Below the pieces are notes generated by a model that ran no database searches, was not told the origin of the DNA, and saw nothing but the letters and a program-made list of their open reading frames with translations. This document shows positions 1-57,103 of a DNA stretch of 57,103 nt, piece by piece. Made by a program: the position numbers and the translations under genes. This DNA comes from an uncultured beta proteobacterium. Lineage in GTDB: Bacteria > Pseudomonadota > Gammaproteobacteria > Burkholderiales > Burkholderiaceae_C. Each line of letters starts with the position of its first letter. The stretch's first letter is position 1. Where the stretch lies: assembly GCA_903885585.1 (NCBI GenBank), contig CAISJH010000429.1, positions 1-57,103 on the forward strand, given 5' to 3'.

Positions 1-24
1 GCGGTCAAGGCCGCTCGGGCGTAC

Positions 25-882
25 GTGCAGTCGGGCAAGCGCGTGGTGGTGGACGTGGACCTGGCGAAGTTCTTCGACCGGGTCAACCACGACATCCTGA
101 TTGACAGGCTCAGAAGACGTATTGCCGATGCTGGAGTAATCCGGCTGGTGCGGGCCTATCTGAACGCCGGGATCATGGATGGCGGGGTGGTGGTGGAGCG
201 AGCTCTGGGCACGCCGCAGGGCGGGCCGCTGAGCCCGCTGTTGGCCAACGTGCTGCTTGACGAGGTGGACCGGGCGTTGGAGGCGCGCGGGCACAGCTTC
301 GCGCGCTACGCTGACGACTGCAACGTCTACGTGGGCAGCATCCAGGCCGGGCAGCGGGTGATGGCCTGGCTCAGGAAGCTCTATGGGGACTTGAGGCTTC
401 AGATCAACGAGGCCAAGAGCGCGGTGGGTGGCGCCTTCGGGCGCAAGTTCCTGGGGTATGAGCTGTGGGTGGCCAAGGGCCGGGAGGTGAAATGTGCGGT
501 GGCCAAGAAGGCGCCGGACAACTTCAAGGTCCGGATCCGGCAGCCCACGCGGCGCTCGGGGGGGCGCAGCATGGAGCAGGTGGTGGAGAAACTTCGGACC
601 TACCTGCTGGGTTGGAAGGCGTACTTCGGGTTGGCGCAAACGCCCCGAGTCTGGCGCGAGCTGGATGAGTGGCTGCGCCACCGCCTGAGGGCCATCCAGC
701 TCAAGCAGTGGAAGCGGCCGGCGACGATCTACCGGGAGCTCAAGGCGCTGGGGGCTACGGAAGATGCAGCCAAGCAAGTGGCAGGCAACTGCCACCGCTG
801 GTGGCGTAACAGCCGTGGAGCCATCAACAGCGTGTTGACCGTTGCATACCTCGACCGGCTGGGCGTGCCACGACTGTCATGA
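25..882 (+). CDS. ltrA: Group II intron reverse transcriptase/maturase (5' end lies outside or at the window edge)
   Basis: VDVDLAKFFDRVNHD, GTPQGGPLSPLLANVLLDEVD, FARYADDCNVYV (RT YADD box), and a C-terminal GII maturase region (LRTYLLGWKAYFGLAQTP..WLRHRLRAIQLKQWKRP). Confidence 0.95.
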   Translation: MQSGKRVVVDVDLAKFFDRVNHDILIDRLRRRIADAGVIRLVRAYLNAGIMDGGVVVERALGTPQGGPLSPLLANVLLDEVDRALEARGHSFARYADDCNVYVGSIQAGQRVMAWLRKLYGDLRLQINEAKSAVGGAFGRKFLGYELWVAKGREVKCAVAKKAPDNFKVRIRQPTRRSGGRSMEQVVEKLRTYLLGWKAYFGLAQTPRVWRELDEWLRHRLRAIQLKQWKRPATIYRELKALGATEDAAKQVAGNCHRWWRNSRGAINSVLTVAYLDRLGVPRLS

Positions 883-894
883 CCTCAAACTCTC

Positions 895-970
895 GAACCG
901 CCCGGTGCGGACCCGCATGCCGGGTGGTGTGGCAGGGGTGCCTCCGATAACGGGGGCCCCCTATGCCGAT
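895..970 (+). mobile_element. Group II intron 3' end (domain V/VI-like RNA structure)
   Basis: GAACCGCCCGGTGCGGACCCGCATGCCGGGTGGTGTGG right after the RT stop folds as a DV-like hairpin with a 2-nt bulge; then GGGGTGCCTCCGATAACGGGGGCCCCCTATGCCGAT, a DVI-like stem ending in AT. Confidence 0.6.
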
Positions 971-1002
971 TTGAAACACTGACACATATACCAAGTGCCC
1001 AT

Positions 1003-1094
1003 CTATAACTTCCGTTATAGTCTGCGATAAAGAATGTATACTATTTTAGTCTGCTTATAAATAGAACTGTTGCACGTTGTTATAACCTTTTATA
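1003..1094. promoter_or_regulatory. Operator/promoter-like region upstream of ssb with inverted and direct repeats
   Basis: Perfect inverted repeat CTATAAC-TTCC-GTTATAG (1003-1020), TATAA-CCTT-TTATA (1081-1094), direct repeat TAGTCTGC at 1018 and 1047; AT-rich. Confidence 0.5.
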
Positions 1095-1162
1095 GTTCGG
1101 GTGTGCCAGTCAGATCGTGGGTCTGATTTCACGGGCACGCAACAACGAAAGAGGTTTTAACT

Positions 1163-1813
1163 ATGTCAAGTGTGAATCGTGTCATTTTGTTGGGCCGACT
1201 AGGCCGTGACGTCGAGCTCCGCACCACTTCGTCAGGTGCTGCTGTCGCCAATGTGAGCCTGGCCACCAGCCGACGCTGGACGGACAAGGCTGGAGAGCGG
1301 GCTGAAGAAACTCAGTGGCACTCCGTCACGTTTTTTGACCGGCTGGCAGAGATAGCCGGGCTATATCTCGCCAAGGGCAGCCTCGTCTACGTTGAAGGTC
1401 GGCTCAAGACGCGGACATTCACCGACAAGGAGGGTGTAGAGCGGTCGGCCACTGACATCGTGGCCGAGCAGATGCAACTCGTCGGCGGGCGTCCCGAAGC
1501 AGACGGTGCCCCCAACTCGGACGTGCAGCATCAGCGCTCGGCGCCTGCACAGCAGCGCTCGGCGCCTGCACAGCAGCGCTCCACCCCGTCACGCTCGACA
1601 GGCCCCGCCAGTGCCCCCCAGCGGGGGGCGGCTGCGGCTGCGCCAGTGCAAGGCGGGCGCAGCGCCGCGAGGCGTCCCGTTCCGGCCGGTGACTTCGACG
1701 ATGACGATGTGCCCTTTGCGCGCAGCGCCGTGTTGCCTCTGGCCGAAGAGGTCAGCAACGCCCGCCACGCAGATCAGTCCGGCGCCTCGAAGCGCTCGCG
1801 CCACGCGCGCTGA
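1163..1813 (+). CDS. ssb: Single-stranded DNA-binding protein (SSB)
   Basis: MSSVNRVILLGRLGRDVELR...WHSVTFFDRLAEIAGLYLAKGSLVYVEGRLKTRTFTDKEGVERSATDIVAEQMQLVG; acidic DFDDDDVPF motif. Confidence 0.95.
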   Translation: MSSVNRVILLGRLGRDVELRTTSSGAAVANVSLATSRRWTDKAGERAEETQWHSVTFFDRLAEIAGLYLAKGSLVYVEGRLKTRTFTDKEGVERSATDIVAEQMQLVGGRPEADGAPNSDVQHQRSAPAQQRSAPAQQRSTPSRSTGPASAPQRGAAAAAPVQGGRSAARRPVPAGDFDDDDVPFARSAVLPLAEEVSNARHADQSGASKRSRHAR

Positions 1814-1908
1814 ACCTCGCTTGTCCCAACGCTTGCCGCCGCGCATCAGGCCCTAAAGCCTACGCGGCGGCATCCACCGCACTTTCCGCCCTTCCACACA
1901 CACACACC

Positions 1909-2508
1909 ATGACCGATTCACAAAACCCCCCAACAAACCAGGCCGTAGCGATCACAACCCCCGTGGCCGACACACCCGCGGCCTACTTTGAGGCTGTCAC
2001 CCCTGCAGCCTTGGATAGCTCCAGCATCCTCGCCGCCAACCGCGACGCCTGCCTGGCTGCGATGGCGCACATCGGAGCCCAGTTCGCCAGCGTCGAGTAC
2101 GCTGGTTCTGGCGACAGCGGCGACGGCTTCGAGGTGTTTGTATCCGCCGATGTTGATAGGCGGCAGCGATTAGCTAAACCACTTCTCAGATCAAAAGTTG
2201 GGATGCTCTTCGCATTGCAGCGGTGGGAAGAAGGCAATCCTTTTGGTCGTCTGGTCGTCTATGGCACTGAGCTCAAGCGTATGGCTCTTCAAGAAGCGCT
2301 CGAATCGCTTTGCGACCAGGCGATCGACCACTTCGGGCACGCAGGCTTCGAGAACAACGATGGCGGTCGGGGCGTAATGTCCCTCAGTTCGAGCGAAGGT
2401 CTCACGCTGGAGCACAGCGATTACTACACCGACTCCAACGACTACATCCATACCCTGGCTGGTGCGGAAGGTGTGCCCGAAGGCCCGGCCGAGGCTGTCG
2501 CGGCATGA
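1909..2508 (+). CDS. Hypothetical protein
   Basis: Long ORF in the ssb operon; overlaps the next gene by ATGA. Confidence 0.7.
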   Translation: MTDSQNPPTNQAVAITTPVADTPAAYFEAVTPAALDSSSILAANRDACLAAMAHIGAQFASVEYAGSGDSGDGFEVFVSADVDRRQRLAKPLLRSKVGMLFALQRWEEGNPFGRLVVYGTELKRMALQEALESLCDQAIDHFGHAGFENNDGGRGVMSLSSSEGLTLEHSDYYTDSNDYIHTLAGAEGVPEGPAEAVAA

Positions 2509-3305
2509 AGGTTCAAACTTCCCTGGCGTGCTACCCCGGCAAGCCGGTGCTTGATGCTGCCGCGATGGCTGCTGCAGAGGCTTCAGCGGGCACGCTCACC
2601 GAGCCTGGTCTGGGTGAGTTGGGCTTGCAAGAGGTGCAGTTGGTGCCGCAGAGCCTGGGTATGCTGGATGAGGCGACCGCTGACGCCGTTCAAGCCTTGC
2701 TGCCTCATTCACGGCTGCGCTTGCACGCCAATGTGCGGCTCTTGGAGCGGCACCGGTTTTGCGACCTGGCGCGCTTTTCACGCGACTTCGATTGGTGGGT
2801 GAGGGCTGCGCGGATGAGCCGCCACCTCGGCTGCGCGTTCTGGAGTGCACACAGCGGAGCTCGCGCGGACTGCAGCATGGCCCAGCTCCTGGATAACGCG
2901 CGGCGGGCCAACGATCTGATGGGCGGAGCGTGTCGTGTCGCCGTCGAAGGCCAGTACCCCACCCACGGCGATCGGCTCCTGGTGAGCCATTGGGCCGAAT
3001 ACGAGGAACTGCTGGCGGCCCAAGACGTCGAGTTCGCAGTTGATCTGTCGCATCTGAACATCGTGGTTCGCCACCACGGCAGCCAAGACGACCTGGTTCT
3101 GGAGATGCTGCGATCCCCCAGGTGCGCCGAGGTGCACCTGTCGGCCAACGACGGTCAATGGGACGCTCACCGAACAGTGGCTTCTCAGGATGTGTGGTGG
3201 ATGCCGATGCTGTCTGAAATCCATCACCGTGCGGTCGTCTTCAGCGAGGGGAACCGGCTGCGACCTTCTCCATCGCACCCGAGCCCAACCGACCAGCACC
3301 ATTGA
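2505..3305 (+). CDS. TIM-barrel metal-dependent protein (xylose isomerase-like / DUF692-like)
   Basis: ATG at 2505 overlaps the upstream stop; VAVEGQYPT, FAVDLSHLNIV, EVHLSANDGQWDAH, VVFSEGNRL match the E...D..H...H.S..D.H...E metal-ligand pattern. Confidence 0.6.
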   Translation: MKVQTSLACYPGKPVLDAAAMAAAEASAGTLTEPGLGELGLQEVQLVPQSLGMLDEATADAVQALLPHSRLRLHANVRLLERHRFCDLARFSRDFDWWVRAARMSRHLGCAFWSAHSGARADCSMAQLLDNARRANDLMGGACRVAVEGQYPTHGDRLLVSHWAEYEELLAAQDVEFAVDLSHLNIVVRHHGSQDDLVLEMLRSPRCAEVHLSANDGQWDAHRTVASQDVWWMPMLSEIHHRAVVFSEGNRLRPSPSHPSPTDQHH

Positions 3306-3340
3306 AACGCCAACCAGTTAGCCCGTAAACGAGGAGAGTC

Positions 3341-3901
3341 ATGTCCCTGACACTTGAATGCCCGACGCAAACCTGTTCCTGGCTGGATCGCCTGGAAACC
3401 TCGGTCTCTGAAGAACTGCTGCCCAGCGCTGGCGCGACCGCTGCCAGAGCGCTGATCCTGCGCGTTGATGCCATTCGAGATGCTCTCGCGCAAGCCGAGG
3501 CGGGCGCCATCTTGCGCCAGTTGGCAGAGCGTTTCCCCGATGTTCGGGGCCTCCTGACTCTTGAATCGAGTGATGAGTACAACGACCAGGGCGGGACCTA
3601 TCGGGTCGTTAATGTGCGGTTCGAGCCGGATGAGGCCGCTGACAGCGCCGATGGCTGCGCCGACATCGGCAACGACATCGAGTGCTGGCTGGAAGACCAA
3701 GGTGTGGGCCACGATCTGTACGAGGCCGCAGCATCCGCTCTAGGAGTCCACGTGGATGATCAGGACTGTCTGTCGCTGATGATCGACCCGAAACTTTCCG
3801 CCAGGTCCGATCTTTCGGCGCGGCAACTCTTCGTCGCATACTGCCAGATGGGCAGGCAGACAGTGATGGCCAAGCGCGAGAGCAACGCATGTTCCAGATG
3901 A
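3341..3901 (+). CDS. Hypothetical protein
   Basis: ORF preceded by GAGGAGAG RBS; co-directional with the ssb operon. Confidence 0.65.
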   Translation: MSLTLECPTQTCSWLDRLETSVSEELLPSAGATAARALILRVDAIRDALAQAEAGAILRQLAERFPDVRGLLTLESSDEYNDQGGTYRVVNVRFEPDEAADSADGCADIGNDIECWLEDQGVGHDLYEAAASALGVHVDDQDCLSLMIDPKLSARSDLSARQLFVAYCQMGRQTVMAKRESNACSR

Positions 3902-4401
3902 CCGATGCAGACGGCTTCGAGCCGGAGAGCAACCAGCACGACCTGGTTGTTTTAGCGATTTCGCGCCGCGAGGTCGAGACGGGACATTGGGCAAGCGCTC
4001 TGGAGCGCTTGCTGAAGATCACGGACAACCACACGTCAGCACGCAGCATTCAGGGGCGGCTGCTCGTGATGTTTCAGGGTTACGACGCCGATCGTCGCAG
4101 CCTTGCAGAGATCGCAGAGGTGCGCGCCTACATGCGCGGGCTCACCGCCGCTTGGCCCTTCTGGATCACCTTCTTGCTCCCAGACCCCGAAGCTGTCGGT
4201 CCTGTCTTGAGTCTGCTGGTCGATCTGCGCAGGCTCCACCAAGACGGGCTGTTCGAGGCTGACCTTGAGCAGGCACAGGAGGTCGTCACTCGCCTGGTGG
4301 CCGCGCACCGCGAGATTTGCGGTGTGCTGAATCTTCCGGGCGGGCCAAGGATCGAGCAGCGATTCCTTGCCGTGTGCGGCGAACTGGGCTTCTCGAACTA
4401 A
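3889..4401 (+). CDS. Hypothetical protein
   Basis: 13-bp overlap with the upstream ORF; operon-like. Confidence 0.6.
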   Translation: MFQMTDADGFEPESNQHDLVVLAISRREVETGHWASALERLLKITDNHTSARSIQGRLLVMFQGYDADRRSLAEIAEVRAYMRGLTAAWPFWITFLLPDPEAVGPVLSLLVDLRRLHQDGLFEADLEQAQEVVTRLVAAHREICGVLNLPGGPRIEQRFLAVCGELGFSN

Positions 4402-4441
4402 GAGGTACGGGGGTCGCCGCCCCCGATTCCTGCTTCGTTCA

Positions 4442-5074
4442 TCACCGAATCGAGAACAGCCTTCCGTAACCGACGTGCGTAAGGCCACCCACCGCAAGTT
4501 CGCCCTGAATTCGCCAGGCCGTGCGCAGCACCATGTCCTTGCGAGCGAGGGCGTGAGCGTTCCCGCCTCCCTGCAATCGAATGGGCCTCGCATGTCCGTC
4601 GTCCACGATCTCCAGACATAGCGAGTCGGTGGCGATCTGAACGCCAAAGACCGCAAGCCGCTGCGCGATCTGCCTGGCGAAACGGTCCTCCAACTGCTTG
4701 CGTTCCTGGCCCCCCAGCCCGTCTGCGTCCATGCCTCGCCAAGCCTCGCCAGCCCTGGATATCACACCCATCGACACCCGGTAGGTTGTCGGCGGCGCGG
4801 TGCAGGCACAGACAGACGAGCTGATCAGATTTGGCGGACCCAGTTGTCCCAGCTCTGCATCCTCACTCAGCGACTTGAGATTGGCGCGTAGCCACTGACT
4901 GGCCTCCGGGTCTGTGCTGATGATTCGCAGCGAATGAGTCCCGCGACTCACGCTGAGCGCGCTCCAGGGAGCGTCCGCATGGGCGCGCACGAGGTGCTCG
5001 CGCCACAGCCACGCGCTGCCGCCGCCGGTTGAGCCGAGGGGCGAAGACCACTTAACGACGACTTGCGCCAACAT
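4442..5074 (-). CDS. Hypothetical protein with a Gly-rich C-terminus weakly resembling RAMP/Cas6
   Basis: ORF convergent to the ssb operon; C-terminus AWRIQGELAVGGLTHVGYGRLFSIR. Confidence 0.55.
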   Translation of the reverse strand: MLAQVVVKWSSPLGSTGGGSAWLWREHLVRAHADAPWSALSVSRGTHSLRIISTDPEASQWLRANLKSLSEDAELGQLGPPNLISSSVCACTAPPTTYRVSMGVISRAGEAWRGMDADGLGGQERKQLEDRFARQIAQRLAVFGVQIATDSLCLEIVDDGHARPIRLQGGGNAHALARKDMVLRTAWRIQGELAVGGLTHVGYGRLFSIR

Positions 5075-5227
5075 TGCGTGAGTGTATAACCACCGCCGGC
5101 TATAAGTAGTTATTCCTCTATATTGAGTTATCGTGACGGCCTCACATTTTGCAACTTTGTGTGCTCGCGCAACGCCTTTCAGTCACAAGTCTGGATGGTC
5201 CCGGCTTGAACTTCAGAGGAACCAAAA

Positions 5228-6082
5228 ATGCAATCTCCTTCTCTTTCTTCTTCTCTGCGCCAACTGGTGCTGGCGGTGGGACTTGTGGCCGTGGCGGCGA
5301 TCATGCCGGCGCTGGCGCAGTCCTCCGAGTCGGCTCAGCCCTCCGAGTCGGCTCAGCCTACGATCGCCAACGCGGCCAAGCCGACGCGGCTGACGCTCGA
5401 CGAGACACGGATCGGTGCTTCTGCGCCGGTGCGCCTCGATCAGAGCATGGGGCCCGTTTGGGTCGAGTTCGAGGGCTCTTCGAGCCTCACCGCGCGTCTG
5501 CGCGAGGCCTTCGAGCGGCAGCAAATCGTCTTGGCCGCAACCAAGACCGAAGCACGATCTCTGCTGATCGTGGCAGGTGAGATCGAGCTGCGGGGAGGCC
5601 CTGTGCACCACCGCGGCACCCGCCTGAAACTCAAGGACGGCGCAACTGCTAGCACAGCCGGTGTCTCCGGCGCCCAAGCCTGGCAGCTCGGCGTCAACGC
5701 CTTGGGCGCTGTGGCTTTCCCGTCAGCTTGGTCGGTTGCTGACCTGTTGGCTGGTCTCGGTCACGCGGCCGGCGTCGGTGGATGGTTCAACAAGGTCGTT
5801 GCGGGCGACCCGCGTGGAGTCTGTTTCGGCAAAGCTTGCGAGACGTGGAACTCGGTGCGCCAGACCGTGACCTTGAAGGGCAAGCTCGTCGCGCCTGGGG
5901 CTGCGGACGTGTTCGTTGGAGCCGTTGCCACGGCTCACAGCGAGATCGTGGATCCGGACCACCTCGTGGCCATGGCCAGTCTGGCGATGCTGCAGTCCCT
6001 TGGCGACCAGGAGGCCCTCGGCTTTTTTGAGCGGCACGGCCGCAGCGCGCGTCCAGTTGCCCAAGCGCTGGCGCAAAAGTGA
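5228..6082 (+). CDS. Secreted hypothetical protein
   Basis: Signal peptide LVLAVGLVAVAAIMPALAQ; SAQPSESAQP mini-repeat; followed by a terminator. Confidence 0.75.
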   Translation: MQSPSLSSSLRQLVLAVGLVAVAAIMPALAQSSESAQPSESAQPTIANAAKPTRLTLDETRIGASAPVRLDQSMGPVWVEFEGSSSLTARLREAFERQQIVLAATKTEARSLLIVAGEIELRGGPVHHRGTRLKLKDGATASTAGVSGAQAWQLGVNALGAVAFPSAWSVADLLAGLGHAAGVGGWFNKVVAGDPRGVCFGKACETWNSVRQTVTLKGKLVAPGAADVFVGAVATAHSEIVDPDHLVAMASLAMLQSLGDQEALGFFERHGRSARPVAQALAQK

Positions 6083-6098
6083 AGTTGTGCACCCACCA

Positions 6099-6136
6099 GG
6101 CCCGCCGTCGGTTTCATCCGCGGCGGGCCTTCTTGT
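6099..6136 (+). terminator. Rho-independent terminator
   Basis: GGCCCGCCG-tcggtttcatccg-CGGCGGGCC followed by TTCTTGTT. Confidence 0.65.
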
Positions 6137-6276
6137 TGCGCGACAACATAAGAAACTTGCTTGCGTGTGCTGCGTATTATGACGACGACTCCTTTAAGAT
6201 TGCTTCGCCTGGCCGACTTTGACATTGTTTGAGCGGCTGGACGTTCTTCAGTCCCTTCAACCGCGAGGTAAACCTC

Positions 6277-6876
6277 ATGCTTACTCAAGACGCATCCAAC
6301 GCCAGCCAGCGTTATGTCGCTACGCAATCTGTAACACTACAACGCAAGCCGGGCCGTCAGCGTGGTCTGACCATGGTCGAGTTGTCCGTCGTGCTCGTGA
6401 TCGCGGCACTGCTGATCGCGGCCGTCTTCACCGCGCTGCGCGCGAACCAGCGCCGCGTCGAAGTCCAGAACAACCAGAACCAGATTACTCAGATCGCCTC
6501 AGATCTGCAGGGCAAGTTCGGTCGGACTGGCCAGTACGCCAACACCACGCTGGCTCTAGCGATCCAGTCGCGAGCCATTCCCGAAGAGCTGCGCATCGGC
6601 ACCGGCACCACCGCCCAGAACGGCTACGGCGGGCTGATCGCCTTGGCCGCGGCGACCTGCACAGTGGCCAACGACTGCATGAACCTGACCTGGGCGCAGG
6701 TGCCGCAGAGTCAGTGCATGGACCTCGTGATCGGAACCCAAAACGTGGCGCGGCGCATTCAGGTGAACGCGGTGGACGTGAAGGCCCTGGACGGCACGCT
6801 GAACCTTGCAAACCTGGCCACGAACTGCGAAGCAGCAGGTGTGGTGCCGATCATCTACAGCGTCGGGCGCGGTTGA
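6277..6876 (+). CDS. pilS: Type IV prepilin, PilS-like (copy 1)
   Basis: RQRGLTMVELSVVLVIAALLIAAVF class III signal with E5; GAGG RBS upstream of ATG 6277. Confidence 0.85.
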   Translation: MLTQDASNASQRYVATQSVTLQRKPGRQRGLTMVELSVVLVIAALLIAAVFTALRANQRRVEVQNNQNQITQIASDLQGKFGRTGQYANTTLALAIQSRAIPEELRIGTGTTAQNGYGGLIALAAATCTVANDCMNLTWAQVPQSQCMDLVIGTQNVARRIQVNAVDVKALDGTLNLANLATNCEAAGVVPIIYSVGRG

Positions 6877-6921
6877 GTCTTCAGGCTCATGTCCCGCAGT
6901 CTGAGAGAGGAGTCTGACCCG

Positions 6922-7470
6922 ATGTCATATCTAAATTCGCAAAGAAGGCGGCGGCAACGCGGCCTGACGATGGTCGAGCTCAGCGTCGTGCTCGTCATTG
7001 CGGCTCTCTTGATCGCTGCTGTCTTCACAGGCTTGCGGGGCAACCAGCGTCGTGCGGAGTTGCAGCACAACGCAACCCTCATCACGCAGATCGCATCCGC
7101 GCTGCGTGCCCAGTTTGGTCGCACCGGGCAGTACGCCAACACCACCCTGGCGCTGGCGGTCCAGTCCCGAGCGATCCCTGAGGAGCTGCGCATCGGCACC
7201 GGCACCACCGCCCAAAACGGGTACGGCGGAACGCTGGCCTTGGCGCCAGCGACGTGCGCGGTGGTCAACGATTGTCTCGACTTGACCTGGCCACGCGTAC
7301 CCCAAGCCCAGTGCATGGACCTGGTGATCTCCACACAAAGCGTGGCGCGGCGCATCCAGGTCAACGCCGTTGACGTGAAGGCCCTGGACGGGACGCTCAA
7401 CTTGGCCAACCTCGCAACCAATTGCGAGGCCGTCGGAGCGCCCGCCGTGATCTATTCCATCGGGCGCTGA
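6922..7470 (+). CDS. pilS: Type IV prepilin, PilS-like (copy 2, tandem paralogue)
   Basis: RRQRGLTMVELSVVLVIAALLIAAVF; shares RAIPEELRIGTGTTAQNGYGG and ARRIQVNAVDVKALDGTLNLANLATNCEA with copy 1. Confidence 0.85.
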   Translation: MSYLNSQRRRRQRGLTMVELSVVLVIAALLIAAVFTGLRGNQRRAELQHNATLITQIASALRAQFGRTGQYANTTLALAVQSRAIPEELRIGTGTTAQNGYGGTLALAPATCAVVNDCLDLTWPRVPQAQCMDLVISTQSVARRIQVNAVDVKALDGTLNLANLATNCEAVGAPAVIYSIGR

Positions 7471-7473
7471 GAC

Positions 7474-7962
7474 ATGGTGTGCGCGGCCGCCGTCGTTGTA
7501 AGGGTGCTTCGCCGCGCACGGCGCCGCTTACGCCACTTCCTTGTGCTGGTGCTTGCACTGTCCAGCCTCGCGCTGAGTGCTCAGCCTGCGCAGGACAGTG
7601 CCGCGCCCACAGCCGGCACTCTTCCGCTGGTTTTTCGCTCTGCGGCCGAACGTCCTGCGCCGCCGCTTCCGGTGGAGCCCTTCGTGCCGGCGTCGTGGTC
7701 CTTCGATCAAGGCGCCCGGCTTCGCCCGACGCTGCAGCGTTGGGCCAGAGCCGCTGGCTGGCAACTCTTGTGGCGCGTCGATGGCGACGTCGAGCTGCAG
7801 GTCGCTGCCAAGTGGAGCGGGACTTTTCCCGGCGCAGTGCGCAGCCTCGTTGCTGCGCTACCCCCCGGGATTGGCTTGAAGGTCGAGCTGAACACCGGAA
7901 TCACACCACCGCTGCTCGTCGTGGACCGGCAAGCCTCCCCCGCTACCCAAACACCTCAGTAG
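7474..7962 (+). CDS. pilL: TcpQ-domain type IVB pilus biogenesis protein (PilL-like)
   Basis: Signal/TM region then SWSFDQGARLRPTLQRWARAAGWQLLWRVDGDVELQVAAKWSGTFPGAVRSLVAAL. Confidence 0.7.
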   Translation: MVCAAAVVVRVLRRARRRLRHFLVLVLALSSLALSAQPAQDSAAPTAGTLPLVFRSAAERPAPPLPVEPFVPASWSFDQGARLRPTLQRWARAAGWQLLWRVDGDVELQVAAKWSGTFPGAVRSLVAALPPGIGLKVELNTGITPPLLVVDRQASPATQTPQ

Positions 7963-7972
7963 GACGTGCCTG

Positions 7973-8476
7973 ATGCCGCACTCGTTCTCCATCCGCACAT
8001 CCACGCTGGCGCTGGCGCTGGCTTGTACGGCACAGCTTGCTGCGGCCCAGCGGTTTGTGCCTTCCGGGCCCGCTGGAGCCGTAGTCGAAAGACCCACGGT
8101 GGCTGAGTCCACAGCGGTTCAGCTTCCGGCTCGCTTGATTGGCACCGCTGAACCAGCGGCCACAGCCGCCACAGCCGCCGCAGTACCGATGCGCGCCTAC
8201 GAGGTGCATGTGGCTGATGTTCGCCTGGTGGCTTCCATGCAGCGGTGGGCTGCCATGGATGGTGTGCGTCTGCGGTGGGACGCTGATAAGCACGTCCTGA
8301 TCACCGCCCCCATGACGTTCCGGGCGCGCAGCGCGTTCGACGCGATTGCGCAAGTGCTCTCCACATCGGGTATCCGCAACGGCTCGTTTCCGCTGGAAGT
8401 GTGCGAGTACCCGAACCAGCCCGCCCTGCTGCGCATCACGCGTCAGGGCGAGCAAGCCAAAGACTGCCCACAGTGA
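7973..8476 (+). CDS. Second TcpQ-like secreted protein
   Basis: Signal peptide; RLVASMQRWAAMDGVRLRWDADKHVLITAPMTFRARSAFDAIAQVLS. Confidence 0.6.
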   Translation: MPHSFSIRTSTLALALACTAQLAAAQRFVPSGPAGAVVERPTVAESTAVQLPARLIGTAEPAATAATAAAVPMRAYEVHVADVRLVASMQRWAAMDGVRLRWDADKHVLITAPMTFRARSAFDAIAQVLSTSGIRNGSFPLEVCEYPNQPALLRITRQGEQAKDCPQ

Positions 8477-8487
8477 AGGCGCACATC

Positions 8488-10398
8488 ATGAGAGGCCCCA
8501 TTTGCAGACCACTGGTTCTCGCGCTCGGCGTTGCAGCTCTGGCCGGCTGTGAGTCCACCGCGCTCAAGTCCTCAGCCTCAGAGCAGCTCCAAGGCGTTGA
8601 GCGCCAGATCGCCAAAGTCGCACCCCGCCCTGAGACGGCCATCGCCGCGCAGGTCGACGCCGACGTGAGAGGCGGCTTCACTCAGGCCAACAAACTCGCG
8701 CGGCAGCAAGCAGCGATGCCCGTCGCACGCAGAGGCACGACTCCGTGGGTGGGGTCAGAAATGGTGCCCGCAACCACTGAGGACCGGCTGCCCGGCATCT
8801 TCTCCGAGCCCTTCGTGCTGGACTTCTCCGATGTCGCCTCTGGGGGAGTGGTGTCGTTGCAGACGGCAATGGCTCGCGTCAGCAGACTGGCTGGCGTGCC
8901 CATCCGTATTCAGCCGGACGTTTTCTTGCAGATCACGCGCGGTACGGCCAACCAGGGCGCTGCGCCGCCAGCAGGCAACGTCCAACGCCTTGCGCTGCCC
9001 GGCCAACCCAGCAGCCCCAACGCGTCGTCAGGTGTTCCCGTGCTCCCGCTGAATGCGGTGAGCCGACCCGGTGCACCTGGCGCCGGCGCAGCACAAGCCG
9101 CTGGCGCAGCTACCACTGTCAATCCGGGTGGCTCAGCTGGCCCGCGTGCAGCCGAGGCTCCTCCCGCGCCGCCCCGAAATCCCGACTCTGTCTCGCAGTT
9201 CCTGCCCGTTTCGCTGGACAACGTCGAGATGCGCTACAGGGGCAACCTCACTGGCTACCTCAACCAGGTTGCCGACTCTCTAGGCCTTGCCTGGGAGTAC
9301 CGCGACGGCACCGTTGTGCTCATGCGCTACGTCGTCGAGCTTCACGAAGTCTTCTCGTTTCCTGGTGAGGTGCGCTACTCGATGTCCTCCACCGGCACAG
9401 GACAAGGACAGTCCGGCGGGGGGGGCGCCTTCAACGCCGCATCGGCCTCGCTTGAAGTCCTCGAAAAAGGTGATTCGAACCCCTTTGCCAGCATCGAAAA
9501 CGCCGTGAAGGAGATGCTGCAAGAAGCGCCTGGCTCGTCTGTCACCCGCACAGACGGCTCGGGGCGGCTGCTGGTCAAGGCACCGCGCGAGTTCCAAGCT
9601 CGTGTGCGCGACTACATCCGTGCCGAGAACGCGGCCATGCGCCGCCAGGCCAACATCCAGTTCGACATCTATTCGGTGACCACCACCGGTGAAGACGAGC
9701 GCGGAGTGAACTGGTCTTTGATCCTGCAAAAGGCGGGCGAGTCCTTGCTCAACGGCTACACCGCCCCGTCGAGCCTGACCAGCGCTCCTGCCGCCATGGC
9801 CACCATGACGGTGATCTCCAAGGTCGAGGGGAACAAGCTCAGTGAATTGCTGGGTAACTCCAGTGTGCTTCTGCAGGCGCTGAACCAGCAGGGCTTCGCG
9901 GCCCAGCATCGCCCGGTCTCGCTGCTGGCGCTCAATCGCCAGTGGGGGCGCATCTCTCGCATGTCAACCGAGTACTACCTCTCGGAAACCACTCCCGGCC
10001 CAGCCTCCTCCACTGGAGTCGGGGCACCGGGCCTGAAGACCGACAAGGTGACAACTGGGGACCAGTACGTGGCTATCCCGCAGATCCTCGACGACAACAC
10101 CGTGCTCCTGAAGTTCGGCTTGAGCTTGTCGGATCTGCTTGGCATCTTCGACGTGTCGGTGGGCTCCGGTGCACAGGCGCAAAAGATCCAGGCCCCGAAG
10201 GTCAACGCGGTCAACGCGCAGTTCCCGGTGGCCATCCGCCCGGGCGAGGTGGTTGCGGTCACGGGTCTGACCCGTGAGGTCTCGAGCTCCGACAACCGGC
10301 GCCTCGCGGAGAACGCCTCCATGGCGCTGGGCGGCTCAAGTCGCCTCGCACGCAAGCGCGAGCACTTCATCATCTTCATCCGGCCGACGCTCCTGTGA
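8488..10398 (+). CDS. pilN: PilN-family outer membrane secretin lipoprotein
   Basis: Lipobox LAALAGCES; secretin-type C-terminus (FPVAIRPGEVVAVTGLTREVSSSDNRRLAENASMALGGSSRLARKREHFIIFIRPTLL); ATG 8488. Confidence 0.85.
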   Translation: MRGPICRPLVLALGVAALAGCESTALKSSASEQLQGVERQIAKVAPRPETAIAAQVDADVRGGFTQANKLARQQAAMPVARRGTTPWVGSEMVPATTEDRLPGIFSEPFVLDFSDVASGGVVSLQTAMARVSRLAGVPIRIQPDVFLQITRGTANQGAAPPAGNVQRLALPGQPSSPNASSGVPVLPLNAVSRPGAPGAGAAQAAGAATTVNPGGSAGPRAAEAPPAPPRNPDSVSQFLPVSLDNVEMRYRGNLTGYLNQVADSLGLAWEYRDGTVVLMRYVVELHEVFSFPGEVRYSMSSTGTGQGQSGGGGAFNAASASLEVLEKGDSNPFASIENAVKEMLQEAPGSSVTRTDGSGRLLVKAPREFQARVRDYIRAENAAMRRQANIQFDIYSVTTTGEDERGVNWSLILQKAGESLLNGYTAPSSLTSAPAAMATMTVISKVEGNKLSELLGNSSVLLQALNQQGFAAQHRPVSLLALNRQWGRISRMSTEYYLSETTPGPASSTGVGAPGLKTDKVTTGDQYVAIPQILDDNTVLLKFGLSLSDLLGIFDVSVGSGAQAQKIQAPKVNAVNAQFPVAIRPGEVVAVTGLTREVSSSDNRRLAENASMALGGSSRLARKREHFIIFIRPTLL

Positions 10399-11720
10399 CC
10401 GCTCGAGTCATCAAGAGATTCGGCAATCTCAGCCTCGTCGCGGGGCTGAGCTGGACGCCGATGCTGCAGTCCACAGCGCGCGCCCTGTCTGCCGAAGTCC
10501 GGCGTGTTGCAAACGAAGGGGACGCACGCAAGATCCTCCTGTTCAAGCGCAACTCGCTGACCTCGCTCGGCCTCTACGTCGCCGATGACAGTGGGGTTGC
10601 TGATGAACTGGATGATCAGGGCGGCAAGGGGCTGTTCAGCCGAAGCCGTGAGCACAGCCTGGCCGCCGTGGTCGCAAACTTGGCTGGCGACGGCAACGCG
10701 ATCCTCGCCTATCGGGTGGGCAACGGCGAGATGGCCGTGGTGGTCGTCGTGGAGTCCGGCATCCCGACGATCGACGAGATCAAGCCCATCGAGGAAGCAC
10801 AAGCAATCACCTTGCGCTACGCCTCTGGCGGCACCGGGTTTGTGTATGCCGTCTTCACCAACGACATGGGTACGTTCGGCGGTGCAGACCACACGAATCT
10901 GATCGCTGACGAAGCACTGTTCGCCCTCGCCGATAAGACCACCCTGCTGGTGGGCAAGCCCATCAATGTGGTTGCGGTAGCACTTGGTTTGCTAGTGCTG
11001 GTGGCGGCCGTGGCCGGCTACTTCGCGTATGCGGACTACGCATCCAAGCGAGCTCGCCTTGAGGCGGTCAAGCGCGCAGCCGCGGCCGACCCGGCGCCGC
11101 GCTACGAGGCGGCATTGGTGGCAGGGCTCGCCAACATGGGGCCCACCCGGCAGAGCCTGCAGAACCTGCTGAAGATGATGCAGCAGTATCCGGTGAGCCA
11201 AGGCGGCTGGCTGCTCACAGGCATCACCTGCTCCAGCGCTACCGCGCAGTGCGCCTCTTCTTGGCTGCGCGAGTCGGGCACTACCCAAGACCTGGCTTCG
11301 GCTCGCAAGGAACTTGGCGAGCAACTGGAGATCGAAGACTCCTTGCTGCGTGTGCGACTGATTCGCCAGGTGCGCATGGACAACGCAGGCATGCCCGCTG
11401 GCGCCATCACGGGCGGCGCAGAGGCAGCCATCGCATTGGATTCCCTCCTGCAGCGCTGGAGCAACGCAGGGCTCGAGGTCAGCTATTCGCGCACTGCCGC
11501 TCAACCGTGGCCAGCTGCCCCAGGCGTCGAGTTGAGTGCACTGCGCCCGGGCCTCTTGGTCAGTCGCAGCCCTGTCAGCGTGATCGCCCCACTGCACCTG
11601 GCTCAAGAGGTTTTGAGCCAAACGCCTGAGCGGCTTTGGTGGAGCGACCTCAGTACCAGCGTCGACCTCGCCAAGGGCGAGGTTCTTGTGACCTTCAAAG
11701 GATTTGTGTATGGGCGCTAA
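10395..11720 (+). CDS. pilO: Type IVB pilus protein PilO
   Basis: Position between pilN and pilP, 4-bp overlap; single central TM (INVVAVALGLLVLVAAVAGYFAYADY). Confidence 0.7.
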   Translation: MTARVIKRFGNLSLVAGLSWTPMLQSTARALSAEVRRVANEGDARKILLFKRNSLTSLGLYVADDSGVADELDDQGGKGLFSRSREHSLAAVVANLAGDGNAILAYRVGNGEMAVVVVVESGIPTIDEIKPIEEAQAITLRYASGGTGFVYAVFTNDMGTFGGADHTNLIADEALFALADKTTLLVGKPINVVAVALGLLVLVAAVAGYFAYADYASKRARLEAVKRAAAADPAPRYEAALVAGLANMGPTRQSLQNLLKMMQQYPVSQGGWLLTGITCSSATAQCASSWLRESGTTQDLASARKELGEQLEIEDSLLRVRLIRQVRMDNAGMPAGAITGGAEAAIALDSLLQRWSNAGLEVSYSRTAAQPWPAAPGVELSALRPGLLVSRSPVSVIAPLHLAQEVLSQTPERLWWSDLSTSVDLAKGEVLVTFKGFVYGR

Positions 11721-12462
11721 TGATCGCAAGCCGTGGGTTCTGACCTTGGCGGGAGTCGCCCTCGCGATCTGCTCGGCGCAGTCCATGGCTCAACAGTCTG
11801 GGCCTTCTGCGCCCGCCGCGCAGTCCCCAGCTGCCGCTGCAGCGGCACGCGCGGCCAGCGCTGCTACAGCCTCAGACCCGGCCAAGCGTGGCGTCTCGCT
11901 GAATGCGGCACTCACCGCAGCGTCGCCCGTTGTCACGCTGGAGGCTTTGTCCTCCATGAGGATGCTGGAGCAATTGCGCGAGCTGCAGGCCAAGGTTTTG
12001 GCGCTGAACCCGCCACCGCCTGCCCCAGCCCAGGCACAGCCACCCAAGCCGTCGGCCTCTGCACCTCCTCCGGCGTCCGAGTTGCTTGCTTTGCAGAAGG
12101 TGCTTGAGCCGGCTCCCCCCGCGCCGCCGAGGCTGAACCGTGTGGCCGCCATCTATGGCCCGCAGTACGCGCTCAAAGCCGAGATCATCAAGCCCACTGG
12201 CGAAGTGATCGTGGTCAAGCCCGGTGCGGTGCATGAAGGCTTGCGCATTCTGAACATCACACCTGATCTGGTCGAACTGGAGGTTCGAACACCTGCGCCG
12301 ACTCCCGCGCCTGGGGCCGGAGCACAAAAGCTGACTTCCCCGACCGATCAATCCCAAGCTGCATCAAAGCGCCGTCGTGCTGCTGCACTGGCCGCTGCGA
12401 CTCCACCTGCCAGTTCCGAGGTACTGGTGTTACGTCTGCGCGTGGGCGCCACTTTCGAATGA
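11704..12462 (+). CDS. pilP: Type IV pilus biogenesis protein PilP
   Basis: Signal peptide, Pro/Ala linker, RLNRVAAIYGPQYALKAEIIKPTGEVIVVKPGAVHEGLRILNITPDLVEL. Confidence 0.7.
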   Translation: MCMGANDRKPWVLTLAGVALAICSAQSMAQQSGPSAPAAQSPAAAAAARAASAATASDPAKRGVSLNAALTAASPVVTLEALSSMRMLEQLRELQAKVLALNPPPPAPAQAQPPKPSASAPPPASELLALQKVLEPAPPAPPRLNRVAAIYGPQYALKAEIIKPTGEVIVVKPGAVHEGLRILNITPDLVELEVRTPAPTPAPGAGAQKLTSPTDQSQAASKRRRAAALAAATPPASSEVLVLRLRVGATFE

Positions 12463-14348
12463 GCCTGTCATCCATGTTCTTCACCCGAAAGACCTCACCA
12501 AGCGAAGTTCCCTTCATTGCGCCGTCTGGCGCTGCGGGTACGGCGGTGGTGGCCGCACCCAAGCTCGGCGCTGCGGCGCCAAGCTCTCCAGGTCTTGCGC
12601 CCGGCCGCGATGCGCCCATGCCTGCTCCCCTGCCAGGCCAGCGCAAGACGATCACGAGCCTCGACGCGTTGCCCACCGTCCAGGCTCTGCTGACAGTCGG
12701 CGACCGCCAGGTCATGCGAATTCCCAGGGAGTTCGAGCACTGCCTGGCCGCCATTGAGACCGGTCCGAAGAAGGCTGCCATCCTGTACGACACATCGGTG
12801 TCGACCAAAGACGCGTTTCGGCTTGTTCTGCAGCAGCTGCGCAACAAGCTGACCACCAGCGGCTACGTCTTCGAGCGAGGCGGCGACTATCCGTGCAGCA
12901 CCGACGTCATCAAGCTGCTGCTGGATGACCACCTTTCGCGCCACGGTGGCTCCGACAGCTCCGGCGACCCGACCCTGGTACGCAGCCACGCGCGGGAGCG
13001 CTTCCTCAACTGGCTGGACATCGCTGTCCGAGAAGGCGCGACCGACCTGCATGTGCAGGTGGTCGGTGGGGGCCGAGCCCTGGTGCAGATCCGCGTGGGC
13101 GGAGAACTCGAGAACCTGCGCGACGAGCGCAACGGCGTCTACACCGAGCTCGAGGCGATGGAAGCCATGGCCTGGCCGTTCAACTCCGGCTCCAGCAAAG
13201 GCAGCAACTCGTCCAGCCAGTGGGATGCGGGGCGAAACCTGTACTGCATGACCCTGCCCCGGGCAGTCGGCAACCAGCAGATCAGCTTGCGCTACCAGTC
13301 GCTGCGCGGCTATCAGGGCCCCAAGATGATCGCTCGTTTGCTCAACAGCGACGTCAACGCGCCCACGCTGACCTACGAGCAGCTCGGCTACGCCGAGTCG
13401 CAGCGCAAGCTGATGCTGGAGGTCGCCAACATGCCCGCAGGCTTCGTGATCTTCTCGGGCGTGACCGGCTCGGGCAAAACCACGACGCTCAAGACCTTCG
13501 TGGAGTCCCATCCCGGGAACGGCACGATGTCCATCTACTCGATGGAAGACCCGGTCGAGTACCCCATGCGAGGCGTTCACCAGATCACGCTGCAGCGTGA
13601 CGTGGCTGACGATGCGGCCTCCTCCCGCGCCTATAACGAGACGGTAGCCAGCCTCATGCGCGCTGACCCCGACATGGTGATCATCGGCGAGATTCGCGAC
13701 GGAGCCACCGCACGAGCTGGGCAGCAGATTGTGGAAACCGGACACATGGCCCTGGGCACCGTACACGCCCACCTGGCCAGCGGCATCGTTCCCCGGCTCA
13801 CGAACAAGGAGATCGGGATGAGCCGCGATGTCCTTACCAACCCCAACATCCTGTCGCTGCTGGCGTACCAGGCGCTCGTGCCCAAGCTGTGTCCGCACTG
13901 CAGCTTCGACGCGAAGAACGCGCTGGAAAGCGCGAGCGAGCACGATCTCAACGAGGGCGGCGACTCCAGCCAGTACTGGCATCTGCAGGAGCTTCTGGAC
14001 TGCGTGCGATCGCGTTTCAAGCTGGGCACGGACACCCTGAGGTTCCGAAATCCCCATGGCTGCGACAAGTGCAACGGTCGGGGAACCAAGGGCGTGACCG
14101 TCGTGGCGGAGTTGGTCCTGCCCTACCGGCGATGGCTCGAGTTCACGCGCGAGGGGCGCGACTACGAGGCCATGGTGCATTACCGCCAGGGCTCGGACGG
14201 CCACTTCGACACGCCCGACATGAAGGGCAAGACGATCTTCGAACACACGCTCTACAAGGCGCTTCGCGGCTGGGTGGATCCCAGACAGTGCGAGCGCTTC
14301 GATGGGTTCAGGCGCTTCGAGATCGCGCCAAAACTGCGGGGGGCGTGA
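12459..14348 (+). CDS. pilQ: PilQ-type assembly ATPase (GspE/PilB/PilT superfamily)
   Basis: FSGVTGSGKTTTLKTFVE (Walker A), SMEDPVEYPMRGVHQITLQRD, LMRADPDMVIIGEIRDGATARAGQQIVETGHMALGTVHA. Confidence 0.95.
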   Translation: MSLSSMFFTRKTSPSEVPFIAPSGAAGTAVVAAPKLGAAAPSSPGLAPGRDAPMPAPLPGQRKTITSLDALPTVQALLTVGDRQVMRIPREFEHCLAAIETGPKKAAILYDTSVSTKDAFRLVLQQLRNKLTTSGYVFERGGDYPCSTDVIKLLLDDHLSRHGGSDSSGDPTLVRSHARERFLNWLDIAVREGATDLHVQVVGGGRALVQIRVGGELENLRDERNGVYTELEAMEAMAWPFNSGSSKGSNSSSQWDAGRNLYCMTLPRAVGNQQISLRYQSLRGYQGPKMIARLLNSDVNAPTLTYEQLGYAESQRKLMLEVANMPAGFVIFSGVTGSGKTTTLKTFVESHPGNGTMSIYSMEDPVEYPMRGVHQITLQRDVADDAASSRAYNETVASLMRADPDMVIIGEIRDGATARAGQQIVETGHMALGTVHAHLASGIVPRLTNKEIGMSRDVLTNPNILSLLAYQALVPKLCPHCSFDAKNALESASEHDLNEGGDSSQYWHLQELLDCVRSRFKLGTDTLRFRNPHGCDKCNGRGTKGVTVVAELVLPYRRWLEFTREGRDYEAMVHYRQGSDGHFDTPDMKGKTIFEHTLYKALRGWVDPRQCERFDGFRRFEIAPKLRGA

Positions 14349-15502
14349 TGCTGGCCGGCCTCGTCACATGGCTCAAGCTGCAGTCGTTCTGGCGCTCACG
14401 CGCGGAGTTCTACGAGGAGTTGGCGGCTGCCTACGCAGCCAACGAAGCCTTGCGAGACTTTCTGAACGAGGAGCTGCGCATCTCGATGACGCCGGCCACG
14501 GCCAACGGCTCGCGAGCAGCCGCGCTGCGCATCATGCGTTCGCGCCTGGCTGGGGGCGAGTCGGTGCGCCTGTCGACCATCATCGGACCCGCCTTGCCGC
14601 CTGCGGACAGCATGATGCTCGCAGCCGTCGATGACGCCAAAGACAAGCCTGCGCTGCTGCGCAGCATCGCACAGGCCGTGCGCGAGCAAAAACTGCTGCG
14701 TTCGCTGGTGCTGCAGAAGTCCGTCCCGCCGATGCTGCTGCTGCCCGGGGCTTTCGGCTTTGCCTACATCATGGCCACGCAAAGTCTGCCGGTCATCGTC
14801 AAGATTGCCCCGGCCGCCGTCTGGGAGACGGGCTTGAACGGCTACGTGCGTGCGTTCGCCACCTTCCTGTCCGATCACGGATTTACTACCCTGGTGTGCG
14901 TGGTCGCCATTGCCATGGCTTTCTCGCGCGCACTTCCCAGGTGGATCGGCCGCTGGCGCTCACGCCTGGAGTCCGTCTCGCCGGGCACAGCGTTGCTGCT
15001 ATTCCCGGTGTGTCCCTTCCTGGTGCCTCTGTCCATCTTTCGTGACGTCCAGGTGGGCCTTCTGTTCAGCGCACTTGCGGTCATGCTGCGTTCCGGTCGC
15101 ACGCTCACTGATGCGCTGACCACCATCCGGCGAAATGCCCAGCCCTGGATGCGGTGGCACCTGCGCAAGGTCTTGCAGCATCTGGAGACCAATCCCACCG
15201 AGTACCGGCAGGCCTTCTCCCGTGGCTTGATGTCGCCCGTCCTGCTGTCGCGGCTGTCGTCTCAGATGCGAACCAATCCGAACTTCGACGCCGTTCTGGT
15301 TCGGCTGGGTCTTGAGGGCAGCGTGGAGGTCCGAAAAGTCGTCGAGCGACAGATGAGTGTGATCAACGCTGTGCTGCTGTCCGTTGGCGGTGCGGTCATT
15401 GTTTTCATGATGGTGGGCCAGCTCAACATCAGCCAAAGCCTCACCGAAGAACTCAGCCCGGCCAAGCAGATGCAACGCATCCAGCAACGCCCGTCTTCTT
15501 GA
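14348..15502 (+). CDS. pilR: PilR inner-membrane platform protein (type II secretion F-like)
   Basis: ATG 14348 overlaps the pilQ stop; several TM helices; GVRRNA-like TTIRRNAQPWMRWHL and FMMVGQLNISQSLTEEL C-terminus. Confidence 0.8.
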   Translation: MLAGLVTWLKLQSFWRSRAEFYEELAAAYAANEALRDFLNEELRISMTPATANGSRAAALRIMRSRLAGGESVRLSTIIGPALPPADSMMLAAVDDAKDKPALLRSIAQAVREQKLLRSLVLQKSVPPMLLLPGAFGFAYIMATQSLPVIVKIAPAAVWETGLNGYVRAFATFLSDHGFTTLVCVVAIAMAFSRALPRWIGRWRSRLESVSPGTALLLFPVCPFLVPLSIFRDVQVGLLFSALAVMLRSGRTLTDALTTIRRNAQPWMRWHLRKVLQHLETNPTEYRQAFSRGLMSPVLLSRLSSQMRTNPNFDAVLVRLGLEGSVEVRKVVERQMSVINAVLLSVGGAVIVFMMVGQLNISQSLTEELSPAKQMQRIQQRPSS

Positions 15503-15575
15503 GCTCGCATTTCCTGAGCTCGCATCAGCCCCTGCTGGCGCATTCACCCCAAAGACTTACCCCACCGGAGCCCAC

Positions 15576-16310
15576 ATGTTCACTTTCTCGCCTTGGCGCA
15601 ACCTGGCCGCATCGACCCTGTCGGCTGCCTTCCTGACCTTCGGCCTGACCACGCCGGCTCAAGCAGATCCCCAGACGATTCGATCCACCTTGCGGCAGCT
15701 GATTCCGAGCATGCCGCAGATCGACGACGTTGCACCCTCGCCGGTTGCGGGGCTGTGGCAGGTGCGCATTGGCGGAACCATGATCTATACCGATGCCTCG
15801 GGGTCGCTCTTGCTTGAGGGGCAGTTGACCGACATGCGCACGCGCACCAATCTGACGCAGGAGGCGATCAACAAGGCGCTTGCCGTGCCGTTCGACTCGT
15901 TGCCGCTTCAAGATGCAGTGATCACGCACCAGGAGGGCAGGGGAGAGCGCCGCATCGCCGTGTTTGCTGATCCGAACTGCGGCTTTTGCAAGCGCTTCGA
16001 GGTGGATCTTCACAAGCTGACCAACGTGCGCGTCTACACGTTCATGCTGCCCTTCTTGGGGCAGAAGTCGGCCGACGATGTGCGCTCCATCATGTGCGCG
16101 GGCGACCCGTCTGCGGTGTGGCGCCAGTGGATGCTCAACGGCGTGGCACCGCAACCCAACCAAGGCGGATGCCAAGCGGCGGCTGCCATCGAGCGCAACC
16201 TCGCATTGGCCCGACGCCTGGGTATCACCGGAACCCCAACGACGCTGTTTGTGAGCCAGCAGCGGCTCTCAGGCGCCGTTCCCCTCGACCAAGTCCAGTC
16301 TCGTCTTTGA
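15576..16310 (+). CDS. DsbC/DsbG-like periplasmic disulfide isomerase
   Basis: Signal peptide; AVFADPNCGFCKRFEVDLHKLTNVRVYTFMLPFLG (CGFC); TGTPTTLFVSQQRLSG. Confidence 0.9.
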   Translation: MFTFSPWRNLAASTLSAAFLTFGLTTPAQADPQTIRSTLRQLIPSMPQIDDVAPSPVAGLWQVRIGGTMIYTDASGSLLLEGQLTDMRTRTNLTQEAINKALAVPFDSLPLQDAVITHQEGRGERRIAVFADPNCGFCKRFEVDLHKLTNVRVYTFMLPFLGQKSADDVRSIMCAGDPSAVWRQWMLNGVAPQPNQGGCQAAAAIERNLALARRLGITGTPTTLFVSQQRLSGAVPLDQVQSRL

Positions 16311-16398
16311 GGTTGCGCGACCGCTGAATATGATGGCGCAAACAAATTGCGCGTGCGTATACTTACCAAAATAGCCTGTTTGCATCTGGACGTCATCA

Positions 16399-18066
16399 AT
16401 GCGCCTCAAACCTTTCCGCAGGGTGGCTGCGCGCGGGCAGCGTGGCGTCTACATGCTCGAGCTCTCTCTGGCGCTGCTCATCGGGGCTTTGGCTGCTGTG
16501 GGCGCGCAACGAGAGATCGTTCGCACGCAACTGCTACGCAGTGCAGAGATCGAGGCTGACAACCTCAAAATCTATCGGCAGGCGCTGCAGGACTACACAG
16601 ACGAGTTTTACGACGAGCTGCAGTCCAACCTTCCGGTCACCAAAAACGGCGTCAACCTCGCCGCAGGGGCCGCAGCGGGCCAGAACATGCAGCCGACGGT
16701 GGCCAACCTCATTGCGATGGGCTACCTGCCCAACGGCTTTACCAACGCGTCGCTGCTGACTGACGCGGGCACCTTCCTCAACCTCATTCAGCGCACCCCT
16801 GCTGGATGTGTCGCCCAGGCCTGCGACATCACGGGGCTGGCCTACATAAGCCAGCCCATCCTTGTGCGCAACAGCGGCGCAGACACCAACACGGTGGCCA
16901 TCGGCCAGATGCTCTCGCGTATCGGCGGTTTGTCCGGCACCTCGGTCGAAACCACACCGGCTGTGCTCACGGGTGCTGGCGCAGGCTGGACAGCGGCCAA
17001 CCCAGTGGCCGGCAATCCCGCCGGCCTTGTTGGAGCGCGCTTTGGAGTCGGCACATCGGTGTTCAACGCATACGTCCGGCGCAACGACCTGAGAGACCCC
17101 AACCTCCTCGGACCTCTGACGGTGGCTGGCGCGACTCAGCTGGGCGGCAATTTGGGCGTGGGTGGTAACGCAGGCGTCGCCGGGACGCTGACCGTCAATG
17201 GCGCCACAACGCTCTCAGGCGCCCTCAATGTGACGGGCGCAACCACCTTGGGTGCGCTGTCAACCTCCGGGCAACTCACATCGTCTGCGGACATCGGGTC
17301 CTCCTCGGTGGCAGGTTGTCTGCGGGCAGCGTTGCAGGCCAACGGTGATTTGGTGTCCAGAGCAGCCGACTGCGTGACTCGTGTCCTGGTAAGCAACTCC
17401 GGCATCAACCTGTCGAGTTCTACTGGCGTTTTGAGGGCATCCCTGGACGGCGACAACGGGGTGCTGCAGCTCAACAACGGTGCTGGCGCAGCCCTCATCT
17501 CGGCCAGCGGCTCGACCGGTCGCCTGCAAGCGCAGACCATCAACGCGACGCTGTCGGCCACACGAGGTGCTGCTTGCACTTCTGCAGGCGACCTCGCCGC
17601 AGACAGTGCAGCCGGTGGCACGGTGCTGGTGTGCAGATCAGGCACTTGGCGCGCTGCGGGCCTGGATCAGGAGACTGCGGGCAGCGCCTGTGCGGTCAAC
17701 GGCCAACTGTCCGTCGCCTCCAGCGGCGCTGCGCTCGTCTGCAGAGCCTCGACCTGGGTTCTCCTCAACGACAGACTGCCTGTAGCCGTGCCCATGGAGC
17801 TCTATTCGGGCAACGGCGAGGGCAACGTGCCCGCACCATCGTGCGGCACCGGTGGAGTCAGGGACATCGTGGTGGCAGCGCTTCAGGGAGGCTCCGACTA
17901 CGGCGGTCTACCGCCCCGTAATCGATTCGAGGTGCGAGTCAGTGGCGCGGGTCCATGGACTGTGCAGCCCGTGCTGACTGACTCCTCAGGCACGGGGTAC
18001 CTCACGTCCTTCGGTGCCGAGGCCTACAACCTCGGGTGGACCGCAACCACCTATTGCAAGTACTGA
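16399..18066 (+). CDS. pilV: PilV-like minor pilin / tip protein
   Basis: GQRGVYMLELSLALLIGALAAVGAQ prepilin-like N-terminus; beta-repeat neck (LTVNGATTLSGALNVTGATTLGALS); variable C-terminus with VCRSGTW/VCRASTW. Confidence 0.8.
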   Translation: MRLKPFRRVAARGQRGVYMLELSLALLIGALAAVGAQREIVRTQLLRSAEIEADNLKIYRQALQDYTDEFYDELQSNLPVTKNGVNLAAGAAAGQNMQPTVANLIAMGYLPNGFTNASLLTDAGTFLNLIQRTPAGCVAQACDITGLAYISQPILVRNSGADTNTVAIGQMLSRIGGLSGTSVETTPAVLTGAGAGWTAANPVAGNPAGLVGARFGVGTSVFNAYVRRNDLRDPNLLGPLTVAGATQLGGNLGVGGNAGVAGTLTVNGATTLSGALNVTGATTLGALSTSGQLTSSADIGSSSVAGCLRAALQANGDLVSRAADCVTRVLVSNSGINLSSSTGVLRASLDGDNGVLQLNNGAGAALISASGSTGRLQAQTINATLSATRGAACTSAGDLAADSAAGGTVLVCRSGTWRAAGLDQETAGSACAVNGQLSVASSGAALVCRASTWVLLNDRLPVAVPMELYSGNGEGNVPAPSCGTGGVRDIVVAALQGGSDYGGLPPRNRFEVRVSGAGPWTVQPVLTDSSGTGYLTSFGAEAYNLGWTATTYCKY

Positions 18067-18071
18067 CCATC

Positions 18072-18893
18072 ATGCTGCGTCGCTTGATCCTGGTGGCCAG
18101 CCTGCTGATGGCTGGATCCGCAACTCATGCCAACTCAGCTGGCCAACTCAGCGCCAATGACCAGGCGCGGATAAGCGGCTCTACCAAGCTGCAAACTTGG
18201 CGCGGCGTGTCCACGCCCTATAACGCAACCGCCCCGGTGGCAGTCAAGAGCGGTTCCGGCGAGCAGACGCACCAAGCAACCAAGGGATTTACCTGCCAAA
18301 CCGGCCAGTGGGCCATGCAGGGGGGCACGATTCGATGCCTGCTCATCGAGGAGGCCGGGGTCTCTTCATTCGGACAGGGCAAGGTGGTGCTGGTGAACCT
18401 GGCGCTGCCTGTAGAAGGCTCCTCCACCGGCACCTTGTTGCGGCTTGTCGGTGGAACGTCCGATCTGCGCGTGGACATCTTCGACCAGGCGGGAACGCTG
18501 CGCGGCTCCTGCTATGTGATCACAGCTGATCGTCGCTGCGATCTTGGCTCGCCAAGCACTATCCACCCCAACCTAGCCCTAGACCCGCGCTATCTGTCGG
18601 GTGGCTCGCTTTACTCGGCCTTTGACCTGGTCTCGGCCAACATGAGCTTTGCGGGGTCCTTGGCGGGCACCGCGCTGCAAGACAGCTATGTGGTGTCAGT
18701 GCGCGTCTCCGCACAAGGGCTGCACCTGGACATCGCAGGGATCTTCTATTCGCCTACCGACAGTCGAGGGGCGAGTTTTTCAATGATGCCGATCTACGCC
18801 AGCGCCACCTTGGGCCTGGCGCAAATGGCAGCCATGCCCAGCGGCTCCATCTGGACTGCTGGAGGCTCACGTAACGCTCCAACAGGGCCTTGA
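18072..18893 (+). CDS. Secreted protein of the pil operon
   Basis: ATG just after the pilV stop; signal peptide LILVASLLMAGSATHA; GFTCQTGQWAMQGGTIRC. Confidence 0.7.
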   Translation: MLRRLILVASLLMAGSATHANSAGQLSANDQARISGSTKLQTWRGVSTPYNATAPVAVKSGSGEQTHQATKGFTCQTGQWAMQGGTIRCLLIEEAGVSSFGQGKVVLVNLALPVEGSSTGTLLRLVGGTSDLRVDIFDQAGTLRGSCYVITADRRCDLGSPSTIHPNLALDPRYLSGGSLYSAFDLVSANMSFAGSLAGTALQDSYVVSVRVSAQGLHLDIAGIFYSPTDSRGASFSMMPIYASATLGLAQMAAMPSGSIWTAGGSRNAPTGP

Positions 18894-18901
18894 GGACCGT
18901 C

Positions 18902-21900
18902 ATGGTGAATCGCGCGGCGTTGCATCTCATTGCCTGGGCCTTCACGGGGCTGTGCCTGCTGGTCAGTGCCTTTTCGAGCTACGCACAGACCGCTGGCAGC
19001 GGGACATCCAGCAACACACCCAATACCCGGATTCAGCGCGGCAGCGCCCTGCCCGGGGCGGGTTCTGGGTTTTCCTGCGGGCCTGGGATGACGTACGTGA
19101 TGGTGGACGGCGTGGCACGTTGCAAGGTCACCGACGTCGCATCTTCGCTGCCCACCGCCTCCTGCCCCGCGTTCGGGATGGCTGCGCCGTTTCCGACCGT
19201 GGAGGGCTGCACCTACGTGCTGCCCCTGACCGGTGGCGGGGGGCGTGTAACTCGCAGCAACTGGAACTCGTCGACCTTCAGGGGAACGGCGAGCCTTGCC
19301 TGCAACAACGGCTCCTGGCAGGTCTTGTCGTCGACCTGTGCACCGGTCCCCACGCTCACTTCGAGCGTCAGCAGCGCGTTCGTGGCGCAGGGCGCTGCGT
19401 CGCCGCGATTGATGTGGACCTCGACGAACGCCACGCCGTCTTCAGCTGCCGTGGTTTGCACCGGAGCCAATCCACTGTCGCAGTCGTCCTTGCCCGCCAA
19501 CGGTGAGGTCAGCCTGCCTACATCAGCCATTGGCCTGACCAACTGCGTTTTGACGGTGCAAGGCGGTGCAGGCTCGTCGGCAACTTCGTCTGCTTCCTGG
19601 ACAGTCCAGGCACCAGCAAACTGTCTTGCCACGACCATGAGCAGTGGCGCTTGCAGCTACGCTGTCTCGGGGCTTTCTCACGGGTTCTCGGGAGACTTCG
19701 CGACGACATCTCCCGGCTTCACCGGCAGCATTCGCGCCACCTGCTCCAACGGCTCACTGGCCTACTCCAACGAGTCGTGCGTCGAACTTGCGAGCATTGG
19801 CGCATTCTCGGCAGCGCCGGCGAGTGTCCTCACTGGCCAGGCGGTTAGCTTGACCTGGTCAGCCTCTGGTGCCAGCTCCCTGGTGCTGAGCTGCTCGGGC
19901 GCGAATGCAAGGGCGTCGCAAGCGGTTGCCTCTTCAGGCTCACTGGCGGTCTCCACGTCCAACGCCGGTTCGACCACCTGCACATTGCTGGCCACGGGCG
20001 CAAGTGGTTCAACGGCTTCAAGGAGCGTCACCTACTCGGTGACTGCGCCAGCGGCCTGCAGTGCTGCATCTACAAGCAGCGGTGCCTGCACGTTCTCTGT
20101 CCCAGCGCTTTCCAGCGGTACCAGCACCACGGTGAATGACTCAACACCTGGCCACACCGGCAGCATCTCGGCAACGTGCTCCAACGGCAGCCTGAGCTAT
20201 GGCGCAGCGAGTTGCGTGCCAGATGGGTGTGCGGCGACAACCGTCATGAGCGGCTCATGCAGTTTCCCCGTGGGAGCTCTGGCGCACGGAGGATCGTCCT
20301 CGGTTGTCAACACAGCATCGGGCTTTTCCGGCTCTGCCACCGCCACATGCAACGCTGGTGCGGTCGCGCTGTCGGGCACGATTTGCGCTGCCGCGACCAA
20401 CCCTTGCCCAGCGGGCTCGCAGACCTCCGGCCTTTGCACCTACGCCTACGGAGCACTCGCGCACGGTGCCACAGGAGCGGCCACCAACACGGCACCTGGA
20501 TTCTCAGGTTCGGCCACAGCGGCCTGCACCCACGGGACCGTATCGCTGTCGGGCGCGAGCTGCACCTCGGCGACGAACGCGTGCGTAGCGGGCTCACAGA
20601 CTTCAGGAAGTTGCACTTACTCCTACGGAGCGCTCTCGCACGGTGCCACCGGATCTGCCACGAACACGGCATCGGGCTTTTCAGGTTCTGCCACGGCGAC
20701 CTGCACCAACGGGACCGTATCGCTGTCTGGCGCGAGCTGCACCTCGACGACGAATGCCTGCGCAGCGGGCGCACAGACTTCGGGCAGTTGCACCTACGCC
20801 TATGGAGCACTCACGCACGGTGCCACAGGATCGGCCACCAACACGGCATCGGGCTTCGCCGGCTCGGCCACGGCGACCTGCACCAACGGCTCAGTGTCGC
20901 TGTCGGGAGCGAGCTGCACCTCGACGACGAACCCGTGCGCGGCGGGCTCTCGGACTGTCGGCAGCTGCACCTATTCCTTTGGAGCGCTGACCCACAACAA
21001 CACGGGCGCGGCTACCAACACGGCGTCGGGCTTCGCCGGCTCGGCCACGGCGACCTGCACCAACGGGACCGTATCGCTGTCTGGCGCGAGCTGCACCTCG
21101 ACGACGGATGCCTGCGCAGCGGGTTCGCAGACAGTAGGCAGCTGCACGTACTCTTTTGGAGCGCTGACCCACAACAACACGGGCGCGGCTACCAACACGG
21201 CCTCAGGCTTCTCCGGTTCGGCCACAGCGACCTGCACCAACGGAAGTGTGTCGCTGTCAGGTGCGAGCTGCACCTCGACGACTAACGCCTGTGCGGCAGG
21301 TTCGCAGACCGTGGGCAGCTGCACCTACTCCTTTGGAGCGCTGACCCACAACAACACGGGCGCTGCCACCAACACGACCTCGGGCTTCTCCGGTTCGGCC
21401 ACAGCGACCTGTACCAACGGATCAGTCTCGCTGTCGGGTGCGAGCTGCACCTCGACGACGAATGCCTGCGCGGCTGGCTCGCAGACTGTGGGCAGCTGCA
21501 CCTACTCCTTTGGAGCGCTGACCCACAACAACACGGGCGCTGCCACTAACACGACCTCGGGTTTCACGGGCAGCGCCCTGGCGACCTGCACCAACGGATC
21601 AGTCTCGCTGTCGGGCTCGAGCTGCACCTCGACGACGAATGCTTGTGCGGCGGCCGCGACCTCCAGTGGCGCGTGCTCCTTCTCAATTCCGGCCCTCACG
21701 CACAATGGTGCAACGACCGTAGCCGACTCCACTGCTGGCTACACGGGCAACATCACGGCGACCTGTGCGAACGGAAACCTGAGCTACAGCGCACCGAGTT
21801 GCGCCGCTGATGGCTGTGCGGCCACGAGCAGGACCAGTGGTGCGTGCTCTTTCTCGATTCCGGCTCTGGCACACAACGGCACCACAACCGTAGCAGATTC

Positions 21901-24900
21901 CACTGCTGGCTACACGGGCAACATCACGGCGTCGTGCTCTGCAGGCAGCCTCAGCTACAGCGGAGCTTCCTGCGTCTTGGACGTCGTTGGCTGCGCCGCC
22001 GCCACAACCTCCAGTGGGTCATGCTCGTTTGCGATCCCGGCGCTGGCTCACAACGGTACCTCCACTGTGGGCGACTCCACTGCTGGCTACACCGGAAATA
22101 TCACGGCATCCTGTAACAACGGTAGCTTGGCATTCAGCTCTGCGAGTTGTGTTGCTGACGTGGTTCCACCATGCGCGGCGGCAACGACCTCTAGCGGTTC
22201 GTGCGCCTTCTCGATTCCTGCTCTGGCGGACAACGGCACCACCACGGTGGCGGACTCCACCGCTGGCTATACGGGCAGCATCACGGCGTCATGCTCCAAC
22301 GGCAGTCTGAGCTACAGCGGGGCGAGTTGCGTGGCCGATAGCTGTTCCGCCACAACGAGGACCAGCGGCGCTTGCTCGTTCTCGATTCCTGCACTGAGCA
22401 GTGGTACGAGCACCACGGTGGCGGACTCCACTGCCGGCCACACCGGCAGCATCACGGCCTCCTGCTCTGCGGGCAGCCTGAGCTACAGCGCAGCGTCCTG
22501 CAATCCAGATAGCTGCGCTGCGGCCACGACCTCGAGTGGGGCGTGCTCCTTCTCGGTTCCTGCACTGAGCAGTGGCACGAGCACCACGGTGGCGGACTCC
22601 ACTGCCGGCTACAGCGGCAGCATCACGGCGTCCTGTACGAATGGCGCCCTTAGCTACAGCGCGCCAAGCTGCAATCCCGACGGCTGTGTGGCTGGTTCGC
22701 GTACCTCAGGAGCTTGCTCGTTCTCTCACGGTGCCCTCGCGCATGGTGCGTCTGTAACGGCCGCCACTGCGACGGCGGGCTACACGGGCTTTGCCGACCT
22801 GAGTTGTTCAGCGGGCGCGGTGACTGTGTCGAACGCGAGTTGTGCGTCTGGGTGCGCGGCAGGAGTGCAGTCATCTGGCAGCTGCAACTACACGTACGGC
22901 GCGTTGGGGCACGGGACTACGGGTGCTGCAACCAACTTGACCGCAGGCTTTACCGGTTCAGCCACTGCAACCTGCTCGAACGGTACGGTAACGCTGTCGG
23001 GAGCGAGCTGCACCTCGACGACGAACCCTTGTGCGGCGGGCTCACAGACTGTAGGCAGTTGCACCTATTCGTTTGGAGCGCTGACTCACAACAACACGGG
23101 GTCGGCCACCAACACGACCGACGGTTTCACGGGAAGCGCCCTGGCGACCTGCACCAACGGCTCAGTCTCGCTGTCGGGAGCGAGCTGCACCTCGACGACG
23201 AACCCTTGCGCGGCGGGCTCACAGACTGTAGGCAGCTGCACCTATTCTTTTGGAGCGCTGACCCACAACAACACGGGGTCGGCTACCAACACGACATCGG
23301 GTTTCTCGGGCAATGCGCTGGCGACCTGCACCAACGGGACCGTGACACTGTCTGGCGCGACCTGCACAGAACTGTGTCCCTCCGCTACCAGGCCTGTGGC
23401 TTCTGAAAACGGCACATGCTCGGCGGGATTCACCGGAAGCACGGTTCGCACCAGGACAGTCTCTTGCGGCACGACGGGTTGGACGACCGGTGCCTGGGGG
23501 GCGTGGGACACCAGTAGCTGCTCGGCTGTTGCGCCGGCAAACCCCTGGATCAGCGCCCCCGCAAGCGTGGCATCAGATCAGACAATTTCCCTGTCCTGGG
23601 GCGCGACGGGCACCGTTACCTCGTACGCGGTGACTCTCACGAGTGGCCCCTACTCGAACACCATTGGGTTTGGGCTATCCACGTCTTGGTCTGGTCTAGC
23701 CGGAAACAATGGGTTCACCAACGGAAGCTGGTCAGTGTCCGTCAGGGCCTGCAATGGCACGGCATGCTCCACAGCTTCAGCGCCAATGTCGGTGACTTGC
23801 CCAGCGGAGCAGCCATCGACGTCCGAGTCGGCAGCGTGCGACGCAGGGTCGGTTGGTACCAAGACCAGGACGCGCAGCGTGACCTGCCCGGCAGGAGGAA
23901 CGGGCTGGAGTGTCTCCAGCTTTGGGGCATGGAACACAAGCGCTTGTGTTTCAGACTGCGCTGCCACGACGCTTTCAAGTGGCGCTTGCTCTTTCTCGAT
24001 CCCCGGCACGCCAAGTGGTCAGAGCCGGACCGTCGCAGACTCGACGCCAGGCTATACGGGAAGCATCACGGCAACCTGCACAAATGGCACCTGGAGTTCT
24101 AGTGGCGCGTCCTGCGGTCAGGATTGTTCGGCCAGCAGCGTCACACCATCAGGTAGCAGCTGCACGTACAGCTATAGCGTCATTGGGCACGGTAGCACTG
24201 GTGCAGCAAACAACGTGACCAGCGGCTTCTCGGGTTCGGGCACTGCACGGTGCAACAACGGTGCTGTGACTATCGACGCCGGAGCAACGTGTGGCCGCAC
24301 AGCTCCGTCGTCTGCGTGGGTGACGTCTTCCTCAAGCGTTCAGTCCACCCAGAACATAAGTCTGTCTTGGGGGGCATCCGGTACGGTCACCAGCTATCTT
24401 CTGCGTATGTCGGGTCCTGGTGTGACAGGAACGCTTGATATGGGAACAAGTACCTCGTACACGGGGGGCGCTGGTGCATCTGGATTCACCAACGGAACAT
24501 TCAACTTCTGGGTCACGGCGTGCAACGGTACTGCATGCAGTGCGGAAAGCGCTCCGTCGACGACCGCAGTAACTTGCTCGCTTCCTGCTCCTGCCACTAG
24601 GCAAACGGATGTCTGTGATGCAGGGTATACAGGAACCAGGTTCCGTGATCGTGCGGTAACGTGCAACATCTCCGATGGTTCTAAAGATTGGACAGTTGGC
24701 GCTTTCCCTTCTACGTGGAATACAAGTGGATGCGCGCAAGTCGTAGCGCAAGGTCAGTGCCAAATCATCAGCGCAGTTACGTCTGGTGCTGTTTCTACTT
24801 GGTCACCCGGCGGATCCAGGACCAGCCAGGTATCACTAGGGAAGTATCTTCAAGGAGAGGAGTGGTGCGAGGGTGTGAATGGCGGTTATTGCCAAGACAG

Positions 24901-25114
24901 GGTTCCGGACTGTCAAAATGGAAATCCTGGCGTCTATGGTTGCGACACTGTGGAGTATGTGTGCTGGGCTAGACCAGTGCAGGCCTGCAATTACAATGGG
25001 TTTTTGGTTCCCGATGGGAGTGGCTTTACGCCATTTGGATTTCCAACAAGGTACTGCCGGCAGGGTGTTTTGCAGTCAACACCGTACTTTGGACCAAACA
25101 GTTTTGGCTATTGA
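18902..25114 (+). CDS. Giant secreted Cys-rich tandem-repeat protein, putative pilus-associated adhesin
   Basis: Single ~2,070-aa ORF (ORF track opens at TTG 18890, overlapping the upstream stop); signal peptide; more than 20 four-Cys modules of ~55-59 aa plus Ig-like and TSP1-like segments. Confidence 0.85.
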   Translation: MVNRAALHLIAWAFTGLCLLVSAFSSYAQTAGSGTSSNTPNTRIQRGSALPGAGSGFSCGPGMTYVMVDGVARCKVTDVASSLPTASCPAFGMAAPFPTVEGCTYVLPLTGGGGRVTRSNWNSSTFRGTASLACNNGSWQVLSSTCAPVPTLTSSVSSAFVAQGAASPRLMWTSTNATPSSAAVVCTGANPLSQSSLPANGEVSLPTSAIGLTNCVLTVQGGAGSSATSSASWTVQAPANCLATTMSSGACSYAVSGLSHGFSGDFATTSPGFTGSIRATCSNGSLAYSNESCVELASIGAFSAAPASVLTGQAVSLTWSASGASSLVLSCSGANARASQAVASSGSLAVSTSNAGSTTCTLLATGASGSTASRSVTYSVTAPAACSAASTSSGACTFSVPALSSGTSTTVNDSTPGHTGSISATCSNGSLSYGAASCVPDGCAATTVMSGSCSFPVGALAHGGSSSVVNTASGFSGSATATCNAGAVALSGTICAAATNPCPAGSQTSGLCTYAYGALAHGATGAATNTAPGFSGSATAACTHGTVSLSGASCTSATNACVAGSQTSGSCTYSYGALSHGATGSATNTASGFSGSATATCTNGTVSLSGASCTSTTNACAAGAQTSGSCTYAYGALTHGATGSATNTASGFAGSATATCTNGSVSLSGASCTSTTNPCAAGSRTVGSCTYSFGALTHNNTGAATNTASGFAGSATATCTNGTVSLSGASCTSTTDACAAGSQTVGSCTYSFGALTHNNTGAATNTASGFSGSATATCTNGSVSLSGASCTSTTNACAAGSQTVGSCTYSFGALTHNNTGAATNTTSGFSGSATATCTNGSVSLSGASCTSTTNACAAGSQTVGSCTYSFGALTHNNTGAATNTTSGFTGSALATCTNGSVSLSGSSCTSTTNACAAAATSSGACSFSIPALTHNGATTVADSTAGYTGNITATCANGNLSYSAPSCAADGCAATSRTSGACSFSIPALAHNGTTTVADSTAGYTGNITASCSAGSLSYSGASCVLDVVGCAAATTSSGSCSFAIPALAHNGTSTVGDSTAGYTGNITASCNNGSLAFSSASCVADVVPPCAAATTSSGSCAFSIPALADNGTTTVADSTAGYTGSITASCSNGSLSYSGASCVADSCSATTRTSGACSFSIPALSSGTSTTVADSTAGHTGSITASCSAGSLSYSAASCNPDSCAAATTSSGACSFSVPALSSGTSTTVADSTAGYSGSITASCTNGALSYSAPSCNPDGCVAGSRTSGACSFSHGALAHGASVTAATATAGYTGFADLSCSAGAVTVSNASCASGCAAGVQSSGSCNYTYGALGHGTTGAATNLTAGFTGSATATCSNGTVTLSGASCTSTTNPCAAGSQTVGSCTYSFGALTHNNTGSATNTTDGFTGSALATCTNGSVSLSGASCTSTTNPCAAGSQTVGSCTYSFGALTHNNTGSATNTTSGFSGNALATCTNGTVTLSGATCTELCPSATRPVASENGTCSAGFTGSTVRTRTVSCGTTGWTTGAWGAWDTSSCSAVAPANPWISAPASVASDQTISLSWGATGTVTSYAVTLTSGPYSNTIGFGLSTSWSGLAGNNGFTNGSWSVSVRACNGTACSTASAPMSVTCPAEQPSTSESAACDAGSVGTKTRTRSVTCPAGGTGWSVSSFGAWNTSACVSDCAATTLSSGACSFSIPGTPSGQSRTVADSTPGYTGSITATCTNGTWSSSGASCGQDCSASSVTPSGSSCTYSYSVIGHGSTGAANNVTSGFSGSGTARCNNGAVTIDAGATCGRTAPSSAWVTSSSSVQSTQNISLSWGASGTVTSYLLRMSGPGVTGTLDMGTSTSYTGGAGASGFTNGTFNFWVTACNGTACSAESAPSTTAVTCSLPAPATRQTDVCDAGYTGTRFRDRAVTCNISDGSKDWTVGAFPSTWNTSGCAQVVAQGQCQIISAVTSGAVSTWSPGGSRTSQVSLGKYLQGEEWCEGVNGGYCQDRVPDCQNGNPGVYGCDTVEYVCWARPVQACNYNGFLVPDGSGFTPFGFPTRYCRQGVLQSTPYFGPNSFGY
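20403..21650 (+). repeat. 174-bp (58-aa) in-frame tandem repeats, about 7 units
   Basis: Repeated CAAGSQTVGSCTYSFGALTHNNTGAATNT[AT]SGFSGSATATCTNGSVSLSGASCTSTTN; adjacent units nearly identical at nucleotide level. Confidence 0.9.
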
Positions 25115-25480
25115 GCGATCTCCAGTGGGGACTATTGCTGATTTCCGTATGTTCGATCCATTTCTGTCAGACTAAAGTATTGATATAAATTACCTCGCAG
25201 GCGAGATCAATCTGCTTTGTCCGCATTGACGTGGCCCATAGCCGCCTCCCTGGTAGGTCGTAGTTACCTCATACCCCCAGATCGTGACCGAGGCGGCGCT
25301 ACGGCCTAGGATTTTGATCTGTTATGGTATCCCGGAAGTTGGATGAAGCACCCAGATACCACGTTCATCCCTGCAACGCTAGCACCACCACTTGCGACTC
25401 TCGCGAGTCTTTGATTGTTGTCTCTTTGGCGGCTTCAGTATTCAATTGGCGCTATTATTGTGGGCGTCACAAGAATATAT

Positions 25481-26581
25481 CTAATTATTTGCGGGAGTAG
25501 TGAATTGCCAAATCTTCTTCTCTGGCGTGCCAGCTATCTTTAATTCAATCGTTACTGTGTATGTTGTGTTCGGTTGCAGCGAATCAAGAGGAAGGAGAAA
25601 TGCTTGGTTGGGTTGTATATGCTTTGCCGGATCTGTTTTGTGTGTGTGTGTGCGTGCGGAGATGGCTTGTCCGTTTGGTCCTCTCATTTCGAATAAATCA
25701 AGGGACGTAATCTCAGCACTGGCTTCTATGGTTACAGGAAACCCGAATACAGCACCCAAGCCAAGATCAGGCGCAGGATGAGGTACTTCGTTTCCAAACC
25801 TTAGTCCGTCCGCGACGGACCCTGGAGTCGGGTACACCATCAATTGAGGATTCTTCGGGTACTGACACTGTACCTGGCAGCCCATTGATAAGCCCACCGT
25901 AGACGATACTGTGTAATCTCCCAGGTTTGTTGCGCGCGATAGAGTGTAGTAACTCGCACCGTAGCCCGCATCTCTCCAGGGGCCTAGAGCTCCAAAGCGG
26001 TGATACACGGTATTCAGTTGACCTTTGGCGAACTGCCTTCCCAGCTCTTGGGCTGTCATTAAGCCTGCTCCAGAAAGCTTCGACGCGTTTGCTTCCTGCT
26101 GGGTGCTAAAGGTTGTCCCTTCAGCAATTGCTGAAAGTATCTCTGTGTTAGCCCCTAAATATCCTGCGGCTCGCACACGGTCGGATGGCGAGTACCCCGT
26201 AAAGTTCGGCGTGCCTGGCACTTGATAGTGAGCACCTTCCGGGATGGACTCAGCGTTGGCAATCCACTTGGAGTGGTCCTGTGCAGCCTTTTGGAGTGCT
26301 GCGTTGGGCAGCAGATAGCCTTGGCCGTAGCGCACGCGAGCTTCATTGAGGTACGACAAGGCTGCTATGGCGCCTTGGCTCAGGCCGCTCAGATCTGGCG
26401 CTTGCAACTGCAGCGCAGTGGGGTCTGGTACGGGCGCTGTGGGCGTTACAGGGGTTGATGGTCCTGAGATCTGTGCAGTACCGCCCGAGCCGCCGCCTCC
26501 GCCTCCGCAGGCCGCAAGTGCGGCTGCCGTCATCAGTGTCAGCGCGCGTTGCGCATAAGAGTTGTGTCGAGTGCGGGCCAT
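25481..26581 (-). CDS. CAP-superfamily (SCP/PR-1-like) lipoprotein
   Basis: LMTAAALAACGGGGGG lipobox; LSYLNEARVRYGQGYLLPNAALQKAAQDHSKWIANAE...PEGAHYQVPGTPNFTGYSPSDRVRAAGY. Confidence 0.8.
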   Translation of the reverse strand: MARTRHNSYAQRALTLMTAAALAACGGGGGGSGGTAQISGPSTPVTPTAPVPDPTALQLQAPDLSGLSQGAIAALSYLNEARVRYGQGYLLPNAALQKAAQDHSKWIANAESIPEGAHYQVPGTPNFTGYSPSDRVRAAGYLGANTEILSAIAEGTTFSTQQEANASKLSGAGLMTAQELGRQFAKGQLNTVYHRFGALGPWRDAGYGASYYTLSRATNLGDYTVSSTVGLSMGCQVQCQYPKNPQLMVYPTPGSVADGLRFGNEVPHPAPDLGLGAVFGFPVTIEASAEITSLDLFEMRGPNGQAISARTHTHKTDPAKHIQPNQAFLLPLDSLQPNTTYTVTIELKIAGTPEKKIWQFTTPANN

Positions 26582-26740
26582 AATATAGTCCTCGTGAGAT
26601 CTCAGGCGCGACTATAAGACCCCGAATGCTACTTTGCAACCCTTTTCTTTTATAATGCACTTATACTCATTTATTGCGAGATGAGTTGCAGCGCACGTCT
26701 CATGGTTGCGAAGTAACACATTGTGCGCTAGCATGTCCTG

Positions 26741-27376
26741 ATGCTTAGTCGCCACCTGCAGTACAGGTCCCAGCGTTTGCTGCAACGCCAGCAAGCTCGT
26801 AGCCACTCGCTGAGTAGCATCTTCGGGCTTTCAGACTTCGACGAGCGGATGCAGTGGAGGATCCCGTGGGACTTCGACACCCACCTCGTGTCTGGCGTGA
26901 CGATCTCCTTTGATGGATCGCTGTGGGTCGAAAGTTGGCGTTTGGGTACGCTCGAGGACTGCTTTGAGTGTGGCTCGCTGAGCGAGGCGCGAGACTTGGC
27001 GGTGCAGGAGGTGCCAAATTACCTCTTATGGCGCCTGCGTCACACCGGATCCAGTGGCCGAACGGCGGACGTGTACTTGCCGCGCGACCCCGTTGCCTTG
27101 TCTGGAGCAGAGGCTGTCATCGCCATCAAGGAGTCGGACAGTGCCGTGAGGCCCGCACTGGTTCTGTCTGGCGAGCGCCCGTTTTCGCAGCGTGTGCGGA
27201 CTGCCGCCGACATGTTGTTTTGGGCCAAGCCAATGGCGCCCGTCCAGCTCGACCTCAGCGAACAGCAGCTCGCCGATGGCTTTGTCCAGGTCGGAACGGT
27301 GAGGGACTGTGGGCACCTGGCACTCGCGCCCGACGCGCTGCGGATGCTTCCCGCCGAGGCTCCTCGAGCGACTTAG
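26741..27376 (+). CDS. Hypothetical protein
   Basis: Long ORF following an AT-rich promoter-like region. Confidence 0.55.
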   Translation: MLSRHLQYRSQRLLQRQQARSHSLSSIFGLSDFDERMQWRIPWDFDTHLVSGVTISFDGSLWVESWRLGTLEDCFECGSLSEARDLAVQEVPNYLLWRLRHTGSSGRTADVYLPRDPVALSGAEAVIAIKESDSAVRPALVLSGERPFSQRVRTAADMLFWAKPMAPVQLDLSEQQLADGFVQVGTVRDCGHLALAPDALRMLPAEAPRAT

Positions 27377-27600
27377 CGCAGGCCGCCCAGCTTTTGCCCA
27401 CACGGGGGCTTGCGCTCCAGCGCCTCGGGCGACTGCACCCCGGCGCGGCCAGCCGTCACGTCGGCGGTCCAAAGCGCCCGGCCGGGCTGCCCAACTGCTG
27501 GCAGCACCTTGCCGTACAGGGACAACAGGGCCGACAGGGCCTGGCGGTGGCTCGAAATCGAAAGCCCGCGCTGCGCAAACGACACGAGCCGTGCAAAGCG
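27373..27600 (-). pseudogene. intI: Integron integrase (intI) remnant with internal deletion
   Basis: Minus strand: SFAQRGLSISSHRQALSALLSLYGKVL joined to TADVTAGRAGVQSPEALERKPPCGQKLGG; both segments resemble separate regions of IntI-type tyrosine recombinases. Confidence 0.55.
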
Positions 27601-27641
27601 GCGTAAGGTTGTCGTCTACAACACGTTGGGCCTCACGCAAA

Positions 27642-28043
27642 ATGCAATCGCGACTCCGCATCCTTCTGCCCCTACTGCTTTTCGCCGTGGCACCGCAAGC
27701 CACTGCGCAGGACCTACAGCGCGGGCTTCGGAACTACCAGGAAATCATGGCCGGAAGGAAGAAGCTAGATCAGCTCAGTCCGCAAGAGCAGCAAGAGGTG
27801 TTGATCATCTTCCGCCGTGTGAGGGCCGCGCAGAACAGGTCAGGAAAGTCGTCAGCATGCCGCGAGGCTCAGGAGCGTGCGGAGTCTGCAGCGTCCGAAC
27901 TGGCCGATCGAGCAAGGAAGCTGAGAAATTGCGCCGAAGCTCAGGACTACAGCGAAGACTGTAGCTCGGAGTTTCGCCGCGTCCGAAGCGCGCACAGCGA
28001 CTACGAGAGCGCAGTGTCGTCGGTCCAGTCCGAGTGCAATTGA
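27642..28043 (+). CDS. Small secreted protein, possible integron cassette gene
   Basis: Signal peptide MQSRLRILLPLLLFAVAPQATAQ; charged C-terminal region; lies between the intI remnant and an attC-like sequence. Confidence 0.6.
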   Translation: MQSRLRILLPLLLFAVAPQATAQDLQRGLRNYQEIMAGRKKLDQLSPQEQQEVLIIFRRVRAAQNRSGKSSACREAQERAESAASELADRARKLRNCAEAQDYSEDCSSEFRRVRSAHSDYESAVSSVQSECN

Positions 28044-28067
28044 ATCCAATCACGGAGCGCCAGTGAG

Positions 28068-28190
28068 GCCTAAGCCCTCGCTCAAGCGGGGCGCCAACGG
28101 CTACCTCTGGTCGCAGCGGGATCAGCAAGGTCGCGCCATTACAAGGCGACGCAAAGCCTTCCATAGCGCAAGTCGTCGCACCCGTTGGGT
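28068..28190 (+). other. Degenerate attC-like sequence
   Basis: GCCTAAGCCCTCGCTCAAGCGGGGCGCCAACGGC (28068-28101) 25 bp after the cassette-like stop resembles attC 5' halves; GTTGGGT (GTTRRRY) at 28184. The 3' half is not clearly complementary. Confidence 0.35.
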
Positions 28191-28401
28191 GCCTTGTCTA
28201 TGGAGTGAACCATGCTGCAGTCCACGTCGCTTTGGGCCGTGCCTCGCACCGCCCCTCTCACCAACTTCGTGATGGCGATGGCCGTCACGAGAGGCGCCCA
28301 CCCGGCGCCAGACAAGGCACCTCAAGTGCCCGCGCTGCTGCGTGCCCCGCAGCAGCAATTGCAGGACGGATTGCCACGGCAAGCCGTCTGACCTACCCCT
28401 T

Positions 28402-28446
28402 GAGGCCACAACTTGCGTAAAGCTTGTTGTGGCCTCTTTCATTTTC
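28402..28446 (+). terminator. Rho-independent terminator
   Basis: GAGGCCACAAC...GTTGTGGCCTC then TTTCATTTT. Confidence 0.75.
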
Positions 28447-28790
28447 TGCGGCGGTTTTCTGCAGACTGCTTCATATAGTTAAGTTAACTCTTCCGGTAGT
28501 TGCTTATCACCCTGATGTCGATGTTGCTTCTCTTTCATTCTTTGCTTGACATTATCAGATTGCTGGTTTTAGTATTCCGCAAATGTCGCTTCCTATACTC
28601 ATATGCAACGCGCTCTGACCACAGTCTCGTTCGATACGCAGTCGGCCCCTCCAGCAGCAGACCACCTGGCGGGGCAGCGCTATCTGGAGTTCCGCCGAGC
28701 CTTGTTGTCACGACTTTGTGATGGTCTGGTTGCCGGTCGGATGGAGAACTGCCGCGGACTGCTGCAGGCTCTGGTCTTGTATCCACCTGC

Positions 28791-29510
28791 TTGCGGCGGC
28801 GGCTCAAAGTGAGAGGCACCAAGCTCGTCTTCGCTGCCGCAGTGGCGTGCGGCGGTCTCACGGCCGTGGGTGCTGGTCTGGCTGCCCCGCAGGCAAGCGT
28901 GAGCGCAGGCTCCTCGCTTTCTCGCGCGGAAGTTGCCGCGGCTGCAGGGGTGCTCGTGCATCTGCTGTCGGCGGTGTCTGCCGTCGCGCCGGCCATTGCA
29001 GCTGAGATCAAGCAGCCCTCATCTGGAGCGCGTGAACTCCGAGGTCGCTCGATACACGTTTCCGATGGTGACACCATCACTCTCATGCACGACGGCTATG
29101 CCAAGACCACGATTCGTCTGGCATCGATCGATGCACCCGAGTCGGCGCACCCCGAGAAGGGAGCGGGAAAAGTCGGCCAGCCCTTTGCTGACGTGGCTCG
29201 CCAGCGCCTGCGAGAGCTGTTAGGCAACAACGAGATACGCGCAGTCTGCGTCGAGCAAGACCGCTACGAACGCTCCATATGCGAGCTGTTCGTTGGATCT
29301 GTGTCCGTCAATCGGCAAATGGTCGCGGATGGCATGGCCTGGGCCAACCAGGCTGCCTCCGGCCGGTACCTGCGCGACAAGAGCCTCGTGGCTGTGGAGC
29401 TGAGCGCCCGGCAGGCCAAGCGAGGCCTGTGGTCGGCACCTGCAGTCGCCCCATGGATCTGGCGCGATAGCTGCTGGAAGCAGCAGATCTGCTCCATACC
29501 CGCTCACTGA
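28791..29510 (+). CDS. Staphylococcal nuclease-like (SNase) secreted nuclease
   Basis: IHVSDGDTITLMHDGYAKTTIRLASIDAPESAHPEK...VCVEQDRYERSICELFVGSVSVNRQMVADGMAW; start codon uncertain. Confidence 0.85.
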   Translation: MRRRLKVRGTKLVFAAAVACGGLTAVGAGLAAPQASVSAGSSLSRAEVAAAAGVLVHLLSAVSAVAPAIAAEIKQPSSGARELRGRSIHVSDGDTITLMHDGYAKTTIRLASIDAPESAHPEKGAGKVGQPFADVARQRLRELLGNNEIRAVCVEQDRYERSICELFVGSVSVNRQMVADGMAWANQAASGRYLRDKSLVAVELSARQAKRGLWSAPAVAPWIWRDSCWKQQICSIPAH

Positions 29511-29540
29511 GCACCACTCCTCCCAAACCTCCGCACACCC

Positions 29541-30029
29541 ATGACAGAAACACAATCTTCCAGTTCGACCGTGCCGACCGGTTCTTCCCCCAGCGTTCGC
29601 GAAATCATGTTGTACGGGGTACACCGGATCACGGTGCTCGTCCCCGTCAGCGAAGGTGATGACGTCCACGCGCAGTGGATTCGCTTGTCCAGCGTAGCCT
29701 GGACTCCCTGCGACTCCTTCCCCGATGTCGTGGCCGAAGTCCTCCATGGCTTTCTGGCGGTTTGCTCCGCTGCCGAGGACTCGCATGCGGGCGCGGCCCT
29801 GACTGTGCGCGAAGGCCTTGGCCTCGTAGCCGACTCGCAAGGCCTGCTTCGCTACTGGTGCGACCCGGAAAGCGGCGTCCTATGGCACATCGGTTTCGAT
29901 CCAGACCAGCCAACGGATTTGTGGCACATGAGAACGCTCTCCCTGGACAAGGACGAGATCTCGCTTGGTCGGAAGTTCGCAACAACCAAGCCCGATCTCT
30001 GGGCAGCAGGTCAACCCTTGTTCTCCTGA
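29541..30029 (+). CDS. Hypothetical protein
   Basis: Co-directional ORF between the SNase gene and 30035. Confidence 0.6.
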   Translation: MTETQSSSSTVPTGSSPSVREIMLYGVHRITVLVPVSEGDDVHAQWIRLSSVAWTPCDSFPDVVAEVLHGFLAVCSAAEDSHAGAALTVREGLGLVADSQGLLRYWCDPESGVLWHIGFDPDQPTDLWHMRTLSLDKDEISLGRKFATTKPDLWAAGQPLFS

Positions 30030-30034
30030 ATGAC

Positions 30035-30655
30035 ATGCCAGCACTGACACCTGTGGCGGCCCCCTACCGCTCTGAGCCCTTGAGCGCCGAGCCCCACGGC
30101 CACGAAGACACCAGGCCTCATGCGCGCAGGGCGTTTGCGGCCAATGCTCCTACCGCCTCAGCAAGCCGTGAGCCGGCTTATCACTCCGTGCATGTCTACG
30201 GCGGGCGCGCCGCGCTTTGTTTCAGCGCCGACGAGACCCGCAGCGGCGAGCGCACAGTGAGGCTGGAAGCCGCAACCGCCACGGCGCCCAAGTCGTACGC
30301 CTGGGGCGAGAAGGTCGCACTGCAGCTCACTGCGCGAGAACTCCCGCAGGTGCTTGCAGTGGTCGCCGGCTATCTTCCTGCCTTGAAACTGTCCAATCAT
30401 GGAGAGGCCAACGACAAAGGTGTCAGCCTCCAAAACCAGGAGGGCGGCAAACTGTTCGTCTCTGTATGGCAAGGCAAGAATGCCAGAGCGGTGCCGATCA
30501 CGCCTGCAGACGTGTGGCCGGTCTTTGACCTGCTCCTGAAGCAGTTTTTGGCCAACAGCCCGCATCTGACTGCCGACGCAGCTCTTGCGAGCATCCGGCT
30601 TCTGAGCCAGCGGTATCTGGCCGCCTCCCAGCGCGGTGGAGCAGGGAATGATTGA
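30035..30655 (+). CDS. Conserved hypothetical protein, possibly ssDNA/nucleic-acid binding
   Basis: KVALQLTARELPQVLAVVAGYLPALKLSNHGEANDKGVSLQNQEGGKLFVSVWQGKNARAVPITPADVWPVFDLLLKQFL; function inferred only. Confidence 0.6.
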   Translation: MPALTPVAAPYRSEPLSAEPHGHEDTRPHARRAFAANAPTASASREPAYHSVHVYGGRAALCFSADETRSGERTVRLEAATATAPKSYAWGEKVALQLTARELPQVLAVVAGYLPALKLSNHGEANDKGVSLQNQEGGKLFVSVWQGKNARAVPITPADVWPVFDLLLKQFLANSPHLTADAALASIRLLSQRYLAASQRGGAGND

Positions 30656-30965
30656 GACCGCCGTTGCCAGGGCTGCGGTCGCAAGTGCTCGCACCGTCTT
30701 CTTCGACGGTCAACTTAACCCAGTGGCGCCGGAAGTCGGCCAGTGGTTCTGCGAATTTGACGATGAGTTCGACGATGGCGAGTACGGCACCCTGCGCGAC
30801 GGGGACCTGGTCGAGTACCTCGGCCCCGATGACAGCGCCACCTGGAACGACGAGGCCAAAGAGTTCCTGCCCTACGGCGACCCAATGCTGCGCCATCTCG
30901 TCTGCACCGAGTACGGCGACGAGCCCCGCCGCCCGCGGGGCCTGATCCTGGTTCGCCAGTCCTGA
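30636..30965 (+). CDS. Hypothetical acidic protein
   Basis: Overlaps the upstream stop; ATG alternatives at 30636 and 30648. Confidence 0.55.
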   Translation: MEQGMIETAVARAAVASARTVFFDGQLNPVAPEVGQWFCEFDDEFDDGEYGTLRDGDLVEYLGPDDSATWNDEAKEFLPYGDPMLRHLVCTEYGDEPRRPRGLILVRQS

Positions 30966-31189
30966 CCCAGACATAGACACGAGCACGGTGAGCAGCCGCT
31001 CCGCACCGCCTCAAGCGGAGGCCGTGCATTTGCAACGCCGCTAGCGCAGCGCTACCATCTCCCTCACACGTTCATGTCGTCTCATTCTCCGGCGACGCAT
31101 TGCATTTCAGCCCGCATGACGGGTTCGAGGCTCACTTCTGAGCCGCTCTGCAAGCATTTGTGCAGCGCTACGCGCTGCTGGAGATTCTT

Positions 31190-33736
31190 ATGGATATGAA
31201 TGTGAACGCACCGCAGGCGATCTCTCTTGAGGTCCTGCGGGAAAAGTATGCCAAAGGCGCAGAGACATCCATCTCTGACGTCCGCTGGCGAGTGGCCACT
31301 GCGCTGGCCGCTGTCGAGCCTGAACCTGAGCGTCAGGTGTGGGCCGAGCGCTTCATGGACGCCCAGTCACGGCTGGGAGTCGTGATGGGGGGGCGCATAA
31401 ACAGCGCGGCTGGCACAGGACTGGTTGCGTCACTCATCAATTGCTTCGTGGTTGGTGTGTCTGACACCGTGACGGGCGAAGAGGATGGCCTCCCGTCCAT
31501 TTACACAGCGCTGGCCCAAAGCGCAGAAACCATGCGCCGGGGTGGCGGGGTCGGTTTCAACTTCAGCGCCATTCGCCCCAAGGGGTCGTTGGTAAAGGGG
31601 ACGCAGAGCAGAGCTTCTGGACCGGTGTCGTATATGCGGGTCTTCGACAGCTCGTGCACCACGGTTGAGTCCGCAGGCGCTCGTCGCGGCGCCCAGATGG
31701 CGGTGCTCGACTGCTCGCACCCGGATATTGAAGAGTTCATCTCGGCCAAGCGAACAGCAGGACAGCTGAACAACTTCAACTTGTCGGTGAGAGTGTCCGA
31801 CGCCTTTATGGAGGCGGTCGCCGCAGACGCTGACTGGGATTTGGTCCACAAGAAGGCGCCAGACCAGAAGGTGTTTCCGGATGCCCGCTTCGACGCTGGA
31901 CGCGAGGTGTGGGTCTACAGGACTGTCAAAGCGACGGACTTATGGAACCTCATCATGTTCTCGAACTACGAGTTCGCCGAGCCAGGCGTCCTGTTCGGGG
32001 ACATCATTCAGCGCGAGAACAACCTTGGGTACGTCGAGAAGATCGAGGCGACCAATCCCTGTGGTGAGCAGCCTTTACCCCCTAATGGCTGTTGCTGTCT
32101 GGGGCAGGTGGATCTCACGCAACACGTCAGGGACCCCTTCACGCAAAACGCGGCATTCGACTTCGACACGTTTGCGTCTGCGGTTAGGTCGTTGACGAGG
32201 ATGCTGGACAACACCCTGGATGTGACTCACTGGCCCCTGCTAGAGCAGGCCAAGGAGGCTGCAGCCAAGCGGCGCGTTGGCGCAGGCTTCATCGGCTTGG
32301 GCAACGCCCTGTGCATGCTGGGGCTGCGCTATGACCGTGTGGAAGGTCGCGAGATGGCTGCACGCATCGCGCAGACCTTGCGTGACTCGGCTTACTGGGC
32401 CTCGGTATCGTTGGCAATGGAGAGGGGTGCCTTTCCGCTCTTCGACGCAGAGAAGTACCTCAGTAGCGGCTTTGCCATGCGACTTCCAGAGGAACTTCGA
32501 GTGGCGATCCGCACTCACGGCATTCGCAACTCTCACCTGACCAGCATTGCACCGACGGGCACCATCTCGTTGGCCTTTGCTGATAACGCCTCAGGGGGCA
32601 TCGAGCCGGCCTTCAGCTACCAGCCCTACAGCCGGAAGAAGCGCCAAGCCGATGGGACCACTCAGGAGTACCTGGTTGAGGATCGAGCCTACCGGCTATA
32701 TCGGCAACTGGGCGGCGACACCAACAAGTTGCCCGAGAGCTTTGTCGGTGCTCTGGAGATGTCCGCCGATGATCACCTGAAGATGGTGGTGGCGGTGGCA
32801 CCCTACATCGACTCTGCCATTTCCAAGACCATCAACGTACCCGCTGACTATCCGTTTGATGAGTTCAAGCAGATCTACCTGCAAGCCTGGAAATGGGGCT
32901 GTGTGAAAGGCATCACGACCTACCGGCCCAACTCGATCCTCGGGTCTGTGCTGTCGGTTGTACCGAAAGAAGAGCTCAAAGAAGAGCCCAAGGCCCAAGC
33001 TGCACCGATACCTGAAGGGCAGGCCAATGAGCTCACGCCAGGCCCCGCAGCCTTGCGTGATTCAGATCCCCTGCGCCTGCAGTTCGACAGCCGTCCCAGC
33101 GGTGATTTGGAGGGCATCACGTCGAAGGTCGAACTGCAGACCTACGAGGGGCGCAAGAGCCTGTATGTCACGGTGAATTTCATGCAGGTCGAAGGCGTTG
33201 TCGACGGCAAGCGCGTGCTGGTCGATCGACCAGTCGAGTTCTTCCTGCCGGCAGGCCAACGTGATGACGGGTTGCAGTGGGTCTCGCTTGCGATGCGCCT
33301 GCTCAGCTTCGTGGCCCGCTCAGGCGGGTCCGTAGCCAAAGCGCTTCAAGCGATGCGGCAGACCGTCTGGGACAAGGGCCAGGTGAGGTTCGGGTTCATC
33401 GAGAAGGGCGGTGCCCGCCGGCCGATGTTCCATGACTCGGAGGTCGCGGCCATCGGCTACGCGCTGCAAGAAATCCTGCGCAAGCGCGGGTTTCTTGACG
33501 ACTTGGGCAACCAGGTGCCTGTGGCGCTGCTGGCCAGCAGGCTGCAGCCTCAGGGTGCTCAAGCGTGTGGCGAGCGGGACTGCTCCTGCGAGTCCTCAGA
33601 CGGGCTTGGCCTGAAGGCTGCGGTGCACACCGCGGCAAACGGAAGAAAGTGTCCAGAGTGCGGAGCGAACGGCCTGCACAAGGTCGACGGTTGCACGCAG
33701 TGCGTGAATTGCGGACACGAGGGCGGATGCGGTTGA
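31190..33736 (+). CDS. nrdJ: Adenosylcobalamin-dependent (class II) ribonucleotide reductase with C-terminal TSCPD-like region and zinc ribbon
   Basis: [71 protein letters not shown]-terminal [22 protein letters not shown]. Confidence 0.9.
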
Positions 33737-33784
33737 GTTCAGCCGCTGAGGGGCGGTCTTGCCGTCCCGACTTTCACTACCCAC

Positions 33785-33820
33785 GAGGGGCCAACATTAC
33801 GTTGGCCCCTCTCCTTTTTT
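33785..33820 (+). terminator. Rho-independent terminator after the RNR gene
   Basis: GAGGGGCCAAC-attac-GTTGGCCCCTC followed by TCCTTTTTT. Confidence 0.85.
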
Positions 33821-33937
33821 CGACATCAGTCTGGCGATAGTCCGCTTGGGCAGCAGGCATACCCGACTTAGGTTTGGGGTCTTGTGTAACCGTTGTCCGC
33901 TTTTCCGGTTTTTCGCCTGGCATGCCTGTAACAGGAT

Positions 33938-34615
33938 GTGTTATCTCAAGGCTCAGCCCCTAGACTTGCCACCCAAGGTACAGCAATGCACCAGACCTTG
34001 GAGCTAAAGATGACGCCCTTTGTGAACCAGTTTCGACTCATCTCATGTGGACATGAGGCTTATGGCTGGCTAACCAGATCGCGCAAGGGAGCCTTTGCCG
34101 GCTTGGACCACATCGACATCAAGGCGCTGTGGCCCGAGTATCTGGAGGTGTTGGCGTCCAGTCGGGTGGGCAAGAGGGGCGTGTTCCCCCGCTTGATTCT
34201 GCCCATTGAATCGCTCAATGAGGACATGCTGCAGGCCTTGCGCGCCATGCCGCAACTGGTGCGCAACCGGACCACGCTTGTAGTGGAGTTCGGTGATGTG
34301 AACAAGCAGTTGCACACTGCGCGTCGTGAGATCCTGGTCAAGCTGGGTTTCGGTCTTGGACTGCACCTGCGCTCAGGCGCGGATGCTCCGGCCAGCATCG
34401 GCGCTGCAGTGTTGCTGGGTGCGCACCTGCTGCTCGTCAACCCGAGCGCGGTCACGCCAGAGCAGCACGAAGAACTGCGCAGCGCCCTTGGAAACTGGAT
34501 GCAGATCGTCCCAGTGGAAGTTGAGCAAGAGGAGCTGGCGCAGCCAGCAACGATGGCCGCCGCAGATAAGTGCACCAGCACCGCCCCCACAAGCGCCTGG
34601 GGTGCACTCGCCTGA
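33938..34615 (+). CDS. Hypothetical protein, degenerate EAL-like appearance
   Basis: LVVEFGDVNKQLHTARREILVKLGFGLGLHLRSGADAPASIGAAVLLGAHLLLVNPSAV; start uncertain. Confidence 0.5.
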   Translation: MLSQGSAPRLATQGTAMHQTLELKMTPFVNQFRLISCGHEAYGWLTRSRKGAFAGLDHIDIKALWPEYLEVLASSRVGKRGVFPRLILPIESLNEDMLQALRAMPQLVRNRTTLVVEFGDVNKQLHTARREILVKLGFGLGLHLRSGADAPASIGAAVLLGAHLLLVNPSAVTPEQHEELRSALGNWMQIVPVEVEQEELAQPATMAAADKCTSTAPTSAWGALA

Positions 34616-36165
34616 GACACACCTTCAGCCAGCCAGCGCTGGCGTTCTTGTGCTTGGCGGTCGCGATCCTGGGGCTGCCCGCAGCCAGCGGTCAGGCTTG
34701 CCCAGATTTCTATTGGCACCTGCTCCTCTCAGAAGACATCCTGGCGCATAGGTCGCTGCGCTTCGCGGACACGCTGAGCTTCTCGCCAGAGGGCGCACCT
34801 TACCTTCTCACGCAGTGGCTGGGCGAGCTGGTCACTGTGGGGCTGCCATACAAACTTGGCGGATTCACCGGCACTGCGATCGTGGCCAGCGCGCTGGGCT
34901 TGGCGGTGCTTGCCTTGGCCTTTCGCACAGCCTGCCTGTACCTTCCACCCGGCCCCTCTTTGGTGCTGGCGCTGGCGCTGGGGGCGCCCTATCTCTCGGT
35001 CTACGCGCGCCCACAGGTGTTGAGCTTCGTGTTGTGCGCACTTCTGGTTCTGGTCCTCGAGCGCGCGCGCTCACAAGGCTGGCACGCACGCTGGTTGTGG
35101 AGCGTGGCCGCCCTGATGGCGCTGTGGCCCAACGTCCACGGCAGCTATGCGGTTGGACTGCTGCTGCTGGCCTTGCACCTGGCCTGTCCCCTCATTGCCC
35201 AGGCACTCACGCCGGCAAGCCAGGCTCGCGCCAGTGCGACATCGGCTTGGCGCGTGGCGGGATTCCTTTTCGTTGGACTCTTGGCCACGCTGCTGAATCC
35301 CTGGGGGTACGAGTCCTGGCTGCGCGTGGTCGAGATCGCGCAGTACCAGACCACCAAGAGTGGAGTGATATCCGAATGGCAGCCAACCAGCTTTGGCACG
35401 GAACTCGGCTCCACGTTTTTGTTGTGCGTGCTGGGTACGCTGCTCCTCATGGCCGCAAGCCGGGTGCGGCCCAGTTGTGAAGATTTGGTGTTCACTTTCC
35501 TGGTGGTGGTCTTTGGCCTTCTGGCCGCGCGACAGAGCTACTACGCCTTGATCGCGCTGGTCCCCATTGCGGCAAGAGCTGCGGCTGGGGCGCCGATGCT
35601 TGAATCGGTCTCCCGCTTGACGAGCACGCGTGTGCCGGCGCCATGGGCCTGCCTCGCGCTCGCCGGTGCGGCTACTTTCCACTTCGCACAACAGCACGTG
35701 CAGACCGCAGCGCTCGAGCGCTATTCGCGCAAAGTGTTTCCTGTGGAGGCGGCAGCGTTCGTTAAGCGTACCGGCCTGACCGGCAAGGCCTTCAACGAGA
35801 CCACCGCGGGGGGCTGGATGGCCCACCACATGCGCGTGCCGGTATACATCGATGGCCGGCTTGACTTGCACGGCGATCGCAAGTTCTTTGAGTGGTTCTT
35901 CGCACGCAATGGCGTGCCAGGCTGGGAGGAAGTGGTTGAGCGTAGCGGCGCGGACCTGGCCGTCTTGCAAACCCAATCGCCGCTCTTGCAGCTGCTGATG
36001 AGCAGCGGTGCGTGGGCGCTGGTGCACAGCGATCAAGCCTACAGCGTTGCGGTCCTCAGGAGCGTACATGGTGCGTTCGCGGTCGATCATGAGAAGACTG
36101 CCCTGGCTCGACCATCCATCTTCGACTCGAGCGGCCGGCTCGCGTTACCGCCTCTGGGCTACTGA
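34570..36165 (+). CDS. Polytopic membrane protein, GT-C-like glycosyltransferase
   Basis: Many TM helices; C-terminal FNETTAGGWMAHHMRVPVYIDGRLDLHGDRKFFEWFFARNGVPGWEEVVERSGADLAVLQ; start uncertain. Confidence 0.65.
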   Translation: MHQHRPHKRLGCTRLRHTFSQPALAFLCLAVAILGLPAASGQACPDFYWHLLLSEDILAHRSLRFADTLSFSPEGAPYLLTQWLGELVTVGLPYKLGGFTGTAIVASALGLAVLALAFRTACLYLPPGPSLVLALALGAPYLSVYARPQVLSFVLCALLVLVLERARSQGWHARWLWSVAALMALWPNVHGSYAVGLLLLALHLACPLIAQALTPASQARASATSAWRVAGFLFVGLLATLLNPWGYESWLRVVEIAQYQTTKSGVISEWQPTSFGTELGSTFLLCVLGTLLLMAASRVRPSCEDLVFTFLVVVFGLLAARQSYYALIALVPIAARAAAGAPMLESVSRLTSTRVPAPWACLALAGAATFHFAQQHVQTAALERYSRKVFPVEAAAFVKRTGLTGKAFNETTAGGWMAHHMRVPVYIDGRLDLHGDRKFFEWFFARNGVPGWEEVVERSGADLAVLQTQSPLLQLLMSSGAWALVHSDQAYSVAVLRSVHGAFAVDHEKTALARPSIFDSSGRLALPPLGY

Positions 36166-36252
36166 GTCCGCTTTTGCAGGCGATGGGGCGCGAAAAAATC
36201 GCTCTGCAGGGCCCTCTCAAACGACGTGTTATGACGGCTCACGCCGACACAA

Positions 36253-37344
36253 TTGCGCGTGGTCTTGGAGTCGCGCCTGCTCAGTCTTGTAGTTCCTGTC
36301 TTCAACGAACAGGACGCTCTCGACGCCTTGGTGCATCGGATAAGCGCACTTGCGCGCAGCCTTCAGATCCGCTTCAACCTCGATGTCGAGCTGATCGTCG
36401 TTGACGACGGCTCTCGCGACGCGACTAACGCGGTGGCTCGGCGGTTGATCCACCGGCGTGATTCGGGCTTTCCGATCCGTCTGGTCGAGTTGAGCCGCAA
36501 CTTCGGCAAGGAAGCCGCGCTTATCGCCGGTCTTCAAGCCGCAAGCGGCCAAGCCGTCATACCCATTGACGCCGACCTTCAAGATCCGCCCGAGGTGGTG
36601 AGCGAGCTCGTCCAGGCATGGCTTGAGAAGGCCGTGGATGTGGTCGAGGCCGTGCGGGTGGACAGGCGGTGCGACACCTTCGCAAAGCGCACCAGCGCGG
36701 CAGCGTACTACTGGGTGCTTCGCAAGATCGCCCAGGATGTGGCTCCGACAGCCAATTGCGGCGACTTCCAGCTGCTCTCGAGACGCGCCGTAGAGGCAGT
36801 CCTGCAGTACCCTGAACGCGCACGCTTGCACAAAGGCTTGACCGCCCTGATCGGCTTTCGCCGAGCAACTGTGTACTTCGCTCGCGCACCTCGAAGTGCT
36901 GGCCGCAGCCGCTTCGGTGTTTGGCGCCTGCTCAGTTTGGCCTGGGATGGCATCACGTCCCTGTCGTCATGGCCCCTGCGCGTGTGGACTTGGATCGGCA
37001 CAGTCGTGGCGCTGTGTGCACTTGTCCTGGCGTTGTGGACGGTGATTCGGACCTTGGTTCAGGGCGTGGCCGTGCCAGGCTACGCATCCCTGCTGGTGTC
37101 TGTGCTTGGGCTCGGGGGTGTGCAGCTCATCAGCCTGGGGGTACTCGGAGAATACATAGCGCGAATCGGCGCAGAGGTGCGCGGGCGCCCCCTCTTCCAC
37201 GTGGCCGCGCGGCTGGGGTTCGAAGAAGGCAACGACACGCATGGCTCTTCGCCCTCCGAGGCCATTGCTCTGAGGCCCCAGCCTTCCATCGTCAGCGAAG
37301 AGCCACCCCGAGGCGGTGCGGACGCGACACCGCTGCGTGCTTAG
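36253..37344 (+). CDS. GtrB/DPM1-like family 2 glycosyltransferase with two C-terminal TM helices
   Basis: LSLVVPVFNEQDALDALV, VDDGSRDAT, ELSRNFGKEAALIAGLQAASGQAVIPIDADLQDPPEV, LGEYIARIGAEVRGRPLF. Confidence 0.9.
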   Translation: MRVVLESRLLSLVVPVFNEQDALDALVHRISALARSLQIRFNLDVELIVVDDGSRDATNAVARRLIHRRDSGFPIRLVELSRNFGKEAALIAGLQAASGQAVIPIDADLQDPPEVVSELVQAWLEKAVDVVEAVRVDRRCDTFAKRTSAAAYYWVLRKIAQDVAPTANCGDFQLLSRRAVEAVLQYPERARLHKGLTALIGFRRATVYFARAPRSAGRSRFGVWRLLSLAWDGITSLSSWPLRVWTWIGTVVALCALVLALWTVIRTLVQGVAVPGYASLLVSVLGLGGVQLISLGVLGEYIARIGAEVRGRPLFHVAARLGFEEGNDTHGSSPSEAIALRPQPSIVSEEPPRGGADATPLRA

Positions 37345-37365
37345 CCCTTAGCGGCAGGAGTTGGC

Positions 37366-40300
37366 TTGTCCGCCTCGCTCACAAGCATCGCCCTGGCGTC
37401 GCTCGAGCACTTCGAGCCTCGTCACTACTTCATGCGGGCGATGGTCGAGGCCGGCCTGGAACTGACGCTGTCGGCCGACCAGGTTGAGATTGGGAAGTGG
37501 CGAGAAGCTTTAGGGCCGGTGGTGTTCACTAACGCTTTTGCCCGACAGGTGTTGGTCGGCTTCACGCTCAAGAACACTGGCTACTGGAGCCTCATTGGCA
37601 GGTGCTCGGTGTGCGAAAGCGAAGGCTGCGCGCACGTCTTCGCTCTGGCCCGCTTGTTCCCCGCGACGTTGCTCCAAAGGTGGCAAAGAGACCTCGAAAG
37701 AGGTGACTTTCGTAGCCACGTCGGGGGCCCCCGCCCTGACAAGTCAGACAGCGCTGACGCGGCGCTGCAGCACTGGCTCCAGATTCGCGCGGCCGGACCC
37801 GAGGTCTCGCCTCCACAGACTCTCGACTTGGTCTTCGTCCTTTGTGCGGCTGCCACCGCGCATCGTCGACTCTCGCTGCTCTCAGCGATCGCGCCCCCGC
37901 TCAAGGGACGCGCAGGCAGAAGCAGGCCTCGGTTTTTGGGGGAAGTCGACGGCCCGTCCAGGCCACATCTCGGGACTCCTGCCTACCACCGCTACGCGGC
38001 GTTTTGCGCGAGCAATTTCGGCGCCATGCAAGATGACTGTCGGTGGAGTTCACTGATCGCAGACAGGCGGGGTGTGCAGCTCGTTCAGCTGATGGCGAAC
38101 GCTGACTTGCTCTTCGCCGTCGATGAAGATGACCGTCCGGTCGGACCCCTGCACTTCGGCGAGCAGCGTCGGCTGGATTGGAGCTGGCAGGAGCACGGAC
38201 GCTCCCACTGGAAGGTGGCGGCCAATGTCGAGGGCGGTGGGCAGGCCTACTTCGGGGGCGTGCCCCTGTTCGTGGATCAAAGTAGTCTTCAAGTGGGTCT
38301 GCTTGACTTGGACGGCATGACCCGCGAAGCAGCCGATCTCGCAGCGGTCGCCCCGCCAATTCCGAAGGCCTGGATCGCGCAGCAATCGCGGTCTAGTCGT
38401 GCCATCGAACGATTGCCTCGGCCTCCTGCGTTCGTGGCCGAAAGAAGTGCACAGGTTTTGCGTGGGCCGCCTGTTCCTGTGCTGACTGTTGCGCTGCGTC
38501 CGACCAAGGAAATCTTCAGCCTCGATTTGGCGTTTCGCTACGGGGAGATCGTTGGGCGCTTCGGCTTGAGCGACAAGCGCGTGCAATTCCTCACGGTTGG
38601 AAGCCAGGTGGTGGAGCTCGTGCGTGACCTAGAGGCGGAGGATCGTGCTTTTGCCGCAATGGCGGCGCTCGGCCTGCAGCGCGACCAGAGTGATGGTCAG
38701 TGGCGTTTTGCTGGCGACCGCGCAGATCAACGCGCGGGGTTTCGCGGCCTGTTGGAGAGTGAGTTTGCTGCCTTGCGTGAGGCAGGCTTTGAAATCGTCC
38801 AGGAAGGCAGTTGGGACAAGGTCCAGCGGGCATCGCAGATTCATGGCGAGGTCGAAGAAGGCACAACTCCTGGCCTACAGCTTTCGATGGGTTTCGAACT
38901 CCAGCAGGGCGAGCGGGTCAACTTGCTGCCGCTGATGCGCCAGGTGGTGGAAGCGCTTGGCGGCTCCGAGGCAATCAGGCAGGCTGCGTCTGAGGCCGAG
39001 GACGGTGGAGTTGTCGACGAAAGGCCCGTTTGGGTCCTCGAGGACGACGGGCGTTGGGTTGGACTGCCCAGGGCTCAGCTGCTGCCGTGGCTGGCCGCCA
39101 TGGTCGACATCTTGGATTCACGCAGCATCGCCGCCCTGAGGGCACCGTCGCTGAGCTTGTCGAAGATCGAGGCGCTGCGCCTTGAGGCTGACGCACCTGA
39201 TCTCCAACTCAGGAATGCGGGTGCATCGGCGGTCAAGGAGCTGTTGGCGGCCAAGTCCAACGCGGACCAACTGGTCGTTTCGGGTCTCGGCGTTGTGCTG
39301 GAGCCGTTCCAGTGCGCCGGCGTGCGCTGGATGACAGTCCTAACCCAGCACGACTTGGGCGGGCTTCTTAGTGACCAGCCCGGCCTTGGAAAGACCGTGC
39401 AATGCCTGGCGCACCTCCTTGATCTGAAGAACCGCGGAGACCTGACCCAGCCGGCGCTCGTGGTTGCTATGCCTGCCCAAGTCCAGCACTGGGTCAAGCA
39501 CGTTCAGAAGGTCGCCCCTTGTCTGCGGACTGGCGTCCTGCATGGCACCGGCCGTCATGAGCTCTTGGATCGCCTTCAAGATTTCGACGTCTTGGTCACG
39601 ACTTGGGAGACGATTCCACGCGACGTGCAGCGTTTGGCCAAGCAGCGTTTTCGAGTCGCATACCTGGACGAGACAGAGAAGCTTCACAACCACGGCACCG
39701 TGATTGCCAAGGCCGTTCGGATGTTGAACATCAGGAGCGCCATTGCACTCAATGGGTCGCCTGTCGAAAACAGTTTCGCCGATCTGTGGTCCGTGCTGGA
39801 CGTGGTGCTGAAAGGGCTGCTGGACACCGAGGCTTCGTTCAAGCGCCATTTCCTTGCGCCGATCGAGGACAAGTTGGACAAGGCCAGGTTGCGCCTTCTT
39901 CGAACCAGACTCTCCCCTTTCTTCCTCAGGCGCCTTCAACGCGACTCATCGGTGACGCTGCCGCCTCTGCGGCACCAGGATGTGGTGCTGCGAATCAAGG
40001 GTCAGCAGGCCAACCTCTACGAGGCCGTCCGAGCGACCACCGTCGAGGGCGTGAGGGACGTCCTGGCCGCTGAAAGCATCAGTGGCGTGCAGAAGGGCCG
40101 CATTCTGGGCATCCTCACCCAGCTGCGTCAGGTTTGCACCGACCCACGCCTGACCAGCCTGGGCCGTGCCCGCTCGATCACCGAGTCGGCCAAGTTCAGC
40201 TGGATTGAAGAAAACCTGCCGCAGCTCGTTTCCGAGGGCCGCCGGGTGTTGGTTGTGTGCTTCTTCAGCGAGTTCTTCGACCTCCTGACCCCGTGGCTGA

Positions 40301-40710
40301 AGCGGCGGGGCATCGCTTTCAGCATGATTCGAAGCGGCGTTTCAGATAGAGAACGGCAGAAGGAGGCCTTCAAGGAAGGGCGTTCAAAGGTGTTCTTGCT
40401 GGGACTCAAATCCGGGGGGAGAGGGCTGGACCTACCCGAAGCCGACGTTGTCCTCCACCTCGACCCTTGGTGGAATCCGCAGGCGCATGCTCAAGCGACC
40501 GCCAGGGCCCATCGAATGGGCCAAACGCAGTCGGTCCTTGTGGTGAGGCTGCTCATCGAGGGCAGCCTCGAAGAGCGGGTCCTTGAGATCCAGGACCGGA
40601 AACGTCAGTTCGCCAGTGCGCTGGACGACGTGACGCTTCTCGATGAGTCCAGGATTTCGGAAGAAGACATCCGCACCATGCTTTTGCCAATGCGGGACGT
40701 CGAAGAGTGA
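37366..40710 (+). CDS. SNF2-family helicase with N-terminal SWIM-type zinc motif
   Basis: CSVCESEGCAHVFAL; LLSDQPGLGKTVQCLAHLL; YLDETEKLHN; ALNGSPVENSFADLWSVLDVVLKGLL; GLKSGGRGLDLPEADVVLHLDPWWNPQAHAQATARAHRMGQ. Confidence 0.9.
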   Translation: MSASLTSIALASLEHFEPRHYFMRAMVEAGLELTLSADQVEIGKWREALGPVVFTNAFARQVLVGFTLKNTGYWSLIGRCSVCESEGCAHVFALARLFPATLLQRWQRDLERGDFRSHVGGPRPDKSDSADAALQHWLQIRAAGPEVSPPQTLDLVFVLCAAATAHRRLSLLSAIAPPLKGRAGRSRPRFLGEVDGPSRPHLGTPAYHRYAAFCASNFGAMQDDCRWSSLIADRRGVQLVQLMANADLLFAVDEDDRPVGPLHFGEQRRLDWSWQEHGRSHWKVAANVEGGGQAYFGGVPLFVDQSSLQVGLLDLDGMTREAADLAAVAPPIPKAWIAQQSRSSRAIERLPRPPAFVAERSAQVLRGPPVPVLTVALRPTKEIFSLDLAFRYGEIVGRFGLSDKRVQFLTVGSQVVELVRDLEAEDRAFAAMAALGLQRDQSDGQWRFAGDRADQRAGFRGLLESEFAALREAGFEIVQEGSWDKVQRASQIHGEVEEGTTPGLQLSMGFELQQGERVNLLPLMRQVVEALGGSEAIRQAASEAEDGGVVDERPVWVLEDDGRWVGLPRAQLLPWLAAMVDILDSRSIAALRAPSLSLSKIEALRLEADAPDLQLRNAGASAVKELLAAKSNADQLVVSGLGVVLEPFQCAGVRWMTVLTQHDLGGLLSDQPGLGKTVQCLAHLLDLKNRGDLTQPALVVAMPAQVQHWVKHVQKVAPCLRTGVLHGTGRHELLDRLQDFDVLVTTWETIPRDVQRLAKQRFRVAYLDETEKLHNHGTVIAKAVRMLNIRSAIALNGSPVENSFADLWSVLDVVLKGLLDTEASFKRHFLAPIEDKLDKARLRLLRTRLSPFFLRRLQRDSSVTLPPLRHQDVVLRIKGQQANLYEAVRATTVEGVRDVLAAESISGVQKGRILGILTQLRQVCTDPRLTSLGRARSITESAKFSWIEENLPQLVSEGRRVLVVCFFSEFFDLLTPWLKRRGIAFSMIRSGVSDRERQKEAFKEGRSKVFLLGLKSGGRGLDLPEADVVLHLDPWWNPQAHAQATARAHRMGQTQSVLVVRLLIEGSLEERVLEIQDRKRQFASALDDVTLLDESRISEEDIRTMLLPMRDVEE

Positions 40711-40924
40711 GCGTTGCAGCGCTGCGGTCCGAGAGCGGTTCCTGGACGGACAGCAGCCACGGCGGCTGACCCTCATGTGGTTCCAGCGGAACTCCGTACC
40801 AGCGGACTGTGACGCACAGCGGGCGTTGGTGGCCTACTTCGAGGCAGAGCCGTGACCCGGCGCAACCGATGTCTGGTCCAGGCCGATACGGTGACGCGCG
40901 AGATCCCGGCGCCGGCCCGGGGGC

Positions 40925-41347
40925 GTGGTGATCGAGACCTTCGTGCCGTGGAAGATGGCCCGGCGCGGGGTGCGCAAGCGGATCCTCACGCCGCTGGGCG
41001 AGCCGGAGGAGTTCGCCTGGGATGCAAGTGCGGATGCAGTTGCTGAGGAGTCACCGCTGCTGCGGGTGCTCGAGCTGGCGCATCACTGGCAGCGGTTACT
41101 GGACGAGGAGCGAGCAGCTTCAGTCGATGGGATCGCCGAGTTGGAAGGGCTCGACATCAGCTACGTTCGCAGGCTGCTGCGGCTGACGCTGTTGGCACCC
41201 GATGTGATTGAGACAGCACTGAACGAGCGGCTCTTCTCGGTGCTGTCTGAACTTCTCGGGTGGTGTCCCGACCTCTGGGCTTCCCAACACCAGCACATTT
41301 CGAAGCCGCAGTTCAGGAACAGTGGCGGCAAGCAAGTCAGAAGCTAG
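40925..41347 (+). pseudogene. Recombinase-associated HTH/ParB-like protein remnant
   Basis: VIETFVPWKMARRGVRKRILTP...PLLRVLELAHHWQRLLDEERAASVDGIAELEGLDISYVRRLLRLTLLAPDVIETAL; C-terminus looks divergent/truncated. Confidence 0.45.
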
Positions 41348-41386
41348 CCGCCACGAATGACTCTCCGACCTTAGCGCGCGGTCCTG

Positions 41387-41809
41387 TTACCGGCGTTTCC
41401 TCGACTTCATGAACTTGTAGCCCGCCACCGCCAGTCCACCCGCAGCGACGAGCCCGCCTCCAATGGCTGCTGGCACTGCCCATGCAGGCGCGGTTCCGAT
41501 CCCGAATATAGCCAGGGCTGGCCCAGCCCAGCCGCCGATCGCTGCGCCAGCAGTAGCAAAGGGAACGGTCGCGGCCATCCCGACACCTCCGGTAGCAAGG
41601 CCGACCGAGGACCCGAGAACGCCACCGCCGACGGCCCCCACGGCTGCCCCCACGGCGCTGATGGTGCCAGTCGCTGCAGTACCAGCCGCAACGACGCCTG
41701 CTACTGAAGTCGCCGCTCCACCAGTGATCGCAACTCCAAGTGCTGCGTTTTCCAGTTTTGAACGGCTTGGCTTGCCTTCAGGCACAAGAACCTCAACATC
41801 GTCTCGCAC
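41387..41809 (-). CDS. Gly/Ala-rich (glycine-zipper-like) membrane protein
   Basis: GGAATSVAGVVAAGTAATGTISAVGAAVGAVGGGVLGSSVGLATGGVGM...; basic C-terminus KFMKSRKRR. Confidence 0.6.
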   Translation of the reverse strand: MRDDVEVLVPEGKPSRSKLENAALGVAITGGAATSVAGVVAAGTAATGTISAVGAAVGAVGGGVLGSSVGLATGGVGMAATVPFATAGAAIGGWAGPALAIFGIGTAPAWAVPAAIGGGLVAAGGLAVAGYKFMKSRKRR

Positions 41810-42018
41810 AGAGCCTCCCTAAGCTACGCTCGGCCAAATGGCGAGCACCAAGATGGAGATTATCAGTAAAGAGCGATGCGTCGCCATGGCTCGTAGGCGC
41901 CTAATCCCAGTTGCGCAGTTCGACACTGACTCCCGTCAGTCGGCGTTCTGCGGCTAGTCAGCCGGCACTCTCCAATCCGCGCCGCTGGTTGCTGCCAACC
42001 TACAGGGATGGCGAAGCA

Positions 42019-43893
42019 TCAGATGCCCAGAACCTTTAGCACCGAGTCGGTTAGGCCTTGCAAGCCGCGACCGGTAACACCAGCCTTGCGGTGAGCGTAT
42101 GGCGCTTGCTCATAGACGAAGAAGCCGACGCTGCCTGGTTCACTCACACTTGGACCCCTACCGACACCGAAGCGGTCGTTAAGCAGCTCCTGCTTGCCCA
42201 GAAGATAGGCCGCAAAGGTTTCGCAGCGGCCAGTGGAATAGGGCAGGTTCGCACTGAACGCTATCGTGGCGGCCTGGTTGATAGCGCGGCCTTCGGTGCC
42301 GGTCTCCAACTGCACACCCCGACAACCCTGCACGATAAGCCGCGATGGGCCGTGCAGCACTAGGTAGCGCAACTGCAATGTCAGCCAGGCGTGCAGGCTG
42401 TTGAGCCGCCAGTGCGCGGTGATGCGAAGCGGCGTGTCGCGCCTTTGCACCACACCAACCAAATTGTGCGGCTGCATCACCACCGCGCTGCCCGCTGGCA
42501 GATTCAGCACACCGATTTCGGCTAGTGCGTTGTGAGTTGCTGAGATCACTGCCGACTCGGGTGCATCGCAGCGAATGCGTGTCAGCGCAACCATGCCGGC
42601 CGACAGGCTGGTCAGTGCAAAGCGCCTGCTGAGAAGCCATTGCGTCGCCTTCTCGCCAGTGATGGACGCACTCTGCAGGAACTCTGGATGCACCAGCAGT
42701 TCATGCGCTGAATCGATGGTGATGGTTCGTGAAACTGACGACTCGCCTGCCTCCAGCGTCAGCGCACCGCCGCTGTCCGGCAAGAGCTGCATTGGCGGCC
42801 GGCGCGCAGCCAGAGGTGCGAGCACAAAGTAGAAGAGCGCCTTGATTGCGATTGGCGTCAACATGACGCCCAGAAGGATCCCCAGCGCTGTCGGTAGGAC
42901 ATTTTTCACCGGTCGCCATAACTTTCCGACCCAGTTGACGCGCTCCAGATGCCGCAATTCATCCATGCGTGTGCGCAACGGCTGGAGCGCGTCATTCAAC
43001 GCGTTCGAAGGAAGCGGCAGCGCGGCCAGCGGCGGCAGGTTGCGAGCGCCGTTCACCTGCGCGAGTTGTCGCTTGTAGTCGGTGTCGGCGCGCTGGTTTT
43101 CAACCAGCAACTGTGAACGATGTTCGATTAGCGCCTGTAGCTGCTGGTACTCGGTGGTACCTGGAACACGACTCTTGACCCAGCGCTCCTTTTCCAATGC
43201 ATCGATGTCCCGCCCGACCGCTTGCCACTTAAGGTACAAGGTGACATGCCGCTGTCGTAGTCGTTCAAGCTCGGCGCGCTGCGCTTGTGCCGATTGCGTG
43301 GCCAGGTATCTCCGCTTGGCATCTTGCAACCAGGTGCGTTCTCGCTGCAGTAGCCCAATTGCGCCGTCAATCTGGAAGACCTGCAGCTGCGCTTGGACTA
43401 TGGTTTGCCCTGCAAGGATTGGCGCCAGTCCTGAAACTTGCTGCCGTTCGAGCTGCTTGTGCGCGATCTCGCTGTCTACTGCCGTGATGCGCTCTTCAAT
43501 CGTGGCTAAGGTCGCCGCCTCTAGGCCGGCGGCGCGCGAGTTGATCTCCAACACCAGCTTCTGCAGTGAAGCGTTGATGGTGGGTTCGGCGTCACTTAGT
43601 TGGGCTGACTCGGCACGAATCGCCCGCCAGGCCTGCCACTCATCCCATCCCGCGCGGCCAAGAAGCAACGCGGCGATGATCAGCACCAGCGACAGCAGGT
43701 GGCGCAGCAGCCATTGAAGCGCGGTGACCAGAAGAACTTGCAATGACGATTCCCGACCCTTAAGGCACCGTCCGAGCCACAGACGCCCGGAAGGTGCGTA
43801 AGCATAGTGGGGGACGTGGCGTTGCTGATCAACGTCGGCGGCGATGTCGACTACAGCGAATTGCAGGCGTCGCAGTCGGCGGACGTGCTGCAA
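42019..43893 (-). CDS. Coiled-coil/TM protein with AIM24-like C-terminal region
   Basis: N-terminal TM, long coiled coil, TM (LPTALGILLGVMLTPIAIKALFYFVLAPLA), C-terminal GVLNLPAGSAVVMQPHNLVGVV...LQLRYLVLHGPSRLIVQGCRGVQLE; true start probably ~150 bp inside the ORF. Confidence 0.55.
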   Translation of the reverse strand: MQHVRRLRRLQFAVVDIAADVDQQRHVPHYAYAPSGRLWLGRCLKGRESSLQVLLVTALQWLLRHLLSLVLIIAALLLGRAGWDEWQAWRAIRAESAQLSDAEPTINASLQKLVLEINSRAAGLEAATLATIEERITAVDSEIAHKQLERQQVSGLAPILAGQTIVQAQLQVFQIDGAIGLLQRERTWLQDAKRRYLATQSAQAQRAELERLRQRHVTLYLKWQAVGRDIDALEKERWVKSRVPGTTEYQQLQALIEHRSQLLVENQRADTDYKRQLAQVNGARNLPPLAALPLPSNALNDALQPLRTRMDELRHLERVNWVGKLWRPVKNVLPTALGILLGVMLTPIAIKALFYFVLAPLAARRPPMQLLPDSGGALTLEAGESSVSRTITIDSAHELLVHPEFLQSASITGEKATQWLLSRRFALTSLSAGMVALTRIRCDAPESAVISATHNALAEIGVLNLPAGSAVVMQPHNLVGVVQRRDTPLRITAHWRLNSLHAWLTLQLRYLVLHGPSRLIVQGCRGVQLETGTEGRAINQAATIAFSANLPYSTGRCETFAAYLLGKQELLNDRFGVGRGPSVSEPGSVGFFVYEQAPYAHRKAGVTGRGLQGLTDSVLKVLGI

Positions 43894-44242
43894 AGCACCC
43901 AGCGCGTCCAGCCTGCCTGGGTTTGCCTGGCCTCAGACGCCTAACCCTTGAGGCGGCGCACGGATCTGCCCAACCGGAGCGAAGTGCCCATCAGCCGCCC
44001 ATTGCTGCTTTCGGCTAGTGGCCGAGAGCGGTGCGGTCGGTGGTGTGCGATTCCCTAGTTCTCGCCAGCCTTCGACTCGCACACACCGCCCTGAAACCCG
44101 CATGAATCCTAGGGGTCGCCTCGGGACAGTCCTGAGGCTGGCAGAGAACAGAGCGGGTCTTGGCGCTGGAAACGGCCGAATTCGACGGCTCGGCGCGCGC
44201 GGCAGTCCTGAGGCAGAACCCCGTTTCCCATGGGGAAAGGAC

Positions 44243-44274
44243 AAAAAAATGGGCCCAGAGAAGTCTCTGGGCCC
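44243..44274 (-). terminator. Rho-independent terminator for the 44861-44373 minus-strand gene
   Basis: Palindrome GGGCCCAGAGAAGTCTCTGGGCCC; minus strand continues ATTTTTTT. Confidence 0.8.
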
Positions 44275-44372
44275 TTGGTGCTGGTGGACCTTCCAAGCGG
44301 CCGTTGCCTGCGAGGCATCCTGAGAGCGCACCCACGTTGCGCCGCTCAGCCAGCGCTAAGTTCGGGTTGCTG

Positions 44373-44861
44373 TCAAGCCTCCGTCCTAGCGAGTGCCGCC
44401 ATGACATCCGGCTGCTGTCTCGCGAGGCGAAAGAGTCCGCGCAATTCCTCGAACTCGTCCGCCGAAAAGTCCATCTGATGCCCGCTGTACCGCAAGCGGT
44501 AGCCGCCACCAGCCCCTGTCACCGGCGGCCCATCCAACGAATAGGTTCCGCTCTGGGTGGGCGGGTTTGCAGACGAATCTTCCAGGATCTGAGACAGCTC
44601 CTGAAACTGCATGAAGCTTTTGATCGGTAGCATCGAGCGGTGGGTGTTGAGCGCAAGCACCGCGTTGAGCGAAGTGCTGGAGAGCAGCAGCTTGAGGCTG
44701 TATCGCTTGAATTCGATGTCGATGCGCTGGATGGGGGGCGATAGGTAAGTCAGTTGTCCCTCGTTCAGCGGCTTCTTAGGATTTATGTAGACCGGCTCGG
44801 GCAAGACCCCTCTGGCGATCATTCGCATCGCCTCACTCAACTCCTGTGCTTCATGTTCCAT
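44373..44861 (-). CDS. Hypothetical protein
   Basis: ORF upstream of a strong minus-strand terminator. Confidence 0.6.
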   Translation of the reverse strand: MEHEAQELSEAMRMIARGVLPEPVYINPKKPLNEGQLTYLSPPIQRIDIEFKRYSLKLLLSSTSLNAVLALNTHRSMLPIKSFMQFQELSQILEDSSANPPTQSGTYSLDGPPVTGAGGGYRLRYSGHQMDFSADEFEELRGLFRLARQQPDVMAALARTEA

Positions 44862-44955
44862 CGCTGTCGTCTCCTGATGCGCAGTGAACTTTGGGGCAGC
44901 GGACGAACCGCGGATTCAATGCAGTGGCCTCTCCGCCACCGCTTGTTCTTCAACC

Positions 44956-45279
44956 TCAGCTCTTGTCCTTTGATGCGAGCTCAAGGTTCTTGCCAGACGC
45001 GATCGCCTCTCGAAACCTCGTCCCAGCCTGCCACTTGGGCACCCTGGTCGGCTTCAGGCTGACGACCTCGCGGTTCGGAATACGTACTTGCCGCGCGGCG
45101 CGTTTTTCCACGCGCCAGGTTCCCCAACCGGCAATGGTGACTGACTCGCCGCGGCGCAGCGAGTCAGTCACCGTGTCTTGCAAGGCCGAGAGCATCGCTT
45201 CGATCCTGGCCTTGGGAAGTGCGGCTGCTTGGGCTGCGAGCCGCTGGGCAATCTCGTCGACCAGCTGAGTCCGGTTCAT
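44956..45279 (-). CDS. HU-family DNA-binding protein
   Basis: MNRTQLVDEIAQRLAAQAAALPKARIEAMLSALQDTVTDSLRRGESVTIAGWGTWRVEKRAARQVRIPNREVVSLKPTRVPKWQAGTRFREAI. Confidence 0.85.
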   Translation of the reverse strand: MNRTQLVDEIAQRLAAQAAALPKARIEAMLSALQDTVTDSLRRGESVTIAGWGTWRVEKRAARQVRIPNREVVSLKPTRVPKWQAGTRFREAIASGKNLELASKDKS

Positions 45280-45932
45280 GGGGACCCAACCTCGCGAACG
45301 TGCAACGCGTGGCGCCCAAAAAATGTGGCCTGTAGCGGATAGCCGGCCGTGCGCAGCCCTTCCAGCAGACGCAAGACGGCGTGCTCCAGCGAGCTGTCCT
45401 GTGCCACCAGCGCTGTGCCTGTGATGCGTGGGTCGATCTCCGTCTCCCAAACGACCTCCACGCCAAGCGGCGCGGCCCACCTTTGCAGCGTTTTGCTGAC
45501 CCGCTGGTCCGATGTCCGCATCTCCCAAGTCAGTTGCGGCACCAACAAGGTCGCCGGTGCTGGGGCCGCGATCCTGTTGTCCCTGGCGAGTGCGGCCATC
45601 GCGGCGATGTCGAGCTTGGCGTTGCTTGGCGACGAGGTCGGCGCGCGACTGATCTCACCAGGCCTTGGTTGTTTGGCCTGCTCTGCCGGGAGGGTCTGCT
45701 GTGCCAGAGCGCCCATCATCTGAAACGAGGCACCGCCTCTCGCTAACGCCTCATCGCGCTGGGCTTGTTGCTGCACTGTGGTGGGTGTTTTGGCTCGCGG
45801 CACCTCCAGGTACCCGCGCAGCTGCGCTACAGGCACCGGCTGGGGCGCCTGCGTGCGCGCTGCACACCCGACCAGCACCGCTGCGGCACACACAAGCGCC
45901 AGCCTTGCGCCACATCTCGAAGTTTGCGTCAT
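45276..45932 (-). CDS. TcpQ-domain lipoprotein (PilL-like)
   Basis: Lipobox AVLVGCAAR; LTWEMRTSDQRVSKTLQRWAAPLGVEVVWETEIDPRITGTALVAQDSSLEHAVLRLLEGLRTAGYPL; 4-bp overlap with the HU gene. Confidence 0.7.
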   Translation of the reverse strand: MTQTSRCGARLALVCAAAVLVGCAARTQAPQPVPVAQLRGYLEVPRAKTPTTVQQQAQRDEALARGGASFQMMGALAQQTLPAEQAKQPRPGEISRAPTSSPSNAKLDIAAMAALARDNRIAAPAPATLLVPQLTWEMRTSDQRVSKTLQRWAAPLGVEVVWETEIDPRITGTALVAQDSSLEHAVLRLLEGLRTAGYPLQATFFGRHALHVREVGSP

Positions 45933-46096
45933 GCCTTCATGGCCTCCAAGAGTCTGATGCGCATTATGAGTGCGTGGCCCTCATAATCATCAGGCCGCTT
46001 CCTTGGTTGGGTCGGCGGCAGAGTGATCAGGCGCGGTTACCCGGGCGCCGAGTCGACGCCCGGGGTCTTTTCCCCCCCCACACCTTCGTCACGCAG

Positions 46097-46429
46097 ATGA
46101 GCCATCCAGGTCTCGATGAGCAGCAGGCGTTGTCCCAGCTGGGACTTGTTCTCAAGGAGTTGTCAACGCAGGCAGGGGGGAGGCCAGTTGCGTTGCTTTA
46201 CGACCCGCAGCGCGGTTTTGTCTGCACGGTTGCGCCTCTTTGCGCGCCTCCTCCCCAGCTCGAGGCGGAGCAGTCGCCGGCGGCACGGAGCTTTCGTGTT
46301 GAGGCACCTACGGACTGGTGGCGCAGTTGCGTGGCGGGTGCCGTGGCCATGCTCAGCGCTGCGCAGTTTGTGCCCGGCAGCCTTGTCGGCTTACTGTGGA
46401 AAAAAGCCAAATCCAATTCGTCGTTATGA
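46097..46429 (+). CDS. Hypothetical protein
   Basis: ATG 46097; TM-like AVAMLSAAQFVPGSLVGLLW; overlaps the next gene's start. Confidence 0.5.
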   Translation: MSHPGLDEQQALSQLGLVLKELSTQAGGRPVALLYDPQRGFVCTVAPLCAPPPQLEAEQSPAARSFRVEAPTDWWRSCVAGAVAMLSAAQFVPGSLVGLLWKKAKSNSSL

Positions 46430-47508
46430 CGGAACCCCTTTTTATACTCAGTGCCCGCTCCCAATTAATCAATGCAATGTCGTGCAATACAGCTGACTTG
46501 ACGCGCCAGGCTCACGCACTCGAGAGCTCTGGCGCCTACCGGGCCTTGGCGCGCTTTTCGCCCAAGCTGAGTTGGGGCGACCCCACGTGCGAGCCGGCAG
46601 ATGAGCCGGTCAGGCTCATGGCGCTCAGCGTGGACGGGTTTGAGTCTGATGGTCGGCACTGCGTCTGCCGCTTGGCCTACGTCGTCGCGGACTTCGAGCC
46701 CAAGACCGGACTGGTGTGGCGCGTGTCGTCGCGCTATGAGTCTTTGCATGACCCGCGCAGGCCTGTGCCGGATGGATGGTTCGATGCTGTTGGGCTGCAT
46801 CCTGGCAGCCTGCGGGGCCAGCTGATCGATCGCGCAAGGGTGGAACGAGACTTGGCGCAGGTCAGCTTGGTGGTCTCGCACAGTGCAGCCTTCGACAGGG
46901 CGGCAATGGAGTCGACCCTCGGAGGAGGCTTCAGACACAAGCACTGGGCCTGCTCTTCGGACCTGCACTGGGGCCATGGCCAAAGTAGCGACCTTGAGTT
47001 GTTGCTGATGCGCCGAGCTGGCATGTTTCTGGGTGCGCATGCCTCGCCGCTCGCGCGTGCCGATGCGCTCTTGCATCTGTTGGCTATGCCGGGAGACTCA
47101 ACGCAGGTTGGGCCGATGCTGCTGCAGGTGTTGGTCGCTGCCAAGCAGCGCTCCTACCGCGTCTGGGTTGACGACTCCGTTTTCCAGCGCCATGCGCATG
47201 CGCTTGTCGCACATGGATTTGCACCTCAGCGTCGCGAGCTCGAGTCTGGAAGCCGCGCCAGCCCCGTCGGATGGGCCAAGGATGTGGGAATCGACCTGGA
47301 AAGCACGCTCGCGTGGCTGGACGGTCTGGGTATTCACGCGGGGCTGGTGGTCGATGTGCTCACCGGAAAGGAGCGCTTCACCAGCCGCTACAGGACTCAG
47401 GGTGTTCCCGTGTTCGAGTCGGCTAAGTCGCAGGCATCGCCCACACCGGCCGGATTCGTCACGTCGCATCAGCGGGCGCAGCCGCCCGGGCTGCGGCACC
47501 AGCATTGA
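46426..47508 (+). CDS. DnaQ-like (DEDD) exonuclease-fold protein with a variant ExoI motif
   Basis: LMALSVDGFESDGRHCVCRLAYVVADFEPKTG...LHDPRRPVPDGWFDAVGLHPGSLRGQLID...LVVSHSAAFDRAAMESTLGGGFRHKHWACSSDLHW. Confidence 0.65.
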   Translation: MTEPLFILSARSQLINAMSCNTADLTRQAHALESSGAYRALARFSPKLSWGDPTCEPADEPVRLMALSVDGFESDGRHCVCRLAYVVADFEPKTGLVWRVSSRYESLHDPRRPVPDGWFDAVGLHPGSLRGQLIDRARVERDLAQVSLVVSHSAAFDRAAMESTLGGGFRHKHWACSSDLHWGHGQSSDLELLLMRRAGMFLGAHASPLARADALLHLLAMPGDSTQVGPMLLQVLVAAKQRSYRVWVDDSVFQRHAHALVAHGFAPQRRELESGSRASPVGWAKDVGIDLESTLAWLDGLGIHAGLVVDVLTGKERFTSRYRTQGVPVFESAKSQASPTPAGFVTSHQRAQPPGLRHQH

Positions 47509-47976
47509 GTGCCGACAATGGACTCTCCATCGGTTTACAAGAAGGTCTCGCTGAAGCTGGACCTGGATCGATACGCTGCACTGAGGCTACTCGGCTTCAA
47601 GCGCGACCTAGCAAACCAGGCGCTACTGATCGAGGCGCTTGACGCCTTTCTGGCTCGTCAGCGGCAGGGGCGGCAGGTGCACGCTATCGACGCAGTGCAC
47701 GTGGTGACCGGTCAGGCCGTCGATGATGAAGCGGACCGCCCCTGTGTATGGATCGAGTCTGTGTGGGCCACTGCAGAGGCTGCACAGCAACGCGTGGCCG
47801 CGCTGGAGCAATTCCTGCGGGATGCGGCAGCCGGCCTGGGCGCGCCAGCGGACCTGGTGGGGCTGACTGCATTGCAGCGCAAGACGCTGCAGCAGGCTGT
47901 GCGCGGTCAAGATGCGCACGTGACCGTAGGCCGGCACGGCGTGCGCTGGAGCACCGAATCCAGGCCCCTGTCCTGA
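47509..47976 (+). CDS. Hypothetical protein with ribbon-helix-helix-like N-terminus
   Basis: VYKKVSLKLDLDRYAALRLLGFKRDLANQALLIEALDAFLA. Confidence 0.5.
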   Translation: MPTMDSPSVYKKVSLKLDLDRYAALRLLGFKRDLANQALLIEALDAFLARQRQGRQVHAIDAVHVVTGQAVDDEADRPCVWIESVWATAEAAQQRVAALEQFLRDAAAGLGAPADLVGLTALQRKTLQQAVRGQDAHVTVGRHGVRWSTESRPLS

Positions 47977-47980
47977 GTCT

Positions 47981-48403
47981 TCAGTTTGGGGTGAACACCA
48001 TCTCGACGCAGACCTGAAGCTGGCCGGTGGCAGTGGTCTTCACCATGCGCTCGGCCACGCGCGCGCCGGCTACAGCAGTCTTGAGCACAGACACGGACGC
48101 ATCGTCCCTGACCACGCTCTCCTGGCCTGAGACCACTCCCCTCGATTGCCGCAGGTAGGCGCCGATTGCGCGCATTTGCGCCAGCTCGTAAGCCGCTTTG
48201 TCCGTTGGCGTACGGGCATTGGCGCATGCGCTCGAGCGCGGCTCGGAGGATGTCGTGGCGACATCCTGAACGCCCGAGCCTGTTGCGCCAGTTGTGCCTG
48301 TTGCGAAACTCGCCTGTGAAAGCAATAGCAACGCCAACATTCTGCATAGTCTTTCGAAAGCCATAGTCCTATTGTGAGGGTGCGTCTTATGTTGTACCCT
48401 CAC
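47981..48403 (-). CDS. Secreted hypothetical protein (LPP20-like tendency)
   Basis: Signal peptide LCRMLALLLLSQASFA; AYELAQMRAIGAYLRQSRGVVSGQE. Confidence 0.5.
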   Translation of the reverse strand: MRVQHKTHPHNRTMAFERLCRMLALLLLSQASFATGTTGATGSGVQDVATTSSEPRSSACANARTPTDKAAYELAQMRAIGAYLRQSRGVVSGQESVVRDDASVSVLKTAVAGARVAERMVKTTATGQLQVCVEMVFTPN

Positions 48404-48539
48404 TTATTCTGGGCTTGTGATGTATGTCTTGCCTTTTGTTGTGCTAACGCAACGTAACACGCACTGCGTGCTAATTGCCGGTGCATAGTTGGTTTGCGGA
48501 AGTACCTATAACTGTTCTCTTCTTGCTATATTGAAGTCC

Positions 48540-49298
48540 ATGAATACTTCGATCACCTCTTTTGTGGCCCGCAAGCCTGTTGGCACTGGGCCCTCTCGAC
48601 TCTCGCTCGCGTTCGCGGTGGGGGCTGTCTTGGTAAGCCTTGGTCTGGGCGGATGCTCCACCAAGCCCACAGCTTCCTCGATCGTCAAGGAGGAAGCAAA
48701 GCTTGCAGAGGCGCGGGAGGATATGGAGAAAGCCCGCCTGAAGCGTCAGAACGAGTCCATGGAGAAGTTCATGGACAAGACCCCTTCCTGGGTCGTTTCT
48801 CCTCCGCGCGCTGACGCTGACCACGTCTACGCGGTCGGGGAGGCCCAGTCCAAGCGGCTGGATCTGGCACGCCAAAAGGCTCGCCTGTTGGCGGAGTTCG
48901 GCCTGGCCAAGCAGTACCGGCAGGCGCTCTCAGGCTCGGAGAGGTTGTTCCAGTCCGATGGCGTGAGTGGCACCGCAACGGAACGCTATACCGTGCTGAT
49001 CGACAAGCTGGTGGACCGTGTGCCTCTGGTCGGACACGAGTTGGTTAAGCAAGAAACCATCGTCGTCGACGGCACGTATCACACGTACATGCTCTTCAAG
49101 TTGTCCCTGGCAAACATGCAGCGCATTTTGGCCAAGCAGCGCGAGGACAATCTCGATCGCTCGATAGACCAACAATTCGAGGATCTGGATAAGCGGTTGC
49201 GTCAGTACCGCGACGATCTGAAAAAAGCGGCGCCCACCACTCCCACAACCGGAGCACCGGTTGAGTCTGCGCCGACAGAGGTTAAATCGAATACTTAA
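48540..49298 (+). CDS. LPP20-like lipoprotein
   Basis: Lipobox LGLGGCSTK; DKTPSWVVSPPRADADHVYAVGEAQSKRLDLARQKARLLAEFGLAKQ. Confidence 0.7.
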   Translation: MNTSITSFVARKPVGTGPSRLSLAFAVGAVLVSLGLGGCSTKPTASSIVKEEAKLAEAREDMEKARLKRQNESMEKFMDKTPSWVVSPPRADADHVYAVGEAQSKRLDLARQKARLLAEFGLAKQYRQALSGSERLFQSDGVSGTATERYTVLIDKLVDRVPLVGHELVKQETIVVDGTYHTYMLFKLSLANMQRILAKQREDNLDRSIDQQFEDLDKRLRQYRDDLKKAAPTTPTTGAPVESAPTEVKSNT

Positions 49299-49335
49299 TA
49301 GGTATACTCTTTATTCACCCAGTTTGGAAGTGCCC

Positions 49336-49704
49336 ATGACGCCTACCCTTGAAGAGTTGCTGGCTCAGAAAAAACAGATCGACGCTGCCATCGAGGCCGA
49401 GCGCGCCCGTGTGCGCGACGCCGGCATGCAGACCATTCGCGAGGTAATCCAGCGCCTGGCCCTCACGAAAGAGGATCTCGACCAACTGTTTCCCAACGCG
49501 CCTGCCGTGCGCGCACCATCCGCAGTAGCGGCGGCTGTAGGGGAGAAGCAGGCACACCCGAACCGCGGCGTCAAACTGCCACCCAAGTACATGGACCCTG
49601 CCACGGGCAACAAGTGGTCTGGGCGCGGCTTGAAGCCCCGCTGGATTACTGATCACGAGTCCCGGGGGCTGTCGATCGACGATTTCCTGGTTCGCGGCAA
49701 ATAG
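49336..49704 (+). CDS. H-NS family nucleoid protein
   Basis: LEELLAQKKQIDAAIEAER...; C-terminal PPKYMDPATGNKWSGRGLKPRWI. Confidence 0.85.
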   Translation: MTPTLEELLAQKKQIDAAIEAERARVRDAGMQTIREVIQRLALTKEDLDQLFPNAPAVRAPSAVAAAVGEKQAHPNRGVKLPPKYMDPATGNKWSGRGLKPRWITDHESRGLSIDDFLVRGK

Positions 49705-49710
49705 CACTCC

Positions 49711-49738
49711 CGTTCGCATCGTGCTCACGATGCGAACG
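49711..49738 (+). terminator. Hairpin, possible terminator after the H-NS gene
   Basis: CGTTCGCATCGT-GCTC-ACGATGCGAACG, 12-bp perfect stem; weak T-tract. Confidence 0.45.
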
Positions 49739-49770
49739 TCAACCCCCCCCTGAAGGAGGGGGCTTGAGGG

Positions 49771-50190
49771 TCACAAGACCCGAAGGCCCTGGTTGACCAG
49801 ACCAAGAAGGGAGTTGATACGCTTGAGCACGCCGGCAATCTGCTGGGGCGACCACTTCCAGTCCAACATGGTCAACACAGTGCCCCACAGGACGTGATCA
49901 GGATGGAGCTTGGCCGCAGGGCGCGCCTGGATGCGCCGAGACCGGCTCAACGCCTGCGCCGGCAAGCTCGCGTAGGACCCGTCACTGCCCACGTTGCGGG
50001 CAAGCTCGCGGCTGATGGTCCCGGACGAGCGCCCGAGCGCTCGCGCTATGGCCCGAACCGTCGAACGCCCCTGACGCAGGCTTGCAATCGTCATGCGCTC
50101 CTCAGGCTGAAGCTGTCGGTATGTCGTACTGGTTTACATCTTTGCACCTTACCCGAGGTGGGGTGTTGCACTTCAGATTTGAGGCCGTCC
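49771..50190 (-). mobile_element. IS30-family remnant (N-terminal HTH part of the transposase only)
   Basis: MTIASLRQGRSTVRAIARALGRSSGTISRELARN...ILLGTVLTMLDWKWSPQQIAGVLKR-type region; no DDE domain present. Confidence 0.7.
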
Positions 50191-50215
50191 ATCTTCAGCA
50201 GGTTCATTTGTCGTT

Positions 50216-50767
50216 ATGAAAGCAGCCCTCTTCTTGGCCGCGAGCCTGGCTCTCGGGGCCCCCTCTGCAGCGCAGACCCTCTACAAGTGCGGCAATACCT
50301 ACAGCCAAATCCCTTGCGCCCCGGACGCAAAAAAGATCGAGGTGAAACCAGCCGTTGGAGTCGATTGCTCGAACTACAACCACATGTTCACCGAGGCTTG
50401 CCGTAGCTCGTCATCCGGCGGTGCGGACAGCGTGTCCAAGGCCAGAGATAAGGTGAAGAAGCAAATTGAAGCGCTACCTCCGAGTGTGCCGCCGTCCTCT
50501 GACGACATCGAGGCCAATAAGAGACGCTGCCTTGCTCGGATCATGGCGATGCTCAAGGACCCCGAATCCGCCAGAGTCGGGGAGGTGACGAGATCTGCCG
50601 GACCGGCCCCGGATTACGACAGCTCACTCGGCTGGTTTGCTAGCGTTTCATACACAGTGAGCATCAATGCTAAGAACAGCTACGGCGGGTATACGGGAAG
50701 CAGAGTGTGGGCGTGCTCGTTCGATCTAAAGGAACGAGAGCTTCTGAAGGCTCGATCATTCGAGTAA
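50216..50767 (+). CDS. Secreted DUF4124-like hypothetical protein
   Basis: Signal peptide; LYKCGNTYSQIPCAPDAKKIEV. Confidence 0.6.
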   Translation: MKAALFLAASLALGAPSAAQTLYKCGNTYSQIPCAPDAKKIEVKPAVGVDCSNYNHMFTEACRSSSSGGADSVSKARDKVKKQIEALPPSVPPSSDDIEANKRRCLARIMAMLKDPESARVGEVTRSAGPAPDYDSSLGWFASVSYTVSINAKNSYGGYTGSRVWACSFDLKERELLKARSFE

Positions 50768-50999
50768 TGGCTGAGATTCACGGCGACGAAGATGCCTGAC
50801 CATTCCATCGAGCGGATGTCTTGCCGGCTGCGCCGTCAAGCCACCCCCCGCCGGCCGCAGGGCAAGGCAGGGCAGGGCGTGGAGTGGAACACTCTTGCTG
50901 GCATCGATTCGGCTGCCGTGCGGTTGCGTAGTATGTTGCATCGCTTTCTGGAAGCAATTATTCTGATTCGCAACGTAGACTTGGACGTTGGGTGCCCAG

Positions 51000-53900
51000 A
51001 TGGCGCTCGACACCATGTCTTTGCAAAAGCCCACATTCACGGTTCGCCTGGCGCTTGCCGCTTGCATCGGCGCAGTCCTCGGTAGCGCCTTTGCTCAGCA
51101 ACCGCTGTCGCCCGCGCAAGCTGCTGCGCAAGATGCGCGCGCCTTCAATCCAGCAACCCGCGGCGCTCTGACAACGCAGAACGCTGCGCGCGTGGTCCCC
51201 GCCGCACCCAGTCCACGCGACTGCGCGCCGCCGCAGGCCACGATGCAGAGCTACTTCGGCGGCGGAAACGCGGATCTGTCAGGCAACGCTGCGGCCATGC
51301 TTGGTGCGGCCGCCTCCGGAAAGTCGCCCGAGTGCGCCGCCATCAACACCTTGACGCAGCGCTCAAGCTCGGTGGCACCGCTGCAGATCAATCCGGCGGA
51401 CCCCATGCTCGCACGGCACCGCCAGACGCAGACCACGCCACTGAGCAATGTCGCGGGCATGCAGGGCATCTTCGTGCCCAAGCCGTCGTCGCAGTGCGTG
51501 CCTGGCACGGTATCTGGTCCGGGTGACGCGACGCAGGAGGTTTGCTACGAGACCGCCACCCTTCAGGCCTCCAGTTGCGAGCGTCCGCGGCAGCTCGAGA
51601 TCGAGCCCTGGTGGGAGTATTCCTGCACGGCATCGAACCAGGTCATTACGGAGTCGACCTGCACCAAACAGCAAGTCGTCAACGTCGACTGGGTGGACTC
51701 GTGCGTTCAGGGGTCGGTGCTGGCTTCTCAGTCGATGCCCTGGACATACCAGTTTCGCTCGGGGTCCGACCTGTATCGCGCTGGCGGCTTTGTCCGTGCG
51801 ATTTGCGATGTCTCGCGCCAGGATGCGATTCGCTTTGAAGCATTCTTTGGCGATGTGGTTCAGGGCGACTACGGCAGCCAGGCCGTCTTCAACCCTGGGC
51901 CCAACCCTGCACTGCTGCCGGTCACGTCGTTCTCGGTCAGTACGTCAGACTTCAGCGCCCCCAGTGAGGTGGCGCCAGGCCTGTTCCTGACCTCGGGCGG
52001 GTGTGATGCGAGCGGCGCTTGTCGCTTCAGCGCTCTGGCCGGACCAGGCGCCACGGTCTTTCAGTGCTCTGCGCCAGGCGAGTCGGTGGCCATGACGGTG
52101 ACCTCCTGCGGCGAGCAGGGCTGCACGACCACCGTCAGCACGCTGGGCCCAACGGCCACGCTCGACTACTCGGCCGCCTCGACGCTGTCGTGCGTGCGTG
52201 CGGACCAGTCCGCCGGAGGCGCGGTCAAGATCGCCAGCCTCAGCGGTACCCACTCGTTCACCCTGTCTTTCAGCCAGCCCAGGCGGCTGCCGGAGGTCAC
52301 CTCTCGCGTGGACTCCACATGCCAGGCGCTTGAGGCGAACTCGCAGTGCCGGCCCACGGGAAACCGTTGTACGGCCGGTGCGGGGCAAACTCGCTCGATC
52401 AACGGCTTGCCCGTCTATCGCGAGTGCTGGGAAAGCGAACTCACCTTCGAGTGCAAGCGCCCCGGTGGCGCCAACACCTGCGCACCCCTTGCGGCCGAGC
52501 CGCGCTGTGCGCAGACTTCCTTTGGCGGCTGCACGCAGTCCTACGTGGACGGCTCATGCCTGAGCACACAGGCCACCTACCGCTGCACCCAGGACATGGC
52601 GGCCACCGGATTGAGCCCGCTTGGGACCGGCTACAACGTCCTGAAGGACCAACTCGACAGCAGTCGCTGCCCTGGGTTTGGCTGCACCAAGACCTCGTCA
52701 CAGTGCCTGGATAGCCAGGACAAAACCATTGCGGGCTTCAAGTTTTCTCGCGAGTGCTGGCGCTACCGCGACGAGTACACCTGCGGAACCAACAACCCGG
52801 GCCTGAAGACCTGCCAGGGCTTGGTCGACAACGGCTGCACCCTGATCCCCGGCTCTCGAGCATGCACGAACACGTTGGCCGACGGCAGCTGCGGCACCAC
52901 GCAGTTTGTCTACCAGTGCGGCTCTGCGGCCTGGAGTGTTCAGACGCCCGAGACCACCTGCGACGCCTCGCCCTACTGCATCAACGGCGTTTGCTACGAC
53001 ACGAGCCGTCCTGCGGATCCGGACTTCGCCAGCGCCGTCACGGCGATGGAGACCGCTCGCCAGGCCGGTACCTACCTGGATGCGAGCACTCAGGAGGTCT
53101 TCAAGGGAGAGGCGTCGAGTTGCAGGCGAAAGCTCTTCGGCCTGAACAACTGCTGCAAGCCTGGCAAGGCCACAGGCGGTAACTGGACCAACGCCGCGCT
53201 GATGAGTGCGGGCGGCAAGTTCGCCACCACCTTCGGTCGCAAGGCAGTGGGCTCGAACTACGTCTACGACGCCTTGTTTTCGGATGGCTCGCTCATCGGG
53301 CAGGGCAAGATTGCCTCGCTGCTAGAGCGCGCCGGCGCCATTGATGCGTTGGGGGCAAATGCTTTCAGCTTCGATGTGTACGGCTTTCAGTTCTCGTGGA
53401 GCTCGGGCGGTGGTCTGGGCTTCACGGGTTTCGATCCCTGGAGCTTCGCAGCATCGATTGCGCTTCAGTACGTCCTGTCGGAGCTCATGAACTGCGAAAA
53501 AGGGGACCAGATGACCGCCACCAAGCGGGGGCAGGAGCTGTGCCATTACATGGGTTCGTACTGCTCCAGGAAGCTCTTGTTCGCGTGCCAGGAGCAAAAG
53601 GAGAGCTACTGCTGCTTCAACAGCAAGCTGGCCAAGGCGATCAACATCCAAGGCAAACAGCAGCTTGGTCTGTCCATGGGCACGGCCAAGAGCCCGCAGT
53701 GTGGTGGCCTGACCGTGGCCGACATCGGCTCCATCGACTTCTCTCGCCTGGACCTGCGAGAGTTCCTCGCCTCGATCGCACCCAACCCCGTCACGGACGC
53801 ACAGGCGCTTCAGAGTGTGGCTACGCGGTTGGGGCGCTACACGCCGATGGCGCCTGCCCAGAGCGCCCCGCAGCCAGTGGACACCTCGAGTGCCGCGGCC

Positions 53901-54731
53901 GCCAACCGGCCGCCGCCTCCGGCCGACGAGCCCGATCCTGAGGTTCGCATCACCATTACCGATCCTGGTGTGTTGGGTTCGACCCTGGAGTTCCACACAG
54001 TCACCAGCCACGCCTCGAGCCTGAGCTACACATGCACGGGTGCCTGGCCGCGATCGGGCACGCTCGCGGTGGGGGACTCGCGGCAGACGTTTGCCATCCC
54101 GAACCTTGAGAGTGTTCTCGGTGCATCTGTGTGCATGTTCTCGGCCAGCAACTCCAAAGTGACCTTCGACATGCCGGTCACGCACACTTTGGTGCGGCCG
54201 CCGCCCACGGTCAGTGCAGCATTCGCGCCGCAAACCTTGCGAGCCGGTGAGACCTTCACGCTAAGCACGCAGACGCAGCACGCCAGCGAATTGAGCTACA
54301 CGTGCTCTGGTGCGCGCTCGGTGTCGGGCACGTTGCCGACGGGCGCCTACGTCAGCCCGATCACGACGGCTGGTGCGCTGGAGGATGGACTGGTCGACTG
54401 CGTCTTCACGGCGCGCAGCGCCTCGGGCCAGGTCGGCTCCGCATCGGCCCGACAGACGGTTTTGCCGGCACAGGCCTCGGTGCAGGCGCAGCTGGTGCCC
54501 GGCACTTTGCGGCTGGGCCAGGCGCTCACGCTGCAAGCCGACGCCACCAACGCGCAGCGCATGGACTACGCGTGCAGTGGCGCGGCCTCGCAGTCTGGTA
54601 GCACCAGCGGTGCGTCGCTGTCGGTCGCATTGAGGCCCACCGCCGCGGGCGTCGTGTCGTGCCGCATCAGCGCGACCACGGCCGCTGGCCGACAAACCCA
54701 GGCGAGCGCGCAAGCCAGCGTGCTTCCTTGA
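51000..54731 (+). CDS. traN: TraN-like mating-pair stabilisation protein with C-terminal Ig-like modules
   Basis: Signal peptide; many Cys; CETWE-type repeats, CRRKLFGLNNCCKP, FGRKAVGSNYVYDALF, LCHYMGSYCSRKLLFACQEQKESYCCFNSKLAKAINIQGKQQLG. Confidence 0.85.
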   Translation: MALDTMSLQKPTFTVRLALAACIGAVLGSAFAQQPLSPAQAAAQDARAFNPATRGALTTQNAARVVPAAPSPRDCAPPQATMQSYFGGGNADLSGNAAAMLGAAASGKSPECAAINTLTQRSSSVAPLQINPADPMLARHRQTQTTPLSNVAGMQGIFVPKPSSQCVPGTVSGPGDATQEVCYETATLQASSCERPRQLEIEPWWEYSCTASNQVITESTCTKQQVVNVDWVDSCVQGSVLASQSMPWTYQFRSGSDLYRAGGFVRAICDVSRQDAIRFEAFFGDVVQGDYGSQAVFNPGPNPALLPVTSFSVSTSDFSAPSEVAPGLFLTSGGCDASGACRFSALAGPGATVFQCSAPGESVAMTVTSCGEQGCTTTVSTLGPTATLDYSAASTLSCVRADQSAGGAVKIASLSGTHSFTLSFSQPRRLPEVTSRVDSTCQALEANSQCRPTGNRCTAGAGQTRSINGLPVYRECWESELTFECKRPGGANTCAPLAAEPRCAQTSFGGCTQSYVDGSCLSTQATYRCTQDMAATGLSPLGTGYNVLKDQLDSSRCPGFGCTKTSSQCLDSQDKTIAGFKFSRECWRYRDEYTCGTNNPGLKTCQGLVDNGCTLIPGSRACTNTLADGSCGTTQFVYQCGSAAWSVQTPETTCDASPYCINGVCYDTSRPADPDFASAVTAMETARQAGTYLDASTQEVFKGEASSCRRKLFGLNNCCKPGKATGGNWTNAALMSAGGKFATTFGRKAVGSNYVYDALFSDGSLIGQGKIASLLERAGAIDALGANAFSFDVYGFQFSWSSGGGLGFTGFDPWSFAASIALQYVLSELMNCEKGDQMTATKRGQELCHYMGSYCSRKLLFACQEQKESYCCFNSKLAKAINIQGKQQLGLSMGTAKSPQCGGLTVADIGSIDFSRLDLREFLASIAPNPVTDAQALQSVATRLGRYTPMAPAQSAPQPVDTSSAAAANRPPPPADEPDPEVRITITDPGVLGSTLEFHTVTSHASSLSYTCTGAWPRSGTLAVGDSRQTFAIPNLESVLGASVCMFSASNSKVTFDMPVTHTLVRPPPTVSAAFAPQTLRAGETFTLSTQTQHASELSYTCSGARSVSGTLPTGAYVSPITTAGALEDGLVDCVFTARSASGQVGSASARQTVLPAQASVQAQLVPGTLRLGQALTLQADATNAQRMDYACSGAASQSGSTSGASLSVALRPTAAGVVSCRISATTAAGRQTQASAQASVLP

Positions 54732-54750
54732 GCCAGGAAGGGCCGATCAG

Positions 54751-55614
54751 GTGCAGCTCCTCGTTCCCGTCTTGCTTGTGCTGTGCGCGGTGATGTGCTC
54801 TTTTGCGCTGTGGGCGCTTTGGGCTGCCCGGCGCGGGGTCGCGGCCCGTGCGCAGGAAGAAGCGCAGCTGGCGCAGGAGCGCATGCAAAGCCTTGAAGCA
54901 CTTTTGGGACAAGCTCACGTGCTTGCTGAGCCTGCGCCTATTCCAGGGGCGCCAGCTCCTGGCGCGGGGCTCGACGCGCTGGTGAAGCGTATGGAGGCCG
55001 AGTTGGTGCAGTTGCAGGCCCACTCACCAGGTGTGGGCGAGGCCGCCGAAACTCAGCAAGCCGAAGACGCGCTGGCCGAGGCGCTGGCACAGGCGCATGC
55101 CTCCAATGTGTCGCTGCTCAAGCAGAGCGCCCGCTTGGAAGAGCAATTGGCGCATCTTGCCGAACGTGCCCGGCTCGGCCGATCGCAGCTGGAGCATGAG
55201 CATGAGACCGCCACGCAGGCGATTGCCGGCGATTCCATCGTGCATGCGCTGAGCCTGACCAACGAGGCACTAATCCGGGAGTTGGGCGAGACGCGTGAGG
55301 TGCGCCAGGCCGCGCAAGACGAAGCTGTTCGCTTGCGCACGCAACTGCGCAGCGCGAGAGTGGTTGCAGACTCAATGGCATCCATCGAGATGGGTCTGGA
55401 CGCGCAGGCCGCGGTGGACCAAGCGGCGAGCCAGGTGGAGGCGGAGTTGCTGGAGCAGCTGCGCGAGTTGCAGGCGCAGATCAGCGAGCAGGAGGCGCAG
55501 CTCGGTATGCTGAGCGCCAGGCACCAAAGGCTGCTTCAGCAGCGCAAGGCGTTTGATAAGCAGGCGGAGGAGCTATATCGCGTCGGCGATCAATCCGGCG
55601 TAGAAGTGGGCTAA
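54751..55614 (+). CDS. Membrane-anchored coiled-coil protein
   Basis: N-terminal TM LLVPVLLVLCAVMCSFALWALWAA followed by a long Ala/Glu/Gln-rich coiled coil. Confidence 0.65.
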   Translation: MQLLVPVLLVLCAVMCSFALWALWAARRGVAARAQEEAQLAQERMQSLEALLGQAHVLAEPAPIPGAPAPGAGLDALVKRMEAELVQLQAHSPGVGEAAETQQAEDALAEALAQAHASNVSLLKQSARLEEQLAHLAERARLGRSQLEHEHETATQAIAGDSIVHALSLTNEALIRELGETREVRQAAQDEAVRLRTQLRSARVVADSMASIEMGLDAQAAVDQAASQVEAELLEQLRELQAQISEQEAQLGMLSARHQRLLQQRKAFDKQAEELYRVGDQSGVEVG

Positions 55615-55722
55615 CTACTCCGATGGTTTCCTCAAGAGGTCGGCATCCCGCACCTAAAATAGAACAATTAACGACATTATTTCTGTAAACGTAATTTACA
55701 GACGTAACGCAAGGCCAAGAAG

Positions 55723-56772
55723 CTAATCAGCGAATTGAAAGTCCAATATTCTGATTTCGATTTTGTTTCTGTTTTCGGTGCCGTTAAGTATATTGTATCG
55801 ATAGTTCAAGCTCTGAACGCTTTGGTCGACTCTGGAGCCCGTTCTCCTTGCCAATCCTGCCGGGATTACTCCAGTGAATCGTATTGTGTCGACTTCGATC
55901 GGCTGCGCTTTGTCGTCAAAGAATATAACATTGCCCAGTACATTCTTGATCGGCCTATCGAGTTGATTTTTGATTGATAGCGTGTAATATCCTCCGCAAT
56001 TTGAGCAGGCTGGGTGTGTCCACTCAAGGGAAAGCCCTACAACGCCGTCACTTGCCCTTCCACCCAAATCCGACACAATGGATACAGGTGGAGTTGGTGA
56101 AGTGATAGAACTTAATGAGCGCGCACTGCCGGACGTATTAGCGAGTGCTCGCAGATGGCTGGAAGCAATTGCAAAATTTAGATTTTGGCCACTCTTGAAG
56201 GTGGACACTGCAACGCCAATGACGCTGCCAGACTGATTTAGAACTGGGCCACCACTGCTACCAGGTGATATGGGTGCAGTGATTTGAATCAAGCTTCCAT
56301 CTTGGGAGCTTCGAATTCCACTTACTATACCTTGAGAAAATGTTCCTTCCAGCCCTTGTGGATTTCCAACGGCGTATATAGACTCGCCTACTTGAACGGA
56401 GTCACTATTTCCAATTTCTAATGTTGGCCATCGTCCAGATGGAACTTTGAGGAGCACTAAGTCCCTACGTTCATCGATAGCAGTGAAGCCCTCAATCGGA
56501 AGTTGGTGTTTTTGCCCAATCAACCTAGCGTAGCCACGGCTTGCACCGCGAATTACATGGTAATTAGTCGCGATCTCCCCATCTCGGACGAAAAAGCCAC
56601 TACCTAAAGAGATAGCCTGTCCATTACCATCTTGCATTACCAAGATAACGGTCGATCGAAAGGCCTTTGCGGCAATTTGCTGAGGTGAATTTGCGTGTGC
56701 GGAAGTGACTGACAAAAGCCATACGAAAGCGATAATGACCAATTTTAGCAAAACACCGATGAGCATGTTCAT
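55723..56772 (-). CDS. HtrA/DegP-like trypsin-fold serine protease
   Basis: GSGFFVRDGEIATNYHVIRG (His), IDERRDLVLLKV (Asp), ITAPISPGSSGGPVLNQSGSVIGV (Ser); N-terminal signal/TM. Confidence 0.9.
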   Translation of the reverse strand: MNMLIGVLLKLVIIAFVWLLSVTSAHANSPQQIAAKAFRSTVILVMQDGNGQAISLGSGFFVRDGEIATNYHVIRGASRGYARLIGQKHQLPIEGFTAIDERRDLVLLKVPSGRWPTLEIGNSDSVQVGESIYAVGNPQGLEGTFSQGIVSGIRSSQDGSLIQITAPISPGSSGGPVLNQSGSVIGVAVSTFKSGQNLNFAIASSHLRALANTSGSARSLSSITSPTPPVSIVSDLGGRASDGVVGLSLEWTHPACSNCGGYYTLSIKNQLDRPIKNVLGNVIFFDDKAQPIEVDTIRFTGVIPAGLARRTGSRVDQSVQSLNYRYNILNGTENRNKIEIRILDFQFAD

Positions 56773-56824
56773 TTTTATCCCCTAAGTGCCCATAAAAACC
56801 TGTGGGAGGCAAGCCTGCGGTACT

Positions 56825-57103
56825 TTAATTAGACTCACCTCTGTTTAACCTAAATGATTCACCGAAAGTCACCAAATCATCTAGTTTAGTAAAGATCTTG
56901 AACCTCTTTCCGCCTTGCATGATTGTCCACTTTACATTAGGGTATGCGCCAGAGGTTTCTATATGGTAGCCCTGCTTGGTAATCCTCATGCAAGCGACTA
57001 TTCTCCTGCTTTCAAATTCAGCTTCAGCTGGGTCAAGTGCTTTTTTCTCTACTGTAACAGTGCTTTCTTTCTCAGCTCTGAATGTTGTATCCTCATATTT
57101 TAC
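56825..57103 (-). CDS. Partial hypothetical protein (5' end beyond the window)
   Basis: Minus-strand open frame: VKYEDTTFRAEKESTVTVEKKALDPAEAEFESRRIVACMRITKQGYHIETSGAYPNVKWTIMQGGKRFKIFTKLDDLVTFGESFRLNRGESN*; not in the ORF track. Confidence 0.6.
   Translation of the reverse strand, partial: VKYEDTTFRAEKESTVTVEKKALDPAEAEFESRRIVACMRITKQGYHIETSGAYPNVKWTIMQGGKRFKIFTKLDDLVTFGESFRLNRGESN

Follow-up and report, generated by a model that had tools for sequence, protein, structure and literature searches.

In what looks like a conjugative, plasmid-like element, the pil operon appears to run on past pilV into two genes, for a 273-aa protein and a giant Cys-rich protein, which may encode partners of the type IVB pilus. 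By analogy with known pilus-secreted proteins we infer export of both as pilus partners or cargo, docking and a receptor, and the giant could then act as a contact fibre in mating; we give this reading an even chance. The window analysed here is one whole contig of 57,103 bases from a bin of 862 contigs, and its named relatives belong to the Comamonadaceae and other Burkholderiales. An initial annotation had suggested a pilus-associated or mate-recognition adhesin module, and this is still the best reading; the locus is of type IVB, the genes are contiguous and their products look secreted. The link to the pilus is partly supported: the position of the genes, a head shared by their products and parallels in other loci speak for it, and pil-less relatives of the giant speak against it.

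Organization of the pil locus

The pil locus spans approximately 6.9-18.1 kb and is of type IVB, with the gene order pilS, two TcpQ-like genes, pilN, pilO, pilP, pilQ, pilR, dsbC-like and pilV:

6889..7470, + strand, pilS, major type IVB prepilin (Pfam PilS PF08805, 1e-16; N_methyl, 7.7e-07), upstream of the secretin gene and not adjoining pilV
7474-7962 and 7973-8476, + strand, two TcpQ/PilL-like genes (PF10671, 3.2e-15 and 2.5e-09)
8401..10398, + strand, pilN, IVB secretin (TIGR02520, 8.6e-50, under the curated cut-off; PF00263, 3.2e-05)
10395..11720, + strand, pilO, pilin accessory protein (PF06864, 4.3e-10)
11704..12462, + strand, pilP, assigned solely by position between pilO and pilQ, without a family match
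12459..14348, + strand, pilQ, assembly ATPase (GspE/PilB families, best 3.6e-39; 43% identity to a Variovorax SRS16 plasmid protein)
14345..15502, + strand, pilR, inner-membrane platform protein (PF00482, 2.1e-10), start uncertain, frame open from 13889
15576..16310, + strand, dsbC-like periplasmic disulfide isomerase gene between pilR and pilV (PF10411, 1.5e-18; PF13098, 7.9e-19)
16399..18066, + strand, pilV, minor tip pilin of 555 aa with a prepilin-type N terminus and Cys modules in its C-terminal half

The type IVB pilus operon of the initial annotation is borne out by homologues of PilN, PilO, PilQ, PilR, PilS, TcpQ/PilL and PilV that occur together, as expected of an R64-type locus, with PilN under the curated cut-off and PilP positional. 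The resemblance to the thin-pilus locus of R64/TP114 lies in PilN, PilO, PilQ, PilR, PilS and PilV, the last being the presumed tip adhesin. That locus ends in pilV with a shufflon, whereas here pilS is relocated upstream, a dsbC gene is inserted, secreted-protein genes lie beyond pilV, and shufflon inverted repeats at pilV are lacking. Isolated weak inverted pairs were all that was seen between 16300 and 19700, and the genes scanned around pilV included no recombinase; a shufflon, with inverted segments at the 3' end of pilV and an Rci recombinase, was rejected. None of the annotated plasmid pil loci inspected had a dsbC gene between pilR and pilV.

The identity of PilV is confirmed by plasmid homologues encoded in the pilV position, the best two of which are 28-31% identical to it across approximately 75% of its length, and by an alignment with 13 further PilV proteins, in which the conserved columns include C137, C142, N201-P202, C412, C431, C448, C482 and C553.

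Two secreted-protein genes downstream of pilV

The region beyond pilV bears the following features:

18072..18893, + strand, 273-aa secreted protein, signal peptide by eye, head motif GFxCxxGx(x)WxMxxGxxxC in common with the giant
18902..25114, + strand, giant secreted Cys-rich repeat protein of 2,070 aa, with a signal peptide, the head motif from 19067, modules, and C-terminal fn3-like and Cys-rich parts
19622..24292, + strand, stretch occupied by the 22 complete four-Cys modules of the giant, interrupted at approximately 19781-20056 and 23366-23956
25390..25409, + strand, terminator-like stem beyond the giant, a consensus match only
25481..26581, - strand, CAP-domain lipoprotein whose C terminus is Big_5-like, its gene convergent with that of the giant (PF00188, 21.2 bits, cut-off 21.1; PF13205, 21.2 bits, cut-off 23.6)

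The genes for PilV, the 273-aa protein and the giant lie head to tail, separated by 5 and then 8 nt. The ATG at 18072 is 5 nt beyond the end of pilV (18066), and this ORF ends at 18893. The frame of the giant is open from TTG 18890 to 25114, and its start is most likely ATG 18902, because TGAGGA at 18891-18896 can act as a Shine-Dalgarno sequence and MVNRAALHLIAWAFTGLCLLVSAFSSYAQ resembles a signal peptide. This start leaves an 8-nt gap without overlap and gives a product of 2,070 aa. The ORFs, described initially as back to back, are indeed contiguous, the giant has the size of about 2,070 aa given at first, and the overlap or near-contact noted at 18890-18893 becomes this 8-nt gap. On the + strand from pilV to the end of the giant no terminator-like sites were found, except one weak site within the giant; the total number of terminator-like sites does not exceed that in shuffled sequence. 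We infer that pilV, the 18072 ORF and the giant gene are co-transcribed, and contiguity without an intervening terminator favours a pilus partnership.

Signal peptides, judged by eye, are present in both the 273-aa protein and the giant. No database family was found for the 273-aa ORF, and its structure model was unusable (pLDDT 32). A relaxed head pattern, searched in six frames of 675 kb, matches four proteins only, namely the 273-aa ORF, the giant and two relatives from metagenome-assembled genomes (MAGs); its support for the 273-aa ORF is moderate, because the pattern was relaxed after this ORF had been seen. In local alignments the score of the 273-aa ORF against the head of the Methylibium relative was reached by 0 of 2,000 shuffles. 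Similarity to the head of the giant itself is modest (shuffle p ~0.01), a point against the proposed partnership, and the 0 to 1% of shuffles that reach the alignment scores with the giant family is a point for it. The 273-aa ORF probably encodes a small partner that shares its docking head with the giant.

The modules of the giant

The giant contains 123 Cys and abundant Ser, Thr, Ala and Gly; together with its signal peptide this agrees with the secreted, Cys-rich protein described initially. Its 22 modules of 53 aa follow the pattern C-x9-C-x29-C-x11-C and are regularly spaced, the last one with a longer spacing, and one degenerate copy occupies residues 99-146. Each module scores 6.9e-16 to 4.1e-24 with an HMM profile that was built from these same modules. 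There are two subtypes: neighbouring type A modules share up to 89% DNA identity and neighbouring type B modules 63-79%, and A and B are approximately 50% identical to each other. The pN/pS among module copies is 0.26-0.30 within subtypes, which indicates that the protein is under selection, of the purifying kind in its modules. No exact duplication of at least 70 bp occurs, so that an assembly collapse is unlikely. These two results and the homologues in two other genomes led us to reject a frame or assembly artefact and, along with the regular spacing of the 22 modules, speak against a chance reading frame.

Three modules were modelled as all-beta with a pLDDT of 91, which is in keeping with a contact fibre, and their mutual arrangement is uncertain (pTM 0.50). 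No family in Pfam, NCBIfam, PHROG or PDB covers the modules, and neither by sequence nor by fold did a convincing relative with a known structure emerge. Foldseek searches with the three-repeat model returned no PDB match at E<=0.001, and the weak matches obtained were all viral, part of them poxvirus proteins. Sushi/CCP modules were considered and rejected on account of the different Cys spacing and the lack of both a Pfam Sushi match and a PDB fold match at this threshold. The C-terminal part of the giant contains an fn3-like segment (Pfam, sub-threshold, E 0.025) and further Cys-rich segments.

Relatives of the giant outside pil loci

A search with the module profile revealed proteins that share head and modules with the giant in a Rhodoferax MAG (JAUXWC010000281.1, a 536-aa frame with 6-7 modules) and in a Methylibium MAG (PNNH01000013.1, ~620 aa). 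Both were detected when the whole family was searched at 0.01; a strict HMM cut-off of 1e-6 on a thin order-wide sample had yielded none. The head, GFxCxxGxx[WY]xMxxGxxxC, and the first module are common to the three proteins, and the giant displays the full succession of this repeat family, in which a signal peptide is followed by the head motif, a degenerate first module and the four-Cys modules. A genome scan with the head region returned the two MAG relatives only, and the full head profile is present in 3 of 401 family genomes, which are those whose three proteins built the profile. No direct relative of the giant or of the 273-aa ORF was detected among 72,556 plasmid records, where low-complexity filtering may hide repeats, or in the viral contigs scanned.

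Both relatives resemble the giant in head, 53-aa modules and a neighbouring CAP lipoprotein gene, but they have 5-7 modules instead of 22, their C termini differ, and no pil genes were found around them. The Rhodoferax relative lies in a mobilizable island with a RepB-type primase, a MobA/VirD2 relaxase and a phage-type integrase, a setting that fits a role in transfer, and the Methylibium relative in another island, also without pil genes. Since these two nearest relatives are outside pil loci, members of the giant's family do not always require the pilus. Nor is the 53-aa module pilus-specific, because related or divergent modules are also present in unrelated large proteins of other family genomes. 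According to the initial annotation, homologues found consistently away from pil loci would speak against a pilus module. This is half the case: the two closest relatives are pil-less, but both lie near a CAP gene, and Cys-rich secreted proteins are encoded directly beyond pilV in a Janthinobacterium plasmid and in genome G528 (see below).

The same observations could be explained if the giant were a general surface or biofilm adhesin, cell-associated or otherwise released, that was inserted as mobile-element cargo in the gap between pilV and the CAP gene and works independently of the pilus. The relatives in the relaxase/integrase island and in the other island favour this explanation, as do the modules in unrelated large proteins, and the former weigh against the pilus-partner reading. 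Such an adhesin would account less well for the operon-tight spacing with pilV, the head shared with the 273-aa neighbour and the parallel Cys-rich secreted genes directly beyond pilV in Janthinobacterium and G528. We regard it as unlikely, though worth serious consideration.

Transfer genes and giant proteins of other plasmids

One transfer gene was found on the contig:

50988..54731, + strand, TraN, F-type mating-pair stabilisation protein (NF009019, 1.8e-114; PF06986, 1.8e-58)

This TraN has a long N-terminal extension, with its first ~450 aa beyond the TraN models. Elsewhere in the bin, whose binning is uncertain, there are two TraU genes, and this scarcity of transfer genes does not favour a role of the giant in mating. 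Given TraN on the contig and the two TraU genes, an F-type transfer system is likely, and its linkage to this contig is putative.

Giant secreted Ig-like proteins of IncHI and IncA/C plasmids aid conjugation, and IncP2 plasmids encode theirs in the neighbourhood of a pilin gene (PMC6764697, PMC8730810). Like the giant, the Big proteins of IncHI and IncA/C plasmids, RSP and RSP2 among them, are very large, secreted, beta-rich and encoded in transfer regions, and Big proteins are needed for efficient conjugation. The giant reaches the size of a Big protein, and its role in conjugation is predicted. It could be argued that it is exported by the F-type T4SS, binds flagella and conjugative pili, slows motility and aids contact independently of the IVB pilus. 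This would suit its RSP-like dimensions and repeat architecture, the presence of TraN on the contig and of TraU elsewhere in the bin, and also the TrhC-dependent export of RSP (PMC6764697) and the IncC plasmid Big gene that sits between dsbC and traL (PMC8730810). However, Pfam detects no bacterial Ig-like (Big) domain in the giant, where it gives nothing but the sub-threshold fn3 match; Cys-rich modules take the place of such domains, the gene lies in a type IVB pil operon and not in a tra operon, and the remaining T4SS genes are off the contig. That the giant works in the manner of the RSP/Big proteins is rather improbable.

Proposed mechanism and comparison with TcpF and CofJ

Pilus-secreted partners of the TcpF/CofJ type are known from intestinal pathogens. 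The N terminus of these proteins binds a minor pilin (TcpB or CofB) and is the proposed docking signal (PMC9565799). Conjugative IVB pili, for their part, matter for transfer in broth and not on solid support (PMC9045228), and a PilV-type tip binds LPS (PMC5297154). Both the minor-pilin binding and the broth transfer are precedents for pilus-exported partners in mating. On this model, the two products would leave the cytoplasm by Sec export via their signal peptides, and the operon's own DsbC may assist in forming their many disulfides in the periplasm. The common N-terminal head would dock both proteins on the pilus machine or on the PilV tip, and pilus extension might drive them out via the PilN secretin, by analogy with TcpB/CofB and TcpF/CofJ. 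Outside the cell, the giant would be a string of approximately 23 disulfide-stapled beta beads, ending in its fn3-like and Cys-rich parts, that bridges donor and recipient, and the 273-aa protein a short companion with the same head.

TcpF of the Vibrio cholerae TCP and CofJ of the ETEC CFA/III pilus share with the present proteins a Sec signal peptide, a gene in the pilus operon and an available minor-pilin partner. They differ in that the pilus here is of the conjugation type (R64-like), the giant consists of 2,070 aa of tandem Cys modules, and binding to PilV is putative. No family search gave sequence similarity to TcpF or CofJ. Both of these have, in a short secretion signal, a critical aromatic residue near the mature N terminus, unlike the giant and the 273-aa protein, whose first ~20 mature residues hold none. 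We also searched the mature N termini of 14 proteins encoded beyond pilV for a common motif and found none; 27 of 60 shuffles did equally well, and a common mature N-terminal secretion motif was rejected. The missing motif and aromatic residue weaken the case for pilus export. The failed search accords with the published dissimilarity of the known TcpF/CofJ-type secretion signals among themselves (PMC9565799).

Genes directly downstream of pilV in other loci

In R64-type clusters pilV was initially taken as the normal end of the locus. This does not hold in the Comamonadaceae and Oxalobacteraceae, in whose pil loci a secreted-protein gene directly beyond pilV is common. About a dozen beta-proteobacterial pil loci have such a gene directly 3' of pilV, mostly with unrelated sequences; secreted-looking ORFs were seen in Variovorax SRS16, Comamonas aquatica, strain OS-4, Janthinobacterium, G397, G407 (two loci), G670 (two loci), G528 and G328. 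None was found in Polaromonas P1-6 and CJ2, Rhodoferax T118, Cupriavidus P-10, B. vietnamiensis, G432 and G515, and that several pil loci, those of Burkholderia, Cupriavidus and Polaromonas among them, lack such a gene counts against a pilus partnership. Six of the post-pilV ORFs compared directly had no significant similarity, and the small ones gave no significant match to the 273-aa ORF in overall homology.

Two loci offer parallels that favour pilus partners. On plasmid pJAB4160 of Janthinobacterium HH102, two tandem secreted ORFs of 128 and 361 aa follow pilV; the 361-aa protein is Cys-rich and unannotated, and the N-terminal regions of the two are 39% identical. pJAB4160 is an independent parallel: here too a small protein and a larger, Cys-rich one are encoded one after the other and have homologous heads. 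In G528, the gene that begins 13 bp beyond pilV encodes a secreted protein of 504 aa, whose 8 tandem Cys repeats belong to a different family.

The CAP lipoprotein gene

The gene at 25481-26581 just passes the CAP domain cut-off (21.2 versus 21.1 bits), and its homologues are annotated as CAP domain-containing proteins. The family is present in 71 plasmid records at E<=1e-6. The CAP gene was within ~5 kb of pilV in all ten plasmid loci inspected, a non-random sample, and convergent with pilV in eight of them. Across genomes the family is broader, and pil genes are nearby in 3 of 40 loci only, which argues against a dedicated pilus partner. Beside the relatives of the giant, the CAP lipoprotein gene is convergent with the repeat gene at a distance of ~75 bp in Rhodoferax; in Methylibium the two lie on the same strand, separated by one 762-aa gene. 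Both the convergence with pilV in eight plasmids and this proximity to the repeat genes favour the pilus-partner reading. So do the single repeat units in two CAP lipoproteins: that of G595 contains one 53-aa module (1.3e-12), and that of the G528 pil locus one unit, 18/23 identical to a unit in the array of the same locus. Because CAP proteins elsewhere contain single repeat units, a role as surface partner is probable for the CAP lipoprotein encoded opposite the giant.

It is very improbable that the 273-aa protein and the giant, anchored by the CAP lipoprotein, coat or shield the donor surface, for instance against pilus phages or redundant mating. Modules common to CAP lipoproteins and repeat proteins and a slot beyond pilV as variable between loci as antagonistic selection would make it agree with shielding, but this variability is equally compatible with recipient recognition, and nothing points directly to exclusion or phage defence.

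If the pilus-partner reading is extended, conjugative IVB pili of beta-proteobacteria might be secretion machines with a variable cargo slot beyond pilV, whose cargo, rapidly diverging Cys-rich proteins and repeat fibres with a common docking head, selects or captures recipients, and a CAP lipoprotein with the same modules would serve this cargo as surface receptor or anchor. We put this forward very tentatively and consider it doubtful in its full breadth; the putative cargo slot with its CAP partner is its new part. Should conjugative IVB pili of environmental plasmids export such partners, recipient choice would rest on more than PilV and the shufflon, and the way in which large plasmids find their recipients in water and soil could be put to the test. 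Module sharing with CAP lipoproteins offers a first clue to the binding target of such proteins. An alignment of the CAP family displays the lipobox and the CAP region.

Cys-rich secreted proteins and CAP lipoproteins in other loci

Unannotated in Janthinobacterium plasmid pJAB4160 (NZ_CP062063.1) is a 361-aa secreted Cys-rich ORF (locus L041, 13840-14925), which directly follows a 128-aa ORF located behind pilV; the two ORFs have an N-terminal head in common. A secreted protein of 504 aa with tandem Cys repeats starts 13 bp past pilV in comparison genome G528 (C22, locus L179, 2379-3890). The same locus contains a convergent CAP lipoprotein gene (8055-9320), the product of which carries one unit of the 504-aa protein's repeat. 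A CAP lipoprotein of genome G595 (C41, locus L163, 7999-9288) bears, N-terminally, a single 53-aa module belonging to the repeat family of the giant protein. In the Rhodoferax MAG a CAP lipoprotein and a repeat protein are among the visible cargo of a small integrative mobilizable island with primase, relaxase and integrase genes (locus L068, 402-11647).

Gene content of pil loci

The slot between pilR and pilV is occupied in the window by a DsbC-like disulfide isomerase gene (15576-16310), whereas other loci have pilS there. This isomerase is plausibly a helper for the giant protein, with its 123 Cys. In the pil locus of the Polaromonas CJ2 plasmid, two IscB genes are inserted around pilS (locus L086, 13840-15159 and 17013-18407).

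Other genes of the contig

Further features of the window were the following.

25-882, piece of a group II intron reverse transcriptase/maturase, lying at the edge of the contig
31160-33736, adenosylcobalamin-dependent class II ribonucleotide reductase, on the element
36253-37344, PgfS-like glycosyltransferase, adjoining the helicase gene
37366-40710, SNF2-family helicase
45276-45932, minus strand, third TcpQ-domain gene, distant from the pil cluster and on the opposite strand
50988-54731, F-type TraN, 1,247 aa

No transfer gene besides TraN was recognised on the contig, and about 450 residues precede the TraN-matching part of this protein. The helicase matched a Snf2 model for regulation of pilus expression at 5e-77, under the model's cut-off.
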